This document shows positions 1 through 64,000 of a DNA stretch of 64,000 nt, one piece after another. Position numbers and translations under genes: made by a program. Below the pieces are notes generated by a model. The model ran no database searches. It was not told where the DNA came from and saw only the letters and a list, made by a program, of their open reading frames with translations. Numbering within the stretch: position 1 is the stretch's first letter; each line of letters begins with the position of its first letter. Origin of the DNA: Paragyromitra xinjiangensis (lineage: Eukaryota > Ascomycota > Pezizomycetes > Pezizales > Discinaceae); the NCBI GenBank assembly GCA_038503065.1, contig JBCAMK010000007.1, forward strand, positions 186,001 to 250,000, written 5' to 3'.

Positions 1-3000
1 ACCGGCGAAAGCACGGTCGAGATGGACCCGCTTCTTAATGGTAAATGCATGGCATCTTTCCAGCCGCACGAAGATTTGGAGCGGGCCTGACGTGGACCAT
101 CTAATATGTTGAGTGATACCCATAAATTTTGTTGAGGTAACATTCGGAGTAAGACCTAGAATTCGGTATGCTTGGCTGCACCCTTGAACCTTCGAAAGCT
201 TTAAAGGCAATGTATCGGAACAGCTTTCATCCCCACCAATTCTACAAGTTGATCAAAAGTCTTTACTCTTTTAATGTGTATCTTAAGCAGATGATAGCCC
301 GTTTTTCGGAGTTTTCTGTAAAAGCCACCCGATCTCATTACTGGTCCAATGTACCTACCCGTCCGTTGTACAACATATGCATACTACACATCGAAACGCT
401 AGGGCTAAGCAGCATCCCTGCTTTGATGGGATATTTTACCTAAACCCATATTGATATTCCTTTTTCTTTTGTTTCTGCCTCGGAGCAGTTATGTGGTACG
501 GTAAACGTGATACTATTTATATACAGTACAGGGGTCTGTCACGGCGTGACTATCAACCAATGGTCTCTTTCCCCCACGCCTAGGCCGTAGCAGATTCGGG
601 TATCGGGACAAATAACTAGTTTTCAATTCCGCCCCGGAACAGTCATGACGATGATTCTGTATTCAACTCGAGGAGACTGATCATAACTGCGATCGATGGC
701 CCATTTTTAGCATCTTTTCTGAGGGCTGAAGTGCCGGTGATAGATCTAGTGGCAAATTTCCCTGCTTTTTCGTAGGCAGCAATTCAAAAATAGAAGATCT
801 GATAAGATCTGATTGTAGCTAAGGTCTGTGCGTTGAATCACATGTGGTTGGTGTGACCATAGAATCAAGTGGGGAAAAGTCCTCCATACACTTCTGGAAG
901 TGTGACAAACTTTTCCGAAATTCAGTACAACTTGCCCAAGTTGGTACATGGGTCGACATGCTTCAAGCAACAAAACCCAAGTTTGTCATTATGCCTTGAG
1001 CAGCCTGTTGGAGCTGCCTAATGAATTCACGAGGTGACCTGAAAATTAAACCTCTGGAAGCGAATCTGACCTACCCCTGCTAGGATTCTAAACTGAGAAA
1101 TTGGCCCCATAAACAAGATTGACAATCTAGGCCTCGAGATTGGGCCCTAAATTATTATAAATCATTGGTTGGGCTAGGCGCTCAAAGAAATTGCAAGCGA
1201 GTGACGGGCTATGACTTCTGATACGGATCTAACAAGAATTTCACGATACACGAGCCAGATCATCATATAGTTTTAGCAATACTCTTTGTAGGGTCTCAAA
1301 AAAATACGTTCGTATACCTGTGTTTGTGGCCCGCGGTAATCAACCTAAGGATCCTGATCATTGTCGTATATGTATATGAAAAAGGAAAGGGCCTAATAAA
1401 AGGGTGGATCTAACTTTATTCCCATTCGCCATACATAAACCTAGAAACTGTAGAATTACGCGAATCTTGGGGATAAAGTATGCTGGTCCCCTGAATACAG
1501 GTACTTGGAGTTTCATAAAATCAATGAGTGTCAAAATATCTCGACGAAACTAAGCCTATGACCAAAGCCCCTAGAAATGGGCGACCCAGGAGTATTGGAT
1601 ACTTTGCCGAAGAGCTGTAGCACCATAGCTACTTTCCACGGTGGTATAAAATGAGTCTTAGAATACGCAGTTGGGTGTAAATCGAAGCTGTTCAGACACC
1701 ACAAGACCACCCCACCCACCCACCCATTCACAAGCTACGCATCTAACCTGAGTGATTTTGATATTTTTCTCGAGATTTCTAGAGCCTTTAGTCTATATTT
1801 GTATACTACAGCGCACACGTGTATATGTTTCTCACGATCTTAATTGTAATTGGAGCAACGCAACACTGCCATGCTCTCAACCCTTCCACTCCAGCCTTGT
1901 TTTGCTACCACCCACCCGGAGAAACTCAAACATGTCAGTTGACGCAACTAAGTTACGTGTCCTTGATACATCATTTTCTCTAATAATAGTACCACTTCCA
2001 ACTGCCGCCAGGCAAGACGGAGTTAAACCCCAATGAGCAAGCATACCTGAGACATGGCTGAAAACTCATCCTGAATGCTATATGAGATGGTGGGGCTTCT
2101 GCTAAGTTATCTAAGCTGCTATTTGAATCGCATCTGTCACAACGGTTGAAACTATGAGAGTTGAAGACTCGACTGGCTCAGCCTAACTTGTGTGAGTCAT
2201 GACCTGGCTAAAGGCTATAGCTAGCCCAAGTCTCTTACACTCCTTTACTTCCATAGAAAAAGAAAAACAGATCAAGAAGGCATCTACTTGTTAGTGAATA
2301 TACGAACTAGAAAATATGAGGTGTTGGGTGTTTGTAGCGCACATCACAGCTGAAAGGTTAATAAAACAAAACACCGTTACCCCAGTGATTAAACCCGCTA
2401 CCTCAGCACCCAGCTATAGGGTTTATCAACTACGGGTGGTATTTAATGCCTCCACTGTTAGCTTTTACGCGTAGTGATCAGAGCAAAATACTGTAATTGA
2501 TCAGCGTTGGTGAAAAGATCATCGGGAAAGGCATCAGTGAATGAATGTTTGGAAGGTCGTTAGGAAAGCATCAGCGACATATCAGCGAGGAAATCAATAA
2601 ATTTACACCGGATACTTCTCTCAAACGCCTTTCCCGCTATCGATGTTTTTCCATAGTACATTACCTACCTTGCTGAAGTACATATATATTCCTTATTGCC
2701 AGGGTCCTTCCCTGCTCCATTTACCCACAAATTAAGGACCCATCTATAAGTGCTGCACACCCTATAGCTACATTCACCTCCCAAACTATTTCTGATCTTC
2801 TAGTATAGAATACCAATGAGATAGGGTTAAAGTTAAAGTAGAGGGTAATAGGAGGAAAAGGCATCAAATTTTGCTTACAACTTTCTTGATAAGTGGCTAG
2901 TACATTTCTCGTATATAAGTTTTGTAGGCTATAGCTAGATGACACATTTACTAATTTTTTCGCAAAGATTAATTTACTGATACACGTGCACTTATCGACG

Positions 3001-5545
3001 CTCTAAGCTTAAACATGTTTTGCTGGTAGGTAGATGCCTTTATTGATATATCTACATGTACTGATGGTTTGCTCACACAAACATTTTGCAGGGAGATAGA
3101 ATGATATATACTTACTTCTATATAGTGAAGCCCAAAAGCAATCTAAGTGCACCAGTTTCTAGACTTTATAATAGGCCAGCCTGGGTTTAGAGCTTAACCT
3201 TTGGGCTTGCAGTCATATGTGGTCACTCGTTATTTCTATGTTAACGACTCCTTTTTTTCCCCTTCGACTTTACCATGTTCCATGTCCCTATCTTTGTGAC
3301 TGCATAACCCCCAATCTCTAATCTCACTATTAGTTCATACCTATACCTTTTTCTGAGCTAACTCGTGGGGAGGGTTAAGCTGGATAATGTATTTGCATCT
3401 TCTCAGGTCTATCAAATATTCTCCGTTAATGGTGGCCAGGCGACTCCTCAGAATTTTTAGGTTCTTACTTTAACAGATCTACCGAACCATCTTGTCAATG
3501 TTAGTTTTCACCTCTCGTTCCTGAAATCCCATAAGAACCAGCGCTAGGAGAGCCCGCTCTATATGTGTAGGGTGCCGTTGTAGGTCGTTGTGCTGTTTTG
3601 GTCCTATGTATTAGACAGTGGGCGGCGTTTGAGCCATAAGACGGAGTAGAAGCTTCATAACCGCGGGTGCTGGCGCAGTAAACTGATTCACTGCGGCCTT
3701 GTATAAGACACCTCAGCCCAACATCCTCATTAATTGTGTGAGCGCGTTTAGGCTTAAGCACGAAACTAGTTATTTTGGTGAGTCTGTACCGGAAAAAGTG
3801 GAAATAGGACATAAAAGCGTGGGTCACTAAAAGAGCAAAATCCAGGGCTTCTACTGCAATGTTCGTAGCGATAGCTATAGTGCGTTTGATAAAGTTTGCC
3901 GGGAAGGCATCTTGTACTGCAGTTACTACCCAGTAAACCTTTGTTCTCCGCAAACCGGTTGGCAAAGGTAAACCTACATCCATTAGGGTTCTGCTTCTAG
4001 ATTTTTATCTTCGTTTCGGTTCTTTTAGTATGAAACCTTCACGTCCTGGTCGATCCGTTACGTATGCTAGCTCGATTACCTATCAGTGACTTTTAGCTGT
4101 GACGGGGGTATTATTTAGGCAACAGACGCACCACAAAACTTCATTACCTCGCAGACGCCAGATCTCGAACTCTCTTGGTGCTTTCGAGTGGGACATCATC
4201 GTGGCTTTAGCAGAGTATCTTGTGGGTTTGTTTAGCTTCATGCCGGGTTGGTAGCAGCCAGTTTTTAGTATCACCATCTGATCACGAGGTCTAACAAGCG
4301 ATGGGGTGCAGAGTGATGGAAGCGGCTGTGACATGTGGAGCAAATTTTAGGCATCAATTAGCTGGAGAGATTCATGAAACAGAAGGAGCTGATAAATAGA
4401 TGGATAGCACCAATAGTTACCTGGCGCATGCTCTATCTGTATGGAGTGATAAACAGAGTTTTACGTCGGGAAGAAGGTATGGACATGTATGTAATCTCGT
4501 GCCTAGCCCTAGCAGCCATAGGCAGTAGAGATGAGAACGAGCCCAGTATGCATTGCAGTCAATGCGGCTCCGTCAGGGGATCTAGAACCTGAGCTAATGC
4601 AGGAACGACTAAGCGAGTTGTCGATCAGTCTGTGTTCACACAACTCCTGGGAGATTATGTAGTTGCCAAACAAGGGCTTCTACGGCTGCTAGAATTTCGT
4701 TGAAAATCTCGAAGACTAATACTTTGCTCCGAAGATTCCGAATGTTCAGCCCCGCTTTCCCAACCTAATATGACGGAAAAAGGGACTAAAGGGACGGGCA
4801 CCCTGTCATAGATGGCTAGCTAAGAGAGTTGGCTCGAATCGTAGCGCCGATAATGAGATTGAGCCTCATTAATCGCAACTCGCCTCGGAAGAACCCTTCC
4901 CGTGTTTGTCAGCTTGGCAAACACCCTGTTTAGGAGAGGGGATACTTTTTCGCTCCTCCCAGAATGCCGAAGATAGTGATAAGGGGAGTAGAATTTGGCC
5001 CTATCTTTAATTGGTTTGGACCTATTTCTAATTTGCTACGGCACACTAAAATATCGCATATCTTTTCTGGTACAGGGGTGCGATACTAGCTGACCAGGTC
5101 CAATTGGATGATATAGGAACACAAATACTCTAGGTAGTCTTCTGTTCATTCCACGTGCACTATTACCGCCATATAGGTCTTAAGTCTTTAGAGTTCATAA
5201 TTAACTGCCGACCTCTCACCAGTTCCCAATCACACGACATTCCGTCCACCAACAATCCGCTGGCAAAGCACTAAAGCTAACCATGTGCTTACCCTCAAAT
5301 TACAGCTTCGGAGAGTCATTACATCTTCGGAGAGTCATTATAACTCGTTCTGAATTTATTCGTATAGTTGACAGTAATTAGAGTTCTTTGTCACGTACCC
5401 ATGCCTTCCGGAATCGCCCAAGGGAGAATAGGTTCATAAGGCGTCACTCGGCGCCAAGGATTTCTTGTGCCACATCCTTGCTAGGGCCTGCACCCAATTC
5501 TATAGATAATGAATTGGCGAACTGTGGCGTCGGTATGACGTATAA
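1..5545. other. Long stretch with no recognised gene
   Basis: Only short open frames without recognisable domains are present. The longest, on the minus strand at 3501-3983 (160 codons), has no family motif I can name and no supporting intron signals. A short direct duplication of the word CTTCGGAGAGTCATTA lies at about 5304-5340. The stretch contains one fragment resembling the ends of the large element downstream (listed separately). Otherwise I see nothing functional; it is probably intergenic or degraded repeat DNA. Confidence 0.5.
2525..2605. repeat. Relic resembling E3 subterminal repeats
   Basis: This stretch contains words such as GGCATCAGTGAATGAATG and GGTCGTTAGGAAAGCATCAG. They closely resemble the GGCATCAG, AATGAATC and GTCGTTAGGAAACG words in the right terminal region of element E3 (45.3-46.0 kb). 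No transposase or inverted end accompanies it, so it looks like a degraded end fragment of a related element. Similarity was judged by eye only. Confidence 0.35.
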
Positions 5546-7177
5546 TTAGATTCTGAGACATACTACGACGACAGCGGCAAGCAGGAATCCCTCATCAAGA
5601 ACCAACTCCCACCTGTTGAATTTTCTCCGCGCAAACAATCCCTCGTCTCAGTCGGCGCACCATCAAACTCAGTCGAAATGCTCGAATACTTCAGTTGGAA
5701 GAAAATCAAAGCCAACAGAGATGCAGCAGCAGCAAAGGAAGCTGAAACCCCCAAATCCGCGACTGAGACAGCCGTTCCTGCCGCTGCCGCCATAAATAAA
5801 CCAGTATTTAAGTCCCAAAACGAAGGGCCACAACCAATTCTGTCACACCGCGACGAAGAATTTCTGCGTGAGCAAATCGAGAATGTTGATGAGCCACCTA
5901 TTGTGATCTTGGAGGGGGATTCCGGAGCGACTACCCCACGGCCAAGTGACTTGCCCACACCAGCCGCTGAGACGCCACCTACCAATGAAGGAATCAAAGA
6001 TGCCGAAGAAGGAAAGGGAAAAGAGAAAGAGAAAGAGAAAGGAGATTGGACGTCAGGAATCAAAAATCGGTTTGGCGACTTGAGGAGAACAGTGTCTAAT
6101 GCTGCGGAAAGGAAGAAGACGAAGCCAAAAAGTCCAGGCCCATCGAGAGAAGGGAAAGGGAAAGGAAAAGAGAAACAAAAAGAGGAGAAGCCAGAAGGTT
6201 AAAGAATCCATCTTTGATTTCACGTTTCTCAAGAGACGAACGAGTTGGCTGACTTGTACAACTCTAGAACGGCAACAGGATGAGCTCGCAGCTGCCCTCG
6301 AAGGACTTAATCTCGCTGCTGAGAATGTATTTCCCTCAAGATGCCCATTTTTTATATGCTAGGGCTAATAACTAGGTATATTACTAGGGCCGTGCTTTCT
6401 CAATTACACCAGCAACGAAGGAGCTGTTGGATAAATTTGTCCAAATCCTAAAAGATCTTGTTAATGGTGTTCCAACAGCCTACCAAGATCTCGTCGAGGT
6501 ACTTGATATCCCAAATTCCACACCTGTACTCTCTGGACAACTAACCCCATTTCAATTTATCCATAGTTCTTCGAATCCTCTTCCAAAACACTCGAAGAAA
6601 CGTTTACAACGCTTCCATCCTTTCTACAGAAACTCATCAAAACCCTTCCCAAGAAAATGCAAGCGAATCTCACACCCGAGCTTCTCCGTACTGCAGCAGC
6701 TGTCTCTCCAGCAGCAGCGGCAGAGGCAGAGGCACTGGGTGGCGTATTACCGACGCTGAAAGAGCTTGTGACGAAGCCGGGACTAGTGATGGGTTTGCTG
6801 AAGAGCGTAGTCAACTTGTTGAAAACGAGATTCCCAGCAATGATAGGAGGGGCCAATTTGGCTTTGAGTATGTCAGTTTTTGGTACGTGCACCACTTCCC
6901 CTTATTCTACACCTACAAGGTTCTGGTCGAGGGAGGCGGCCCAAAGATTCGCCTGGGATTAGTATATAGTAGGAAGCGGTAACTGACAGTGGGGCCTATA
7001 GTGGTATTGTTCGTGTTATGGTATTGCTATAAACGCGGCCGTGAAGTAAGGCTCGAAGCAGAGGCTGCTGCTGTGGCGGCAGCCCTAGTGGCGGGTGGTG
7101 AAGGAGGCGTCATCGAGGGTTCAGCTGATGTTCCAGAAGCCGTGATTGTTGCTGAGGAGAGGAAGAAGAATATTTAA
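5546..7177 (+). CDS. Hypothetical tail-anchored membrane protein (multi-exon)
   Basis: I do not recognise the family. Five exons read through in phase: about 5546-6197, 6268-6326, 6421-6498, 6567-6882 and 7002-7177, with introns 6198-6267, 6327-6420, 6499-6566 and 6883-7001. The first listed exon is open upstream to about 5546, where an acceptor-like ATTAG suggests an earlier exon; the first internal Met is at 5678 (MLEYFSWKK). The N-terminal half is Ala/Glu/Lys-rich and probably disordered, with a KEKEKEK run. The middle is helical (KFVQILKDLV, then an Ala-rich part). The last two exons join to create one hydrophobic segment (LSMSVFVVLFVLWYCYK) followed by RGREVRLE, which suggests a C-terminal membrane anchor. 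The consistent splicing and clean stop suggest a live gene. The start is uncertain. Confidence 0.7.
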
Positions 7178-8576
7178 TACATGCTGTAAAGTTGATCCGG
7201 TACAATGTATACCTTGTGGAGTTCTAATGTTATCGAGGGACGTGGGTTGTGGGGTTGTGTAGGTATATTAGGAGTTTACTCGTGCGTTTTGCATTTTTGT
7301 ACGTTCTTTTAGCGCAGGGGTGGAGCATGAGATATACTGGATATTATGAATGTTGAGATTATATGATTAATTTAAACATGCTAATCTTTTGTACCGATTA
7401 AGGTCATGCGGAGTTTTGTTTATTATTTTCGGTTATAGGTTTGGTTGTAGCTTGTAAATCACGTCTGCTGCGTGCTGAAGAGAGGTAGGGAATATTTACC
7501 ACTACGCCAGAAGTTGAGATATGACTCACATAAGGATAAAATGCCAGGGTTGCCATGCAGATATTTCGAGACTCCTAATCCTAAGACATTGCTAGACAAC
7601 CTCCCCACAGACAAGGGAATAAATTTCTATACAGTGGTGGAGGATCCAATAAGAACAGAAACCTACTATCCGATTGAATTTCTGACACAATCCGTCACCC
7701 GCTTGCTAATCCTTGGATGACCCTAGAGCACTAGGAGGGGGGGGACTTGCTTCGGAAAGTTAGGTAGAACCCCTCCACCAGATGGAAAGCACTTTTAAGT
7801 GGAGAATTCCTTAGGAAGGTAGGAGTCTATTAATAACAACAGATCCATGTTCTGTCCGATAGAACATCGATAGGACGCTTTCATCAATTATGGGGGGGGG
7901 GTATTCAATTACATATTTAATTGTCCTAATCGTGAAATAAAGAAGATAAGAAACTTAAGGCGTACCATTGGTATGCTTCCAAGCCCAACCTCTGCATAAA
8001 TGAGTGAAAAAAGATCACCATGGATGGGCTACTAGTAGTAGCCTACTGGCGTGCAGGGATTTACTAGCGTGTAGAGATTTACATATAGGGTTGTTTTCCG
8101 ATAGAGGTCATAGGTTACTTACTGAATAAAAAGGAGGTGATGTACCGAAAGTAGCGCCGTAGCAGGATCACATACGGCCATCCACCAAAGCAGAAATCTC
8201 TTAAACGTCGATTATCTCACGGTAAACGGGATCAGAGACCATTAATACATGTAGCTATCCGAATCCCATACCCTTTTTTGTCTCTCCCCCTTCTCCCTAT
8301 TATTGGTTAGGTTAAGTTGATCTCAAAAATAAGTCATCTTTAAATGTGATTTTGGGAACCCCCTACTTCCAAAGGCCCCTAGTGATGTTCTGCTAAAGAA
8401 ATTGACAGTTAATAGGCTAAAACTTATCGCAACCCTAGTTAGGATAACAGGCAACTATCTGCCTAATTCAGAACTTCGGTATGACTGGCGGACCGTATTA
8501 ATACCCGCAGCACAACCCTCAGTCTCCTCAAAGCACACTTTCAAATATTGATGCAGGCTTAGAGCTGTCTGAAATA
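7178..8576. other. Intergenic region
   Basis: No supported gene. There is a short plus-strand open frame at 7472-7720 without recognisable features, and G homopolymers occur near 7736-7744 and 7889-7898. It separates two plus-strand genes. Confidence 0.5.
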
Positions 8577-9553
8577 ATGATCTATCAACACATATCCGCT
8601 TCCTCCCTCATACCTTTCCTCATACCCCTCCTCCCATCATCAATACCCCTGCTCCGTCGACTCCAGAATCCACGACGCTCCCCATCATCGCTCATTCTTT
8701 CGACTTTCTCACCTTTGTCACCAGTACCGGAGATATTTATCGCAGCTTTTGTCGATCAGTCATGCACCATCACCGTGCAGTCTTGGTTTTATCGTTCCTT
8801 GGAAGCAGTATCCCTTGAAAAAGGAAGATTAGACGGGGAAACGGAAGAGATCGTAAAATCCCAAATGAGAGAATTGTTGCAATACATCAAATACCATCCT
8901 CCAGTTCCGCAATCCCTATCACCCACCTTAATCAATAATCCCGGTGATAAGGCGCCTGAATACAGCACTCTACGTATCGGGTCTCTCCACCTGATGCTCG
9001 TAGATGCCGTTGAAGCCATCTCCAAGGCCCCTATGTGGATCAGCGATGTTTGGTCGAAACATATTTTTCGTGGCACTCTTGCTATGGAGGAATTGGATGA
9101 AAAATTGCTTCCATGTGGGATACAATACGGAACCTTAAAGCCCGAGGATATGAGGCTTGTTGTCGAAGCTTCTCCAATCCAAGGACCGCGCAGTCGATGG
9201 GGCCTTTGAAGAATGCTGCTATTTTCACAACCTCCTCATCGGGAGATCTAGTGCCTGTGGCATGGTGCTTTATCGCTCTAGATGACTCCCTCGAGGCGTG
9301 GCACGTTGAGGAGCCTTGGAGGAGGAAGGGTCTTGGGTTGGCTGTTGCGAGGAGGCTTTTGGAGGTTATGCGGAGGGATGGAATGAGGGAGGATGCTGGG
9401 AGAGCTGAGCAAGTATCGGGTGTGGAGGAGGTTTGGGGACATATAGATATAAAACTAAGTAATGAAGGTAGTAGGAAGGGAATAGTGAAGTTGGGTGCGG
9501 AAATGGGGTGGGAGGTTAAGTGGGTTAATGTAGATTTAAGAGGGGTTGAGTGA
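8577..9553 (+). pseudogene. GNAT-family N-acetyltransferase, one frameshift
   Basis: The protein begins MIYQHISASSLIPFLIPLLP and continues through an N-terminal region typical of fungal GNAT-like proteins (frame of 8577-9209). The acetyl-CoA-binding half lies in another frame (up to 9553): VAWCFIALDDSLEAWHVE is followed by RRKGLGLAVARRLL, which matches the GNAT motif A (Q/R-x-x-G-x-G/A) that contacts the CoA pyrophosphate. The two halves overlap in register at about 9176-9190, where RLVVEASPIQ must continue as RTAQSMGPLKNA. A single missing base would explain this. No splice sites that would solve it are visible. It could be a sequencing error or a recent inactivation. Substrate unknown. Confidence 0.65.
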
Positions 9554-9699
9554 GATTAAGCAGATATATGTGCATATGGGCATCGGATTTAGTGGTATAA
9601 TGCTAAATGGGGCATATAGCTTGGGGTGTATTGAGTTGGTTCATAGGTGATATATGTAGCTTCGATAATTTGCGGAACTATAGGTCTTAGAGACTCTAC

Positions 9700-10360
9700 A
9701 GCGGGGGGAAACGAATCAGGAAATGCATCAGATTACTAGGCCAAATATTTGTATAGGGAAATGAATCAGTAAATGCGTCATTCTACCAGCAAAATGTTTG
9801 TATGGGGGAATGAATCAGTAAATGTGTTGTTTTACTAGTAGAATATTGGTAGAATATTGGCAGCGGAAAGGCATCGAAGAAATGAATCAATTGGAGAATT
9901 GGAGAAATGAATCGATAAATGAATCAAATTACTATGTGTAAATAGATCAAGAAATGAATCGATAAATGAATCAAAAGAGTGCAAAATGATGCCTTTCTTG
10001 ATGCCTTTCTTGATGCGTTTACAAGCACATTTCCCATCAAAATCAATCATGCTTTAGCGCATTTACCGATGCCTTTCACGATGCCTTTCAAGATGCCTTT
10101 CACGATGCCATTTACTGATGCCATTTGCAGATGCCTTTCACGATGCCATTTACTGATGCCATTTGCAGATGCCTTTCACTGATGCCATTTACTGATGCCA
10201 TTTACTGATGCTATTTACTGATGCATTTTACTGACGCCTTTCAAGCGCCTGAATTTAGTCCCATTTACATCCATTTTCTTGATACATTTCCTGATACATT
10301 TCCTGGCGCATTCCCTGATCCATTCCCTGATCCATTCCCTGATCCGTTCCCTGATCCAAT
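9700..10360. repeat. E3 left subterminal repeats
   Basis: The outer part (9710-9970) has repeated AAATGAATCAGTAAATG-like words. The inner part (about 9985-10250) has reiterated GATGCCTTTC, GATGCCATTTACT and GATGCCATTTGCA words; beyond it, CTGATCCATTCC-type words run to about 10355. The inner words are the reverse complement of those at the right end of E3. They are likely binding sites for an element-encoded protein, as in plant CACTA elements. Short reading frames here are repeat artefacts. Confidence 0.65.
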
Positions 10361-10788
10361 TACATATCCGTGTCCCGTTCTAATCTCTGGACCTTGTCTT
10401 ATTCCCTTCCCCTATATGGGTCCGTTTCCCGAACCCCTTTTCTTCCCGCTCCAAAACGCACGTCCTCCGACATAATCCCTCATATGAGTAATTACGTTGT
10501 CTGTGAACGGCGGCAGTGGCAGTATTATTGTTTCCGAATGTATCTAAATCTGTGCCGGATTAGCAAGTTGACCACGGCCGATGAATGAAAAAGGATAACC
10601 TTTCACAATTACTAATATTATTCAACTAGCTGAAGCAAAATTAGAGGTCCAATGTCGGCTGTAAAATTTCATCAAGCAAATCCAATCCGACCCAAGCTAA
10701 TAGAAGTCTGTCGAGTGGCGTGGTGTGGACTCCTATAGTAAGAAATATCATGGTGTGATAAGGCGTGTCTGGTGTGCTGTTATATGCT

Positions 10789-12608
10789 TTACTCCCCTAA
10801 AGCCTTGATGCTCTTTCTGCGTGTTCTGTATTGGTTCAGCCATCTTTGCTTGGTTATGCCTTGGGGATATACAGGAGAAGATTTACTAACTTTTTCGATA
10901 TTCTCTTTTTTCTTTTCGTTACGAAGGTGTGATACCTCCTTGCGGGTAACCGCGGCTTGGCTTAATTTCTTGTTTGCAAGCCTGCTTGCTCCTCTTGTAG
11001 ATTTCCGAGTCCCAGAATTCTGTGATACCCCATTTACCGCACCTGGATTCGGAGCTAAAGCCTGCTGTATCTTTCGTGGACGACCTCTTGGTTTAGCTGA
11101 GACAGCTGGAAGGTTCTGGAGTTGTTCCTGGAATTGAGACTCTTCCATGTCTCGGGACTGTTCATGAAACTGGGTTTCTTCCGGGCTATGAGACTCTGAA
11201 TACTGGGACTCGGGGAACTGATACTGAGAGGGAGACTGATACTGAGAGGGAGACTGATACTGGGAATCAGGGTACTGAGACTCCTCTACGTGCTGGGAAT
11301 CAGGGTACTGAGACTCTTCTGCGTACTGTGAATCAGGGTACTGAGACTCCTCTATGTGTTGGTGATCAGGGCCCTGGGGATCAGAATACGTAGACTCCTC
11401 CGGGTGCTGGTGGTCAAGGTCCTGGTGATCAGGGTACGTAGACTCCTCCGAGTGCTGGTGGTCGGGGTCCTGGTGATCAGGGTACGTAGACTCCTCCGAG
11501 TGCTGGTGGTCGGGGTCCTGGTGATCAGGGTACGTAGACTCCTCCGAGTGCTGGTGGTCGGGGTCCTGGTGATCAGGGTACGTAGACTCCTCCGAGTGCT
11601 GGTGGTCGGGGTCCTGGCGATCAAGGTACGTAGACTCTTCCGGATGGTGGTGGTCGGGGTCCTGGCGATCAAGGTACGTAGACTCTTCCGGATGGTGGTG
11701 GTCGGGGTCCTGGCGATCAAGGTACGTAGACTCTTCCGGATGGTGGTGGTCGGGGTCCTGGCGATCAGGATACGTAGACTCTTCCGGATGGTGGTGGTCG
11801 GGGTCCTGGCAATCAGGGTACGTAGACTCTTCCTGGTACTGGTGGTCATGGACCTGGTGATCAGGGTACGTAGACTCTTCCAGGTGCTGAGGATTAGGGT
11901 ACCGAGACTTCTCTGTGTGCTGGTGGTCAAGGTCCTGGTGATCAGGGTACGTAGACTCTTCAGGATGGTGGGACACTATGCTCGTCATCGAGATGTCGGT
12001 GTCTGTGCCACTAAGTACATTTGTATTAAGTGGAGGAAGGTCGATAGCTGTCGCAGGATGTTGAATCCTGTCATGAGGCAACTTGGGTGTAGCGTCAATG
12101 GTATCCGGGGCCTTCAAAGATTCATCATTAGCATATTCATTTCCAGGATTATTATGAGTTGATCTTGAAGGGAGGGTTTTCGGTTCGGCATCAGAGTCCT
12201 CGTCAAAGTCTTCTTCTGAATGGATCCACATATCTGGCATGTTGTCCTTATTGGAGGTTTTGACAAGATCCAAAAATTTGAAATACTTTTTTTCATCATC
12301 CAAGAGATTGGTAGGGCCTCCAGTAAATTTGTACCAACAATCCTGATCAAGAAATTCTTTCCGGAACCGGGGATAGGTCCACTCGTATGAAAAAATTACA
12401 GTACCTTTATTGATGGATACCGTGTACTGGTCCATCGAGTACATCGGAGCAAATATTTCAGCCGGCGGGGGGTTGACCTCTGGGGCAGTGGGTTTTGACT
12501 GCCCACGTACAGCAAAGATGTCTAAGGCGACTGGAGCAATGGCTGTCGCATTGTAGTCCTTCATCGGTTCCTTGTTTGACGAAGTGAGCATTACGTTTGA
12601 TAATCCAG
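10789..12608 (-). CDS. E3 accessory protein, C-terminal part: 15-residue repeats and AT-hook
   Basis: About 606 codons on the minus strand running out of the left end of E1. The N-terminal part visible here (PGLSNVMLTSS..., then YEWTYPRFRKEFLDQDCWYKF) is globular and unrecognised. A long array of 15-residue units of the EESTYPDHQDPDHQH type follows, then Gln/Ser-rich SQYQSPSQYQ repeats. A basic C-terminus contains PRGRPRKIQ, which fits an AT-hook (core GRP). It is the continuation of the minus-strand frame at 22270-22747: excising E1 with one GCAC copy joins P-T-V to P-G-L in frame. Low-complexity repeats plus an AT-hook fit a DNA-binding accessory, possibly a functional analogue of En/Spm TnpA; that role is inference. 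Confidence 0.6.
11360..11960 (-). repeat. Coding tandem array, 45-bp unit
   Basis: About a dozen copies of a 45-bp unit encode the EESTYPDHQDPDHQH-type 15-residue repeat. Sub-blocks are nearly identical (one run of DHQHSEESTYPDHQDP units, one of DHHHPEESTYLDRQDP units), which suggests recent local amplification by slippage or unequal exchange. Open frames on the opposite strand and in the other minus-strand frame across this block are consequences of the 45-bp period. Confidence 0.85.
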
Positions 12609-12639
12609 GCACATCAGCAAAAACAATTTTCTACTCCCT

Positions 12640-13160
12640 CAACTCCAGGAGGCTTTGGAGGTCGGGAGGTTCAGGGCGTAGTTGTGCCTTCAGGGAGGAG
12701 CACGCGATGACCTGCATCCTCCAGGAGACCCCGGGAGGCCTGGCACATACTCCCGGAGTCTCCATGGAGATCATATGGCTCCTCCAGGAGACCGTGAGAC
12801 CTAGCGCCTGCTCCCCATGTCGCCATGGAGATCCTGTGGCTCCTCCAGGTGCCTCCATAATCGCGAGTATTTGGGCAAACTCCCAGGGAGTAAATACGAT
12901 ATCGAGCTTCCTCCCGTGGACGTAGCTGCTCAACTCCCTCCTCCTATGGAGTATACGATATTGAGCTTCCTCCCGTGGACGTAGCTGCTCAACTCCCTCC
13001 TCCTATGGAGTACACAATATTAGCCTTTCTCCCTGGGAGGAAGACGCTTGACTACTTCCTTCATGGAGCACTGGATATCGAACCTCCTCTGAGGATGTGA
13101 TGCCTATTATTACTTCCCTCCTGGAGATCGTGGTATCCTGCATCGTTGGGGGGCTTAAAG
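12640..13160. repeat. E1 left subterminal palindromic repeats
   Basis: Repeated odd-centred palindromes CTCCAGGAG, CTCCATGGAG and CTCCTCCAGGAG occur from 12640 to about 12860. A 59-bp tandem duplication follows (12904-12962 and 12963-about 13020, sharing GAGCTTCCTCCCG and the words after it), then further CTCC/GGAG words to about 13160. The same palindromes appear at the right end of E1, so they probably serve as transposase or accessory-protein binding sites. Confidence 0.7.
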
Positions 13161-13295
13161 CCATTCACATGATATCACTCGTACGTGCGGAATAGGGTAG
13201 AAATCAATTAGGATTACTATTACTAAAGACTAAGAAATATCGGATATAGATAATCCTTCGCAGCCTCGCACGAAACAACAGATAAACAAAGACAA

Positions 13296-13560
13296 AGGAA
13301 AAGATGCAGTATATCCTACGAGGCTCCCACGACCAACCAACAAACGCTCAAAAGACAAACGGAAAGAAAGATGCTCTGTATCCCATGCGATCACCTCCTC
13401 CCACTAACCAACGAAAAGACCTAAATCAGACAAAGGGAAAGATGTTGTGTATCCTACGCGATTCCTCCTATCAAACCAACAAAAAGACCTAAAGCAGACA
13501 AAGGGAAAGATGCTGTGTATCCTACGCGTTCCCTACCACTAACCAACGACAAGACGAAAG
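13296..13560. repeat. Imperfect tandem repeat, about 65-70 bp unit
   Basis: Four imperfect units are each marked by GGGAAAGATGCTGTGTATCC-like words (near 13296, 13361, 13434 and 13501) followed by TACGCG and a CCAACAAA stretch. They lie just inside the left subterminal block of E1, downstream of the minus-strand DUF6532-like gene. Confidence 0.6.
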
Positions 13561-13626
13561 GAAAGGCGACGCATATCCAGTCAAAAATAAACGATGCTCC
13601 ACACCCCTCAACACCCCCCTAAATCC

Positions 13627-15626
13627 TTACTGATCAATATCTCTTTCCCGTTCGAAGCTTGCGACAACCCCTGCAAGGTCTACCTGCATCTCATCAGTGT
13701 CCGGAGGGTGGGTTTCCATTGAGTCAGTCGGAAGATGCTTATCGGCCGTACGCAGAGGAGGTCGGCTATCCACCTCAGTCTCAATCTCGCTTTCTTCCTG
13801 CACGAAAAGTTCAGGTATTTTAACAGGCGCCTGCTGCTTCTGTATCCTCAGGATGAGGTGACTCCGAGCCTCTTCGCCTGCTTTTTGCTCGAGCAGCCTG
13901 ATACGATTCGGTCTCCATCTCACGCCTCCGCTTGCGGGACTCCAACTCACCCATAAGATCCTCCTCATCGTCGTCGCTCCAAGGAGTAGCTGACTCATCC
14001 ATAGACGACTTAGCCGTACGGGCAAGCTTCCTCTCTATCTCATGACGAATTGCTCGTAAGATCTCTACCTCCCATTCGGGGGTGCTCAATGCTCGCTCCT
14101 GCCACATCCTACAGTGCCTGAGCCAGATCGCTATAAAGGATGTCAGTCTTCCTGCTAAAGGGGATATAGGGCTGAGGATATACAGTGACAGTTCCGCCTA
14201 TTGAAGTCCTCAGGCTCCAGATACATGCCGGTAGTCCATGCCTTCAGGGCATAGCGAATCGCTGTTGTGATGAAGCAAATAAATTCCTTATTGATCGAGG
14301 AGAGGAATGAGGAATCAAGGCGTCCCCTCATCCTCTTCCCCTTAAAGTACTTCTGGAATATAAGCTCGACAATGGCGTCGTTCAAGAAGCGATTACTCAA
14401 ATCCTAGAAGGATAATCAGCCTCCTATCAGTTCAGTCTGCTGGCCGTGACATACCCCCATGGTGGAACCTAGGCACAAGAACCTGTCCTGGAATAGCAAA
14501 TATTCTACTTTGATTCGTATACCTTCAGGATTAAGCTCATCCATCTCATGAGCTGCACGATGGTCTGCTTCTGCGCAAACAAGGTGGGAGCGGACCCGTG
14601 AATGCTGCTGGCTGATCTATATCTTATGTAAGGATATACAGTATCGAGAGGGCATACACTATCCTTCAGGGAAAGGGTCAATTACCTGGAGGAGGTTTTC
14701 TTTCGTCAGCTCTAAGCTCTCTAAGGCAAGCAATGTTGAGAAGCGGTGGGCAGCATCCTCAGCCCGCAGCTCTTGTGGGTGGGAAACTAATACCTGACGG
14801 GTACACTGAACCTCTAGAGGGCTCTGTCTATCCATATCTTGTGATGCTTTAGCCCAGGCATCCTGTATCCACGTGAGCAAATTGCCAGGAGCAGGCAATG
14901 GCTCAGAAAACAACGTCTTATTGAAAATATATTCCTGCGATGCGTGAACTAGGGCGCGAACTGGGCTCTTTAGTAAATATATGCTTCTGCTACCTCGTCT
15001 GTGGAGGTCAAGCCCTTCTTGCAGATGCTCTGTATCACACACGGGGGATGAGGAACGTCCACTGCTGCTGCTGCTGCTGCTGCTGTGGCCTTCGTCAGAA
15101 GTAGAGCTCGGCGAATTTGTAGGCGTTTTAGGAGGGCGTCCTGGCCTATTTCGCCGTGCTGTTGTCCGCTCTAAAGGTTCAGGGACACGCTGTATCACAC
15201 CATTAGAAACGATTCACAATATCTTAGGATTCACAATATCCCAAGGGACCATACCAAACGGGCTTGCCCTCGATGAATAGTATTGCGAGCCATTTCAGTG
15301 GCAGCAGCCTGTATTTTAGTTTGGGGCTGCCGTCTCGCTGCTAGGTTCTGGCTCAAGGGGGGAGGTAGCTCATCCTCGTAGAAGTCTTCATCAGCTGAAT
15401 CCTCTTCATCTTGATCCTCCTCCTCCTCCTCTTCTTCTTCCTCCTCCTCCTGCTCCTCCAATCCTCTTCCCCTATCACGTCTTACACCATAATTGAGAGG
15501 CTCGGCATCCTGATTCTCGCTGTGAGCGCCAGCAGGGCGTCTTCTTCTTCCTGCGGGAGGAGCTAGTGGGGGGCGAGGGGGTGGTGGCATCCGTTTGCCT
15601 GCTTCGATGCTTCTTCTGGCCATCAT
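13627..15626 (-). CDS. E1 accessory gene with DUF6532-like domain
   Basis: Start at 15626 (MMARRSIEAGK). The first part is Pro/Arg-rich with a Glu/Asp run, then an intron (15190-15254) leads in phase to RVPEPLERTTARRNRPGRPPK. A second intron (14404-14685) joins LLQ to DLSNRFLNDAIVELIF. The segment from about NLLTWIQDAW through IRYALKAWTTGMYLEPEDFN has the helical pattern and the closing 'ATAI.YAL..W.TG' signature I associate with DUF6532, a fungal domain of unknown function. The last exon has an acidic, charged tail ending at 13627; its exact acceptor is unresolved. E2 carries a gene of the same type, so this is a candidate conserved Plavaka accessory. The assignment is from memory of the family pattern. 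Confidence 0.5.
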
Positions 15627-16091
15627 AACTGATATTTTGGAGTTAAAGGGTAGGTAGGAGACACGGAATCGTATGAAGTAGGGGGATGCTGCGGAGAAGA
15701 GGGTGTGCTGCGGAGAAAGGGGAGTGCTATGGAGCAGCGAGATTCTCTGGAGGACTGGCTGAAGGAGGCGATTATAAGAAGAGAGGTCTGAACTAAGACA
15801 TACGATTGAATTAACCCTAACCCTGCCATAATTTGACTGACACAACGCTTCGACCTCCAAAAAAATAAATAAATAATACACAGATAACAAGTCTCAAAGG
15901 AAGCCCAATATCCTCCATAAGCGCCAAAAATAAACGAATAGTACACGGATAGCAAATCTCCAGGATGCCGAGCATCCTAACGGTATCCTCCATAAGCCCC
16001 CAAACGCCAATTCCCCTACCAAAGTAAAATCCTGCCAAATATTAGTAAATGTTGACTGAATTGTGGTATCTAGATGGGACTATACCAATCC

Positions 16092-17444
16092 TTATTTGCT
16101 CGAAGAGCCACCAGCATTATCCTCCTGCAGCATCAAATCCCTAGCTCTAGCATCCGCATCCGCATCCTCCGCATCCGCATCCGCATCCGCATCCGCATCC
16201 GCATCCTCCTCATTCTCTTCCTCCACAAAGCCCGGGCCCTCCTGCATTCCTTGCTCGACAACTAGACGAGTCAGAACTTTGAGCAGCAATTCCGCGGTAA
16301 GATAAGGACCTTCTATTTCATTTGGTGGCGTGTCTGTGTCCTCGCCAGGCGGCCGACGAAGGATGACTAGCATCCTCAAAGCAGCTAGGCCCCGTGTTTG
16401 ACCCAGCCAGCCAGCAACATCCTCATCGTCAGCCAAAATAACGCTAGCCGGACTCTCTGTACTAGAATCATCCGTGGCATCCTCAAGGGCTCCAAGGATC
16501 CTCCGTGATGCGGGTCTTAGGCAAACGTCGCTATCACTCGCAAGCCCCCCCCAAAAGTAGGAGCCCCGATGACTCCGACCCAATGACCTACTACGCTTAG
16601 ATCGCCTTCCCATTCATAGGCAGGATCGATCTTGGGGTCTCTATGCCAGTTATCAGGATCACATATGATCACTCGAACTGCTCTCTCCTCAAATGTGGCC
16701 GCAGCTCCTAGTAAACGATAGTATGCGTCCATCAATGAATCAATCTATCAAACGAATGGGAATCAGGAATCAAAGCTAACTTTTTACAGCCGCTGTCAAT
16801 GCTTTTGCCTTTGGGATCATTCACAGTCCCAAAAGCTACTTCTTGAGCCTAGTATCGCTTCTTGCACTTGATGCACGCAATCCCTGAGATACTGCTGATC
16901 GCTCGCTCTAGCTGCTCTTCTTCCTTCGAATGCAGTTCACGGAATAGGGCAAAGGAGTCATGCCTTTTAGCCCATCTCACCAAACGAGCCCATGCTTCGG
17001 CACTGGGATTAGCGGTGCCTCGGATGCGATACATCCTCATATAGGACACAATATCACTCCTAAAAACAGTATAATGATGTGCGTTACCGTCCCCAAAGCC
17101 AAGCAATGGCTTATATTGCGCTGCGTTTAGATAAAGCTTCTTCTTCGGAGTTTCTGGACCTTTACCCTTATCAGGAGCCGCCATATCAGTAGTTGGAGTA
17201 GGAGCTGAGTATCCTTCGGAGGTATAAGCGCGTGGGAGAGAAAAAGACGCTTGCCTGGATTTTGATGGAAGTCTAGCCTCCGAGTAGGGGTAGTTGGTGC
17301 AAGAGAGGCAGGGGTATCGATAGCTGGAGTTACTTGGATCGCGAGTAAGTTTTCTGCGTTTCGTACTTCTGATGGATTCGCTGTATCTTCCGCGGGATTT
17401 GTAATAGCACTTGGTTCTGGTTCTGAGCTCGATTTATGGGGCAT
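16092..17444 (-). pseudogene. E1 accessory gene, unknown family, broken
   Basis: Start Met at 17442-17444 (MPHKSSSEPEPS). A low-complexity N-terminus is followed, after a frame change near 17190, by a compact domain with LYLNAAQYKPLLGFGDGNA, YTVFRSDIVSYMRMYRIRG and WARLVRWAKRHDSF. An in-frame TAG at 16849-16851 interrupts CIKCKKRY, after which the same frame stays coding-like (AQEVAFGTVNDPKGKSIDSG). Further pieces include LLGAAATFEERAVRVIICDPDNW and an acidic tail made from a GCATCC hexamer run (DADADA, about 16147-16206). At least one frameshift and one nonsense codon make it a pseudogene. No family recognised. It is transcribed divergently from the E1 transposase. Confidence 0.5.
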
Positions 17445-18155
17445 TCACCGACTATTTATATTAGCCTCGAAGTATCAAGTTACCCCGCTCTAGGCTCAAG
17501 TTTCTTTACCGTCCACTGCGGAGCGGAGGCTCCTCTGAACTTACTACCGTTTTGAAGATATTGGGCATCTTGAAACTGAAGATATTGGGCATCTTGAAAC
17601 AGTGGGATCGAGTTGAAAGGATATATAGTATCGTGAGCGTAGGGAGCTTGGAGAGAAGGTTGAAGAGGTTGGGGGAGAGCGAGGAGGGAGGCTGAAGGCT
17701 GAAGCGGAGGAGAAGCAGGATTTGTTTGCTCTGGCAGTGCCTATGAGGTCATATGTGAGATATCGATAGGCTCGTGCGCAGGTCAACCCTAACCCAGTGC
17801 CGAGTCGCCAAGCCTGCTCTCGCTTATGGATGCACATGCACCTTTGGGTTTAGCCTACTCATAATTTCAACCTCATGTCAATAAGCTGCCCCTAAACACG
17901 ACTCGGAAGGAGCATCAACACCTCACGAGCAATAGCATCCTACCTTAGCGAGCACCAGCATTCTATCTCTTCTTAGCAGTATCAGTATCCTACTTCCTCC
18001 GCCATCGGTATCTCCCTTCCTCCACCAGTGTGATTTCTAGCGATCGCAGAAGTCAATCAAATAGCAGCATCCTGAGCCTTACATCAAAACAAGCCTCAAT
18101 ATCCTACCCCTAGCATCTTACCACGCGACTGATACACGCAATCCTTCAACTATAA
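17445..18155. promoter_or_regulatory. E1 divergent promoter region
   Basis: About 710 bp between the minus-strand accessory gene and the plus-strand transposase. It is studded with GCATCCT, GTATCCT and ATATCCT words (for example near 17935, 17985, 18067 and 18092), the same word that recurs through E1. TATAAATGG overlaps the proposed transposase start at 18156. There is one AACCCTAACCC at about 17785, too short to be telomeric. Confidence 0.4.
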
Positions 18156-21100
18156 ATGGAGGATTCAAGAACTCGTTGCTCCTTGTGTCGCCGTACCTAC
18201 AGCTCAGTGGGTTCTTTTGAGAAACATATAATGCTTTATCCACCCCAACCAAGCCTCCCGACATCCAGGGCATGGAGGCTCTCAATCCGAAGAGGATGGT
18301 GAAGGTAGGAGCACTGAAGGTGATCCATGGCGCAGACAGAACCCAGATAGCGACTGGGAAGATATTTGTTCCAGTAAGAGGTGGATCCTCTGATGGAAGC
18401 ACCGAGTAGCAGCGAGGACGATGACGAGGATCCATCACCATCCGATGCAGAGGATCCGTCGCCATCCGAGGCAGAGGGAGTGGAAGTGGGTATGAAGAGC
18501 TTGCGGCAGTCTGGCTCTAGGGTCATTCAATTTGCCAGCGCAGCATGCTCGTTGGGGGATGTGGAGGACCATCGGAGGTTGTCGAATTCCTTCTCTCAAA
18601 CCCTTATACTCCATTTGAGACCTCTTTTGACTTTAAGCTCGCTCGATGGATGCTAGAAAGCGGGATAGCTAAGACCGTATCAACGAGTATTTTAATCAGC
18701 AGCTTTGCACGCCTGCAGCAGACGCTCCTACAGCAGGATTTAGATCTGCCCATACGATCGCAGACTCCTTGACAGGATTGATCCGGAATTAGGTCAGATC
18801 CAGTGGCAACGAGGGACTTGCGAAGTCATGGAAGGGACAAAAAGAGGGTGGCATCCTATTACTTCAGATCAGTATTGGCTTGTATCCAATATTTGCTTGT
18901 GCAACCTGCATATGCAAAGGATGTGGTCTATCGCCCGGTTCGAGAATACAACGCTGGAGGAGAGAATGTACTCGGAGCTGCATACAGCAGACTGGTGGTG
19001 GCAAGTACAGGTTAGCTGCATCCCGCATCAGGATATCTATCATCCTTCTAATCTCATGGCTAGGGACTTGCCTGACGGGGCTACAGTAATTCCAGTTATT
19101 TGCGCGTCGGATGGCACACATCTTACCAATTTTTCGGGCGATAAGAAGGCTTGGCCAGTCTACCTGACGATAGGCAACATCCTCTCCGAGGTTCGAAACA
19201 AGCCAACGAATATGGCTATAATCCTCGTCGACGCTCCCTATCCCCCCCAAATTTACTGGAGGCAGTTTGGCGGATAGACTCCGTCGAGAAGCCAATAGAG
19301 ATCCTTTATGAGGTATTGGACATCCTTTTCAAGGATATAAAAGAGGCTGGGCTGGCCGGAGTCAGATTGGCGTGTGGAGATGCTCAATATCGAATGTCTT
19401 TACCCAATCCTTTGTGCTTGGATTGCTGACCACGCCGAGCACATCCAACTCCACAACCTACAGCAAAATGCGTGCCCAAAGTGCGAGGTCAGGCCGGATC
19501 AGGCTTGGAGACCTAGTCAACAGCCCGAAGCGAAACGACAGAAAGTATCGGAAGTGGCTCAATCCTTTGTGGATACTGACAATCCTCGAAGTTGGAGTAT
19601 CTTGCTGAACGAGGCTGAAAGCGCCATTCAACGTCTTTTGGGGGATGCCACACCTCCTCGCGCTGGGGACCTTCACAAGCCAGACCTCCTACATAATATA
19701 TATCTCGGTATATTGAAGCATTTGATGGAGTGGATAGAGGGCTTCTCGAGAAGCACAAGAGGCAGCAAGCATTTGATGAAGTTTGGATGTCGATACCCCT
19801 TCCCAGGCCTGACTAGGCCAACAAAAGCCTATCGAGAGGTTTCCCAGTGGCAGGGCAAGGAGATGCGCAACCTCGGTCGTATCCTTCTCGGAGCGTTTGC
19901 TGTTGCTCTCCTCAATCCGTCGTCGGATGAGGTATATCCTTTTAGACGAGCGATTCTCTGTGTCCGAAGATTATCGATTTCCACCTTATGGCGCAGTATC
20001 GCAGCCATACACCTGAAACCTTGCAATATATGGACCAATATCTCGCCGACTTCCATAAGCACAAAGATATCTTCTCGAATTCAGAGCCTCGAAGAAGGCA
20101 GGCGCGAAGGCACGAGCAAAGTCAAGCGCTTGAAGCTATCTCAGGATGCCCGCCTCCTCCGAGTCATACAGGATCAAGGAAAAGGCGACTGCAGGATGCA
20201 GATAGGCTTGAGAGGAGGTGAGCTACTCGTTGAAACGCAGTCGGAAGAGAGTCACTTCAACTTTCCCAAAATGCACCTCTTAACGCACTTCCGTGAGCAT
20301 GTTGAGCGGTATGGAGGAATCCCCATGTTCTCTACCGAGGCAGGGGAGACAGCACATCGGCAACAGATCAAGGAAGGATATCGAGCATCCAATAAAAACG
20401 ACTCCACAAAGCAGATCCTGCGCTATTATGCACGTCGACACGCATTTGGTATGCGTATATTGAACCTCCGAGCTTTCTAAGGATACCGAGCCTCTCAATT
20501 ATGAGCTGCAGGATATCCTCAAACCCAGGCGGTCAGAAGTTCAACACACAGGAGATAGAGCATCTCTTCGGCGATTGTGTGGCCGACAACCAAGGATCTG
20601 GACTCTCTATGATATCATCCGCCAAATCAACGTGCCGGACCTGCCGGAGCGAATACTATACTACAGCAGTCAGAATCTAAACGACGAACGCCGGCTCCGG
20701 AGGATACAGAGGCTCTTCTTACGTACCCAGCTGAGCTATTCTCACAACTTAGAGTCCCTGTGCCTAAGTTTCAGCATCCTGACGAGTTTGAGCTTCAGCG
20801 AGTGAGAGGTACAGGAGGGCGAGTCTTTAGGGTCAGGTTCCACTAACGATTGGGTGTGGGTCCAGGTGGGAGATGAGAGCCAGTTTGGCGCACTCCGAGG
20901 TCGCCTTCCGGCCAAAGTGCTTTGCCTGTTTAAGATTCGGGATCCTCATATTCTGTATACGCATCGCCTTATCCTCGTGAGGATGCTGCGAGCCTATCCA
21001 GGCGGAGGTCAGATTACAGATATCCATGGGATGGTGAGAGTATCTACTAGGAAAGCAGATGATCTATTCGTTGTGGGGATAAAGAACATCATGGGAGCAG

Positions 21101-21224
21101 CACATCTCATTCCAGAGCAGCCGGAGCTCTTGGAGGCTAATACTAGATGGCTCGTCAACAACCGGATCAGCCTCGCAACGTTTAATGAGATCTATGCTGG
21201 AGAATTAAGATACTGGGCATCCTA
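18156..21224 (+). pseudogene. Plavaka-type transposase of E1, frameshifted
   Basis: The start at 18156 (MEDSRTRCSLCRRTYSSVGSFEKH) gives the N-terminal zinc-finger-like C-x2-C...H motif of Plavaka transposases. An acidic Ser/Asp linker follows, then TPFETSFDFKLARWML, the conserved ELHTADWWWQVQ, CASDGTHLTNFSGDKKAWPVYLTIGN, AWIADHAEHIQ with CPKC, PDLLHNIYLGILKHLMEW, AYREVSQWQGKEMRN and FSTEAGETAHRQQIKEGYRASNK. The C-terminus (AAHLIPEQ...WLVNNRISL) matches the E2 copy. Frame changes occur near 18300, in a C7 run at about 19245, at about 19395, and twice around 19980-20160; a further gap follows 20480. The order of motifs equals that of E2. This family cuts and pastes DNA in the nucleus; this copy should be non-autonomous. 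Confidence 0.8.
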
Positions 21225-21299
21225 GCGACATGAGAGGGATGAGGACTACCGAATCATCAACCTGAGTAGGTTGGAGATATCATAGCTATTTTAAGGTTA

Positions 21300-21940
21300 T
21301 GGAGTATGTTTTGAAGGCTCGGGAGGGATGGCCAATATCCTCGTGGCGGGGTGGAAGTCAGGAGCGAGAGGTACATGGAGTATGTACTGGAGGCTTTGGA
21401 GGGATAGAAAGTGAGCGTAGGATAGCCAATATCCTCGTGGCGGGGTGGAAGTCAGGAGCGAGAGGTACATGGAGTATGTACTGGAGGCTTTGGAGGGATA
21501 GAAAGTGAGCGTAGGATAGCCAATATCCTCGTGGCGGGGTGGAAGTCAGGAGTGAGAAGTACTGGAGGCACGGAAGTGAGTGTAGGATAGCTAATATCGT
21601 CGCTGCGGGTGGATATGAAGTATGTACTGGAGGCACGGAAGTGAGTGTAGGATAGCCAATATCATTGCGGCAGGTGGATATGAAGTATGTACTGGAGGCA
21701 CGGAAGTGAGTGTAGGATAGCCAATATCATTGCGGCGGGAGAGAAGTCGAAGGCTTGTAGGAAGTCAATCTATAAGGGATACAGATATGTTATAAAGGAT
21801 TTGGAGAGAATAGAAAGTAGGCAGAGGATCGAAGCTGGAGGGCTTGTAGGCAGTCAATTTATAGAGGATACGGGGTATGCTATAGAAGATTCGAAGACAA
21901 TAGAAAGTAGGCGAAGGATGATCAGTATCCTGCAAGGACT
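21300..21940. repeat. E1 tandem repeat, about 94-bp unit
   Basis: Units share GCCAATATCCTCGTGGCGGG, then GGAAGTCAGGAGCGAGAGG and GGAGTATGTACTGGAGGC. Copies start near 21331, 21425 and 21519, and degenerate shorter copies continue to about 21940. The array lies between the transposase stop and the right subterminal palindromes of E1. Short open frames here follow from the repeat. Confidence 0.75.
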
Positions 21941-22039
21941 CTGAGGGGTCGAATAAATAGGACCAATAAAGATCCATTTACCACATCTAGAGCTGCAATT
22001 AGTAAGCGCACTTACCCCAATCATTCAGTGATGATTAGC

Positions 22040-22255
22040 ATTATCCTCCCGGGGATAGGCAGAGAATGAAGGGCGCTCCAGGAGCGAATAGTTGGCAAAG
22101 AGGGACGGCAAGCTCCTCCACGAGGAAACATCGAGTCGGGGAGTGGCAAAATCCTCCAGGAGGATTGCTGCTATCCTCCATAGCGCCTGGAGGTTAGGAA
22201 GGTCAGGGAGAAAATGTGCTCCCGGGGAGACACAGCTAATCTCCAGGAGCGGTAA
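22040..22255. repeat. E1 right subterminal palindromes
   Basis: Contains CTCCCGGGGA, CTCCAGGAGC, GCTCCTCCACGAGG and the perfect odd-centred palindrome AATCCTCC-A-GGAGGATT (about 22149-22165), ending with CTCCAGGAGCGG beside the inverted terminus. It mirrors the left subterminal block of E1. Confidence 0.7.
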
Positions 22256-22269
22256 TTATTTTTGCTGAT

Positions 22270-23252
22270 GCACTGTAGGTCCGGGGGAGACGCGAAGGTT
22301 ATATTCACGCATATCCTCTTCTCTAGGCCTATCACGGAACTCAATTCCACCTACAGGGTTTTTTTTCCATTTCTCCCTTGAACTAACCATGGACTTCCAA
22401 TGTGCGTCCGTTGCAGCAGTCTCCTTCACACCGTTTGCGAGATACGCTTGCATCTCCACCATTGAGGGCTGGGCTCCGTGGCGGCTCTTAGGCCCCAATA
22501 CACGCTGCTCCATTTCCTCATCCGATGGCACAACGCATGGACGAGCCGCACGGGGAAGTTGGGGTAGGAGCGAAGCACGAGAGGGAATAGGAGGCGGGGC
22601 GAAAGATGGAGGACGAACAGGTGTGTTCGAACTGGTTGGCGGAGGAGGACTCGGGCTTCGGATGCCATTCCGAGAAGCCGGAGTCGATGGAGTGACATCT
22701 ATATTAGGTGTTAGCTCTACTCTGAATCTTGGAAAGTTTTCATTCACCGTCTGCTAGCCCAGCAACCTTCTTTCTCCCACAGTACTTCCCATGAGTTGGG
22801 GGTCTCCCTTTCTTCACCACCCCCCCATTAGCTCCGATGGTGGCATTGCGTTCCCGGTTCTTGTTGCGGCGTCTGTTGTGAGTCAACGATAAAATCACCG
22901 CCAAAGCAACGCTCTCGGAATAGTTCCACTCGCACAGGGCACTCTGGACTTTCTGCACCAGCACCATACGCGTGGAACGATTCTTGACCGAGCTCCAAGA
23001 CATTCCAACCTTAAATGGGTGAGGGGGTAACGCCAATGCCTTACGAGCAATACGCCGCCGACGGATATACTCGGCCCTCTCCGCCTTGTCCTTGTAGGAA
23101 GAAAACCCCATCTGTTTCCATACAGGCCTCCGATCAGACGTCTCTAGTAGCAGCTCCACTTTCTCTGGGTCTACCTTCCTCTCGTGGAGCGAGGTTTCGT
23201 CAAGCCCTTTGGTATCCCCAAAGGTGAGCAGTGCTACTTGAGAGAAACTTCG
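22270..23252 (-). CDS. E3 accessory gene, N-terminal part, split by E1
   Basis: Minus-strand coding stretch in two frames. The upstream part (open from about 23252, including DTKGLDETSLHERKVDPEKV and WKQMGFSSYKDKAERAEYIRRRR) is basic and helical. It changes frame near 22747 to NENFPRFRVELTPNIDVTP, a Pro/Ser-rich linker and WKKNPVGGIEFRDRPREED. The frame then enters E1, where a stop follows three codons inside the terminus. Joining it to the segment ending at 12608 restores the frame. The frame change at 22747 could be an indel or an unrecognised intron; the start codon is uncertain. No family recognised. Opposite orientation to Tnp2 and location inside E3 suggest the second protein of a two-gene CACTA element. 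Confidence 0.5.
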
Positions 23253-23576
23253 CTACAATAATAATACAATGTTTTCCACAGGCCTCTCGTGAGGTAAGAA
23301 TCGAAGTGATTCTGGGGTGCGACAGCGACAGCGACGATGATGTTTCTGAGGTAGAAACAGAGATGGTATTTCTATAACAGTACGGTAGAAGTAAAGTAAG
23401 AGACGTTGCTTAAGGAAAGAAAGAAAAGAACAATCACAACCGCGGAAATCCATCGCTTATATACCCAATCTTCCCCTTTCCATGACTCATCCATTCGAGG
23501 CAACCCAACCGAATCACAAGGAAACACAACGAAATAATACAATAACTAATCCTTAACACCGCACATGTATTTGACC

Positions 23577-23963
23577 CTATCCATGAAACTTCCTCTGGGA
23601 CTGATCGCTGTCCTCAGGCTCATCCTCATCGTCACCCATATCTGTGTTTTGGGATGTGAAAGATTCGGAAACCTGGGCAAGAACATGATGCCGAGAGGTG
23701 GCCAAGGGGGTGGGCAAGAGGGCTGGGTCAACCATCGACTCTGGGATGGGAGCCTTACGACCTTCCCCCAAAGTGTGTGGGCCAGGGGTTGAACTCCATT
23801 GTGCCAACAGTTGGCACGAGAGGTTACCGAGAGGAAGGGTTGGGGCAGAAGGAGGAGGAATTGAGAATGCTGCCTGTGCCTGTTGAGCTTGTTTTTGGCT
23901 GCTAGACCATTGCTCAAAAAGCATGAATTGCTCGGGCATTAGGCACGACAGGAAGTCCGACAT
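23577..23963 (-). CDS. E3 small acidic/Gln-rich hypothetical protein
   Basis: The Met at 23961-23963 begins MSDFLSCLMPEQFMLFEQWS. About 128 residues with a Gln/Ala stretch (SSQKQAQQAQAA), a Pro/Ser-rich centre and an acidic end (MGDDEDEPEDSDQSQ), ending at a stop at 23577-23579. It might be the first exon of the downstream minus-strand gene, but I could not find convincing splice sites. No domain recognised. It is the first frame upstream of the divergent promoter shared with Tnp2. Confidence 0.4.
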   Translation of the reverse strand: MSDFLSCLMPEQFMLFEQWSSSQKQAQQAQAAFSIPPPSAPTLPLGNLSCQLLAQWSSTPGPHTLGEGRKAPIPESMVDPALLPTPLATSRHHVLAQVSESFTSQNTDMGDDEDEPEDSDQSQRKFHG

Positions 23964-24329
23964 GATTAATTCTACAACACACACACATAAGCACCCAAGC
24001 AGAAACGATAGTGAGTTAAAGACATACTAGTGGGGGAAATGAGGAGGGAATTTTGGCGAGATGAAAAAAAGGGGCTGAGGAGATGATGCAAGAGTATGAG
24101 CAGCAGATGAACTTTTGAGAAGATGAAGACGAAGATGGGATAATTGAGATGGAGGAGGTGATTGATGGACACAAAGTGTTTGGAGGGTGGGTGGAGGTTA
24201 TGGGGAGAACGCGATTCTTGCCAAGGCCAACCCGTCATCACGTGAGGGATCTCAGACCCCATAAACCCAAACTGGCTCAGACCTCTAGATAAATCAAACA
24301 ACAACAACGCCCAGCCCCACTATCCTAAG
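23964..24329. promoter_or_regulatory. E3 divergent promoter region
   Basis: About 366 bp between the minus-strand Met at 23963 and the proposed Tnp2 ATG at 24330. No clear TATA box or repeated motif was seen. The head-to-head arrangement parallels that of E1. Confidence 0.35.
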
Positions 24330-24359
24330 ATGCAGAGACTACAACCCAAATGGTACAAC
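24330..24359 (+). CDS. E3 Tnp2 first codons, cut off by E2
   Basis: An ATG at 24330 opens MQRLQPKWYN, reaching the left end of E2 at 24360. On the other side of E2 the Tnp2 frame resumes with KWAKGEERECRC at 41302. The junction is in frame (W-Y-K-W if a CAAG target is assumed). The flanking tetramers are CAAC (24356-24359) and GAAG (41301-41304), so the target duplication is not exact. That these are the Tnp2 first codons is inference from frame and position; the segment is too short for an independent homology claim. Confidence 0.4.
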
Positions 24360-24375
24360 ATCAGCAAAAAATATA

Positions 24376-24500
24376 TGTCCCTGAGACTCACTACAGTATC
24401 CTAGGGAGTCCCATCTACTCCCGCGATCCCCCGGCGACCCCGGTTGTCCCAGGGACCCTCCGCAGTCTACCCAGACCGTCCCTGGTTCCTCGGCGCACGA
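24376..24500. repeat. E2 left subterminal repeats
   Basis: GTCCCTGAG, CTAGGGAGTCCC, CCCCGGTTGTCCCAGGGACC and CCGTCCCTGG occur within about 120 bp of the left end. The core is the odd-centred palindrome GTCCC-A-GGGAC. Confidence 0.65.
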
Positions 24501-24634
24501 CTTCATACCTGCTGAGTCCTCCTGATTCAACTTGATAATGAAATGCCCTCCTTTTGTTGGCAGCTGCTTTCGTTTGTTTGCCCTACAATAGAAGCTTTGA
24601 TCTTCGCGATCTCATTCATAGAATCTCACTCGTA

Positions 24635-24647
24635 GCGGACCGTCCGC
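24635..24647. repeat. E2 internal palindromic word, best copy
   Basis: GCGGAC-C-GTCCGC is a perfect 6-bp inverted repeat around one base. Related words (GGACCGTCCG, GGACCGTACG, GTACGGTCC) recur through E2 in coding and non-coding DNA on both strands, for example near 26697, 26730, 30751, 31281, 32583, 34843, 37085, 37120, 39239, 39278 and 41030. Confidence 0.75.
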
Positions 24648-24894
24648 ATACCGCGCCTGGACCATACGGAATTTGGTGTTCGGCGAAAGCCCCGTTCTCG
24701 ATCCATCTATCGTACCCCCATTCACAGCGCAAGGTCTGGGGTTGGGTTGAGTCCGGCGTTACCATCGTCGAGGATGCGTATTCATAACTGCTCTTGGCAG
24801 ACACAATCGGTCATATGCCTGGGCTATAAGAAAAGCATAGTTCGCCGACTTCACCAATTAACTCAATCTCATTGGCCGTCTAATATATAGTCTA

Positions 24895-27800
24895 CTAATA
24901 TACAGAATAATAGGTATCCAAATCCATATGATTGTTTATGAGCCACACCTTCGGTTGGCTAGCAGTTTCATCGCCTTCTCTTTCTGGTACCAAGTGTACA
25001 GCTCCCTCTATGCTCGACACAGGCGTGACGTATCGATCTCTAGGGTCCTCCTCTACCGCAACGCATCCGTGATATCGATCTGGCAGTCCGCTCGTTTTGC
25101 AGTATTTTGTTCCAATTATCATTGCGAGTTCTACTGCAGAGGGTGAACGACTGTATATGCTTCGTCCGCTTTTGGTAGTTTTCAGAACGTGGGTCTTAAT
25201 TCGGTTAATCGCATTTGGTACTAGTAGAGCGGGCGCTGGGGGTGTGTAGCTGAAGTAGAGTAATGGGATTGCTGCCTTACGTCCTTGGAGAGTATCTTGC
25301 GTACGGTCCTCGGAGTGCCGTGTCCAGATGGTGTGTCGAAGCCCACCACCGTTTCGCCAATTGGGGGCGCACCTCAGAAGTTGCTTCTCCACATCCAAAG
25401 GCCTTTGAAATGGCTGATAGAAGTATGCGATAGAGTTGTAAACCTTGATACGTGTTCGTTGTGGATAGTCCGCGTCCTCCCCACATATTGACCTAAAGAG
25501 ATCTACGTCCCATTCTTCGATCATTCTATCCTTAAAGCATGAGGCTAAGTCGCTAATGCCAAAAATCATTTGAGCTTGAGCTAGCGAAACTGGTTTCATT
25601 CCTTTGATTGCTCCAGCTAATTTAGGTGGAGATAGCACAAGTGGGGCAGGCGTGAACGGCACATCTATGGTCGGTATGCAGACGGGCTGCTCCGGATTTT
25701 GGGCTGCGCGGCGCTTAAGACGTTTGGTCCGCGTATTCTGCTTTCGAACTAGATTTTATCAATAATGAGGCTCATGAATTCTATTGTAGCAGTGTACTTA
25801 CTATCGGGGTGGGAAAGTTTTAATACACGCGCACTCTCAGGCTTGTGGTAGCCCCTTGAAGCAAGAAACTTGAGTGTCCGATCCATATATGCCAGGTTCA
25901 GTTTCCTGTCGTTCCAACGAAGCATTTGTTTTTCGTAATCCACTTTGTTTGACGCTCGGTAGGCATCCTTAATGCTTTCTACGTGTAGAAGCTCCGAAAT
26001 GTCTGTACTGAAGTTGTCCGGCGAGCCCATATATCGGACGCAGTCAGCAATATGTATAGGCAAGTGCATTTTGATGAAGGAAAAATCGTTGACTTTCAAC
26101 TCAAGCGCGCGGCGTGCTCGTTGGATTTGGGCCTCAGTCATTGGTCGTCCAGCCTCGGACCGTCTGCAGACCAGCTGATCCAACATTCTGGTAACTCGCT
26201 TCTTTCGGGCGGGTGTTTGGCGGAATCGGCGGAATATTGATTTTGTCTGGTGGAAGGTTACTAGTCTCTTATGTAGCCACCGTAGGGTTGCCTCTGATAG
26301 GCTTCTTTGGGAAGCAAGAATCATAAACTCGCACATCGCACGTGTGGATGTCATAACCTTCGTACGGTCCACGTTCTGCTTGCGCTTCGTACGGCTAATC
26401 AAGAGTGGTGCCAAGCAAACCAACAGAAATCTTAGCATCGTCCTCATTTCCTTACCTTTCCACTGACTGACATCCTCATATTCCCTCTTGAAGGGTGAAA
26501 ATCCGGGATAATTGGGCATTTTTTTGAATCGCTGGTTGAAGCGGATTAATAGCCCCTCCTTCCTAAGAAAGGCTATGATCCAACTTATTAGATGCTTAAA
26601 GAGCCCAAGCATGAACTGATGTAACCAGTCAGGTTGCCATAGCTTATAAGGATTACATAGTGGGTAGTCCCAAAAGCTATTTTCTACAGGTTCTGCGAAC
26701 CGTCCGCGCAATTCCTCCTGACCGTCCGGAGACCGTGCGAGTTCTCTGTACTCGTCGGGATTTCGTGCATCTCCGGATACGATACGAGACTCTGCATCCT
26801 TTAATTCGTGTCCCAGCTTGTCGGGGGCTATCTCACACATCGGACAGCTTCCGTGTTTGATGCGTGTGAGGATAACATGTTCTTGATAATCGGCAATCCA
26901 AGCAGCTAAAATAGGATAGCAATCTCTACGTTGGCCATCTGAGCAATCCATTAAGATGCCGCATTCAGATAAATCCAAATTACGTAGAGGTTTGAGTACT
27001 TGTTGGACAGCACAATGCCATGTGTCGTGGATTTCGCCGTTTTCTGGATTTTTAGGTGGTACTGGAAGAAGAGCCATCAGAATCCAAGCTCTTTTGGATG
27101 CTTCTCGACGGATATCTTTGCGAATGTTTCCGATGCTCATGTAAAGAGGCCATGCCGCTTTGTCTCCGGAGAAATTCGTGAGATGGGTTTTATCAGACGC
27201 ACATAGCACTGGTATAATTGTTCCACCTTCCGGTATTTGTTCCTGCTAGGTAGCCCACAGTTAGCACAAACCACCCCACCATCAGCAAAAAAACGGATTG
27301 TCGCCCGGTCCGCCCAATGCATCAGGCGACCGGGGCGGTCGGGGCGGAATATAGCCCTCCCTCAGGCTGTAAATTTTGCCCTTCACGTCTGGGCGACAGC
27401 TTACTAGAGGTCGGCATGGGGGCGCCCTAGGTTCAGGAGGCTATTCTCTGGGCGACCATGGAGGATTGACGAGCATCTGGAGGAGAGCAGCGCGCCCACA
27501 GAATCACATTTTCAGCAGGTCGCCCTGTAGTCTAGTTTGGAGGCTTTAGCCCATATGCTTGTTTACAATTGTTCTATTATTTCTATGGATCTATATAGTT
27601 TTATATGTACATGTATCTGTTCTTCGTACTCTACGGGTAGGGGGGGGGGTTGAGCAGCGGATCGACCATATGGCGGAGGCGGCGGAAGCTCAGGCAGCGG
27701 ATCGACCATGTGCCAGAGGCGGCGGAAGCTCAGGCAGCGGATTGACCATGTGGCGGAGGCGGCGGAAGCTCAGGCAGCGAATTGACCATATGGCGCAGGC

Positions 27801-30179
27801 AGCGGAGGCGGCTGCAGCAAATCGACCAATTGGCGGAGGCGGAGGAAGCTCAGGCAGCGGATCGACCATATGGCGCAGGCAGCGGAAGCTGCAGCAGCAA
27901 ATCGACCAATTGACTGAGGCGGCGGAAGCTCAGGCAGCGGATCGACCATATGGCGGAGGCGGCGGAAGCTCAGGCAGCGGATCGACCATGTGCCAGAGGC
28001 GGCGGAAGCTCAGGCAGCGAATCGACCAATTGGCGGAGGCGGAGGAAGCTCAGGCAGCGGATCGACCATATGGCGCAGGCAGCGGAAGCTGCAGCAGCAA
28101 ATCGACCAATTGACTGAGGCGGCGGAAGCTCAGGCAGCGGATCGACCATGTGCCAGAGGCGGCGGAAGCTCAGGCAGTGAATCGACCAATTGGCGGAGGC
28201 GGAGGAAGCTCAGGCAGCAGATCGACGACCTCCAGGAGGCGGCGGAAGCTCAGGCAGCGGATCGACGACCTCCAGGAGGCTGCAGAGGCTCAGGCAGCGA
28301 ATCGACCATATGGCGCAGGCAGCGGAGGCTGCAGCAGCAAATCGACCAATTGACTGAGGCGGCGGAAGCTCAGGCAGCGGATCGACCATGTGGCGGAGGC
28401 GGCGGAAGCTCAGGCAGCGAATCGACCATATGGCGCAGGCAGCGGAGGCTGCTGCAGCTGTGGCGGAGGCGGCGGAAGCTCAGGCAGCGAATCGACCATA
28501 TGGCGGAAGCGGAGGAAGCTCAGGCAGCGGATCGACCATGTGGCGGAGGCGGCGGAAGCTCAGGCAGCGGATCGACGACTTCCAGGAGGCAGCGGAAGCT
28601 CAGGAAGCGGATCGACCATATGGTGCAGGCAGCGGAGGCTGCAGCAGCGAATCAACCATATGGCGGAGGCAGCGGAGGCTGCAGCAGCGAATCGATCAGC
28701 ATATTGAGCTCGCTTAGGCGGAAGCAGAGGAAGCGGATCGAAGCGAGTCTAGGAGGCATATCAGCGGAAGTCAAATAAACGGAATCAAGACGTTACCTAG
28801 GAGGTTCTTTGCAAGCAGAGCTTGGTACTTTGAGCCTAAAAGTCACGATGTTAGCGAAGTACTATGGTACAGCGAGGTAGGGAATTGGTGGGAGGGAATA
28901 GGGGATGGGTGAAGGCATAGGGGTTGGGTGGGAGGGAATAGGGGGAAGCAATAGTAGGAAGGACGGGAGAGGTGGAGATTGGTGTCTTATTAGGCGTTGC
29001 TTTGGCGACGGCATGGCGACTACTAAGCGATGACTAAGCGACCTGGAGATTTTTGAAAATCGCTAAGTGCGTGGGGGGAGGCGAGGTGAATTTTGCTAAG
29101 TCCCGAGTTTTCTGGGACTTAGAGAAAAATCGATCGGGCAGCCTGCTGGATTTCGCTAAGTGCCACATCCGGGTGCAGGTGGTCGCAGCTAAGCTGCAGC
29201 CGAGCGCCAGGAGGCCGGAGCGCTGTGCAGCCTGCGCCCACACAGGCCAGCGCTTGGAGCAGCTCGCCTAGGCGATCGGGAAGGCCACAAACGCAGCGGG
29301 CGGAATATGGCCTTCCAGAAGACAGGAAAGTGTCGGGGCGACATTTTTTTTTTGCTGATGACAGTAATCCCAGACCGTACGCACCTGTGTCTCCCACCAC
29401 CAATCCCCGGTGTTGATTTCGTTATAGATTCTTTCACCTTGGGAGTCATGCAATTTCACGGGCGTGTAATCAATGTCCTCACAGAATGGCAGATGTGATA
29501 GTAATAATCGAATGCATTCCAGGACATCCCGTTTGTAGAGCCTCCCCCCTTCTATATCTTCCACAGTCCAACTCTTTGGTCCTAATCCAAAATTGATTCG
29601 TTCCAGTAGAGCCCATAGATCGTCCGCGGATTGAAAACTTTGATTCGTATCACCATCAAACCCGCGTTCCATGTAGTCATGTATAGCCGTCTTCGTCGTA
29701 TTTGAATCCATAAACCACTTCGCCAGTTCGTAGTCTTTTGCGTTCTGAAAGGGATTCCAGGGATTCCAGTCTGCACGTTGATGCTCCGAGTAGATTGACG
29801 CTGCACCATACGTTTTCCCTGCAGAATTTGGGCCATAAACATCTACAAAGTGTACGGTACGTGTTGCATCCGCGGTACAGGTAAGGTCAGGGTCGACTGG
29901 TTCAGGAGGGTCCGGTGTGGAATCAAATTCTGTTGTATCTATTCTAAAGTCCGCGGGGTGAACTAAATTGAAGTTAGTTGATCGTCAAGCTAGGGGGATA
30001 GTCAAGATCGGCATACTATCTGGGCTCGGGAATGGATTGGGGGGCCGCGGTGGCGGTTCCAATGGCTCATAGCTTGACAACATCGACGCGTAAGCACATC
30101 TCGAGATATGTACGTTTAATCCTCGAGATGTTGGAAAACTTCTTGCACATGAAGAGCATACGTTCCCACTAGAAGGCAT
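24895..30179 (-). CDS. Plavaka-type transposase of E2 (three exons, one internal stop)
   Basis: Exons on the minus strand: 30179-29385, 27245-25802 and 25748-24895; introns 29384-27246 (donor GTGCGT, branch GCTAAC, acceptor CTAG; hosts element B) and 25801-25749 (GTAAGT...CTAG, 53 nt). Phases agree and give about 1030 residues, a usual length. Order: zinc finger CSSCARSFPTSRGLNVHISRC at residue 8; Pro-rich linker; GDWWWETQ at about 258; ASDKTHLTNFSGDKAAWPLY; DCSDGQRRDCYPILAAWIAD; CPMCE; PDWLHQFMLGLFKHL; STDISELLHVESIKDAYRASN; C-terminal AVHLVPE...WLINNHMDL. The acidic residues in SDKT, PD-LH and SE-LH are candidate catalytic residues (inference). An in-frame TGA at 29985-29987 precedes CGA CTA-like coding and may be a C-to-T nonsense change; without it the frame is open throughout. 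Confidence 0.8.
27281..29359. mobile_element. B: non-autonomous element inside the E2 transposase intron
   Basis: The left end ATCAGCAAAAAAACGG and the right end (inward, opposite strand) ATCAGCAAAAAAAAAATG are both followed by TGTCGCC. This is the terminus also used by E1 and E2. Subterminal GGGCGAC/GTCGCCC words occur near 27300-27345, 27390, 27450 and 27520 and near 29000-29035 and 29335. There is no transposase; the centre is a 40-bp minisatellite. The insertion lies wholly between the 5' and 3' splice sites of the first transposase intron, so splicing could in principle remove it. No target duplication seen (flanks CACC and GACA). Confidence 0.7.
27651..28710 (+). repeat. 40-bp minisatellite open in all forward frames
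   Basis: About 26 units of exactly 40 bp without visible length change, each containing CAGGCAGCG (or the variant GCAGCAGCA), ATCGACCA and a GCGGAGGC-type purine-rich part. Because 40 is not a multiple of 3, successive units are read in successive frames. Every frame therefore encodes the same 40-residue cycle: an Ala/Glu-rich part (AEAAEAQAADRP), a Gly/Ser-rich part (GGGGSSGSGST) and a basic part (WRRRRKLRQRIDHM). Unit variants (CCATATG, CCATGTG, CCAATTG, CGACCTCC) alternate in blocks, implying block duplication. No start codon with gene-like context was identified. Confidence 0.85.
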
Positions 30180-31714
30180 TGCGTAGTGGTGTATGGCTAC
30201 GATGTAATCGTGGGTGAGTTGCTATTCCTCCAAGGCACCCAGGTCTGTATAAAAGGCTATGGTCCACGGACAGCACGCAGGGGCGTTGTCCTAACTCCAT
30301 TCTCGAGCACATCGACCAACTTGAGTACTGCCCGAGTGTGAACAAGCGATAGGCCGTAACAGGACAGCAGTGCACAGCTAGGCATAGAACGTCTAGCAAT
30401 GTGGGCAATACGGTCTAACGCTGTCTCATCCAATAGGCTAGATTAGTTAACAGAGGAGATAGACGCAAATCAGGGCCACAGATAATTATATCTTATCAGT
30501 ATAGTGTTCAAGGACAACCAAGGGAGTGCGTAGATATGGTGTTGGTGTTGATGCGTGCAGTCAGCAGTGGTATGCCTGTAGTAAGAATTCCTAGCTCAGG
30601 TCGAATATAGGTGTTGCCACTAATCGCGAATTCGAAGGTTAGCCCGGAGGGGCGAATGTATCGCTCAGTTGTGGTTTGGTTTAGGCGCAGATTGTTGTGG
30701 AAAGCAGCAGCCCCCTGACGGGTATGTTTAGGACTAAACGATAAGCAAATGCGGACCGTCCGAGGACCGTACGAGGACCGTCCGTTAGACATGTGCTAGG
30801 TTCGGTAGAGGTGGTGTAGTACAGTCCGTAACCGGAGACTGCCAAGAGGGCAGTTAGCAGGCTCCGTAACTGGGCAACCACCAACTAAATTGAATTATGT
30901 ATCAAGTATAGCATAGGCTACACTAGGGAGCTCTTTCGCAGGAGCCAATCAGCCAGTGAGGCCTAATGAGAAGCAGTCAAATAGCCTTAAGCATAACATT
31001 ACTTGGTATCGTGGAAAATCTTTATGCCTATCCCATATTGTAGTTGCTATAGGAGAGCATTATTTGACTACATTGATCATATAGCCTAGCCGCAAAAAGT
31101 TAATGATCCGTTCCTGCTAGCTAAATTAATGAGAAAGGGAAAATCTACATCTCTTATTTTGGCGAGGCAACACTGGGCGCTGAACATAGACCAAGGGATC
31201 TGTAAGTAAGCTGCCCTATTGACAGCAGGACGAACCGCCAACATGTAAGCGATCCCTTGCCTCAGCAAAAGCAAAATAATGTGGACGGTCCCAAAGCGTA
31301 CGCGGACGGTCCCAGTATTTTCGGTTATCATTAGCGCCCGCTCTAGCACACTAACCCTACTAGGTAATGTTGGATTTGTGCTTTTTCTCGTCGCATCTGA
31401 CGCCGACACAGATAAGGCAATGACTGTTACATCCAAAGAAATAGTGACGACACTCGTGTATGGTTTCTGCATCCTGAATATGTGCACCCTAAACATACTA
31501 CTAGACAGGGCAAGAGTTTAGACGCAAGGGCAGGAGATATTTCCCGAGCAGAAAGGCCGAGGCCCTCAAAAGAAAACAAAGGCATAGATACGGAAGAGCT
31601 ACTCAGGCATAGCTTCCGACCTAATAAAGGTATTAAATGCAGGCTTTCCCTCTCATCTGGATTCCATTTCCACGCACCCTTGATAGCCCTCACAAATTTT
31701 CCACAAGCTGCAAA
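30180..31714. promoter_or_regulatory. E2 divergent intergenic region
   Basis: Lies between the minus-strand transposase start and the first plus-strand E2 frame. It carries a cluster of three E2 words in 34 bp (30751-30784) and a pair near 31281-31315. No convincing gene; short frames lack features. It is likely the regulatory region for both directions. Confidence 0.4.
30751..30784. repeat. Triple cluster of the E2 word
   Basis: GGACCGTCCG, GGACCGTACG and GGACCGTCCG stand in head-to-tail order with a 13-14 bp step, upstream of the E2 transposase gene. This looks like a multi-copy protein binding site. Confidence 0.6.
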
Positions 31715-32143
31715 ATGACTCCTCCTCCTGTCCACTTCCCCGCTTCTTTCTATCTCGCACCTTCTGAAAGAAGCCAATCCGTCTTTCCTTCCTCTCAAGT
31801 ACAGCCCCCCTACCTGGTATCTCCAGAACTTGAACTGCGTACTCTTCCCCACGGGAGACACGGAGCAGACGCAGACCAGCATAGTATGGAGGAGGATCCT
31901 GTGCTTCAATCCTCACCATCCCATCCCGTCCTAAGGCCCGGAGCGAGTACCGTAGCCGACGGGTCTGAAGGGGCTACCATGTCCTATGATCTTGCCCAGC
32001 TTACCGAACCTGTGCTGCCTGATCCGCAGTCTGAATTGTCAACTTCACAACAAACGACGTCGGATTCGGTGTTTCAACTCATAGATACTAGTTATTACCG
32101 GACCCGCAGGCAAATCCAGTTCTTCTGTACGAGATCCTGTCCA
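31715..32143 (+). CDS. E2 Pro/Ser-rich hypothetical protein
   Basis: From the Met at 31715 (MTPPPVHFPASFYLAPSERS) the frame runs 142 residues to a stop at 32144-32146. It is rich in Pro, Ser and Gln and probably disordered. A plus-strand frame at 32186-32476 (GRVYILKFLPHAHGVGTALV) directly downstream may be another exon, but I could not confirm splice sites. No family recognised. Confidence 0.35.
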
Positions 32144-32718
32144 TGAAAGTGAGTTTTACTGGCACTAACACGACGAGGAAAAGGGATGAAGTCATGCATG
32201 CAGGGCAACTCGAACCACCTCACATCAGAGCCTCAGCTTGGCCGAGTCTATATTCTGAAGTTTCTACCCCACGCTCACGGTGTTGGCACAGCCTTAGTAA
32301 GGGGGCAACGGCGATGTGGTTGGGTGATGGTCACCAAACATGGGGCGGGAGCAGCTGCGGTAGCTACTTTGCTTGACCTAGGCGTTGTTGTTCGAGGCAG
32401 AGTCAAGAGTTTACGACAAGTTACTTTTCAGTCCGAAAGGCTTGTTCTTGGGAAATTGAGTTGGTCTATTTTGTAGAGGTCTGTTGGTGGTGTTGCATTT
32501 GTCTGTCGTTGTTGGTAGAATAAATTTAGGTTGAACCGTTCCTTGCCAAGAAGGATCGCGATATCGTTTGGCTGTCAGGGTATGCGGACCGTACGGGTAG
32601 AGTCCAAGGACCCTGTGGCAATGTGAGCCCTAAGCCCTATAAGGATTTAATGCCCACTTAGGCTAGGTCCTCCCGGCAAGATCCACGACAGCTTCCAGAC
32701 ATCATTTCAACTGGCATA

Positions 32719-34211
32719 ATGGCCACATCTATCCACGGTGATCACTCCCGCTCAAGTTATACCTTTCGCTCTACGACTTACATTACTGCTCCTCGGACTC
32801 CTCGTTCAGACACTTTGAATAAATCCCCCACCGAGCTAAGAAGGGGTGAGTTATCCAAATGCGCCATCACAAGCCCGCTTCCCTCTGTCGTGCCTTACCT
32901 CCCCCCCCCATGTGCACTTCTTACCCAGTTGCCGAATGAATCCTCAATCGATACGCAGACGCTGCTTTCCAAAGTGGAAAAATATCTTGGTAGTATTGAT
33001 GCTGGCCTTTCTTCCACCTCTCCATTATGCTTTGCTCCCCATCCCTATGATAAGCCTTGGATCCTAGAAAGGGTCTCGTACAAACAGTACGAAGCCATCA
33101 AAGACCTGGTGAATGCGAAGGTATCCGAATCCAGTGCGGCTAAGCTGTCAAGATTGAATTACTACGACGATAGGAGACTCATCATTACCTTCCCTTCAGC
33201 GGCTCACGCACAATTATGCAACATTGCCATGAATATTCGCGATCAGATGTGGAGTAAAGGCTTTTATTGGAGCACTTGGTCTAAAGAAGACTCCATTTTG
33301 CTATCAAGGGATACAAGTATGCTCAAATATCCCGCTCTGATTCGCTTTCTCTCTGTCTTGGATGCTTATTATCCCTCCTTGAAGGTCTCCCGCTTCGTTC
33401 CGGGGAAGAAGAAATAGGACACACACCCGATGACTCCTTAACGTTCCAAGGGTTTGATTACCCGTTTATCGTCTGCGAAGTGGCCGTCTCCCAGGAGCTG
33501 CACCTTGCTATGAAGAGGAAACGGGCGTATTTGCTTGGTTCCAAGAGCCAGATCAAGTGCGTTATTATTGTCAAAATTGATAAAGGATCGCGGGTCCCAG
33601 ACCCAGTCAAGCGCCCGCGCGCTACTACTTCTCCGGCAGTAAACAAGCGGGGGCGGTCCGATAGCATTGGTACACAGAGTGGTCGGCTACAGGGAGAAAG
33701 GTCTGAAGATGAGGAGCCGATTGCTGAGGAGGCTCATTCTTCGTCTACCCATCAGTCCACCGGACCCTCCCCGCCACAGTATAGGCGCGGCTCTGTGTAC
33801 GTGTACACTACCGAGCTCGTACCGTCCAATAAAGATAACCGTCGCACCCGCAAGGTTAAGGCAGTTATCGAAGACCTCGTAAGTGTAAACTCCCTATACC
33901 TATTCGTATCTAACAGTTGTTAGGTGTTCTGGCCTGAAGAGCCCACCCAAATACTGCGCCTAGAATGGGCAGACATTATTGGAGGTGATATTCCAGATAA
34001 CGAGAAGGATAAGAAAGTGGAGATTTCGTTTCAATTCCTGCATGACGCAATGCGTCATTTGTTGCGCCCCGAAGCGGTTGTGCAAAAGTGGGGAGAAGAG
34101 AGTGATGTGGATAATGAATCGGAAATTTCGAGCGAGGAAGAAGTGATGCCGAGTACTCCGAGTCCGAAGGAGGATAAAACCGATAAGGATTGGGTTGAAG
34201 GGTATAGTTAA
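32719..34211 (+). CDS. E2 cargo protein, possible restriction-endonuclease-like fold
   Basis: Starts at the ATG at 32719 (MATSIHGDHSRSSYTF). The first 230 residues include RLNYYDDRRLIITFPSAAHA, then a purine run (33402-33413) where the reading changes frame by one base. The second frame reads GEEEIGHTPDDSLTFQG, PFIVCEVAVSQ, RAYLLGS and KCVIIVKID. This spacing (PDD...EVxxSQ...Wl/LLGS...VxIIVxI) is like the PD-(D/E)xK-type domain common in fungal transposon-linked and effector-like proteins, though the usual Lys after Glu is replaced (E-V-A). An intron (33879-33923) then joins in phase to an acidic tail ending at 34211. Frameshift and missing Lys both weaken the nuclease idea. It is E2 cargo, between transposase and SNF2 gene. 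Confidence 0.4.
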
Positions 34212-35115
34212 GGGTTAAGTTTAGGGTAGAGGCTGCTCCTGGGGTTTTTCTTCATTAGCATCGCGGGCTCATGATGGGTTTTCTTTTTTGGATTAGCGGG
34301 GCGCTCAATGCAAAGATTGTGGACTTCATGTTTGGTGGGGTAATATGTGCGTATCGTACTAGGTCCGCTAGTTCGCCCGAGAATCAGAAATTGGAATCGA
34401 TGCGTCCGGTCCGCACCGACGAGGATAGCTAGGGGTAAACTCAAAGCTCTGTGATCAAAGTTGGGAAGAGCTTCTGACTTTGTATAAATGTATGGTGCTG
34501 GGAGCCGGTAGTATCCAGGGATTAGAGAGGCGGTGGGCAAACAATACATCTATGATATCACAGCAAGCAAATTGATGCGGACCCAACGCGCACGGTCCGA
34601 CTTTTAGTGTTGCTCCCGAGCCCCGATATCACGCTGTTTGCCCTCGGGATAACCTCGCCTACAAACCCTGCATCCAAACATTCTGAGCAATCTGAGTCGG
34701 CACCGCACAGATATTTGCTCAGAAACTTGCTTAGATTACACCATTATTCCCTATGTTTGGTGTTTCAACTCAAGCTCGGCAGTATTTTGACCAAGGCTGG
34801 AATGGGCTCGGCTCGGCAACATGCTTTAGTCATAGCGTGCACGGACCGTGCACAGATCGTTCTCTCTGGATCCGCAGAGCCCTGCTTGGAGCAGTAACTT
34901 CACAGACTTCAACCTCACTGCGAGTATCATTTTGTTTGCCCCACCAAGCCCCCCTTCGGCTAATCAAGTTTGCTAGTCTATCTCCATATCTATATAGATA
35001 AGGTTGCGCACTCTTCTTGCGATCGTAAGGTTTGAGCTTCACCCTTGTTTCCAACCGAACGCCCAACATCTTGCTTCCACAACACATCTCTATCAAGCCC
35101 ACACTAATTCTTCCA
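34212..35115. other. Intergenic region within E2
   Basis: No supported gene. It contains GCACGGTCCGAC at about 34590 and GCACGGACCGTGCACAG at about 34839, variants of the E2 word. It probably includes the promoter of the SNF2-type gene. Confidence 0.4.
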
Positions 35116-38100
35116 ATGAGGCGCCATAGGGAAGCATCAAGGGAGTTAGGCAATGATCCCTATCTAGGGTCGCTTAAGGACGACCCATACGGGGACTTTG
35201 AGGTCCCAGACTCGGATAAGGAGGGGAATAGGGGCCAAAGGTAATCCCAGAGACTCAAACGGCCCTTCTAGCAGAGCGAGCTCTTTCTTCAGGCACAGAT
35301 ATTGATAGATGGGCATGGTAGAAGCCCCTCCTCCGATGACAACACGTCATGGCCATCTAAGCCACAGCCCTCGCGCTCCTTCAGTACGGGTAAAACAACA
35401 AGGACGAAACTCGCTCCGTCCACGCCTCAACACAGAAGCAAACAACAGAGCCCTCCTGCTCAAAGTCCGACGGGAAACAAAGCTCTTGTCGTCGCTAAGA
35501 AGCTTGGATTTCAAGGAGACCAAACTAAAGACTATACAGACTGGATCGCAAACTTGAAAGAGGAATTCATCACTGGCCAACATCCTGAGATCGTTGTGGG
35601 GCCAAAGCAGTTGCATGAAGACGGACACCAGGATGTATGGCAGACAGCCGTGCAAGATTTTGTCGATCAGGAGCCTCGTTTCAAATCGGGCCTTTTCTCT
35701 AAGAGCGAAGCTACCCGCGCTGCACATGAATTGCTCAGAAACCAGGTGAAGAAGCTCCGTCTCAACAAGAAATCCGTTGGAGGCCTGGGATCCAAGCGTA
35801 GCCACGAAGTCTTGGAGGATAGACCCCAGACTGATCAAGCTATAGTAAGCTTAGATCTGTCGAAGCTTCCCTCACCAAATTTCACCATTGCTCTTTGGAG
35901 GACTGGTTTCTCCATGCCCTTCCTAAGCCAAATTAGCCAACTTACCAACATAAAGGATCTTCAGGATTGGGTGTGCACGAAATTGGGGATTCCTCTAGGT
36001 GCGGCTATGATTGAGGCAGTGTTTCCTGTTTACAACGAAACCTTTCTCGACATTCTGGGTGTGACAGAGAGCGGCAGTAAAGCCCGTCTGGATGTCTCTG
36101 ACCAGGCCTCGTGGAATTCAGTGGTACCATTGGCACAGCAGGTGGCGAAAGATCCCGCTAAGTTTGCCGGGCTCCGTCTCGAAGCTAGGAAGGGTGTGGC
36201 GGAAGAGCTTGGGCTTAGATGGAACGGGCGCAGACCGGCCGAGGAGGGTCCCATCACCAAACGCTTGAGGACGACTTCAGAAGGCGGTGATGACGACAGC
36301 TACCAGAACGGTCAGGATGACAACGATACCCATAATGATGAGAAACACAATAGCAAGGGCAAGGCTGCTGAGTTACCGGAAAGAAGCCACGACGACAAAG
36401 ACTTGGAACTCGCTAGTGATGCACCCCCTGAGGAGGAAGAGGAGGATGAGGACGATCCTGTTGTTGAGGGACTTCAGATGCAGGGGATTATTGGGACCTT
36501 CCACGAGAAAGAAGCCGAGAAACCACCCGTGGATCTTAATATATTCCTTAGTGGCGACGATGACCAAAAGGATCAGTCCGATCCGAGGCACCGAGAGGAG
36601 AATAACCCTGGTGGGCTGGGAGAAGGACATAGCACCACTAACGAAAATGAGTTTTTTGGATTGTGTGTTCGCCCGTGATTGTAGTTCAGCGTGTTATGCT
36701 GCTAACAGTTTTTATATCAGATGCACGAAGAACTACAATAACGATTTCGAGCACGAGTGTTTTGACCAGGCACTTAGTGGACTGAATGCAAAGGCATACG
36801 ATATGATTCCTGCCGACGGTGGTGTGCAAAGGTTTAGTATTCCCGGCTGCGGCTCTGTAAGGTATTATCCACACCAAGTGTGGGGAATACAATTCGTTGT
36901 GCAACGCATTATCAACGAGGACGGTCTAAATTCGTGTCTGGTGGCTGATGATATGGGTATGGGAAAGGTATGTGGAAACTCGAGTTGTGTTTGCATATGT
37001 TATATTGATAGCATGCATATGTAGACGTTTGTCGCGCTAGGATCTCTCTACCACCTGAAGTGGCTTGTTGCGAAGGCTGCAAAGGACCGTCCTCTCCCCT
37101 GTTGCGCAGGACGCAGACCGTCCGAGATACCGGAGCATAATTTTTTTAACTGCCACTTGCGGTGGGCAGAACGGCCCACTATCATCATCGTGTAAGATAG
37201 CTGTCAGTCCGCATACTACCCTTGGAATGTCTACTGATGTATCTAGGCCACCTTCGCTCCTCAACACTTGGGTCCGAGTTTTGATGCAACTTCCCGAAGG
37301 ATTCAGTATCGTCGTTTTGCACGGGAGTCGGAAACCAACAGCCAAATCCGTTAACGCAGACGATGAACGCAATCATAAGATATATCTCACTAGCTATCAG
37401 ACTTGGAGGGCTCGGTATAATAAGTCACTTCAGGGAGCAAGGTTTGGCATCGGTATATTCGATGAGTCCCACCACGTTAAGAATAGTAAGACCATGATTT
37501 TTGATTCCTTGGTGGGACTGAACTGCAAATACAAAATACAGTTATCTGGGACGCCCATGCATCACGCTGTCAGTGACTGGGTGGTACAAGCTCGTTGGCT
37601 TCACAAAGGCTCTGAGTCTAACCTGCTAGCAGCTCATGGCTATCAACGCATGGCTGCTGCTATTGATATCGTTAAAAAAGACAAGGCCGCCAACGATGCC
37701 AGCTACGCTGCGATCCGCGACTGTGTATACCCGTGGACGATCCGCAGATGGGCCGAAACGACACTTGCGGATGGAAAACCGCTGATCAATATCCCAGAAC
37801 TAGTGACGGAAAATGTTACTATACATTATACAGAGGAAGAAGCGGAAGCTCTCGATATATGGGTGAAGGAAGAAAAGGAGCGGACCGCACAAAAATACAA
37901 CTCGGCCCTTCACGGATGGAGACTGGCGTCCTTCCATGGGGACCTTGTGGAGACCGAGCGACAGGTCGTGGAAAAAAAGTCGGTGTTTCGCACGGAGTGG
38001 GATAAGGCTACGTTTAAGGGCTCGCCAATCTTTCGATGGCTTAAGAATGACTTGATTCCTTTGCTTACGGCAGCGGGAGAATCAGACCCTCCACACAAAG

Positions 38101-38753
38101 CTGTCCTGTTTGCCCCCTTGCCAGCTCAAACATACTTGGTAAACTGGGTAAGCCCCAGCCTTCCAATCCTACGCCATCCGTTACCATACTCCTACTTTTA
38201 TCTATTGTGAAGCTAAGGGCGTTTTAGTGGTTCAAGACCTACTTCTCCGAGATCGAATGCTACCACTTCAAAGCGACACTCAACGGTGGAGAGCGAGTGC
38301 AACTCCTTGAAGCTTTCGATGTTTCTAAAAAGCCGGGGGTCCTCATAATCACTCCGGCCCTAGGTGGTAACGGCATCAATCTTATTTGCGCCGACCACCT
38401 CGTAATCTTACAGAAATTTTGGAACATGAATGAACAGAAGCAAGCTATGGCCCGTATCCACCGGATTGGACAGAAGCGTAAGTTCGAGCGCCTTTATTCT
38501 CCATACTAAAGGCGGAATCGACGACCGCATCACGGAGCTTCAGATGGCGAATGGTCGTTTTGAAGCGAGGGTTATGCATGGGCTCATGGGAAAGGATCTT
38601 ACCTACGAGCAGATCCTGAACACGCGGACTACCAGGCAGGGGGAGCCCCTCAAAACGCAACCGAATAGCATCTCGGAAAGCAAGGAGGGAGAGGACAGTA
38701 GCAGCGAGGATAAACTGAACGAGGATGCGAGGACCCTCTTTAACATTATTTGA
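35116..38753 (+). CDS. E2 cargo SNF2-family DNA-dependent ATPase
   Basis: A two-lobed Swi2/Snf2 ATPase. Exons: 35293-36662, 36721-36967, 37025-37191, 37247-38147 and from 38228, with introns of 55-80 nt in matching phase. A possible leading exon starts at the ATG 35116 (MRRHREASRELG), but its junction is unresolved. The first 500 residues are an unrecognised domain with an acidic linker. Motifs: YPHQVWGIQFVV (motif Q-like), DDMGMGKT (Walker A) created by the 36968-37024 intron, RPTIIIVPPSLLNTW (Ia, created by intron 37192-37246), FDESHHVKN (DExH-type box), LSGTPMHH (III), GGNGINL (V) and ARIHRIGQKR (VI). Near 38480 the frame slips by one (KRKFERL versus SAFILHTKGGIDDRI), so the end at 38753 needs a frameshift or an implausible 34-nt intron. 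SNF2 enzymes move nucleosomes or other proteins on DNA; a role in target access is inference. Confidence 0.75.
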
Positions 38754-40010
38754 TCCTGTCAGCGGCCATTTTTCCCCATCACATATTTTCTTTTGGAAAC
38801 GCTCTCTACGGGGCCACATATAAGTATTTTATTTCTTTAGGCGTTATGCAGGTATGAGGCGCTAGGTGTCTCATTTTGGTATTTGGGTTGAGACGGGTCT
38901 GCGGAGGGTCTGCGGAGGGTCTTAGGGGCTATTTTGTGTGTATACTCGATTTCAACTTATACTCTCTGCTATCTATATTTTCCCCTATATCAAGCAGTCT
39001 TTTGATTCAAAGACATGTAGTTTTAGGCTTAGCTCGCAATTCTATGAGTCAATCAATTTCTCATTCAGCTTTGACCAGCTCTAGTAACGACCAAAACAGA
39101 TAACTTACAGATCCCACCATCTCCCCTGCAGCTCCTACTTCTCAAACAGCTCCCACTTTTTCCAAGCATAGGTACCGCGTTATCGCACTTCTATAATCAT
39201 TCCACTTCAAATTCAACACGGTCATGTTTACAGATGACTCGGACGGTCTGGAGACCGATCAAGAGGCCTCATTTTTAGGTGTGTACGGTCCGATGGACCT
39301 TTCACCCGCGTAACGTTGACACCAACCAAAAACATAACTAACGCGTGGTCGAGATCACGGACGAACAAGATCTAGGCATCTATCACGGGAGGTGGAGTGT
39401 TTAGCAAAGAATACGCCGCGGCAAAGAAGCTATTCGAGCACCCCTGACACCGATCCGGGACATAGAATGGCACGAAGCCAACAGGTAACATAGTCACCCA
39501 TACAAGTAAGCTTTTGCTTACACAAGATAGGGACGAGTGCGTCGGGAAAGTGGCGTAACCCGACCAGATAAAACCCCAAAACGCGTAACATCTACAAGCA
39601 AAAAGCGTCTGGGTGTTCATTGGGCGCTTACAACCTAATAAACGGCTATCTCAAGTTAGGTCTTCAGACAGTCTACGTCAAAGTGATAACACGCCCACTT
39701 TCACCAACCACAACAAACACCCGGGTAATGGGAGTGAACATGGTAGCGAAGGTGGTGGTGTCGAGAACAGCGTCATAAATGCACCCCAACGATTCCACCG
39801 GCGCGATATGATACCACTCGAAAATATAGGAACATTCAACATAACCAATACACGCATACAGGGCCCCGTTCTTGCTGAAGCCCCTTGGCCTAATACGAGG
39901 TCTCGTGATGATATGATTGGTCAATGCTGGAAAGACTCGATTGCGTTTTTGACAAAATCTCCGGTCTGAAGAATGTCCCAGGATCCTGACGCGATATCGT
40001 TGCCGCTGGT
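38754..40010 (+). other. Region upstream of E2 DUF6532-like gene
   Basis: 38754-39600 shows no gene but several E2 words (GGACGGTCTGGAGACCG at about 39240, TACGGTCCG at about 39280). The plus-strand frame 39613-39969 (RDMIPLENIGTFNITNTR, then IGQCWKDSIAFLTKSP) is probably the N-terminal exon of the following gene, but the splice junctions between 39960 and 40035 are ambiguous. Confidence 0.35.
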
Positions 40011-40865
40011 ATGTGTTCTGTACCTGACAGCCTGCATCAGCCTGGACTCTCCGTGTTTGCTCAAGGATATTTAGCTACGAAAAAGAATCTCGAATGTGCG
40101 TGGCTATCTCAGAACTCCATGAGGAAGTCGGTAGCCGTTGATTACAAATTAAAACTCCGCAGACCTAATGAATGCAAGGAGCAAGTGAGAAGCTTGCTGT
40201 TGAACGACGCATTTGCCGGAAGGTCGGTGGATATGGTACGTCGGACCGAACGAGGGCCGTCCGGGAAATGATCAGCCTGACACATGATAGGACGGTGTAC
40301 CAGTATTAGCATACTTTAGTAGCCAGGCACTACGTGCGGCAGTAATCAGGTATTTCTTCAAGGAAGGCGGTTTAGCTTACCAAAAAGAATTACAAGACTA
40401 CTTCTATCCACTGAGGTGGACTACGATTCTAATCACAGCAACGGCAGTTTCGTGCGCTCTCCAGGACTATTCGGAGACTGGGGTTAAGGCTAGTATAGTG
40501 ACTGAGTTCAATCAGGAGAACTTCTCTAGTAAGGATCCCACAGCATAGGTAATTCAAATGCTAACGGAGCTAGCGGTATATTACCGGCTACAGAACACGG
40601 CCAAAGGACTAACGGAGGCACGCCGCTCAAAATTGCTAGCCTGGTACAACAAAGAGGCCGAGAAGGAAGTCAAGAGTAGAAAAGGTCTCCCTGCAAACCA
40701 AACAAAGGGTCACAAGGACCAAATGGGCGATTATTGTGGTGACCTCGATGAGAGTGGGGAAGAGAGTGACGAAAGCGCCGGCAGCACTGGAGGGGACCAC
40801 GGGGAGGACGACGGGGAGGACGGCGAGGACGGCGAGGAGAACGATGGGGATGATGGAGAGGACTA
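40011..40865 (+). CDS. E2 DUF6532-like accessory protein, one internal stop
   Basis: The first exon (LSVFAQGYLATKKNLECAWL...) ends at 40235. The intron 40236-40290 (GTACGT donor, itself containing an E2 word) joins to DGVPVLAYFSSQALRAAVIRYFF...YPLRWTTILITATAVSCALQDYSETG, which has the helix pattern and 'ATA..CAL.(W/Y).TG' ending of DUF6532. An in-frame TAG at 40546-40548 interrupts, but the same frame continues (VIQMLTELAVYYRLQNTAKG) into a basic part and a strongly acidic Gly/Asp/Glu tail to 40865. The stop could be a C-to-T change of a Gln codon. The upstream exon may begin at 39613. E1 encodes a similar protein, so I infer a shared accessory role. Function unknown. Confidence 0.5.
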
Positions 40866-41029
40866 AGAGAAATAGCAGACTATGGGAAGATTAGGTTGAG
40901 GGCCTGCGGGCAATTAGTAGCAAGATATAGAGGCTCAAGCAACACCCACGACATCACCAATAGTAGAAAAGTAGAACGGAATAGATTATTTTAAATCGCG
41001 ACAAAGTTGATCAAAACGTTAGGTCCCAA

Positions 41030-41290
41030 GGACCGTCCGCAAATACACCAGGACCGTCCGCAGCTTCCTAGGAGCAAACCAGACTGTCCACCATATTCCC
41101 AGATATATTCACGCGCGATCCCACAGGCAAACCACGAGCTTCCCAGGGAAACAAAGCTTAGTTCCAAGGACTCCTAGGGACTAGTGCCAACGTCTCCCGG
41201 GATACCATCTCATCCCTCGGGATCGGGTAGTGTCTCAGCTATCCCAGCTATCCCCGGGACCCCCAGGGACCCCCAGGGACTATTTTTAAC
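41030..41290. repeat. E2 right subterminal repeats
   Basis: Two GGACCGTCCGC copies (41030-41061) are followed, from about 41125 to 41280, by CCCAGGGA, CTCCTAGGGACT, TCTCCCGGGATACC, CCTCGGGATCGGG and tandem CCCCCAGGGAC. They mirror the left subterminal block of E2 and end beside the inverted terminus at 41300. Confidence 0.65.
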
Positions 41291-41300
41291 TTTTCCTGAT

Positions 41301-44300
41301 GAAGTGGGCTAAAGGAGAAGAAAGGGAATGCCGATGCCAGATCTATCAAGGGGTAGTTCACTATGAGAAAAAGAGAAATTGGTATCTTCACCAGAACCAT
41401 CAGGCATGGTTAGATCGACGTAGTTTGGCCTCGCAGGGATCCGTTCCTCCTTTGAGCATGAGCTCACAGCAAGGAGAGGCAGCACAGGTTAAATTATTCA
41501 CTACAAGCTAGATGCATTTATTGTAATATATTATGTATATACTGATCTTTTGTATATATCTGCTTTAGCAAAACAAGTCTTACAATGAAGAAGACCTGAT
41601 CTCATATCTTGACGAGGATTATCCTGAAAGTGACGAACAATACACTGGGCTAGATCAGGAGGACATCGACAATCGAGAATACAAGAGTGATGACGAATAT
41701 CGAGACACAGGGGTCGACGCTAGCGACATGGAATACGAATCTAGCGACGAAATTAAACACCGAACTCGCGCTACAGAGATTTCTATGGCCGGGGATATCG
41801 GGTATGAAAATGATGGTGGACCTCAGGGTATGGAAATCTGTGATGAAGATATCCCTTGGACGGGTGTTGAGGGCATAGGAGCCGGGGGTGAGGACGAATA
41901 CAAGAGTGCAAAAGCTCACAATAGAGGTGCCCCTGGGGCGAAGACTATGCATATCCAGTATGGTAGTGACGAAATCGATGGACGTAGCACAAGGCTTATG
42001 GATATGGAAGAAGACAGTGATGCTATAGGCGCCAAAGAGGACTCTGTACGTCCCTCGGGTGACCCTCATTCTGGCAACCCTGGTGGCTACAGCGATGATG
42101 GGCCGACAAAATCCCCACCAGAGTCGTCAAATAATGATACCGAGCATCGTGCGTATGTCTCATGGCTTGCAGATTGTGGCGGAACCCCTGGCTCTGAAAG
42201 TAGCTATCAAGAATCAGATATTGATCCAGCAGATGATATACTACACTATCAGGATGAAAATTCGGCAAACCTTGATACTGATGACGAGCATGTGGAGGAA
42301 TTAGACATGTTGGATTTGGTTTCTGAAACAGGTTCCACAGAATCCGAGTCCTGCAAGGCATACGATCCCAAAGCCCCGATTGTTAATTACGAAGACTTTC
42401 CGTACAGTAGTGTACCGCATGTTGAGATCGAGCGCAAGATCCTACGTCAAATTCACCTACTCCAACTTCGCATGGACGGAAATGTTGCAGATGTGACACA
42501 TGGCCGCTACGTTGATGCGTTCAACAGATTCTATGAGGAGGACAGCATCAACGACGAACCGGGAATTGGCGAAGAAGCTAAGGCCAGAGACACTCTCGCC
42601 AGTGTTACCAATATCAATCATGTACGTTACGACGTTTGCAGAAACAATTGCATATGTTACGCAGCCTTTCCATCATCTCAGGAATGCCACATGTGCGGTG
42701 AACCTTGGCGTGACGAAGGAGGGAAACCACTTCGAACCTTTGATTATATTCCTTTGATCCATTGCCTCCGCCTACTCTGCACAGATCCAAGATATATAGA
42801 AAGGACTATGAAGTACAAAACCTCGGAGTGGTTTCAAAATGCTGTCGACTCCGAAGAACCGCAAACGACTACCCAAGACTTTTGGGATAGCGTCTTGTGT
42901 TCTGTGCTTCGAAAACAATGTAGATTGTGGAAAGATCCCCGGGACATTGGCTTCATATTTAGCACTGATGGATTTTCCTTGTTTAAGGTCGGTGTTTTTG
43001 ATGTGTGGCCCCTACTATTGATCAACGCAAACCTACCACCAAATGAGAGGGTTTTCAAACGGAATATGACTCTTTCTGGGATCATTCCGGGACCTGAAAA
43101 CCCTAAAGATCTCGGCTCATTCCTTACCCCACTAATTGACGAACTGGTACTTCTCCAAAATGGTATCAAAGCCTGGGACGGGCTACGCAAAGAGGAGTTT
43201 ACTCTAAGGGCTCATATAGTTCTTGTAGCGGGCGACACGATGGCTATGGCAAAGTTAATGAAGTGGACAGGTGAGTTGTCATGCTATAGCCAATCGCACC
43301 CTAAACTATAGCTAACGAACTTTAGGGCCAAACTCATATCATTACTGCCGTTTCTGTGATGTTTATGGTATAAGCGCTGGTCATATCTACTGCCCACTTG
43401 AGCCACCCCGGGACCAAATGCCGAAAGTGCCTCAAGCCGACCCAGGACCTGGGGATTCTACTACTAAAAAAAAAAAGAAGCCTACGAAAAAGGAAAGGTT
43501 TTTTCCTGAAAGGGCTTGGGACCCAGAGAATCTTCCCATATACTCTGATGCTACTTTGCGCTCCAACCAAAAGACAGTTGAGAACAAGATGGATTTTGTG
43601 TGGGGTAAGCTGGTGGGAACTAATGGGGAACCAGTTTTCTCTTGACTAAACTCTATTGTATACCCTTGGAGTTTTGCCTCAGATGTGATGCATCTCGTTG
43701 ATGAGAATACGCCACGGCTTTACCTCACCCATTGGATGGGGGTGTTCGAGCAGAAGCAAAATCCTCCTGCAGAAGGATCGAGTGCTACAAATCCCAGTGG
43801 GACGAAAGGGCAAAGAGGTCAGCAAAAGGGGAAAAAAAATAGAAAAGGCAAGGGGAAAAAAAAGGTGAAAGAGCGAGCACAGAAAAAGAAAGGGAAACAG
43901 AGAGAAACTCAAACCGGCGCGGCTGCCCCTGAGATTACCCCCGAGACTACAGAAAAGCCGTTTGGAGGAGAACGATACATCTTGTCCACTAGGACATGGA
44001 GTTTGATAGGAAAAGAAATCTCAGATTCACGTCGATCAATACCTACCGCATTCGGAAAGGCCATTCGGGATATTAGTAAATATCACGCAAGCTACAAAGC
44101 TTCTGAACTACTCAACTTTATGCATTTAGTTTCGCCAATTGTCCTCAACGGGCGTCTACCAGAAGACGAGTATTCTCACTGGCATCATTTGGTCTTGTCC
44201 ACTGAAAAAACTAGACAATATAAACTGTCGATTGAAGAGATTGAAGAGATGGGAGAGGATATGGTCAAGTCGGTAACAGATTATGAACGCCTCTATTATC

Positions 44301-45253
44301 AGTATAAACGCGGGCGGTTGTCAAGTTGTACCTCACAGGTCCATGGGCTTTTACATTTATTGACGGCAATGCGGGTCTGTGGGCCAAATCCTATCTACCA
44401 CCAGTATCCCATGGAGAGAATGTGTGGTTTTATCAAATCCATGAATCACAGCCGGTCTTCGCCAAACCGTAATCTCTCTATAGGAATCTTAGAAGCTGAA
44501 AGGCTAAAGTTTCTCCCGTATATCGCCAAGATTCCCGAAAGACTTAAGCCTACTAGCCCTCAAGAGGTTGAGTTGGAGATAGCTGCCGGGACAAAACTTT
44601 TCGGCCTTTCGCCTAAGGATAAGCATGAATTCCCAGATTCATATCCGGAATACTTGTTAATGCTCCCGAAAGCTTTCAAAATATTGAACCAGTACGAGCG
44701 AGGACACCTCCGCAAATTCTGTCTTAGTCTTACCGAAGATAAGGAAATCGAACCTATCACTACTAGCATGCGGTTTACGATCTGGAGTCGAGCCGTATGT
44801 GGGAGAGCTTTCAGCAATGAGAGTGCATACGAGATTATTGGCTCATTGTTGTCGAACACTGGACGGGGAGCAATTGACCATACGAAACGAGACGATTCCT
44901 ATATTCGATACGCTATACGGAACGATTACAATCAAGATATTTCATATTTTGGTCGAGTCCTATACTATCTGCCACATAAAGTAGTGATCGGCGGGGTGCA
45001 ATTCAAGCTTCTACTTGCCTATGTGCAGTGAATTGAAGTAGGAAGAGTTCAGAAAAGGAAGCTGGCCTACAAGATAAAGGACGGAATGAAAGAGTTTATA
45101 GACCTCATGGATGTGCAAGAGCTGGTGGGATCTATAGAGTCTCGGGGGAAGCGGTTTTTTGTTTCCAAAACGTCTTGCTTTTGGCCAAAGAAAGGTTTCG
45201 AATGGAAGCAGATAACAGGGAACGATGACCTCTTTGACAAATATGACAAATAA
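41301..45253 (+). CDS. E3 Tnp2-family (CACTA) transposase, 5' end displaced, one internal stop
   Basis: Exons 41302-41487, 41569-43270, 43326-43604 and 43683-45253, all phase-compatible (introns 81, 55 and 78 nt), about 1180 residues plus the few codons left of E2. Domain order fits Tnp2 proteins: N-terminal basic segment ECRCQIYQGVVHYEKKRNWY; long acidic linker; C-rich DVCRNNCICYAAFPSSQECHMCGEPW; FDYIPLIHCLRLLC; DIGFIFSTDGFSLFK; KLMKWTGPNSYHYCRFCDVYG (joined across an intron); VMHLVDENTPRLYL; a C-terminal part with QVHGLLHLLTAMRVCGPNP and ERMCGFIKSMNHSR (DUF4218-like). An in-frame TGA at 45029-45031 lies after LLAYVQ; the same frame continues with IEVGRVQKRKL and ends VSKTSCFWPKKG...DKYDK. 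A Trp codon would fit that position. This is a nuclear cut-and-paste transposase; E2 has separated it from its start. Confidence 0.8.
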
Positions 45254-45299
45254 GGCTTGTATGTTCCCCAGCCACCGTCTGGGCCATGCCACTAGCTAA

Positions 45300-46080
45300 C
45301 AGTGAAAGCATCAACAAAAGCATCAAAAAAAGCATCAAAAAAAGCGTTGAGTAACACATTTCGGAGTGGGAGTCATACGTAGGGAGGGAATTGCATCAGT
45401 AATGGCATCTGCAAAGGCATCTGGTAGTGTGTACCGGGAGGTTGGGGCTGATAAAGTCGTTGGAGAATGTATCACTAAGATTAATAAATAGTAAAAGCAT
45501 CAACAAAGGCATCTGAAAAGGCATCGAGTAACACATTTTGAAGTGGGAGTCATACGTAGGGAGGGAATTGCATCAGTAATGGCATCTGCAAAGGCATCTA
45601 GCAATGCGTGTCGAGAGGTTGGAGTTAGTAAAATCGTTGGGAAATGCCAACTGACAGCAAAAGCATCAGCAAAGGCATCAGCAAAAGCATCAAGCAACAC
45701 ATTTCGAAGTGGGAGTCATACGTAGGGAGGGAATAGCATCAGTAAAAGCATCTACAAAGGTATCTGATATTGTGTACTGAGAGCTCGGGGCTAGTAAAGT
45801 CGTTAGGAAACGTATTATGGAAGTCGCTTTAGGGTAAAGGCATCAGCAAAGGTATCTGAAAAGGCATCAAGTAACACATTTCAAAGTGGGAGTCATACGT
45901 GGAGAGGGAATAGCATCAGTAAAAGAATCTATAAAGGCATCTAGAATTGTGTACTGAGAGTTTTAGGCTAGTAAAGTCGTTAGGAAACGTATCATTTGTG
46001 GTAAAAGCATCAAAAATGGTGTTAGGAATAGCATCAAAGCGAATAATGCATCAGCAATTGCATCTTAGTGATACATTTAC
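45300..46080. repeat. E3 right subterminal array, about 170-bp unit
   Basis: Four main units, marked by AACACATTTCGAAGTGGGAG and TCATACGTAGGGAGGGAAT near 45352, 45529, 45696 and 45870, separated by GCATCAACAAAAGCATC or GGCATCTGCAAAGGCATC words. Each unit also has GTCGTTRGGAAAYGTAT. The GGCATC words are the inverse of those at the left end of E3. Short coding-like frames here are repeat artefacts. Confidence 0.75.
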
Positions 46081-46176
46081 AAGAGACGTCCCTTGTTTAT
46101 GAATCAATTGATTCATATACATATTTTGCTTGTATGGGCAATGAATCAAATGATTCATTTCTTTCACCTTGTAGAG

Positions 46177-47671
46177 AGAGTACATTAGTTAAAACCGGTT
46201 GATATTGAAAGATCAGGAGTTATAAAGGTGACAATTGGTAATTACACGTAGGCTTGGCTTATAGGAGTCTAATACCTAGACCTAATTAGTAGCTTTTTAC
46301 TCCGCCGATCTGCTAAACGACCTTAGCCGTTGCGATTTCTGTTTGATCGTCTTAGCACACGGAGCTTATGCATAACGCCTCTAAGTACTAACCTATAAAC
46401 CTAGCTACACCATATATCGATTCTTCATGAGAAAGCGGAATATCGCCACGGGAAGTATACCCGTTGAACTTTATAGCAGGACCACTTGAGTTATCAAAGA
46501 CGTTTTTAACCAATTTACTCACGTAGGTGCACTTTGAAACTCTATATTTTGCCAATGTATCCCTCCCTGAGCACAGTTCATTTGTGAGACGTGCCGTTGT
46601 GTCAAGTAAATACTTGATTTCGGTCCAAACGCCGGTTGCGGATACTCTTAATCCGGAGTTTCCTATGATAGCTAACACTACAGCGTCATGAGGCATTAGG
46701 CAGAGTAGGTTCGTACTTCACACATCCCTTTAGACTAAATTTACCAGGGGAATTGCTAATTGAGATAAATAACTCGGAAAGTGTGAGGTCGTTCACCGAC
46801 TCACCGACCGCCAATTGTCAGAGAACCTGATGATCAGGAAATCATGGCTATCTGCAGGCGAAGTCCGCTACGGGGGTATTTACCACTTATCACTCGATTG
46901 ATGCAACCAGCGTCTTTATTCCTTTTTGGCTTAACCCCCGTGACCCTAGAGCAAGCCTAAGATTCATAACTCCGATAGCCACTTCAAAGGATGGCTATCC
47001 AAGGAATGCTTAAGTACGTAAGCTTCCCGTTTTTGGCGATGGGGGTTGCACATGGTTTCCCCGCTTCCCCACATTTTCTAAGGCCAAACCAGGACACATT
47101 GGCTCTCGTCTGCGATCATGCCTACGAAGAGACAGGCTAGCGTACCGTTTTTCAAGTTGGGCTATGACATTCTGCGGGCGGGTTGCGGTCCCAGGATTTG
47201 TCGGCAGTTCTTGTAAGAGGAATGGTGGAATCTAGCGCCATTTACCCCGCATTTTGTCACACGACTTGGAACGGTTGGGTGGTGGAGTTGGGGCTTCTTG
47301 GAAGAGAGCTCGAGTTGAGCTCTCTGGGCGCGCTAGGCCCAACGCGTCCTGTCCATCACGATGTGCCTGTTACGTTGCATGTTATCTAACATGTTACCAT
47401 GGGGTTCGCCGTCCGTGGAGTGAGAGATGGCGTGGGGAGTCTGCCCACCGACGCATCACTCGGATGACGGGTACAATGTCGATGGCCTCAATGGAAGTTC
47501 CTCTATTACCCCTTCGCTTCCCACCCATCCCTCTGCTTTTCTTTCCTTCCCTCCTCTCTCTCAGGATTGCTCGAGCAAAAGCAGCAATACTTATTTTACA
47601 ACAACTATAGCCTCGATTTCGCGACCTCAAAGCATCTTCAGTTAGCCCTTCACATACAGCTCTATCAAAAA
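46177..47671. other. Intergenic region right of E3
   Basis: No supported gene. A minus-strand frame at 46388-46696 (102 codons) has no recognisable features. A small inverted repeat, AGAGAGCTC...GAGCTCTCT, lies at about 47300-47323. The final 100 bases lead into the DUF6699-like gene. Confidence 0.5.
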
Positions 47672-48613
47672 ATGGCGACCGCAAAAGCTGATTCTAGTGC
47701 TGTTGCATCATCAACTCCTGCTGATGTAGATGCCACTTCACCGAAGGCAAAGGGACATCGTCGAGCCAGCTCGTCCGTTACAGATGTCTATAAACCTGCT
47801 GATCTAAGTATGTTTATTCTTTATATACTTCAATCAACGTCCCAATTAGTTTTTGAGGACTCTATCACTATTTTTTCACTACTTGGAAAATATCCCCGCC
47901 CTCATTCGTAGAGATCTGGGGTTAATCATTGTGGTTTATAGAGGGGCTCATTGGAGAGGAGGGAGAATTGAAGCTGGCGAAGGAAGTCGGCAGGCTAAAT
48001 TGGTACTTACTCCTCTCCACCTCCCCATACACACCCTCTGCCATTATTCTTTCTGCACACCCGCATGATTGCACTACCTCAACCTTAAAGAAGACTAGGA
48101 GGATCTTAAACAAGCATGAGCTTACATGAACCTATCCAACAGGAAAATAAACACTCATCCATCTCATCTCGATGACTGGAAACAACTCAAACAAGTCCCT
48201 ATCTCAAACCCTAAAGTCAAGCTATTAGACATCTATTTTCCCATGGGACTCCATGTTACTGCCCGTGCGGGTGCATCCTCCGCTCTCGGAGTTAGTGTGT
48301 ATGACGTGCTGGCCGCGATACACAAGCAATTCAAGAAGAAGGTATGACGATCCACTTTCACTTCTATGCTCTTTACCTCCAATCTCCCTTCCCTCCTGTT
48401 AGAAAAATATATCTCCCTACTCTCTTATCTCTTGGTACCAATTGACTATGCCTTATTGACAACCCCTAGGCGGACGATGAGCTTGAGATGCCAGTCCTTG
48501 GCAACCTAGAATGGGGCCGATCCGAAGATCTCCGATCAAAGGAACACTGGCCTGCAGTCGTGCTGGTCGCGCAAAAGAAGGAAGCCCCACCTTCCGGGAA
48601 GAAGAAGAACTAA
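47672..48613 (+). CDS. DUF6699-like small protein, intact
   Basis: Four exons: 47672-47807, 47942-48002, 48143-48341 and 48470-48613, with phases that fit, giving 179 residues. The first Met (MATAKADSSAVASS) lies in a CAAAAAATGG context. A Ser/Ala-rich N-terminus leads to DVYKPADL-KGLIGEEGELKLAKE, then LNWKINTHPSHLDDWKQL and a compact domain VKLLDIYFPMGLHVTA...ALGVSVYDVLAAIHKQFKKK followed by ADDEL and LGNLEWG. This beta-rich core followed by 'GVSV.DVL.AIH..F' is the pattern of DUF6699 fungal proteins of unknown function. It has a lysine-rich C-terminus. All splice sites are canonical, so it appears functional. Confidence 0.7.
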
Positions 48614-49632
48614 TATGCAAAATGCATATGAATGCGTGCGTGCGATATTCGTACGACGCGGCGCTAGTTGGATCGCTTTTTACTCTTTGTCATGTGGTTG
48701 CATACATAGAAAAGGCTTCCTTTATTTATAGCTAGTGGATACAAGTTCAGCGACACTTCTGGTAGTGATCGATTGTATGTAGGAGTTTTCCTTTTGGATC
48801 GAGAGAAGTTTGGAATACATTATTTGGGAAATCTTTATTTGTTCACTACGGTTGGTTCGATAGCAAAGGAACTCATCCCGCAGCAACTCGGTTTCGTGTT
48901 GAATCACTGTGTCAAGCTACCCTGTGATTTCATGGACAACAAACTCAGACAGTGCCCCAGGGATCGCGATTAGTTGAAATAGCAGGGATGTAAGAATAGA
49001 TTCACTAAAGACTCACATCGTTCCTGTTGCTTGAGTTTCTAGAGGGGAATCGCCGTCTTGGCAAAACTTGCTCATCCTTGTTAACAAACCGCAAAATCCA
49101 TAAAAGTGGTGCCAGCTCGGGTCTAAGAACCAGATCATTTAGTTAGGGTACATAATTTATATGGTGTTTCTGGCCAGGGTATGATAGTGGGAAATCAATT
49201 CGCTGTAGTGCCCTTTTTACAAACCCCAATCTAGACTACGTATACCCATATGCCAACAGAAGACCTTAGAGAATGTCCCAGAGGGTATTTTAATGGTTTA
49301 GGCCATACCATCTCCGACCAGGAGAAATTGTGATAGATACATTTTAAGCTTTGTAGAATCATATGCCTCCAGAGCCTAGTAGAACTACAGAAGACGGATT
49401 CCTTTACAGAGACTCAATGAAATTAATTGAAGAATTACGCTAAACCAATACATACAGTACATGTAGCTCCAATCGCCCAGGCCTTTAGCTAAAGCACAAA
49501 ACGATCCTAGAATAATGAAATATCAGACCATCAAGAGACTAAACTTGTGAGCCAAACCAAATTAGGCTTAGCCGCAGAGTCTGATTCGAGACAAACTAAA
49601 ACCAAGTCCCACAAATACAAATACCAATGCAT
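48614..49632. other. Intergenic region
   Basis: Contains the 3' flanks of two convergent genes (plus-strand gene ending at 48613, minus-strand gene ending at 49633). No repeat or gene of note. Confidence 0.5.
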
Positions 49633-52600
49633 TTATAATGGCCATTCACTAGCCTTCATGCCGCTGGCAGCCTTTTTACGCAAGTCCTCGATTTCTGTTC
49701 GCTCCCTTCTCCTGTCTTGTAAAGCTTCATCAAACGCATCTTTAAATAAGGCCATTTCTATTGGCAATTCGTGCGTGTGTCAGGGAGTTCTTAATCTCGA
49801 CAAGGATTGCTCTGGATCACGTACCTTCCTGAGTCTTAAAATCTATTTCGAACCATTTGAAATCATCAAACTTCTCTTCATCTTCGATAAAAAGCCCTTC
49901 CTTATCAAGCCGTATACCCCCGGAAAGCTCGCGATTGCCGAGTACACATGCCTTTACAGACGAACGGCTACCAAAAGTCGAATAAGAGCTTGGTTTTATC
50001 CTTAATGTCGAGGATCTTGATTTCTCTTCGATAACTATATCATCGGTGACTTTTGGGACCAAGTTTCACGTGTTAATTCTTCAATATTCTCCATAAATGA
50101 ATTAAAACAAGGAGCATCCATACCGAATAGAGTTATAAGAACCTGCCCCATAAACATAACTACTCTTGTAGAACGCGGTTTCAATAACGAGGTACTAAAT
50201 CCTGATCGGGAGGGCCCGGAGACTGATAGTGGCCTTGCGGGTAGTCCGGGGCTTCTGGGGTCGGCGGGCTGTTCTTTCCAAAGCTGAATTCTGCACGTGT
50301 GATTTGAGTTTTCTCCATCGAGAAGACCTCGTTTGTAACGAATAGTGCGGACTACTTGGCTAGTAGTTAGGGTTCAGCCACTTGAGGTCTGCAACTTTAG
50401 AACCCAAAGGGTAGCAAGAAAATTCAACGTATTACTGCACATGAAAAAGCCAGCAAACTTACATTTCTGCTTCAACTCTCTCTCCTAATAAAGCACGCTG
50501 GAACTCGAACATATCTGGTTTGGTGAATTTTTATCAGTATCTTAAGCGGTTATCACCTCATAGCCACGAGATATCTCAAGCTTGCTAGATGAATCTGCTC
50601 ACAAAAAACACTTGACGTATCTGACATACCTAGGACAGTCTTGAACTTGTAGTATAAACTGACGGCCGGGAGATCCACCAAACCCGTGGAAATACTATGT
50701 CGCTTCCCTGATTGTAAAGAATAGCCTCCGGGCCCGGCCTTGCGGATGAAGATAACCGGAAGGTTCTCAGACATACGATATCCGTATTCAGGAATCAGTT
50801 CTGCATCTTTGAGGGGAACTTAAAAGAGAATAGATCAGCTTTCAATGCCGTGGTCCCGGGACTGCAGATAAATTACTTTGGCGTTGATCGACAGATCCTT
50901 CCCTTAACGTTAGGATCCTCAGGTCCCCAGCGTGGTTTTTAAAGATCCGGACAACACATTCGTCCCATCTGCTATTTATGTCGCATATATTTGATGCCAA
51001 TATGCCCCTTTCCCGGTACTTTTGGTAAGTAATTGAAGGAGACACAGGAAGGTTCACATACATGACAAAAAACCCTTCCTTCATAACTTCTACCTCTCCC
51101 GGTCTCACACCATAATCTGGCGGCTCCGTAATCGTGGTACCGGAAAACACAACTGCGTGTTCAGATGTGCTTGGATACACAGTATTGATATGGGTTGGCC
51201 TAGTAGATGCCGAAGCCGTACTAACAGAGTTGCGTGAACCGAATCCACCTACAAATACCGACCCATTTGCCAAGCCCAAAGGTGGTAAGTGATTCCGGAA
51301 ATTCTCATTCGATCTATTCTGGGCTGGTAACCCCCGGTAGGGAAGAGACCTACGGTAATCTGATATTCCCAGAGGAGGAATGTTATGCCGTGTTGTTTCT
51401 ATAACCGTAGAGCTTCTCGAAAGAATCCTGCCTGGCTGTTTTGACCCCCCGACGGTATAGTCACGATATCCCCTATTCAAAGATCCCCCTGCGCTTGGTA
51501 ACAAATTCTTTATACCCCCATGGCCAAGACCTTCGGGTTGGCTTAAGCTTCGTCTAAATTGCGGGTCTGGAGAGGTTGGTGGGGTTAGTGTTATGGGCTG
51601 TGGACTCATGTTCCACTTATCTGGGCTTGACTGACTCCTATTTCGCGACGGTTCGTCGCCATAGCCTTCATAGGTGTTATATGATGCCGGGTGAACTGCA
51701 GTATTACTCATGACGGCTGGAGATCCTTCTAACTCTGCCGTAATATTATCTTCCATGACTATTGGGGATCCTTCCAGCTCTTCTACAACAGTATTGTTCA
51801 TAACTATCGGAGACCCGTCTAACTCTTCTGCGGCGACAAATACCTGATGAGGAGATACCGGGGAGATTTGCGAAGAGCTTAAATCTCGAGAAGATACCGC
51901 AGAAGTTCGCAGATGACTCATACTTTGGGGAGAATATGTGTTTGCTGTTATTTGAGCTATGCGCGAAGCCTCATCCTCGATCTCGTCGTCGAAGTCATCA
52001 AGCAAAATTCGGAAATCACTGCAGTTGATAAGAGAATGTAGGGCTGGAAGCGCTATATTTATCTCTAGAATCGTTTTTGCGGCGAATGAAAGTTCCTGCC
52101 ATCGAATAAATATGTGACTTAAGTTTGCAAAGCAAGAAAAACAGCAAGAATTTCTTCATACGGTTGAGATAGCCACCATAATTGCCTGAAATTCCTTCGG
52201 CATCTGCTGAGACCGAGGATCCTCTTGTAATTTCTGGAAAATCCAGTAAGCTTTAAGCAGACCAAGCCATTCTTCGTCGGAAAAGTTCTTTGAAATTTGC
52301 GTTTCCCTAATACCAGCAATTGCTTTGAATGTCCAATACATAGAAATCCTTAGCGCGATTTCCAACGGAAAACCGGTAATAAAAACACATCCATTAAACT
52401 CTGCATGTTCTGTAAATCTGCCGGTAATTTCGTCGCCCATTGAGTCTTCGCCAGCTGTAGAAAGCAAATCAGCTAAAAGCTCGTCGTGATACACGTAGTT
52501 TTGCTCAGCAATTTCAAGCAGCGTCTCCATGCTACTCCTATCATTAAATCTTAGTAAAGGTAAAGTACGTGTTTTTCATCGGGGAATGGATGAGGACTTC

Positions 52601-53052
52601 TTCAATGGACGAAAAACTAGACTAAAAGCCCATGTATGATATCTAAAGTTCTCTAGCGCAATAAGGAAGTTTCTGTCGCCCCCGTAAAACCTGAGCTTCT
52701 TCGCGAAATTCGCCCACCATTTTTCCGTTTGACCACGATTGGCCTTAGCAGCTCGTAGAGTATTCTCAACATCGCTTAATGACTTATCGACTCCGCGTAT
52801 TGCTAACTGAACAGCTCTTTGGGCAGCAAGCTTATTGTCGCTTCGGAAGATGGCGGAGTTGGGGTTGCTGTTTTCGTTGATCAGTTGCTCAATGAAATCT
52901 CGCAGATTCTCAATCTCTTTTCCAAGCGACAGGAAGATACAAGGCGCATGAATAACACCATAGAAATAGGTTTGAAGTATCAAGGTGATTCGATCCCGAA
53001 GTTGGACGTGCTCTGCGAACCCCAAACTGAAACTCTGAAACGTGAACGACAT
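49633..53052 (-). CDS. Large hypothetical protein with STAND-like helical N-terminus
   Basis: Several minus-strand pieces in order suggest one gene. The start MSFTFQSFSLGFAEHVQL is at 53052. A helical region (SLGKEIENLRDFIEQLI, VDKSLSDVENTLRAAKA) resembles the N-terminal domain of fungal STAND-type proteins. It continues with METLLEIAEQNYVYHDEL (from 52530), a long Ser/Pro/Asn-rich linker with EELEGSPIVM repeats (52005-50842), a possible beta-rich section (EGFFVMYVNLPVSPS, CDINSRWDECVVRIF; LPVIFIRKAGPGGYSL at 50774-50553), and EEKFDDFKWFEIDF leading to a coiled coil (FKDAFDEALQDRRRERTEIEDLRKK) ending at 49633. Not all introns are resolved, and it might be two genes. No NACHT or NB-ARC motif is present. 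Confidence 0.45.
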
Positions 53053-54909
53053 CGCTACGGAAACGCAATTCTGCGACCCTGTGATGCAAGAACAGGAGAA
53101 AACCTAGAAAGAATCGTACGTTTTGATATTAGAGGATCAAATACCGTCGGATAGGTGTCCTAGACGAAGCGAAAGGGTGTAGGAGATTGTTCTGATTGTT
53201 CCTGGATCTGCGCAGGGTGCTTTTGCGCACATCCTCGCCAGCGATAGCGGAGACGTGGAGCCAAAACAGTCCTTCTAATTCGCTGCTTATCCTACCAATG
53301 AAACTCGGTCACGACCTCTCTCCCTCCAACTGCCGTTGACTACCTACTTAGATTAAGATTGAAGATGAGATGACGGAGTTATCTATGCTATCAGATTACT
53401 AACGATTGTATTCTCTATTGTCTCGGGGGGAGTCCGCCTTCACAACCAAATCTAATGCCACCCGGTCGGTATTTGGGCCCCGGGGAGGTTGTAGGTTCGT
53501 TTTGAGGAATTGTGGCCTACTACCGATGATCAGCGGGTTGGGGGCAGTAATGAAGGTCATTCACCGCTCACCTTGGCCGAGTGCAAAGATCAGCAAGTCT
53601 TGTGTTGGCGGATCGCCATACGCATAACAACCACTGCAGCCTGCGGGAATAGCCGTGGAAATAGACTCTCACATACAGTGCAACCATAGCCTTTTGAGCT
53701 GAAGATTGGGGCAGAGGAAATCTAGTTACATTGAGAGGGGGTTTTTTTCCGTCCCAAAATTACTATTTGATGCCATAAAGCGCCACTTTTTTTTTTCCAG
53801 CGCGCGTCCCGGCTATTCTAGTGCGCTCACCACGATTCAGATGCATAGGGTAAAGTAAATCTTTGCCATGGTATTCTACCTACAGAATCGAAGCCTTGTC
53901 CAATCCTGGATTATTTACCTGCTGCCTAGACAATTTTCTTGATGCTCGCCGAAGAAGCAGCCTTACAATACTAGTATATGATAATGTGCTTTTTTTGACC
54001 AAGCCACCACCACCAACAGACAACTGAGACAAGGCACACTAAACTTTGGTGCATGCGCACAGCAGGAAGTTTTCCTTCTTCTCCTTTCATGAAGTTTTTT
54101 ATTTCCTTAAGAAATCTACTTATTGCTTATTCCAGACGTGTCTCGTCTAATAAGACACTCATTTTCCCCAAAGAGAAGTAGCACAACCCCACTAGGACGA
54201 TATCGATAGAAGAGTGGGGATTTCAACCTTACCATATTTGAAAATGTCTTAAAACCCTTCCCAGCGCCAACAAGTAAAACACTCAAAGCATGTCAGAACG
54301 GGTTGAAGCCGCCCGAATCAACAGATCAAGCACCGGTAAAGCGGAAGGTTACCGCGTCTTTAAGCTCATGCTGTGGCTCACGCACATCACGCCTAGGCCT
54401 GTTATATATAGCGCTAGGACAAGTTCCAAGAGATTATCTAGGTTGGACTGGCACACATTGGCTTTGAATCTTGCGCCCAGCAAGTTAGTGATATCTCGCA
54501 TTCTCCAATCCAGCAAAATTCGCATGTTGTGTAGCTAGATTGAGACAGTAGACTGCCAAAGGTAAGGTGAGTGTTGGCATCGAGGGGCACCTTTCACCAA
54601 TTATGTGTGCCACGAATCGAATGGAGTCGATGTAAAGCGGAGTCGATTCATGTTTTCAATGGGCTGAATCCGACTCGCGATTATGAATGCGGAAACGTGC
54701 GTGGCACCCACGGCCTATGTCATAATAAGGCTTTCGATTAATGAAAGGCAGTGTTGTACTTAAGAGGCCGATAGGAACGATTCTTGAGCGAGGTTTGAGC
54801 GAGATGAGCAATCCCTCTGCTTCTTGTACAGCGTCGGACCCACAGTAACCAACAAACATATCCCAAATCGATCCGCCGCCCCTAGGAGCTAACGAAACGA
54901 GCCCTAGAG
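53053..54909. other. Intergenic region
   Basis: Divergent promoters of the minus-strand hypothetical gene and the plus-strand permease. A T-rich part lies near 53740-53795. No gene recognised. Confidence 0.5.
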
Positions 54910-57153
54910 ATGTTATCAGCTACTCCCCCAACTCCTTTGCAAACACCGTCACCGGCATTCCCAGGGGCATTCCGACGCAGTAAAACACCGCCACTAACAA
55001 TTAAAGGTCGTGTCGAGCTCCCAATTGACAAAGAGAGTTATGGAGGGGGCATTTCAACGCCCCCGTTGGAAATGCCCCCATATCAAGATAGTCGTAAGGA
55101 TCGAGTTCACTATAAACCGATTCCAGAGAAGCGGATGCTTGGGTATTTTTCAACTGCGGCTTTGATCATAAATAGGATGATAGGAACGGGAATTTTCTCT
55201 AAGCCGTCAGACATCCTAAATTCAACTGGTTCAAAAGGTGGAAGCATTATTCTTTGGGTCACAGGAGGCTTTATGACTCTGAGTGGGTTAGTTTACCCAA
55301 ATATCCTTCAGCGGGCTGTACTTACACGCTATCACAGTCTTTTAATCTACCTTGAGTTTGGGATTGCGTTGCCATTCAATGGTGGTGAACTAGTCTACGT
55401 AGGTAGTTTCTTCCAAAAGAGACCCCAATTGATAGCTAACGGCTTAGAATAGCTAGACGAGTCATATACCAGGCCACGCTATTTAGCAAGTTGCTTGTTT
55501 GCGATTCTGTTTGTGCTACTCGGGAACACAGCTGCCAATTCGATTGCATTCGCAAAAGGCATGCTTGGAGCGTTCTCCGATAATCCGAATCCAGACTACA
55601 GGCTACAAAAGTTCGTTGCATTCATCTGCGTCACATTTATATGCCTTCTTCACCTATTCTCGAGGAGAATAGGTATATATATCAACAATATTCTAGCTTT
55701 TTTGAAGGTCATCTTTCTAGTCTTCATTGTGATTGCAGGATTCGTCTGCTTAGGTGGTGGGGGAGGGAAACATCTTACAGCAGACGAAACTTATGGAGTT
55801 CAAAACTGGAAGAATGCATTTAGCGGGCACTCAAAGTCCCCACACAGTTATGCAAGTGCTATGTTAGGTGTTTTGTATAGCTTTCAAGGCTGGGAAAACG
55901 CGAATTATGTGAGCAAAGAGAACCCCTACATCAATATAATGCAAACTAGAGACATTAATATCCAGTTAGGTTCTTGCGGAAGTGAAGCGTCCCCGCAAAA
56001 ACGAATCGAAAGTATTTAAACGAGCTGCGTTGAACGCATTTTTCCTAGTAACGGTACTTTACGTCTTAGCAAATGTTGCCTATGTACGTCGGATTCTCCG
56101 CGCATCACTAAGGGAGAAGACCGACAAACTGATCAAAATAGTTTGCCGCGAGCACTACAGATGAGTTGACGAATGAAGGCATCTCAGTCGCTGCAGATTT
56201 TTTCATCAAGGTAACCAATGAACTTCGACTCTTTCTCAGAATGGCGCTAACAGAGATCATCAGGTGTTCGGCAACGGCGCATTTGTAAATAAAGGATTGA
56301 AAGTGATAATAGCGATGTGTGCTTTTGGTAATGTTGTCGCTGTCGTATACACAAGTTCCAGGGTCAAGCAAGAGATTGCCAAATTACGCATTCTCCCCTT
56401 TTCACAGTACTGGGCCCGGGACAGTCCGTATGGCACACCGGTTGGTGCTTTGACCCTTCATTGGATTTTCACGGTAATCGTGATACTTGCAAGTAAGCAA
56501 ACCAGTTTATGAGCCGTTATAATTGCAGTCCGCTGGGATTTTTTAGCTAATACATCATTGCCCGATAGCTCCAAACTACTCGAAGAATGATGAGGCATAC
56601 AATTTGGTTAGTGTCCTTTATACGTACGCGCACACCTGGGTTGGAAGTAAGTGATAAACTCTCCAGTTGTAACCAGCCCAAACTTATCATGACCTACGTA
56701 GTCTTTGTGGCCATTGGACTAGTAACGCTTCAATACCACCGCAACTTCTCTGGATGGCAGCCAGCGATTCTAAGTTGGAAAATCTTATATGTGGTTGTCG
56801 CCTTCTATATTGTTTTGAACACATTCATCATCGTTCTAATCTGGTGGCCATCACCTACAACTATACCCTCCTACACCGCCCCGGTGGTAGCAACTGGAGT
56901 CCTCGGGTTTGGAGTCATCTACTGGTTTTGCTTTGCAAAACTTCTGCCCGCCTTAGGATACGAGATTGATTCACAGCCTGATGAGTTGGTAGACGGGAGC
57001 AGAATTGTTACATACAAGGTGAGAAAAAATTTGCCGGCCATATGCATGTTTCTATGCTTACATATATTATAGCGAGTCAAAACCGGTTTTGCGAAAAAAG
57101 CTGGTGACTGGTGGGAGCTCAAGATCAAAAAGAAAGACATCGACGTTTTATAG
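54910..57153 (+). CDS. Mup1-type methionine/amino-acid permease, intact
   Basis: Nine exons (54910-55286, 55338-55398, 55453-55908, 55970-56083, 56142-56210, 56264-56492, 56569-56646, 56702-57018 and 57073-57153) join with matching phases into 593 residues, a usual length for fungal high-affinity methionine permeases of the APC/LAT group in the plasma membrane. Family signatures: RMLGYFSTAALIINRMIGTG (TM1 with the GTG motif), LEFGIALPFNGGE, YLASCLFAILFVLLGNTAAN, GFVCLGGG, LYSFQGWENANYVLAEVKRP, LNAFFLVTVLYVLANVAYFA and VVYTSSRVKQEIAKLRILPF. About 12 hydrophobic segments follow in order. All introns have GT-AG ends, so it appears functional. Substrate specificity within the family is not determinable here. 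Confidence 0.85.
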
Positions 57154-60100
57154 CCTCAAAAAGCGGACTCGTGGGACCGCTTCATCAAGAAACACCCAGG
57201 ATTTACAAGTCATTAATTTTCCTTTCTCCCTTTATTCTAACCATTTAATCTTTATGCTTCCAGGCACATGAGGTGCACCTTCTTTCCTTTGTTTTAGGAA
57301 TTTAACCATTTTCCTGCATACTACTGTATCTATAACATGTTGCAGTGTCAAAAGACATTAATGTACCATAAATTATAAAATATATAAAAGCGTGGCCAAA
57401 TATATACCCAAGATCTTATAAATTGCTATTTGGGTGGAGTTAAGAGGTGGTACATAACGTATAACTCTTGCACTAGTATTGCCACAATGCACCAATGTGG
57501 TCGGGATCCCGCACATATAGAGAATGATCTTCACGAAAGTCTCAAAACTTGTCAGGTGTCCTTGCAAGCTATAACTCAATCAGTTGCTACTCGCGATCCA
57601 AGTATTTATCTAAGTTAATGCGCATGTCTAGGCAGAGTTTCAGGTATACTCACCAAATCCATAATAAATACTACTTCCTTCTAGCTGGACTCAATGGTTC
57701 GACTTTTAGTTACTTCAGGCGGGGCATCAAAAGTCTACTATTTTATTTGTTCGTTTCTTCATAATCGGGCGAGGGCCACCATCTACGGGATGAAAGACAA
57801 ACCTCAGCAAATCCACAGCTAGATCAAGGCTGCAGGTTACTATTAGAGTGATACAGAGGAAAAAAATAATTTCAAGGCAATTCCCAACGCCTTGGACCAT
57901 GTATGCCCAAACAAGGCCGTGCCACGTCGCTTGAGGTGGAGAAGCCCTTGGGCCCCGATAGCCATGCCTAGAATACCTCGTCGTGATAAAAATGGGTTTG
58001 GCAGCTGCGCATGCTATCACATCATGTTCATGCACGGGCCACAGCCAAGTATTTTGGCGTTTTTCTGCCTTACTTACAATCGACTCCTAAGTTCTCGATA
58101 TTGAGCACACCAAATATTAGTTCTACCCGGCAGACTCAGTATTGGAATTTCAACCCGTGATATCACTATTACTCCCTAGCAGCTGTAAACGCTCTAGCTC
58201 GGTACAGTCGCTCCTAGGTCAATGACGAGACTGGACCAGTGACGAACAGGGGTTTAGAGAGGAGTAAAGCAACGATTATTAATGGCTTAGAGCCAGATTT
58301 TCCTGCTGTTCAAGCCCTGTTCGTCGCTGGCCTAGTTTCGTCGTCGACCTAGGAGCGGCTGTATATATCAGTGACCGACCCTGACTACTTAGGTTTTTAT
58401 TCAATAATACCCCGCTCTAAAGGAATATCTCAGGCAGCTTTTGCGCCTCCCGTCCCCAGGAATCGCGCTATAGTATGCTGCATCAATACTCTACCTACTC
58501 GAATGGATAACGCGGGTAGATCGATAACGCGGCCTTTCGAAATCAGACTAGATCTGCATGCATACCAACTTCTACTTCTTTAGTGTAGCAAAGTCAATCA
58601 GAATGCCACAAGCAGAACACCAAAAGGTCCACAGCACAGATTTTGTGGTGGGATCCGAGAGTATGGTTCTCTAGCGCTCGGGCCGCCCGAAAAATGTGAT
58701 TACGGAATAAGTTGGGGAGCAAATACCTGCTGAAAGATGTGACGAGAGTAAAATTGGTAGCGACCATCACACCTTATAATTTCAAAGGTACCGGCGACAT
58801 AATTCTAATTCTCCAGCAACCAGTACTACCTTGATTATCATCAGAGGAAACCCTAGAGTAAACACCTCCAGAGAAAAATCTATAGTTTGCAGTTGGTTAC
58901 GTTTGGATTCAGTAGAGTTGCATTGGTTGCGGTAGAGACCTACCCCCGTCACGATCACTGACTCAAATTTCGGTTCACCAATCCATTGGGCTGGTGAATT
59001 ATGCAGCTAATAAATCAAATCACTGGCGTTCGGATCGACAACTCATCCTATTCCTCACGGCTTTGTTGATAGCTGACACGGGTCTCTGGGCTTGGAAAGA
59101 TGTAAATTTTCTAACAGCCGAATTTTTTTCCACCTTACCAAGGTTTTGAGATAACTGAACACAAGATGTCAAGCGAATTGGCATTGCAGGAGAGTGTCTT
59201 GGCTTAGAAACCGATTGTCTGAGACATCTTGGCACTTGCGAAAGTTTCAGCACTGCAGCCAACTTGTCGCCGAGCAGAGTTGACCACTCAACCAGGCCTC
59301 CCTAATATTTTTTTCTTCTGCAGCAAGCCATGATCCTCCCCATCATCACATGCACACAACCTAAAAGAAGGAGAAGAAAAAGGATGGGGTCGGGTAGAGG
59401 CTGTATGATGATACTGCAATCTATTCCATAATCTGGTACAAAATGCTGCCCCCCAAAGTGGCGGTGGCTGGACACAGAATCGTAGCTTAGTCAATTGGAA
59501 ACCAACCAATCAAAATCTAGCCCTTTAAAGGGGGCAGCTTTACCGGACTATGGGCTACTGCTAGGCAAGGCGAATTTTAGCTTCTCGAACTAAGCCCAAT
59601 GTGTACTGACTGATTGCAGTTGAGCCTCAAACCCGAACAGCGCTTGCGAAATGGGTCAGGTTCGCATACCACACAAAGTTGTACCGAGTATATGATTTTA
59701 TATGGGGTTCAAAGACGCTTTGCAAACATCATTCATTCACGAGTGACGGGCGCAACTTCCATCCTGCGATCCCAGATCGTGTCTACTCACTATTTCCCTG
59801 CTTTTGAAGTACCCAAGGACCCACACTCTAGAAAAAAGCGTCCGCTATACCTTGTTATCTGATTGGCTGAAAAGTGATGAGGCTACATTACAGGCTCGGT
59901 TTCATGCGCAGCGCGCATAAATTTGACCACGCCCTCATAATTATGAAGATTTTAATCTACAGCATACACGATAGATCTCTTGCTAGAGAACTCCCCTCAA
60001 GCAGACACCCCAACTCGACTGCGAATATTCTTTACTACTCCTATTTCCGTTTCGTTGGGAGTCTTTCCTCCTTTGGGCAAGATATACTCTAAGATACTGT

Positions 60101-60402
60101 GCTGAAAAGTCCATTTCGCTGAAAGGTTCTCATTCGCTGATTTGACTTAGTGTTATAAATAAGGTAATAAGATAGAGTTAAACTTAATATTCAAAGGTTA
60201 ACGATAAACCAGGGAGCCACAAACCGCGTACGTCACCCGGGGGAAAGGCCGAGACTAGCCCTATGGCGGAAATACACGAAGCATACGCCAGCCCATGGGG
60301 GCTACTTCTGGCTGGTGAAAATGAAAGTATCAGATCTTGCTCCATATCTCACTACTGTTTAAAATCTTTTGTTAAAAAACTTTAATAGAATGTGAAGTAG
60401 CT
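57154..60402. other. Intergenic region with one MITE
   Basis: No supported gene; the frames are short and featureless. It contains one mariner-like MITE at 58205-58361 (listed separately). Confidence 0.5.
58205..58361. mobile_element. Short Tc1/mariner-like MITE (157 bp)
   Basis: Near-perfect terminal inverted repeats of about 48 bp start CAGTCGCTCCTAGGTC on the left and CAGCCGCTCCTAGGTC on the right (read inward), flanked by TA on both sides (58203-58204, 58362-58363). The inner parts of the arms also match (GACGAGACT/GACGAAACT; GTGACGAACAGGG/GCGACGAACAGGG). There is no coding capacity. The TA duplication and CAG start fit pogo/Fot1-type mariner elements, which could move it from elsewhere in the genome. 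Confidence 0.8.
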
Positions 60403-61460
60403 TTGCTACAAGAACGATACGCTGTAGAGCAAAAGCCCGCAATTTGGCTACAATCTCTATACTGGAGCGGGATCTCAGCACCTCGGCGACAAGTTAAAAC
60501 TAGGAATAAATCATCTACGACATCCTTAGCCCTCATTCTCCTCATGGTGGGATGTGCTCAGGCTGTAAATACTACATTTGACGATATCCTCAACAATCTT
60601 GGAACCGACTTAGCTCCCCTACTCGCATTATTTGGCGAACAAGTGACCAACCAGTACCTCAGCGAGTCTTTAAACTTGTTCGACAATTTTATCTTTGCTC
60701 TTGCCCCTCTAGGTATCATAACCGCTATGGTGTCCGCGATTCGAGTTTCAGGCAGTTCCAAACTCCGGACACTTATTGGTAGAGCAAAGGAAAGCCGGGG
60801 TATCGTGGAGGCTGAGGTCATGTCATCCACATCACCAGACGTTTGTGAGTTGTGGAATGGTAAAGGCGTCGCCAGAGTTCTTGGATCACCAGTTCTTCTT
60901 CAGCTCATTTATGTGCCAAGCGATGCACAAGCGGATATCACTGAACCCGAAATCTATACATTTGCTGAAGCCGTTAAGAGAGAGATGTATACCAGTGAAT
61001 TGGATACAGATCTGGAGAGTCCATGACCCCTCGAATCTCATCCTCCTAACCTTTCCCTTAATGTTAGGCAGCACCTCGGCGCGGCCACGAAAGCATTGTC
61101 CGACTTCTTCTAAAGGCTAAGGTGGATGTTGATTCGTCACCTGGAATCGTAGGGCAAACAGCTCTAGCTGCAGCAGCTGGAAGTGGACATACAGAAATCG
61201 TCCAAATCCTCCTAGACGCTGGGGCGGATGTTGATGAGCTATCTAATGAAGGACGGCAAACAGCACTACAAGCAGCAGCCGGGAATGGATATGAAGAAAT
61301 CGTTCGGACACTGTTGAATGCTGGGGCGCACGTTAATCTTATAGCCGCAGCAGATGCTTTTTAGAGACCTACCTTAAAGAGGGCCATTTCGAGCGGCCAT
61401 GAAAAAAATCATCTCTATGCTTAGGGGTGCTGGGGCGGAATGAGCCGAAAGGGAATGAGG
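60403..61460 (+). pseudogene. Ankyrin-repeat protein with conserved fungal N-terminal domain, truncated
   Basis: A possible ATG lies at 60544 (MVGCAQAVNTTFDDIL); the frame is open upstream to 60403. The N-terminal domain reads ALFGEQVTNQYLSESL, FALAPLGIITAMVSAIRVSG (membrane segment) and SSTSPDVCELWNG, the pattern found before ankyrin repeats in many filamentous fungi. An intron ending at TTAG (about 61069) leads to ankyrin repeats: RRGHESIVRLLLKAKVDVDS, GHTEIVQILLDAGADVDEL and GYEEIVRTLLNAGAHVN, then a stop at 61364. Downstream, a frameshifted relic (RAISSGHEK, about 61377-61440) matches another repeat. The usual long ankyrin tail is missing. Likely a decayed member of an expanded family. 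Confidence 0.6.
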
Positions 61461-61521
61461 GAAGGGGCTACAAAGCCTAGGTGAGCCCCATACAAGAAAA
61501 TGGAGAGTGGAGTGAAGATGA

Positions 61522-61818
61522 ATGAGTAATATTAAAGAGACACGTCATTGCGAATCGAAGGTATTCGATCTTGCCTGGGGGTGGGTACAAGTTAAGCTTC
61601 GTAACCCAAGAAACCCTCTACAATCCTTAGCTGTAGATTTTCTTTGGTCGGATATTTCGTGTTTTCACTATTTCATTGGGGTCAATTCAAACCAATATTT
61701 TTCAACTGGGTTGATTCTTAATGTTCGAGGTGATGCGGCACATTTAAATTTAGCAGAGGCAAATGGATGGGAAGATGAAGCAAATGAGCCAGGATTTATA
61801 TGGATGAGCCAAGTTTAA
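61522..61818 (+). CDS. Small hypothetical protein
   Basis: Met at 61522, 98 residues (MSNIKETRHCESKVFDLAWG...). Contains SKVFDLAWGWVQVKLRNPRNP and DAAHLNLAEANGWEDEANEPG. No recognised family; it may be a fragment. It lies between the decayed ankyrin gene and the histidine kinase gene. Confidence 0.25.
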   Translation: MSNIKETRHCESKVFDLAWGWVQVKLRNPRNPLQSLAVDFLWSDISCFHYFIGVNSNQYFSTGLILNVRGDAAHLNLAEANGWEDEANEPGFIWMSQV

Positions 61819-62094
61819 AGATATATCAGAATGGTGATAATACTTAAAGGGCTGGGAGGGGGAGGGACCAGTTGGCGAATAAACATATGATTGAATTCAT
61901 TCCAAATTAATCTCTCGTGGAGGAATTTTGTATATACATCCTGAACTCCGACTACTCCGGAACATTAGCCAACGCATGCTCTGTAGGAAAAGGTCTCGTG
62001 ACCAATATCAAAACTCTGCCACCCCTACTCCCAATCCCGGGATCCTCCCTACGAAGAATATTAAGACCTCCGTATCCTCTTTTCACCCAAATAC

Positions 62095-64000
62095 CTATGT
62101 CCCCCCATTCGAACAGTTGGGTCTGAGCTCTGGGGGTCTGAAATCCCCCAACTTCCTCAAGAGACCGTCAAACCTCACCAAAAGGTCTACAATCCGAAAT
62201 GGTTTTGATATCGCATCGTCCTAAATACAAAAATTGAGCAACCCAGTTCACTAAACAAACTAAACAAAAAAACAAGTTGAGACCTACCATCCCAGCTTCC
62301 GTCATCTTCGCCACCTGCTCCGGCCTTGCATTCGCGCTGATGCCCATAATAGGCACGTGCTTCTTTACCTTCCCCGATCGTTCCATCTCGCGTATCTTTA
62401 GTGTTGCAGTGTTTCCATCCATAACTGGCATCTCCATATCCATTAAAACGATATCAATACTAATACCGCCATCCTTCACAAACCCAGATTGAGCAATAAT
62501 CCTTAATGCCTCTTTCCCATTCCCGGCAACATGCGTCACGCATCCCTCTTTCCGTAACTGACGCCGAAGTACTTCTTGGTTGATGAGGTTGTCCTCCACG
62601 ATTAGCACATTATAAGACAATTGTTTCCTCGCACTCGTATCCACCTCCAACAACTTCGACACAGGGTACGACTTCATTGTTAGCCCTCCTCCTGCAACTA
62701 CACTAGACTCAACCGCCAACTCCTCGAATTTTGGAGGCCTCTCGTTAGGTTTTATCGTCGGTTGATGTGGACTTGCTTTAGGGTTAGTTGGGCAAGATGA
62801 CCTTCGTGCTTTAATGTAAAACGAAAAAGAGCTCCCTTGCCCTTCTTCTGAGTAGACTCCTATTTCTCCCCCTTGTATGCGGCATAATTGGCGACAGATA
62901 AAGAGACCTAACCCTGAGCCACCGTAGATGACATGTGTTCGAGGGACTTGTTCAAATCGCTTAAAGAGTTTCTTTTGCCACTCCTCGCTAATCCCAATTC
63001 CGCTGTCCTAAAAGACGAGTCAAAAAATATAACGACAAATGATGGAGATATGAAAGAGGCATACTTTGACGGTGACGAGTACGTAGACTACTTCTCCAGA
63101 GCCCCAGTCTGTATGGGCTGCGTCTTGAGGCTGAAGGCTTTCGCAACCATGATATGCCACAGCTCCATGACAGGTTGGTCTCTCTAGTGAAGCACCAAGT
63201 CTGGTTGTGATCTCCCGTCTACCAGCTTGAAGGGAGGTGAATTTTATAGCGTTTGTTATGAGATTCATCTGACAGTTCCAGCTCACCGAGTTAGCCAAAA
63301 ATTGTAAACCAGAAAACTGAGAAGACTTTACCAAAATTTGAGAAAACCTAGACGGGTCTGCTTTAATCCAATCCACATTAAGTTCGTGGTAAGAGTCTTC
63401 AAGCTAATCCAAACCAAATTTTCATGTCAATTTAGTGCCCCCCTTTCCTGCCATACCGGTATTCTCTACCGGTGATAATACGAAATCAGGAATAGCAAAA
63501 CCATACCAAGTACTTCAATGAGATTCCCTTAGCCTGCAGCTCCGGCTGAAAGATCTTCATGATCTGACTAATGGACTCATGAATTTGCACATCCACCGGC
63601 ACAACACTCAACAGCATCGAATCCAACTTGCTCAACGTGAGAACGTCATCGATAATCCGCATCTATAATTTTGCCACTTCAGTCAGCAGCTCACCCAAAA
63701 AAAACCCCACCTCCACCTCTCGTCAGGGAATTTTCAAAAATTTACAAAATAACAAAACAAACATCGATTGTATCATGTCGTATTCATGATGGTGGCTATG
63801 CAAACCTGATGCTGCACGCAAACCAGAATTGTCGAGGCAGAATCGATCATTTCTTCAACATCTAGCTCTTGCTCCCCGTTACCTTGGAACTCCATCAATG
63901 CGCCTAGAATACCATCCGCACATTGCAACGTTGCCGAAAAAGGATTCCTCAACTCATGCGAAAAAATATCAATGAAATTCTCCTGCTGGCGCCTCCTCTC
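62095..64000 (-). CDS. Hybrid histidine kinase, C-terminal part (runs off the window)
   Basis: Minus strand, 5' end beyond the window. H-box: NFIDIFSHELRNPFSATLQ, with the phosphoacceptor His codon at 63956-63958. HATPase: KADPSRFSQIL, NLITNAIKFT (N-box) and EWQKKLFKRFEQVPR...GGSGLGLFICRQL (F/G2 boxes, about 62.9-63.35 kb). Receiver domain: YNVLIVEDNLINQEVLRRQL, VLMDMEMPVMDG with the phosphoacceptor Asp, and PIMGISAN. A final intron (62221-62287) joins EAGM to DDAISKPFRIVDLL, giving the invariant Lys (SKPF), and the gene stops at 62095. Such proteins pass phosphate from kinase His to receiver Asp, then to an HPt protein. Further introns lie around 63.0, 63.25 and 63.4-63.8 kb and are not fully mapped. 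Sensor domain unseen. Confidence 0.85.

Follow-up and report, generated by a model that had tools for sequence, protein, structure and literature searches.

A preliminary description of a window of 64,000 nucleotides of the Paragyromitra xinjiangensis genome (the whole stretch of DNA that was analysed, C7:186001-250000, in an assembly of 48.2 Mb and 22 contigs, denoted here by C and a number) had placed a 17-kb Plavaka-type transposon at 24360-41300, carrying its own transposase together with SNF2 ATPase, nuclease-like and DUF6532-like genes. The question raised by this locus is whether these genes belong to one mobile element and, if so, what they might do for it. Our analysis indicated that the locus is very probably a damaged multi-gene PlavakaB-type cut-and-paste DNA transposon to which the SNF2 and DUF6532 genes belong; because related elements in the genome repeat the gene order, these two genes look like the transposon's own equipment. 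The extent of the element was defined by termini that occur at other sites and by an array of a short word.

24359..41301: whole PlavakaB-type element, 16,943 bp, of which 2,081 bp are a nested insert
24357..24358: left AA flank (2-bp target-site duplication)
24359..24398, + strand: left terminus CATCAGCAAAAAATATATGTCCC..., starting with CATCAG
41262..41301, - strand: right terminus ...AACTTTTCCTGATG, stopping at CTGATG
41302..41303: right AA flank (2-bp target-site duplication)
24453..41060: array of GGACCGTCCG, 22 copies with no more than 1 mismatch, scattered across the element

The two termini share CATCAG and an A-rich run, which makes them an imperfect inverted repeat. At the left end, the copy on C10, the sole other copy reaching this point, began to match exactly at 24359 and had a different flank. 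At the right end, copies on C13 (98% identical over 3.27 kb), C14 (96%, shorter) and C3 (88%, shorter) all reached the same CTGATG, beyond which their flanks, re-searched with flanks included in the query, diverged from the window and from one another. The ends first proposed were accurate to within 1 base, being 24359 and 41301, and recur elsewhere with other flanks; it had been suggested that the element should be doubted if 41300 were no end in other copies, or if relatives had the SNF2 region at the same locus without Plavaka ends. Within this genome neither outcome was encountered, and 41301 was the end in three of three. A tnp2-type gene (PF02992 Transposase_21, with a weak DUF4218 match) was also observed at 41569-45031, starting about 270 bp beyond the right end.

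PlavakaB elements are described as having CATCA..TGATG termini and 2- or 3-bp duplications (main text of Kojima 2025, PMC12730594). Matching 2-bp flanks were seen in all six of the CATCA..TGATG elements with both ends paired (AA at the window element, CA at a second element in the window, AA on C1, TA on C11, AA at C7:1522237 and AC at the nested insert), the chance of an AA/AA match at the window element alone being 1 in 16. The PF18759 domain, CATCA..TGATG termini and a 2-bp duplication, the last weak on this copy alone, were all present at the window element, and 24359-41301 is classed as PlavakaB-type on domain, termini and duplication, with the transposase compared pairwise within this genome. 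The genes and the insert within it were as follows.

24898..29984, - strand: Plavaka transposase gene (PF18759), in pieces 29361-29984, 25752-27279 and 24898-25755, split by the nested element
27280..29360: nested repeat element, 2,081 bp, with CATCAGCAAAAAAA ends and an AC duplication, foreign to the original element
32720..34211, + strand: putative nuclease-like gene, frame broken (open reading frame list)
35272..38753, + strand: SNF2-family ATPase gene (by PF00176, PF00271 and homologs; start codon not fixed)
35272-36662, 36721-36967, 37025-37191, 37247-38147 and 38228-38508, + strand: inferred SNF2 exons, then a frame break
39589..40866, + strand: DUF6532 gene region, PF20149 domain at 40291-40548, several stops

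The element's own transposase was recovered as PF18759 matches in two exons (187.6 and 50.9 bits; cut-off 26.3). The proposed SNF2 ATPase and DUF6532 genes were likewise supported by matches above cut-off to PF00176 (SNF2_rel_dom, 46.6 bits; cut-off 24.9), PF00271 (Helicase_C, 42.2 bits; cut-off 23.5) and PF20149 (34.3 bits; cut-off 24). The SNF2 model ran for 995 residues across four introns of 55-80 bp, its start codon not fixed, before the frame break, and kept the motifs DDMGMGKT, DESH and RIHRIGQKR; by domains and motor motifs its product is a predicted SNF2-family ATPase. The frame break of the window copy was absent from the C13 and C1 genes. The nested element, with inverted repeats of about 14 bp and an internal 40-bp tandem array, does not figure in the preliminary description. 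It had an empty site in the transposase of the C10 copy, and sequences like it (about 2 kb) were found in dozens of locations genome-wide, several of these beside Plavaka elements. Frame breaks were found in both the SNF2 and the nuclease-like genes of the window copy, and, given these and the nested insert, this copy is probably dead.

For the gene at 32720-34211, the name 'nuclease-like' was not confirmed. Its PDDS..E.AVSQE pattern is one that we take to resemble PD-(D/E)XK-like nucleases; its pieces gave no Pfam match at E<=0.1 and no database homolog at E<=0.001, and its sole relative in the genome (C6:463625-466727, 35% identical) lies more than 100 kb from the nearest Plavaka match found. 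It had no match in the stretches of C1, C10 and C11 searched. The gene was rejected as a module member, as it had been proposed to be, because it does not recur in these stretches and its sole relative lies away from Plavaka.

Elsewhere in the genome only the left part of the window element (on C10, where the match ends at 29962) or only the right part (on C13, where the match starts at 38030) was present, as might be the case if two adjacent elements, or a host SNF2 gene trapped by chance between two Plavaka ends, had been taken for one. Both breaks, however, proved to be insertions of one LTR family, and the rare word GGACCGTCCG spans both halves and the middle. With at most 1 mismatch allowed, 23 occurrences of the word were counted in the window, of which 22 lie inside the element and none in the nested insert (whole-window shuffles: mean 2.21, largest 7), in agreement with the private internal word of the preliminary description. 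Its copies lie on both sides of the C10 and C13 break points and between them, which ties the halves into one element. Of 25 exact occurrences of GGACCGTCCG across the 48.2 Mb, 6 fell in the window element, 1 in its C10 copy, 2 in its C13 copy and 16 elsewhere; a reversed control pattern occurred 48 times. LTR retrotransposon copies of one family were observed at C10:1045477 and C13:902353, where they interrupt partial copies of the window element.

The window's own element had no other full-length copy in this genome, and 29962-38030 matched nothing else in it apart from one stretch of 39 bp; as this part is single-copy, the multi-gene unit is established on a related element, found on C1 and C11, and not on the window copy.

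C1:2806977-2823759: related element, copy 1, 16,783 bp, AA duplication
C11:1526418-1543631: related element, copy 2, 17,214 bp, TA duplication
C7:1578879-1594291, C10:1039260-1042537 and C17:1009350-1014105: partial copies of the same type

Both whole copies have perfect 19-bp inverted repeats and flanks without similarity to each other, and they are 98-99% identical in long blocks, differing by some 0.7 kb of inserted sequence in the C11 copy and by tandem-repeat variation. Right-end pieces of this type on C19 and C7 terminated at one point (within 1 base) though the query continued. Each whole copy has the gene order and orientation of the window element: first a transposase, then a pair of SNF2 genes, with 41% and 39% identity to the main motor exon in the window, and finally DUF6532. 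Here several genes form a unit of fixed order that is whole at two sites; when cargo was listed between paired Plavaka ends, as had been advised, transposase, SNF2 and DUF6532 did recur within this genome. With the same layout at two sites, the GGACCGTCCG array and the LTR insertions at the breaks, the reading as two elements or a trapped host gene was rejected as very improbable. In the C1 element (L043:5171-6319, a region also present in C11), an open reading frame of 383 residues was observed to hold about five tandem proteasome-ATPase-lid-like fragments; AAA_lid_3 was matched in five stretches, which resemble the PRS2 lid, and the frame is perhaps a captured piece of a host gene.

The companionship of these genes was then counted genome-wide, over at least 97 Plavaka, at least 82 DUF6532 and at least 39 SNF2 (PF00176) merged loci, which are lower bounds with the best candidates scored. 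Plavaka lay within 15 kb at 67 of 82 DUF6532 loci, and divergent Plavaka within 15 kb at 62 of 82 (mean 3.05 and largest 9 in a null of 1000 shifts, run with wrap-around and with the sizes of five contigs guessed); at 41 of the 82, divergent Plavaka lay 3.5-5.5 kb away (null mean 0.39, largest 4). Similarly, at 7 of 39 SNF2 loci a divergent Plavaka was present no more than 15 kb away (null 0.57, largest 4), and ordered Plavaka-SNF2-DUF6532 triples were found at 6 SNF2 loci in 4 places (shifted mean 0.18, maximum 3), the element copies behind all these counts being related by transposition and hence non-independent. The remaining SNF2 loci, about 31, lie far from Plavaka, as host genes would. 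DUF6532 also lies inside Plavaka elements other than those described above.

C7:1522237-1531678: standard Plavaka element, 9,442 bp, inverted repeats of 19 bp, AA at either flank, DUF6532 inside
12612-22270 of the window: second PlavakaB-type element, ends CATCAGCAAAAA.. and ..TTTTTGCTGATG, CA on both sides
18762-20480, + strand: transposase of the second window element
14194-14616, - strand: DUF6532 match of the second window element

The standard element at C7:1522237 has three further open reading frames without a Pfam match. DUF6532 is a general Plavaka companion and not special cargo: its place inside the window element stood as first described, but what had been taken for cargo accompanies Plavaka generally.

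A second type of SNF2 gene came to light through a match on C22 (29.9 bits to PF00176). Type II had no significant BLASTP similarity to the type I gene (E = 0.59) and formed 14 merged loci in the genome, some of them fragments. Divergent Plavaka lay upstream within 20 kb at 12 of the 14, at 3.45-3.47 kb in 6 of these, and DUF6532 lay 2.1-2.7 kb downstream on the same strand at 11; both neighbours were present at 10 of the 14, where type II stands between them. The exceptions were C6:1468667 (neither neighbour), C11:1432961 (without Plavaka), C1:2672419 (without DUF6532) and C6:1432276 (DUF6532 only upstream). The small mobile module that had been suspected is thus supported within this genome, by the full-length C1 and C11 copies and by these ten type II loci. 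Both ends could be read in two type II elements.

C17:897967-910675 (12.7 kb) and C5:1268220-1281303 (about 13.1 kb): type II elements, ends CGTCGCGAAAAGC..GCTTTTCGCGACG

The C5 element has CA on both sides and the C17 element has no matching flanks. With these ends, a PlavakaB assignment was rejected for both; their termini fit neither of Kojima's two classes, CATCA..TGATG or TGT..ACA, and are possibly a third Plavaka terminus class.

Transposase domain identity to the window element was 56% for the C1 element, 44-48% for standard elements, 39% for type II and 36% for the second window element; outside this genome, among the matches listed, the best relatives were metagenomic proteins (50-51%) and the best named one was from Morchella (36%). 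The SNF2 motor, in a search that scored the candidates sharing most words and listed the best 120 of 2161, had about ten close relatives outside the genome at 38-45%, two of them from Tuber aestivum, and the next named relatives were near 25%. At least 27 distant SNF2 relatives (20-40% identity) were found on viral contigs. Among the matches listed outside the genome, no contig with SNF2 agreed in length, by eye, with one bearing Plavaka, which speaks neither for nor against their linkage in other species.

That foreign pieces do enter Plavaka is illustrated by the five tandem proteasome-ATPase-like fragments of the C1/C11 element, and the SNF2 gene could similarly be passive captured cargo, without function for the transposon. 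The dN/dS of near-identical SNF2 copies (0.49 from 32 changes and 0.58 from 18) lends weak support to purifying selection and, being only mildly below 1, would also suit passive cargo. Against this, the motor motifs are kept between copies whose DNA no longer aligns and are retained in relatives at 38-45% identity, two dissimilar SNF2 types occupy the same slot, and spacing and order are kept at 10 of 14 type II loci; we consider passive cargo improbable. At the thresholds applied, neither of two dinucleotide indices pointed strongly to RIP in the window element or its flanks.

As it holds several genes and spans about 17 kb, the element might also be taken for a large cargo element serving the host, of the Starship kind. 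The recurrent genes are, however, a chromatin-type ATPase and a transposase-tied domain, with no host-benefit gene recognised, and such a reading seems highly implausible. Closer precedents lie among DNA transposons. Some Plavaka (TET+) carry TET/JBP dioxygenases, proposed to counter silencing by DNA methylation (PMC12730594, main text); the window element is like PlavakaB and TET+ Plavaka in its transposase, termini, 2-bp duplications and an extra gene possibly acting on silencing, and unlike TET+ Plavaka in having an SNF2 ATPase and DUF6532 and no TET/JBP dioxygenase. That main text contains neither the word SNF2 nor the word DUF6532. No PF20515 TET-like match was found in the window, and as the five in the genome lie no nearer than about 45 kb to Plavaka, TET cargo was rejected, by the PF20515 model only. 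An SNF2 helicase has been reported in Inton and Enton transposons (Kapitonov et al., cited in PMC3627910), which, compared by description only, are similar in being DNA transposons with an SNF2 helicase beside the transposase; the passage concerned mentions neither Plavaka nor DUF6532. SNF2_N also appears in host-transposon fusion proteins, where a passage of PMC10799480 classes it as a non-transposon domain. Among 5.39 million papers searched, none had both Plavaka and SNF2, and one had DUF6532, in a domain list that also names Plavaka but draws no link between the two. The impression that multi-gene Plavaka cargo is little described held for the pairing of Plavaka with SNF2, but SNF2 in transposons as such has precedent (PMC3627910, in the passage cited). 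VANDAL/VANC, as presented in part of PMC10398659, is alike in that an element protein is proposed to act on its own chromatin and element-specific words are repeated; it differs in being plant Mutator-like, VANC is not called an SNF2 ATPase there, and the corresponding role here is inferred.

In the mechanism that we propose, the transposase would cut at the CATCA..TGATG ends, the SNF2 ATPase would remodel or clear chromatin on the element, and the GGACCGTCCG array could, speculatively, be an address bound by an element protein. DUF6532 would act as a general Plavaka partner protein, perhaps like the second protein of CACTA/Spm. CACTA/Spm elements, with TnpA and TnpD, have a transposase and a second element protein together with repeated subterminal words. 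The likeness lies in the second protein and the words, the parallel between DUF6532 and TnpA being one of analogy only.

For the SNF2 ATPase, countering host silencing appears the likeliest single role, at somewhat less than an even chance. A part in cutting and insertion is less likely; under that reading SNF2 and DUF6532 would work within the transposition machinery (end pairing, strand transfer, nucleosome clearing at donor or target) and not against silencing. In several element families the two genes keep a constant place next to the transposase, which speaks for it, as does a passage of PMC3627910 in which SNF2 helicases encoded by transposons are listed with other proteins that may take part in transposition. 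In one or more standard Plavaka elements, however, transposase and DUF6532 occur without an SNF2 match, so that SNF2 is not required by every Plavaka, and we regard a machinery role for both proteins as rather unlikely, though the present observations accord with it as they do with anti-silencing. We also put forward tentatively, at somewhat less than an even chance, a broader scheme in which dissimilar SNF2 ATPases were taken up at least twice into the slot between transposase and DUF6532, DUF6532 being the hitherto unrecognised second Plavaka component and SNF2 an optional chromatin-opening or anti-silencing module, maybe acting via the word array.

The recurrence of SNF2 in Plavaka suggests a second route, besides TET/JBP, by which these transposons may act on host chromatin, and the strong tie between DUF6532 and Plavaka offers an initial lead on what this domain of unknown function may do.
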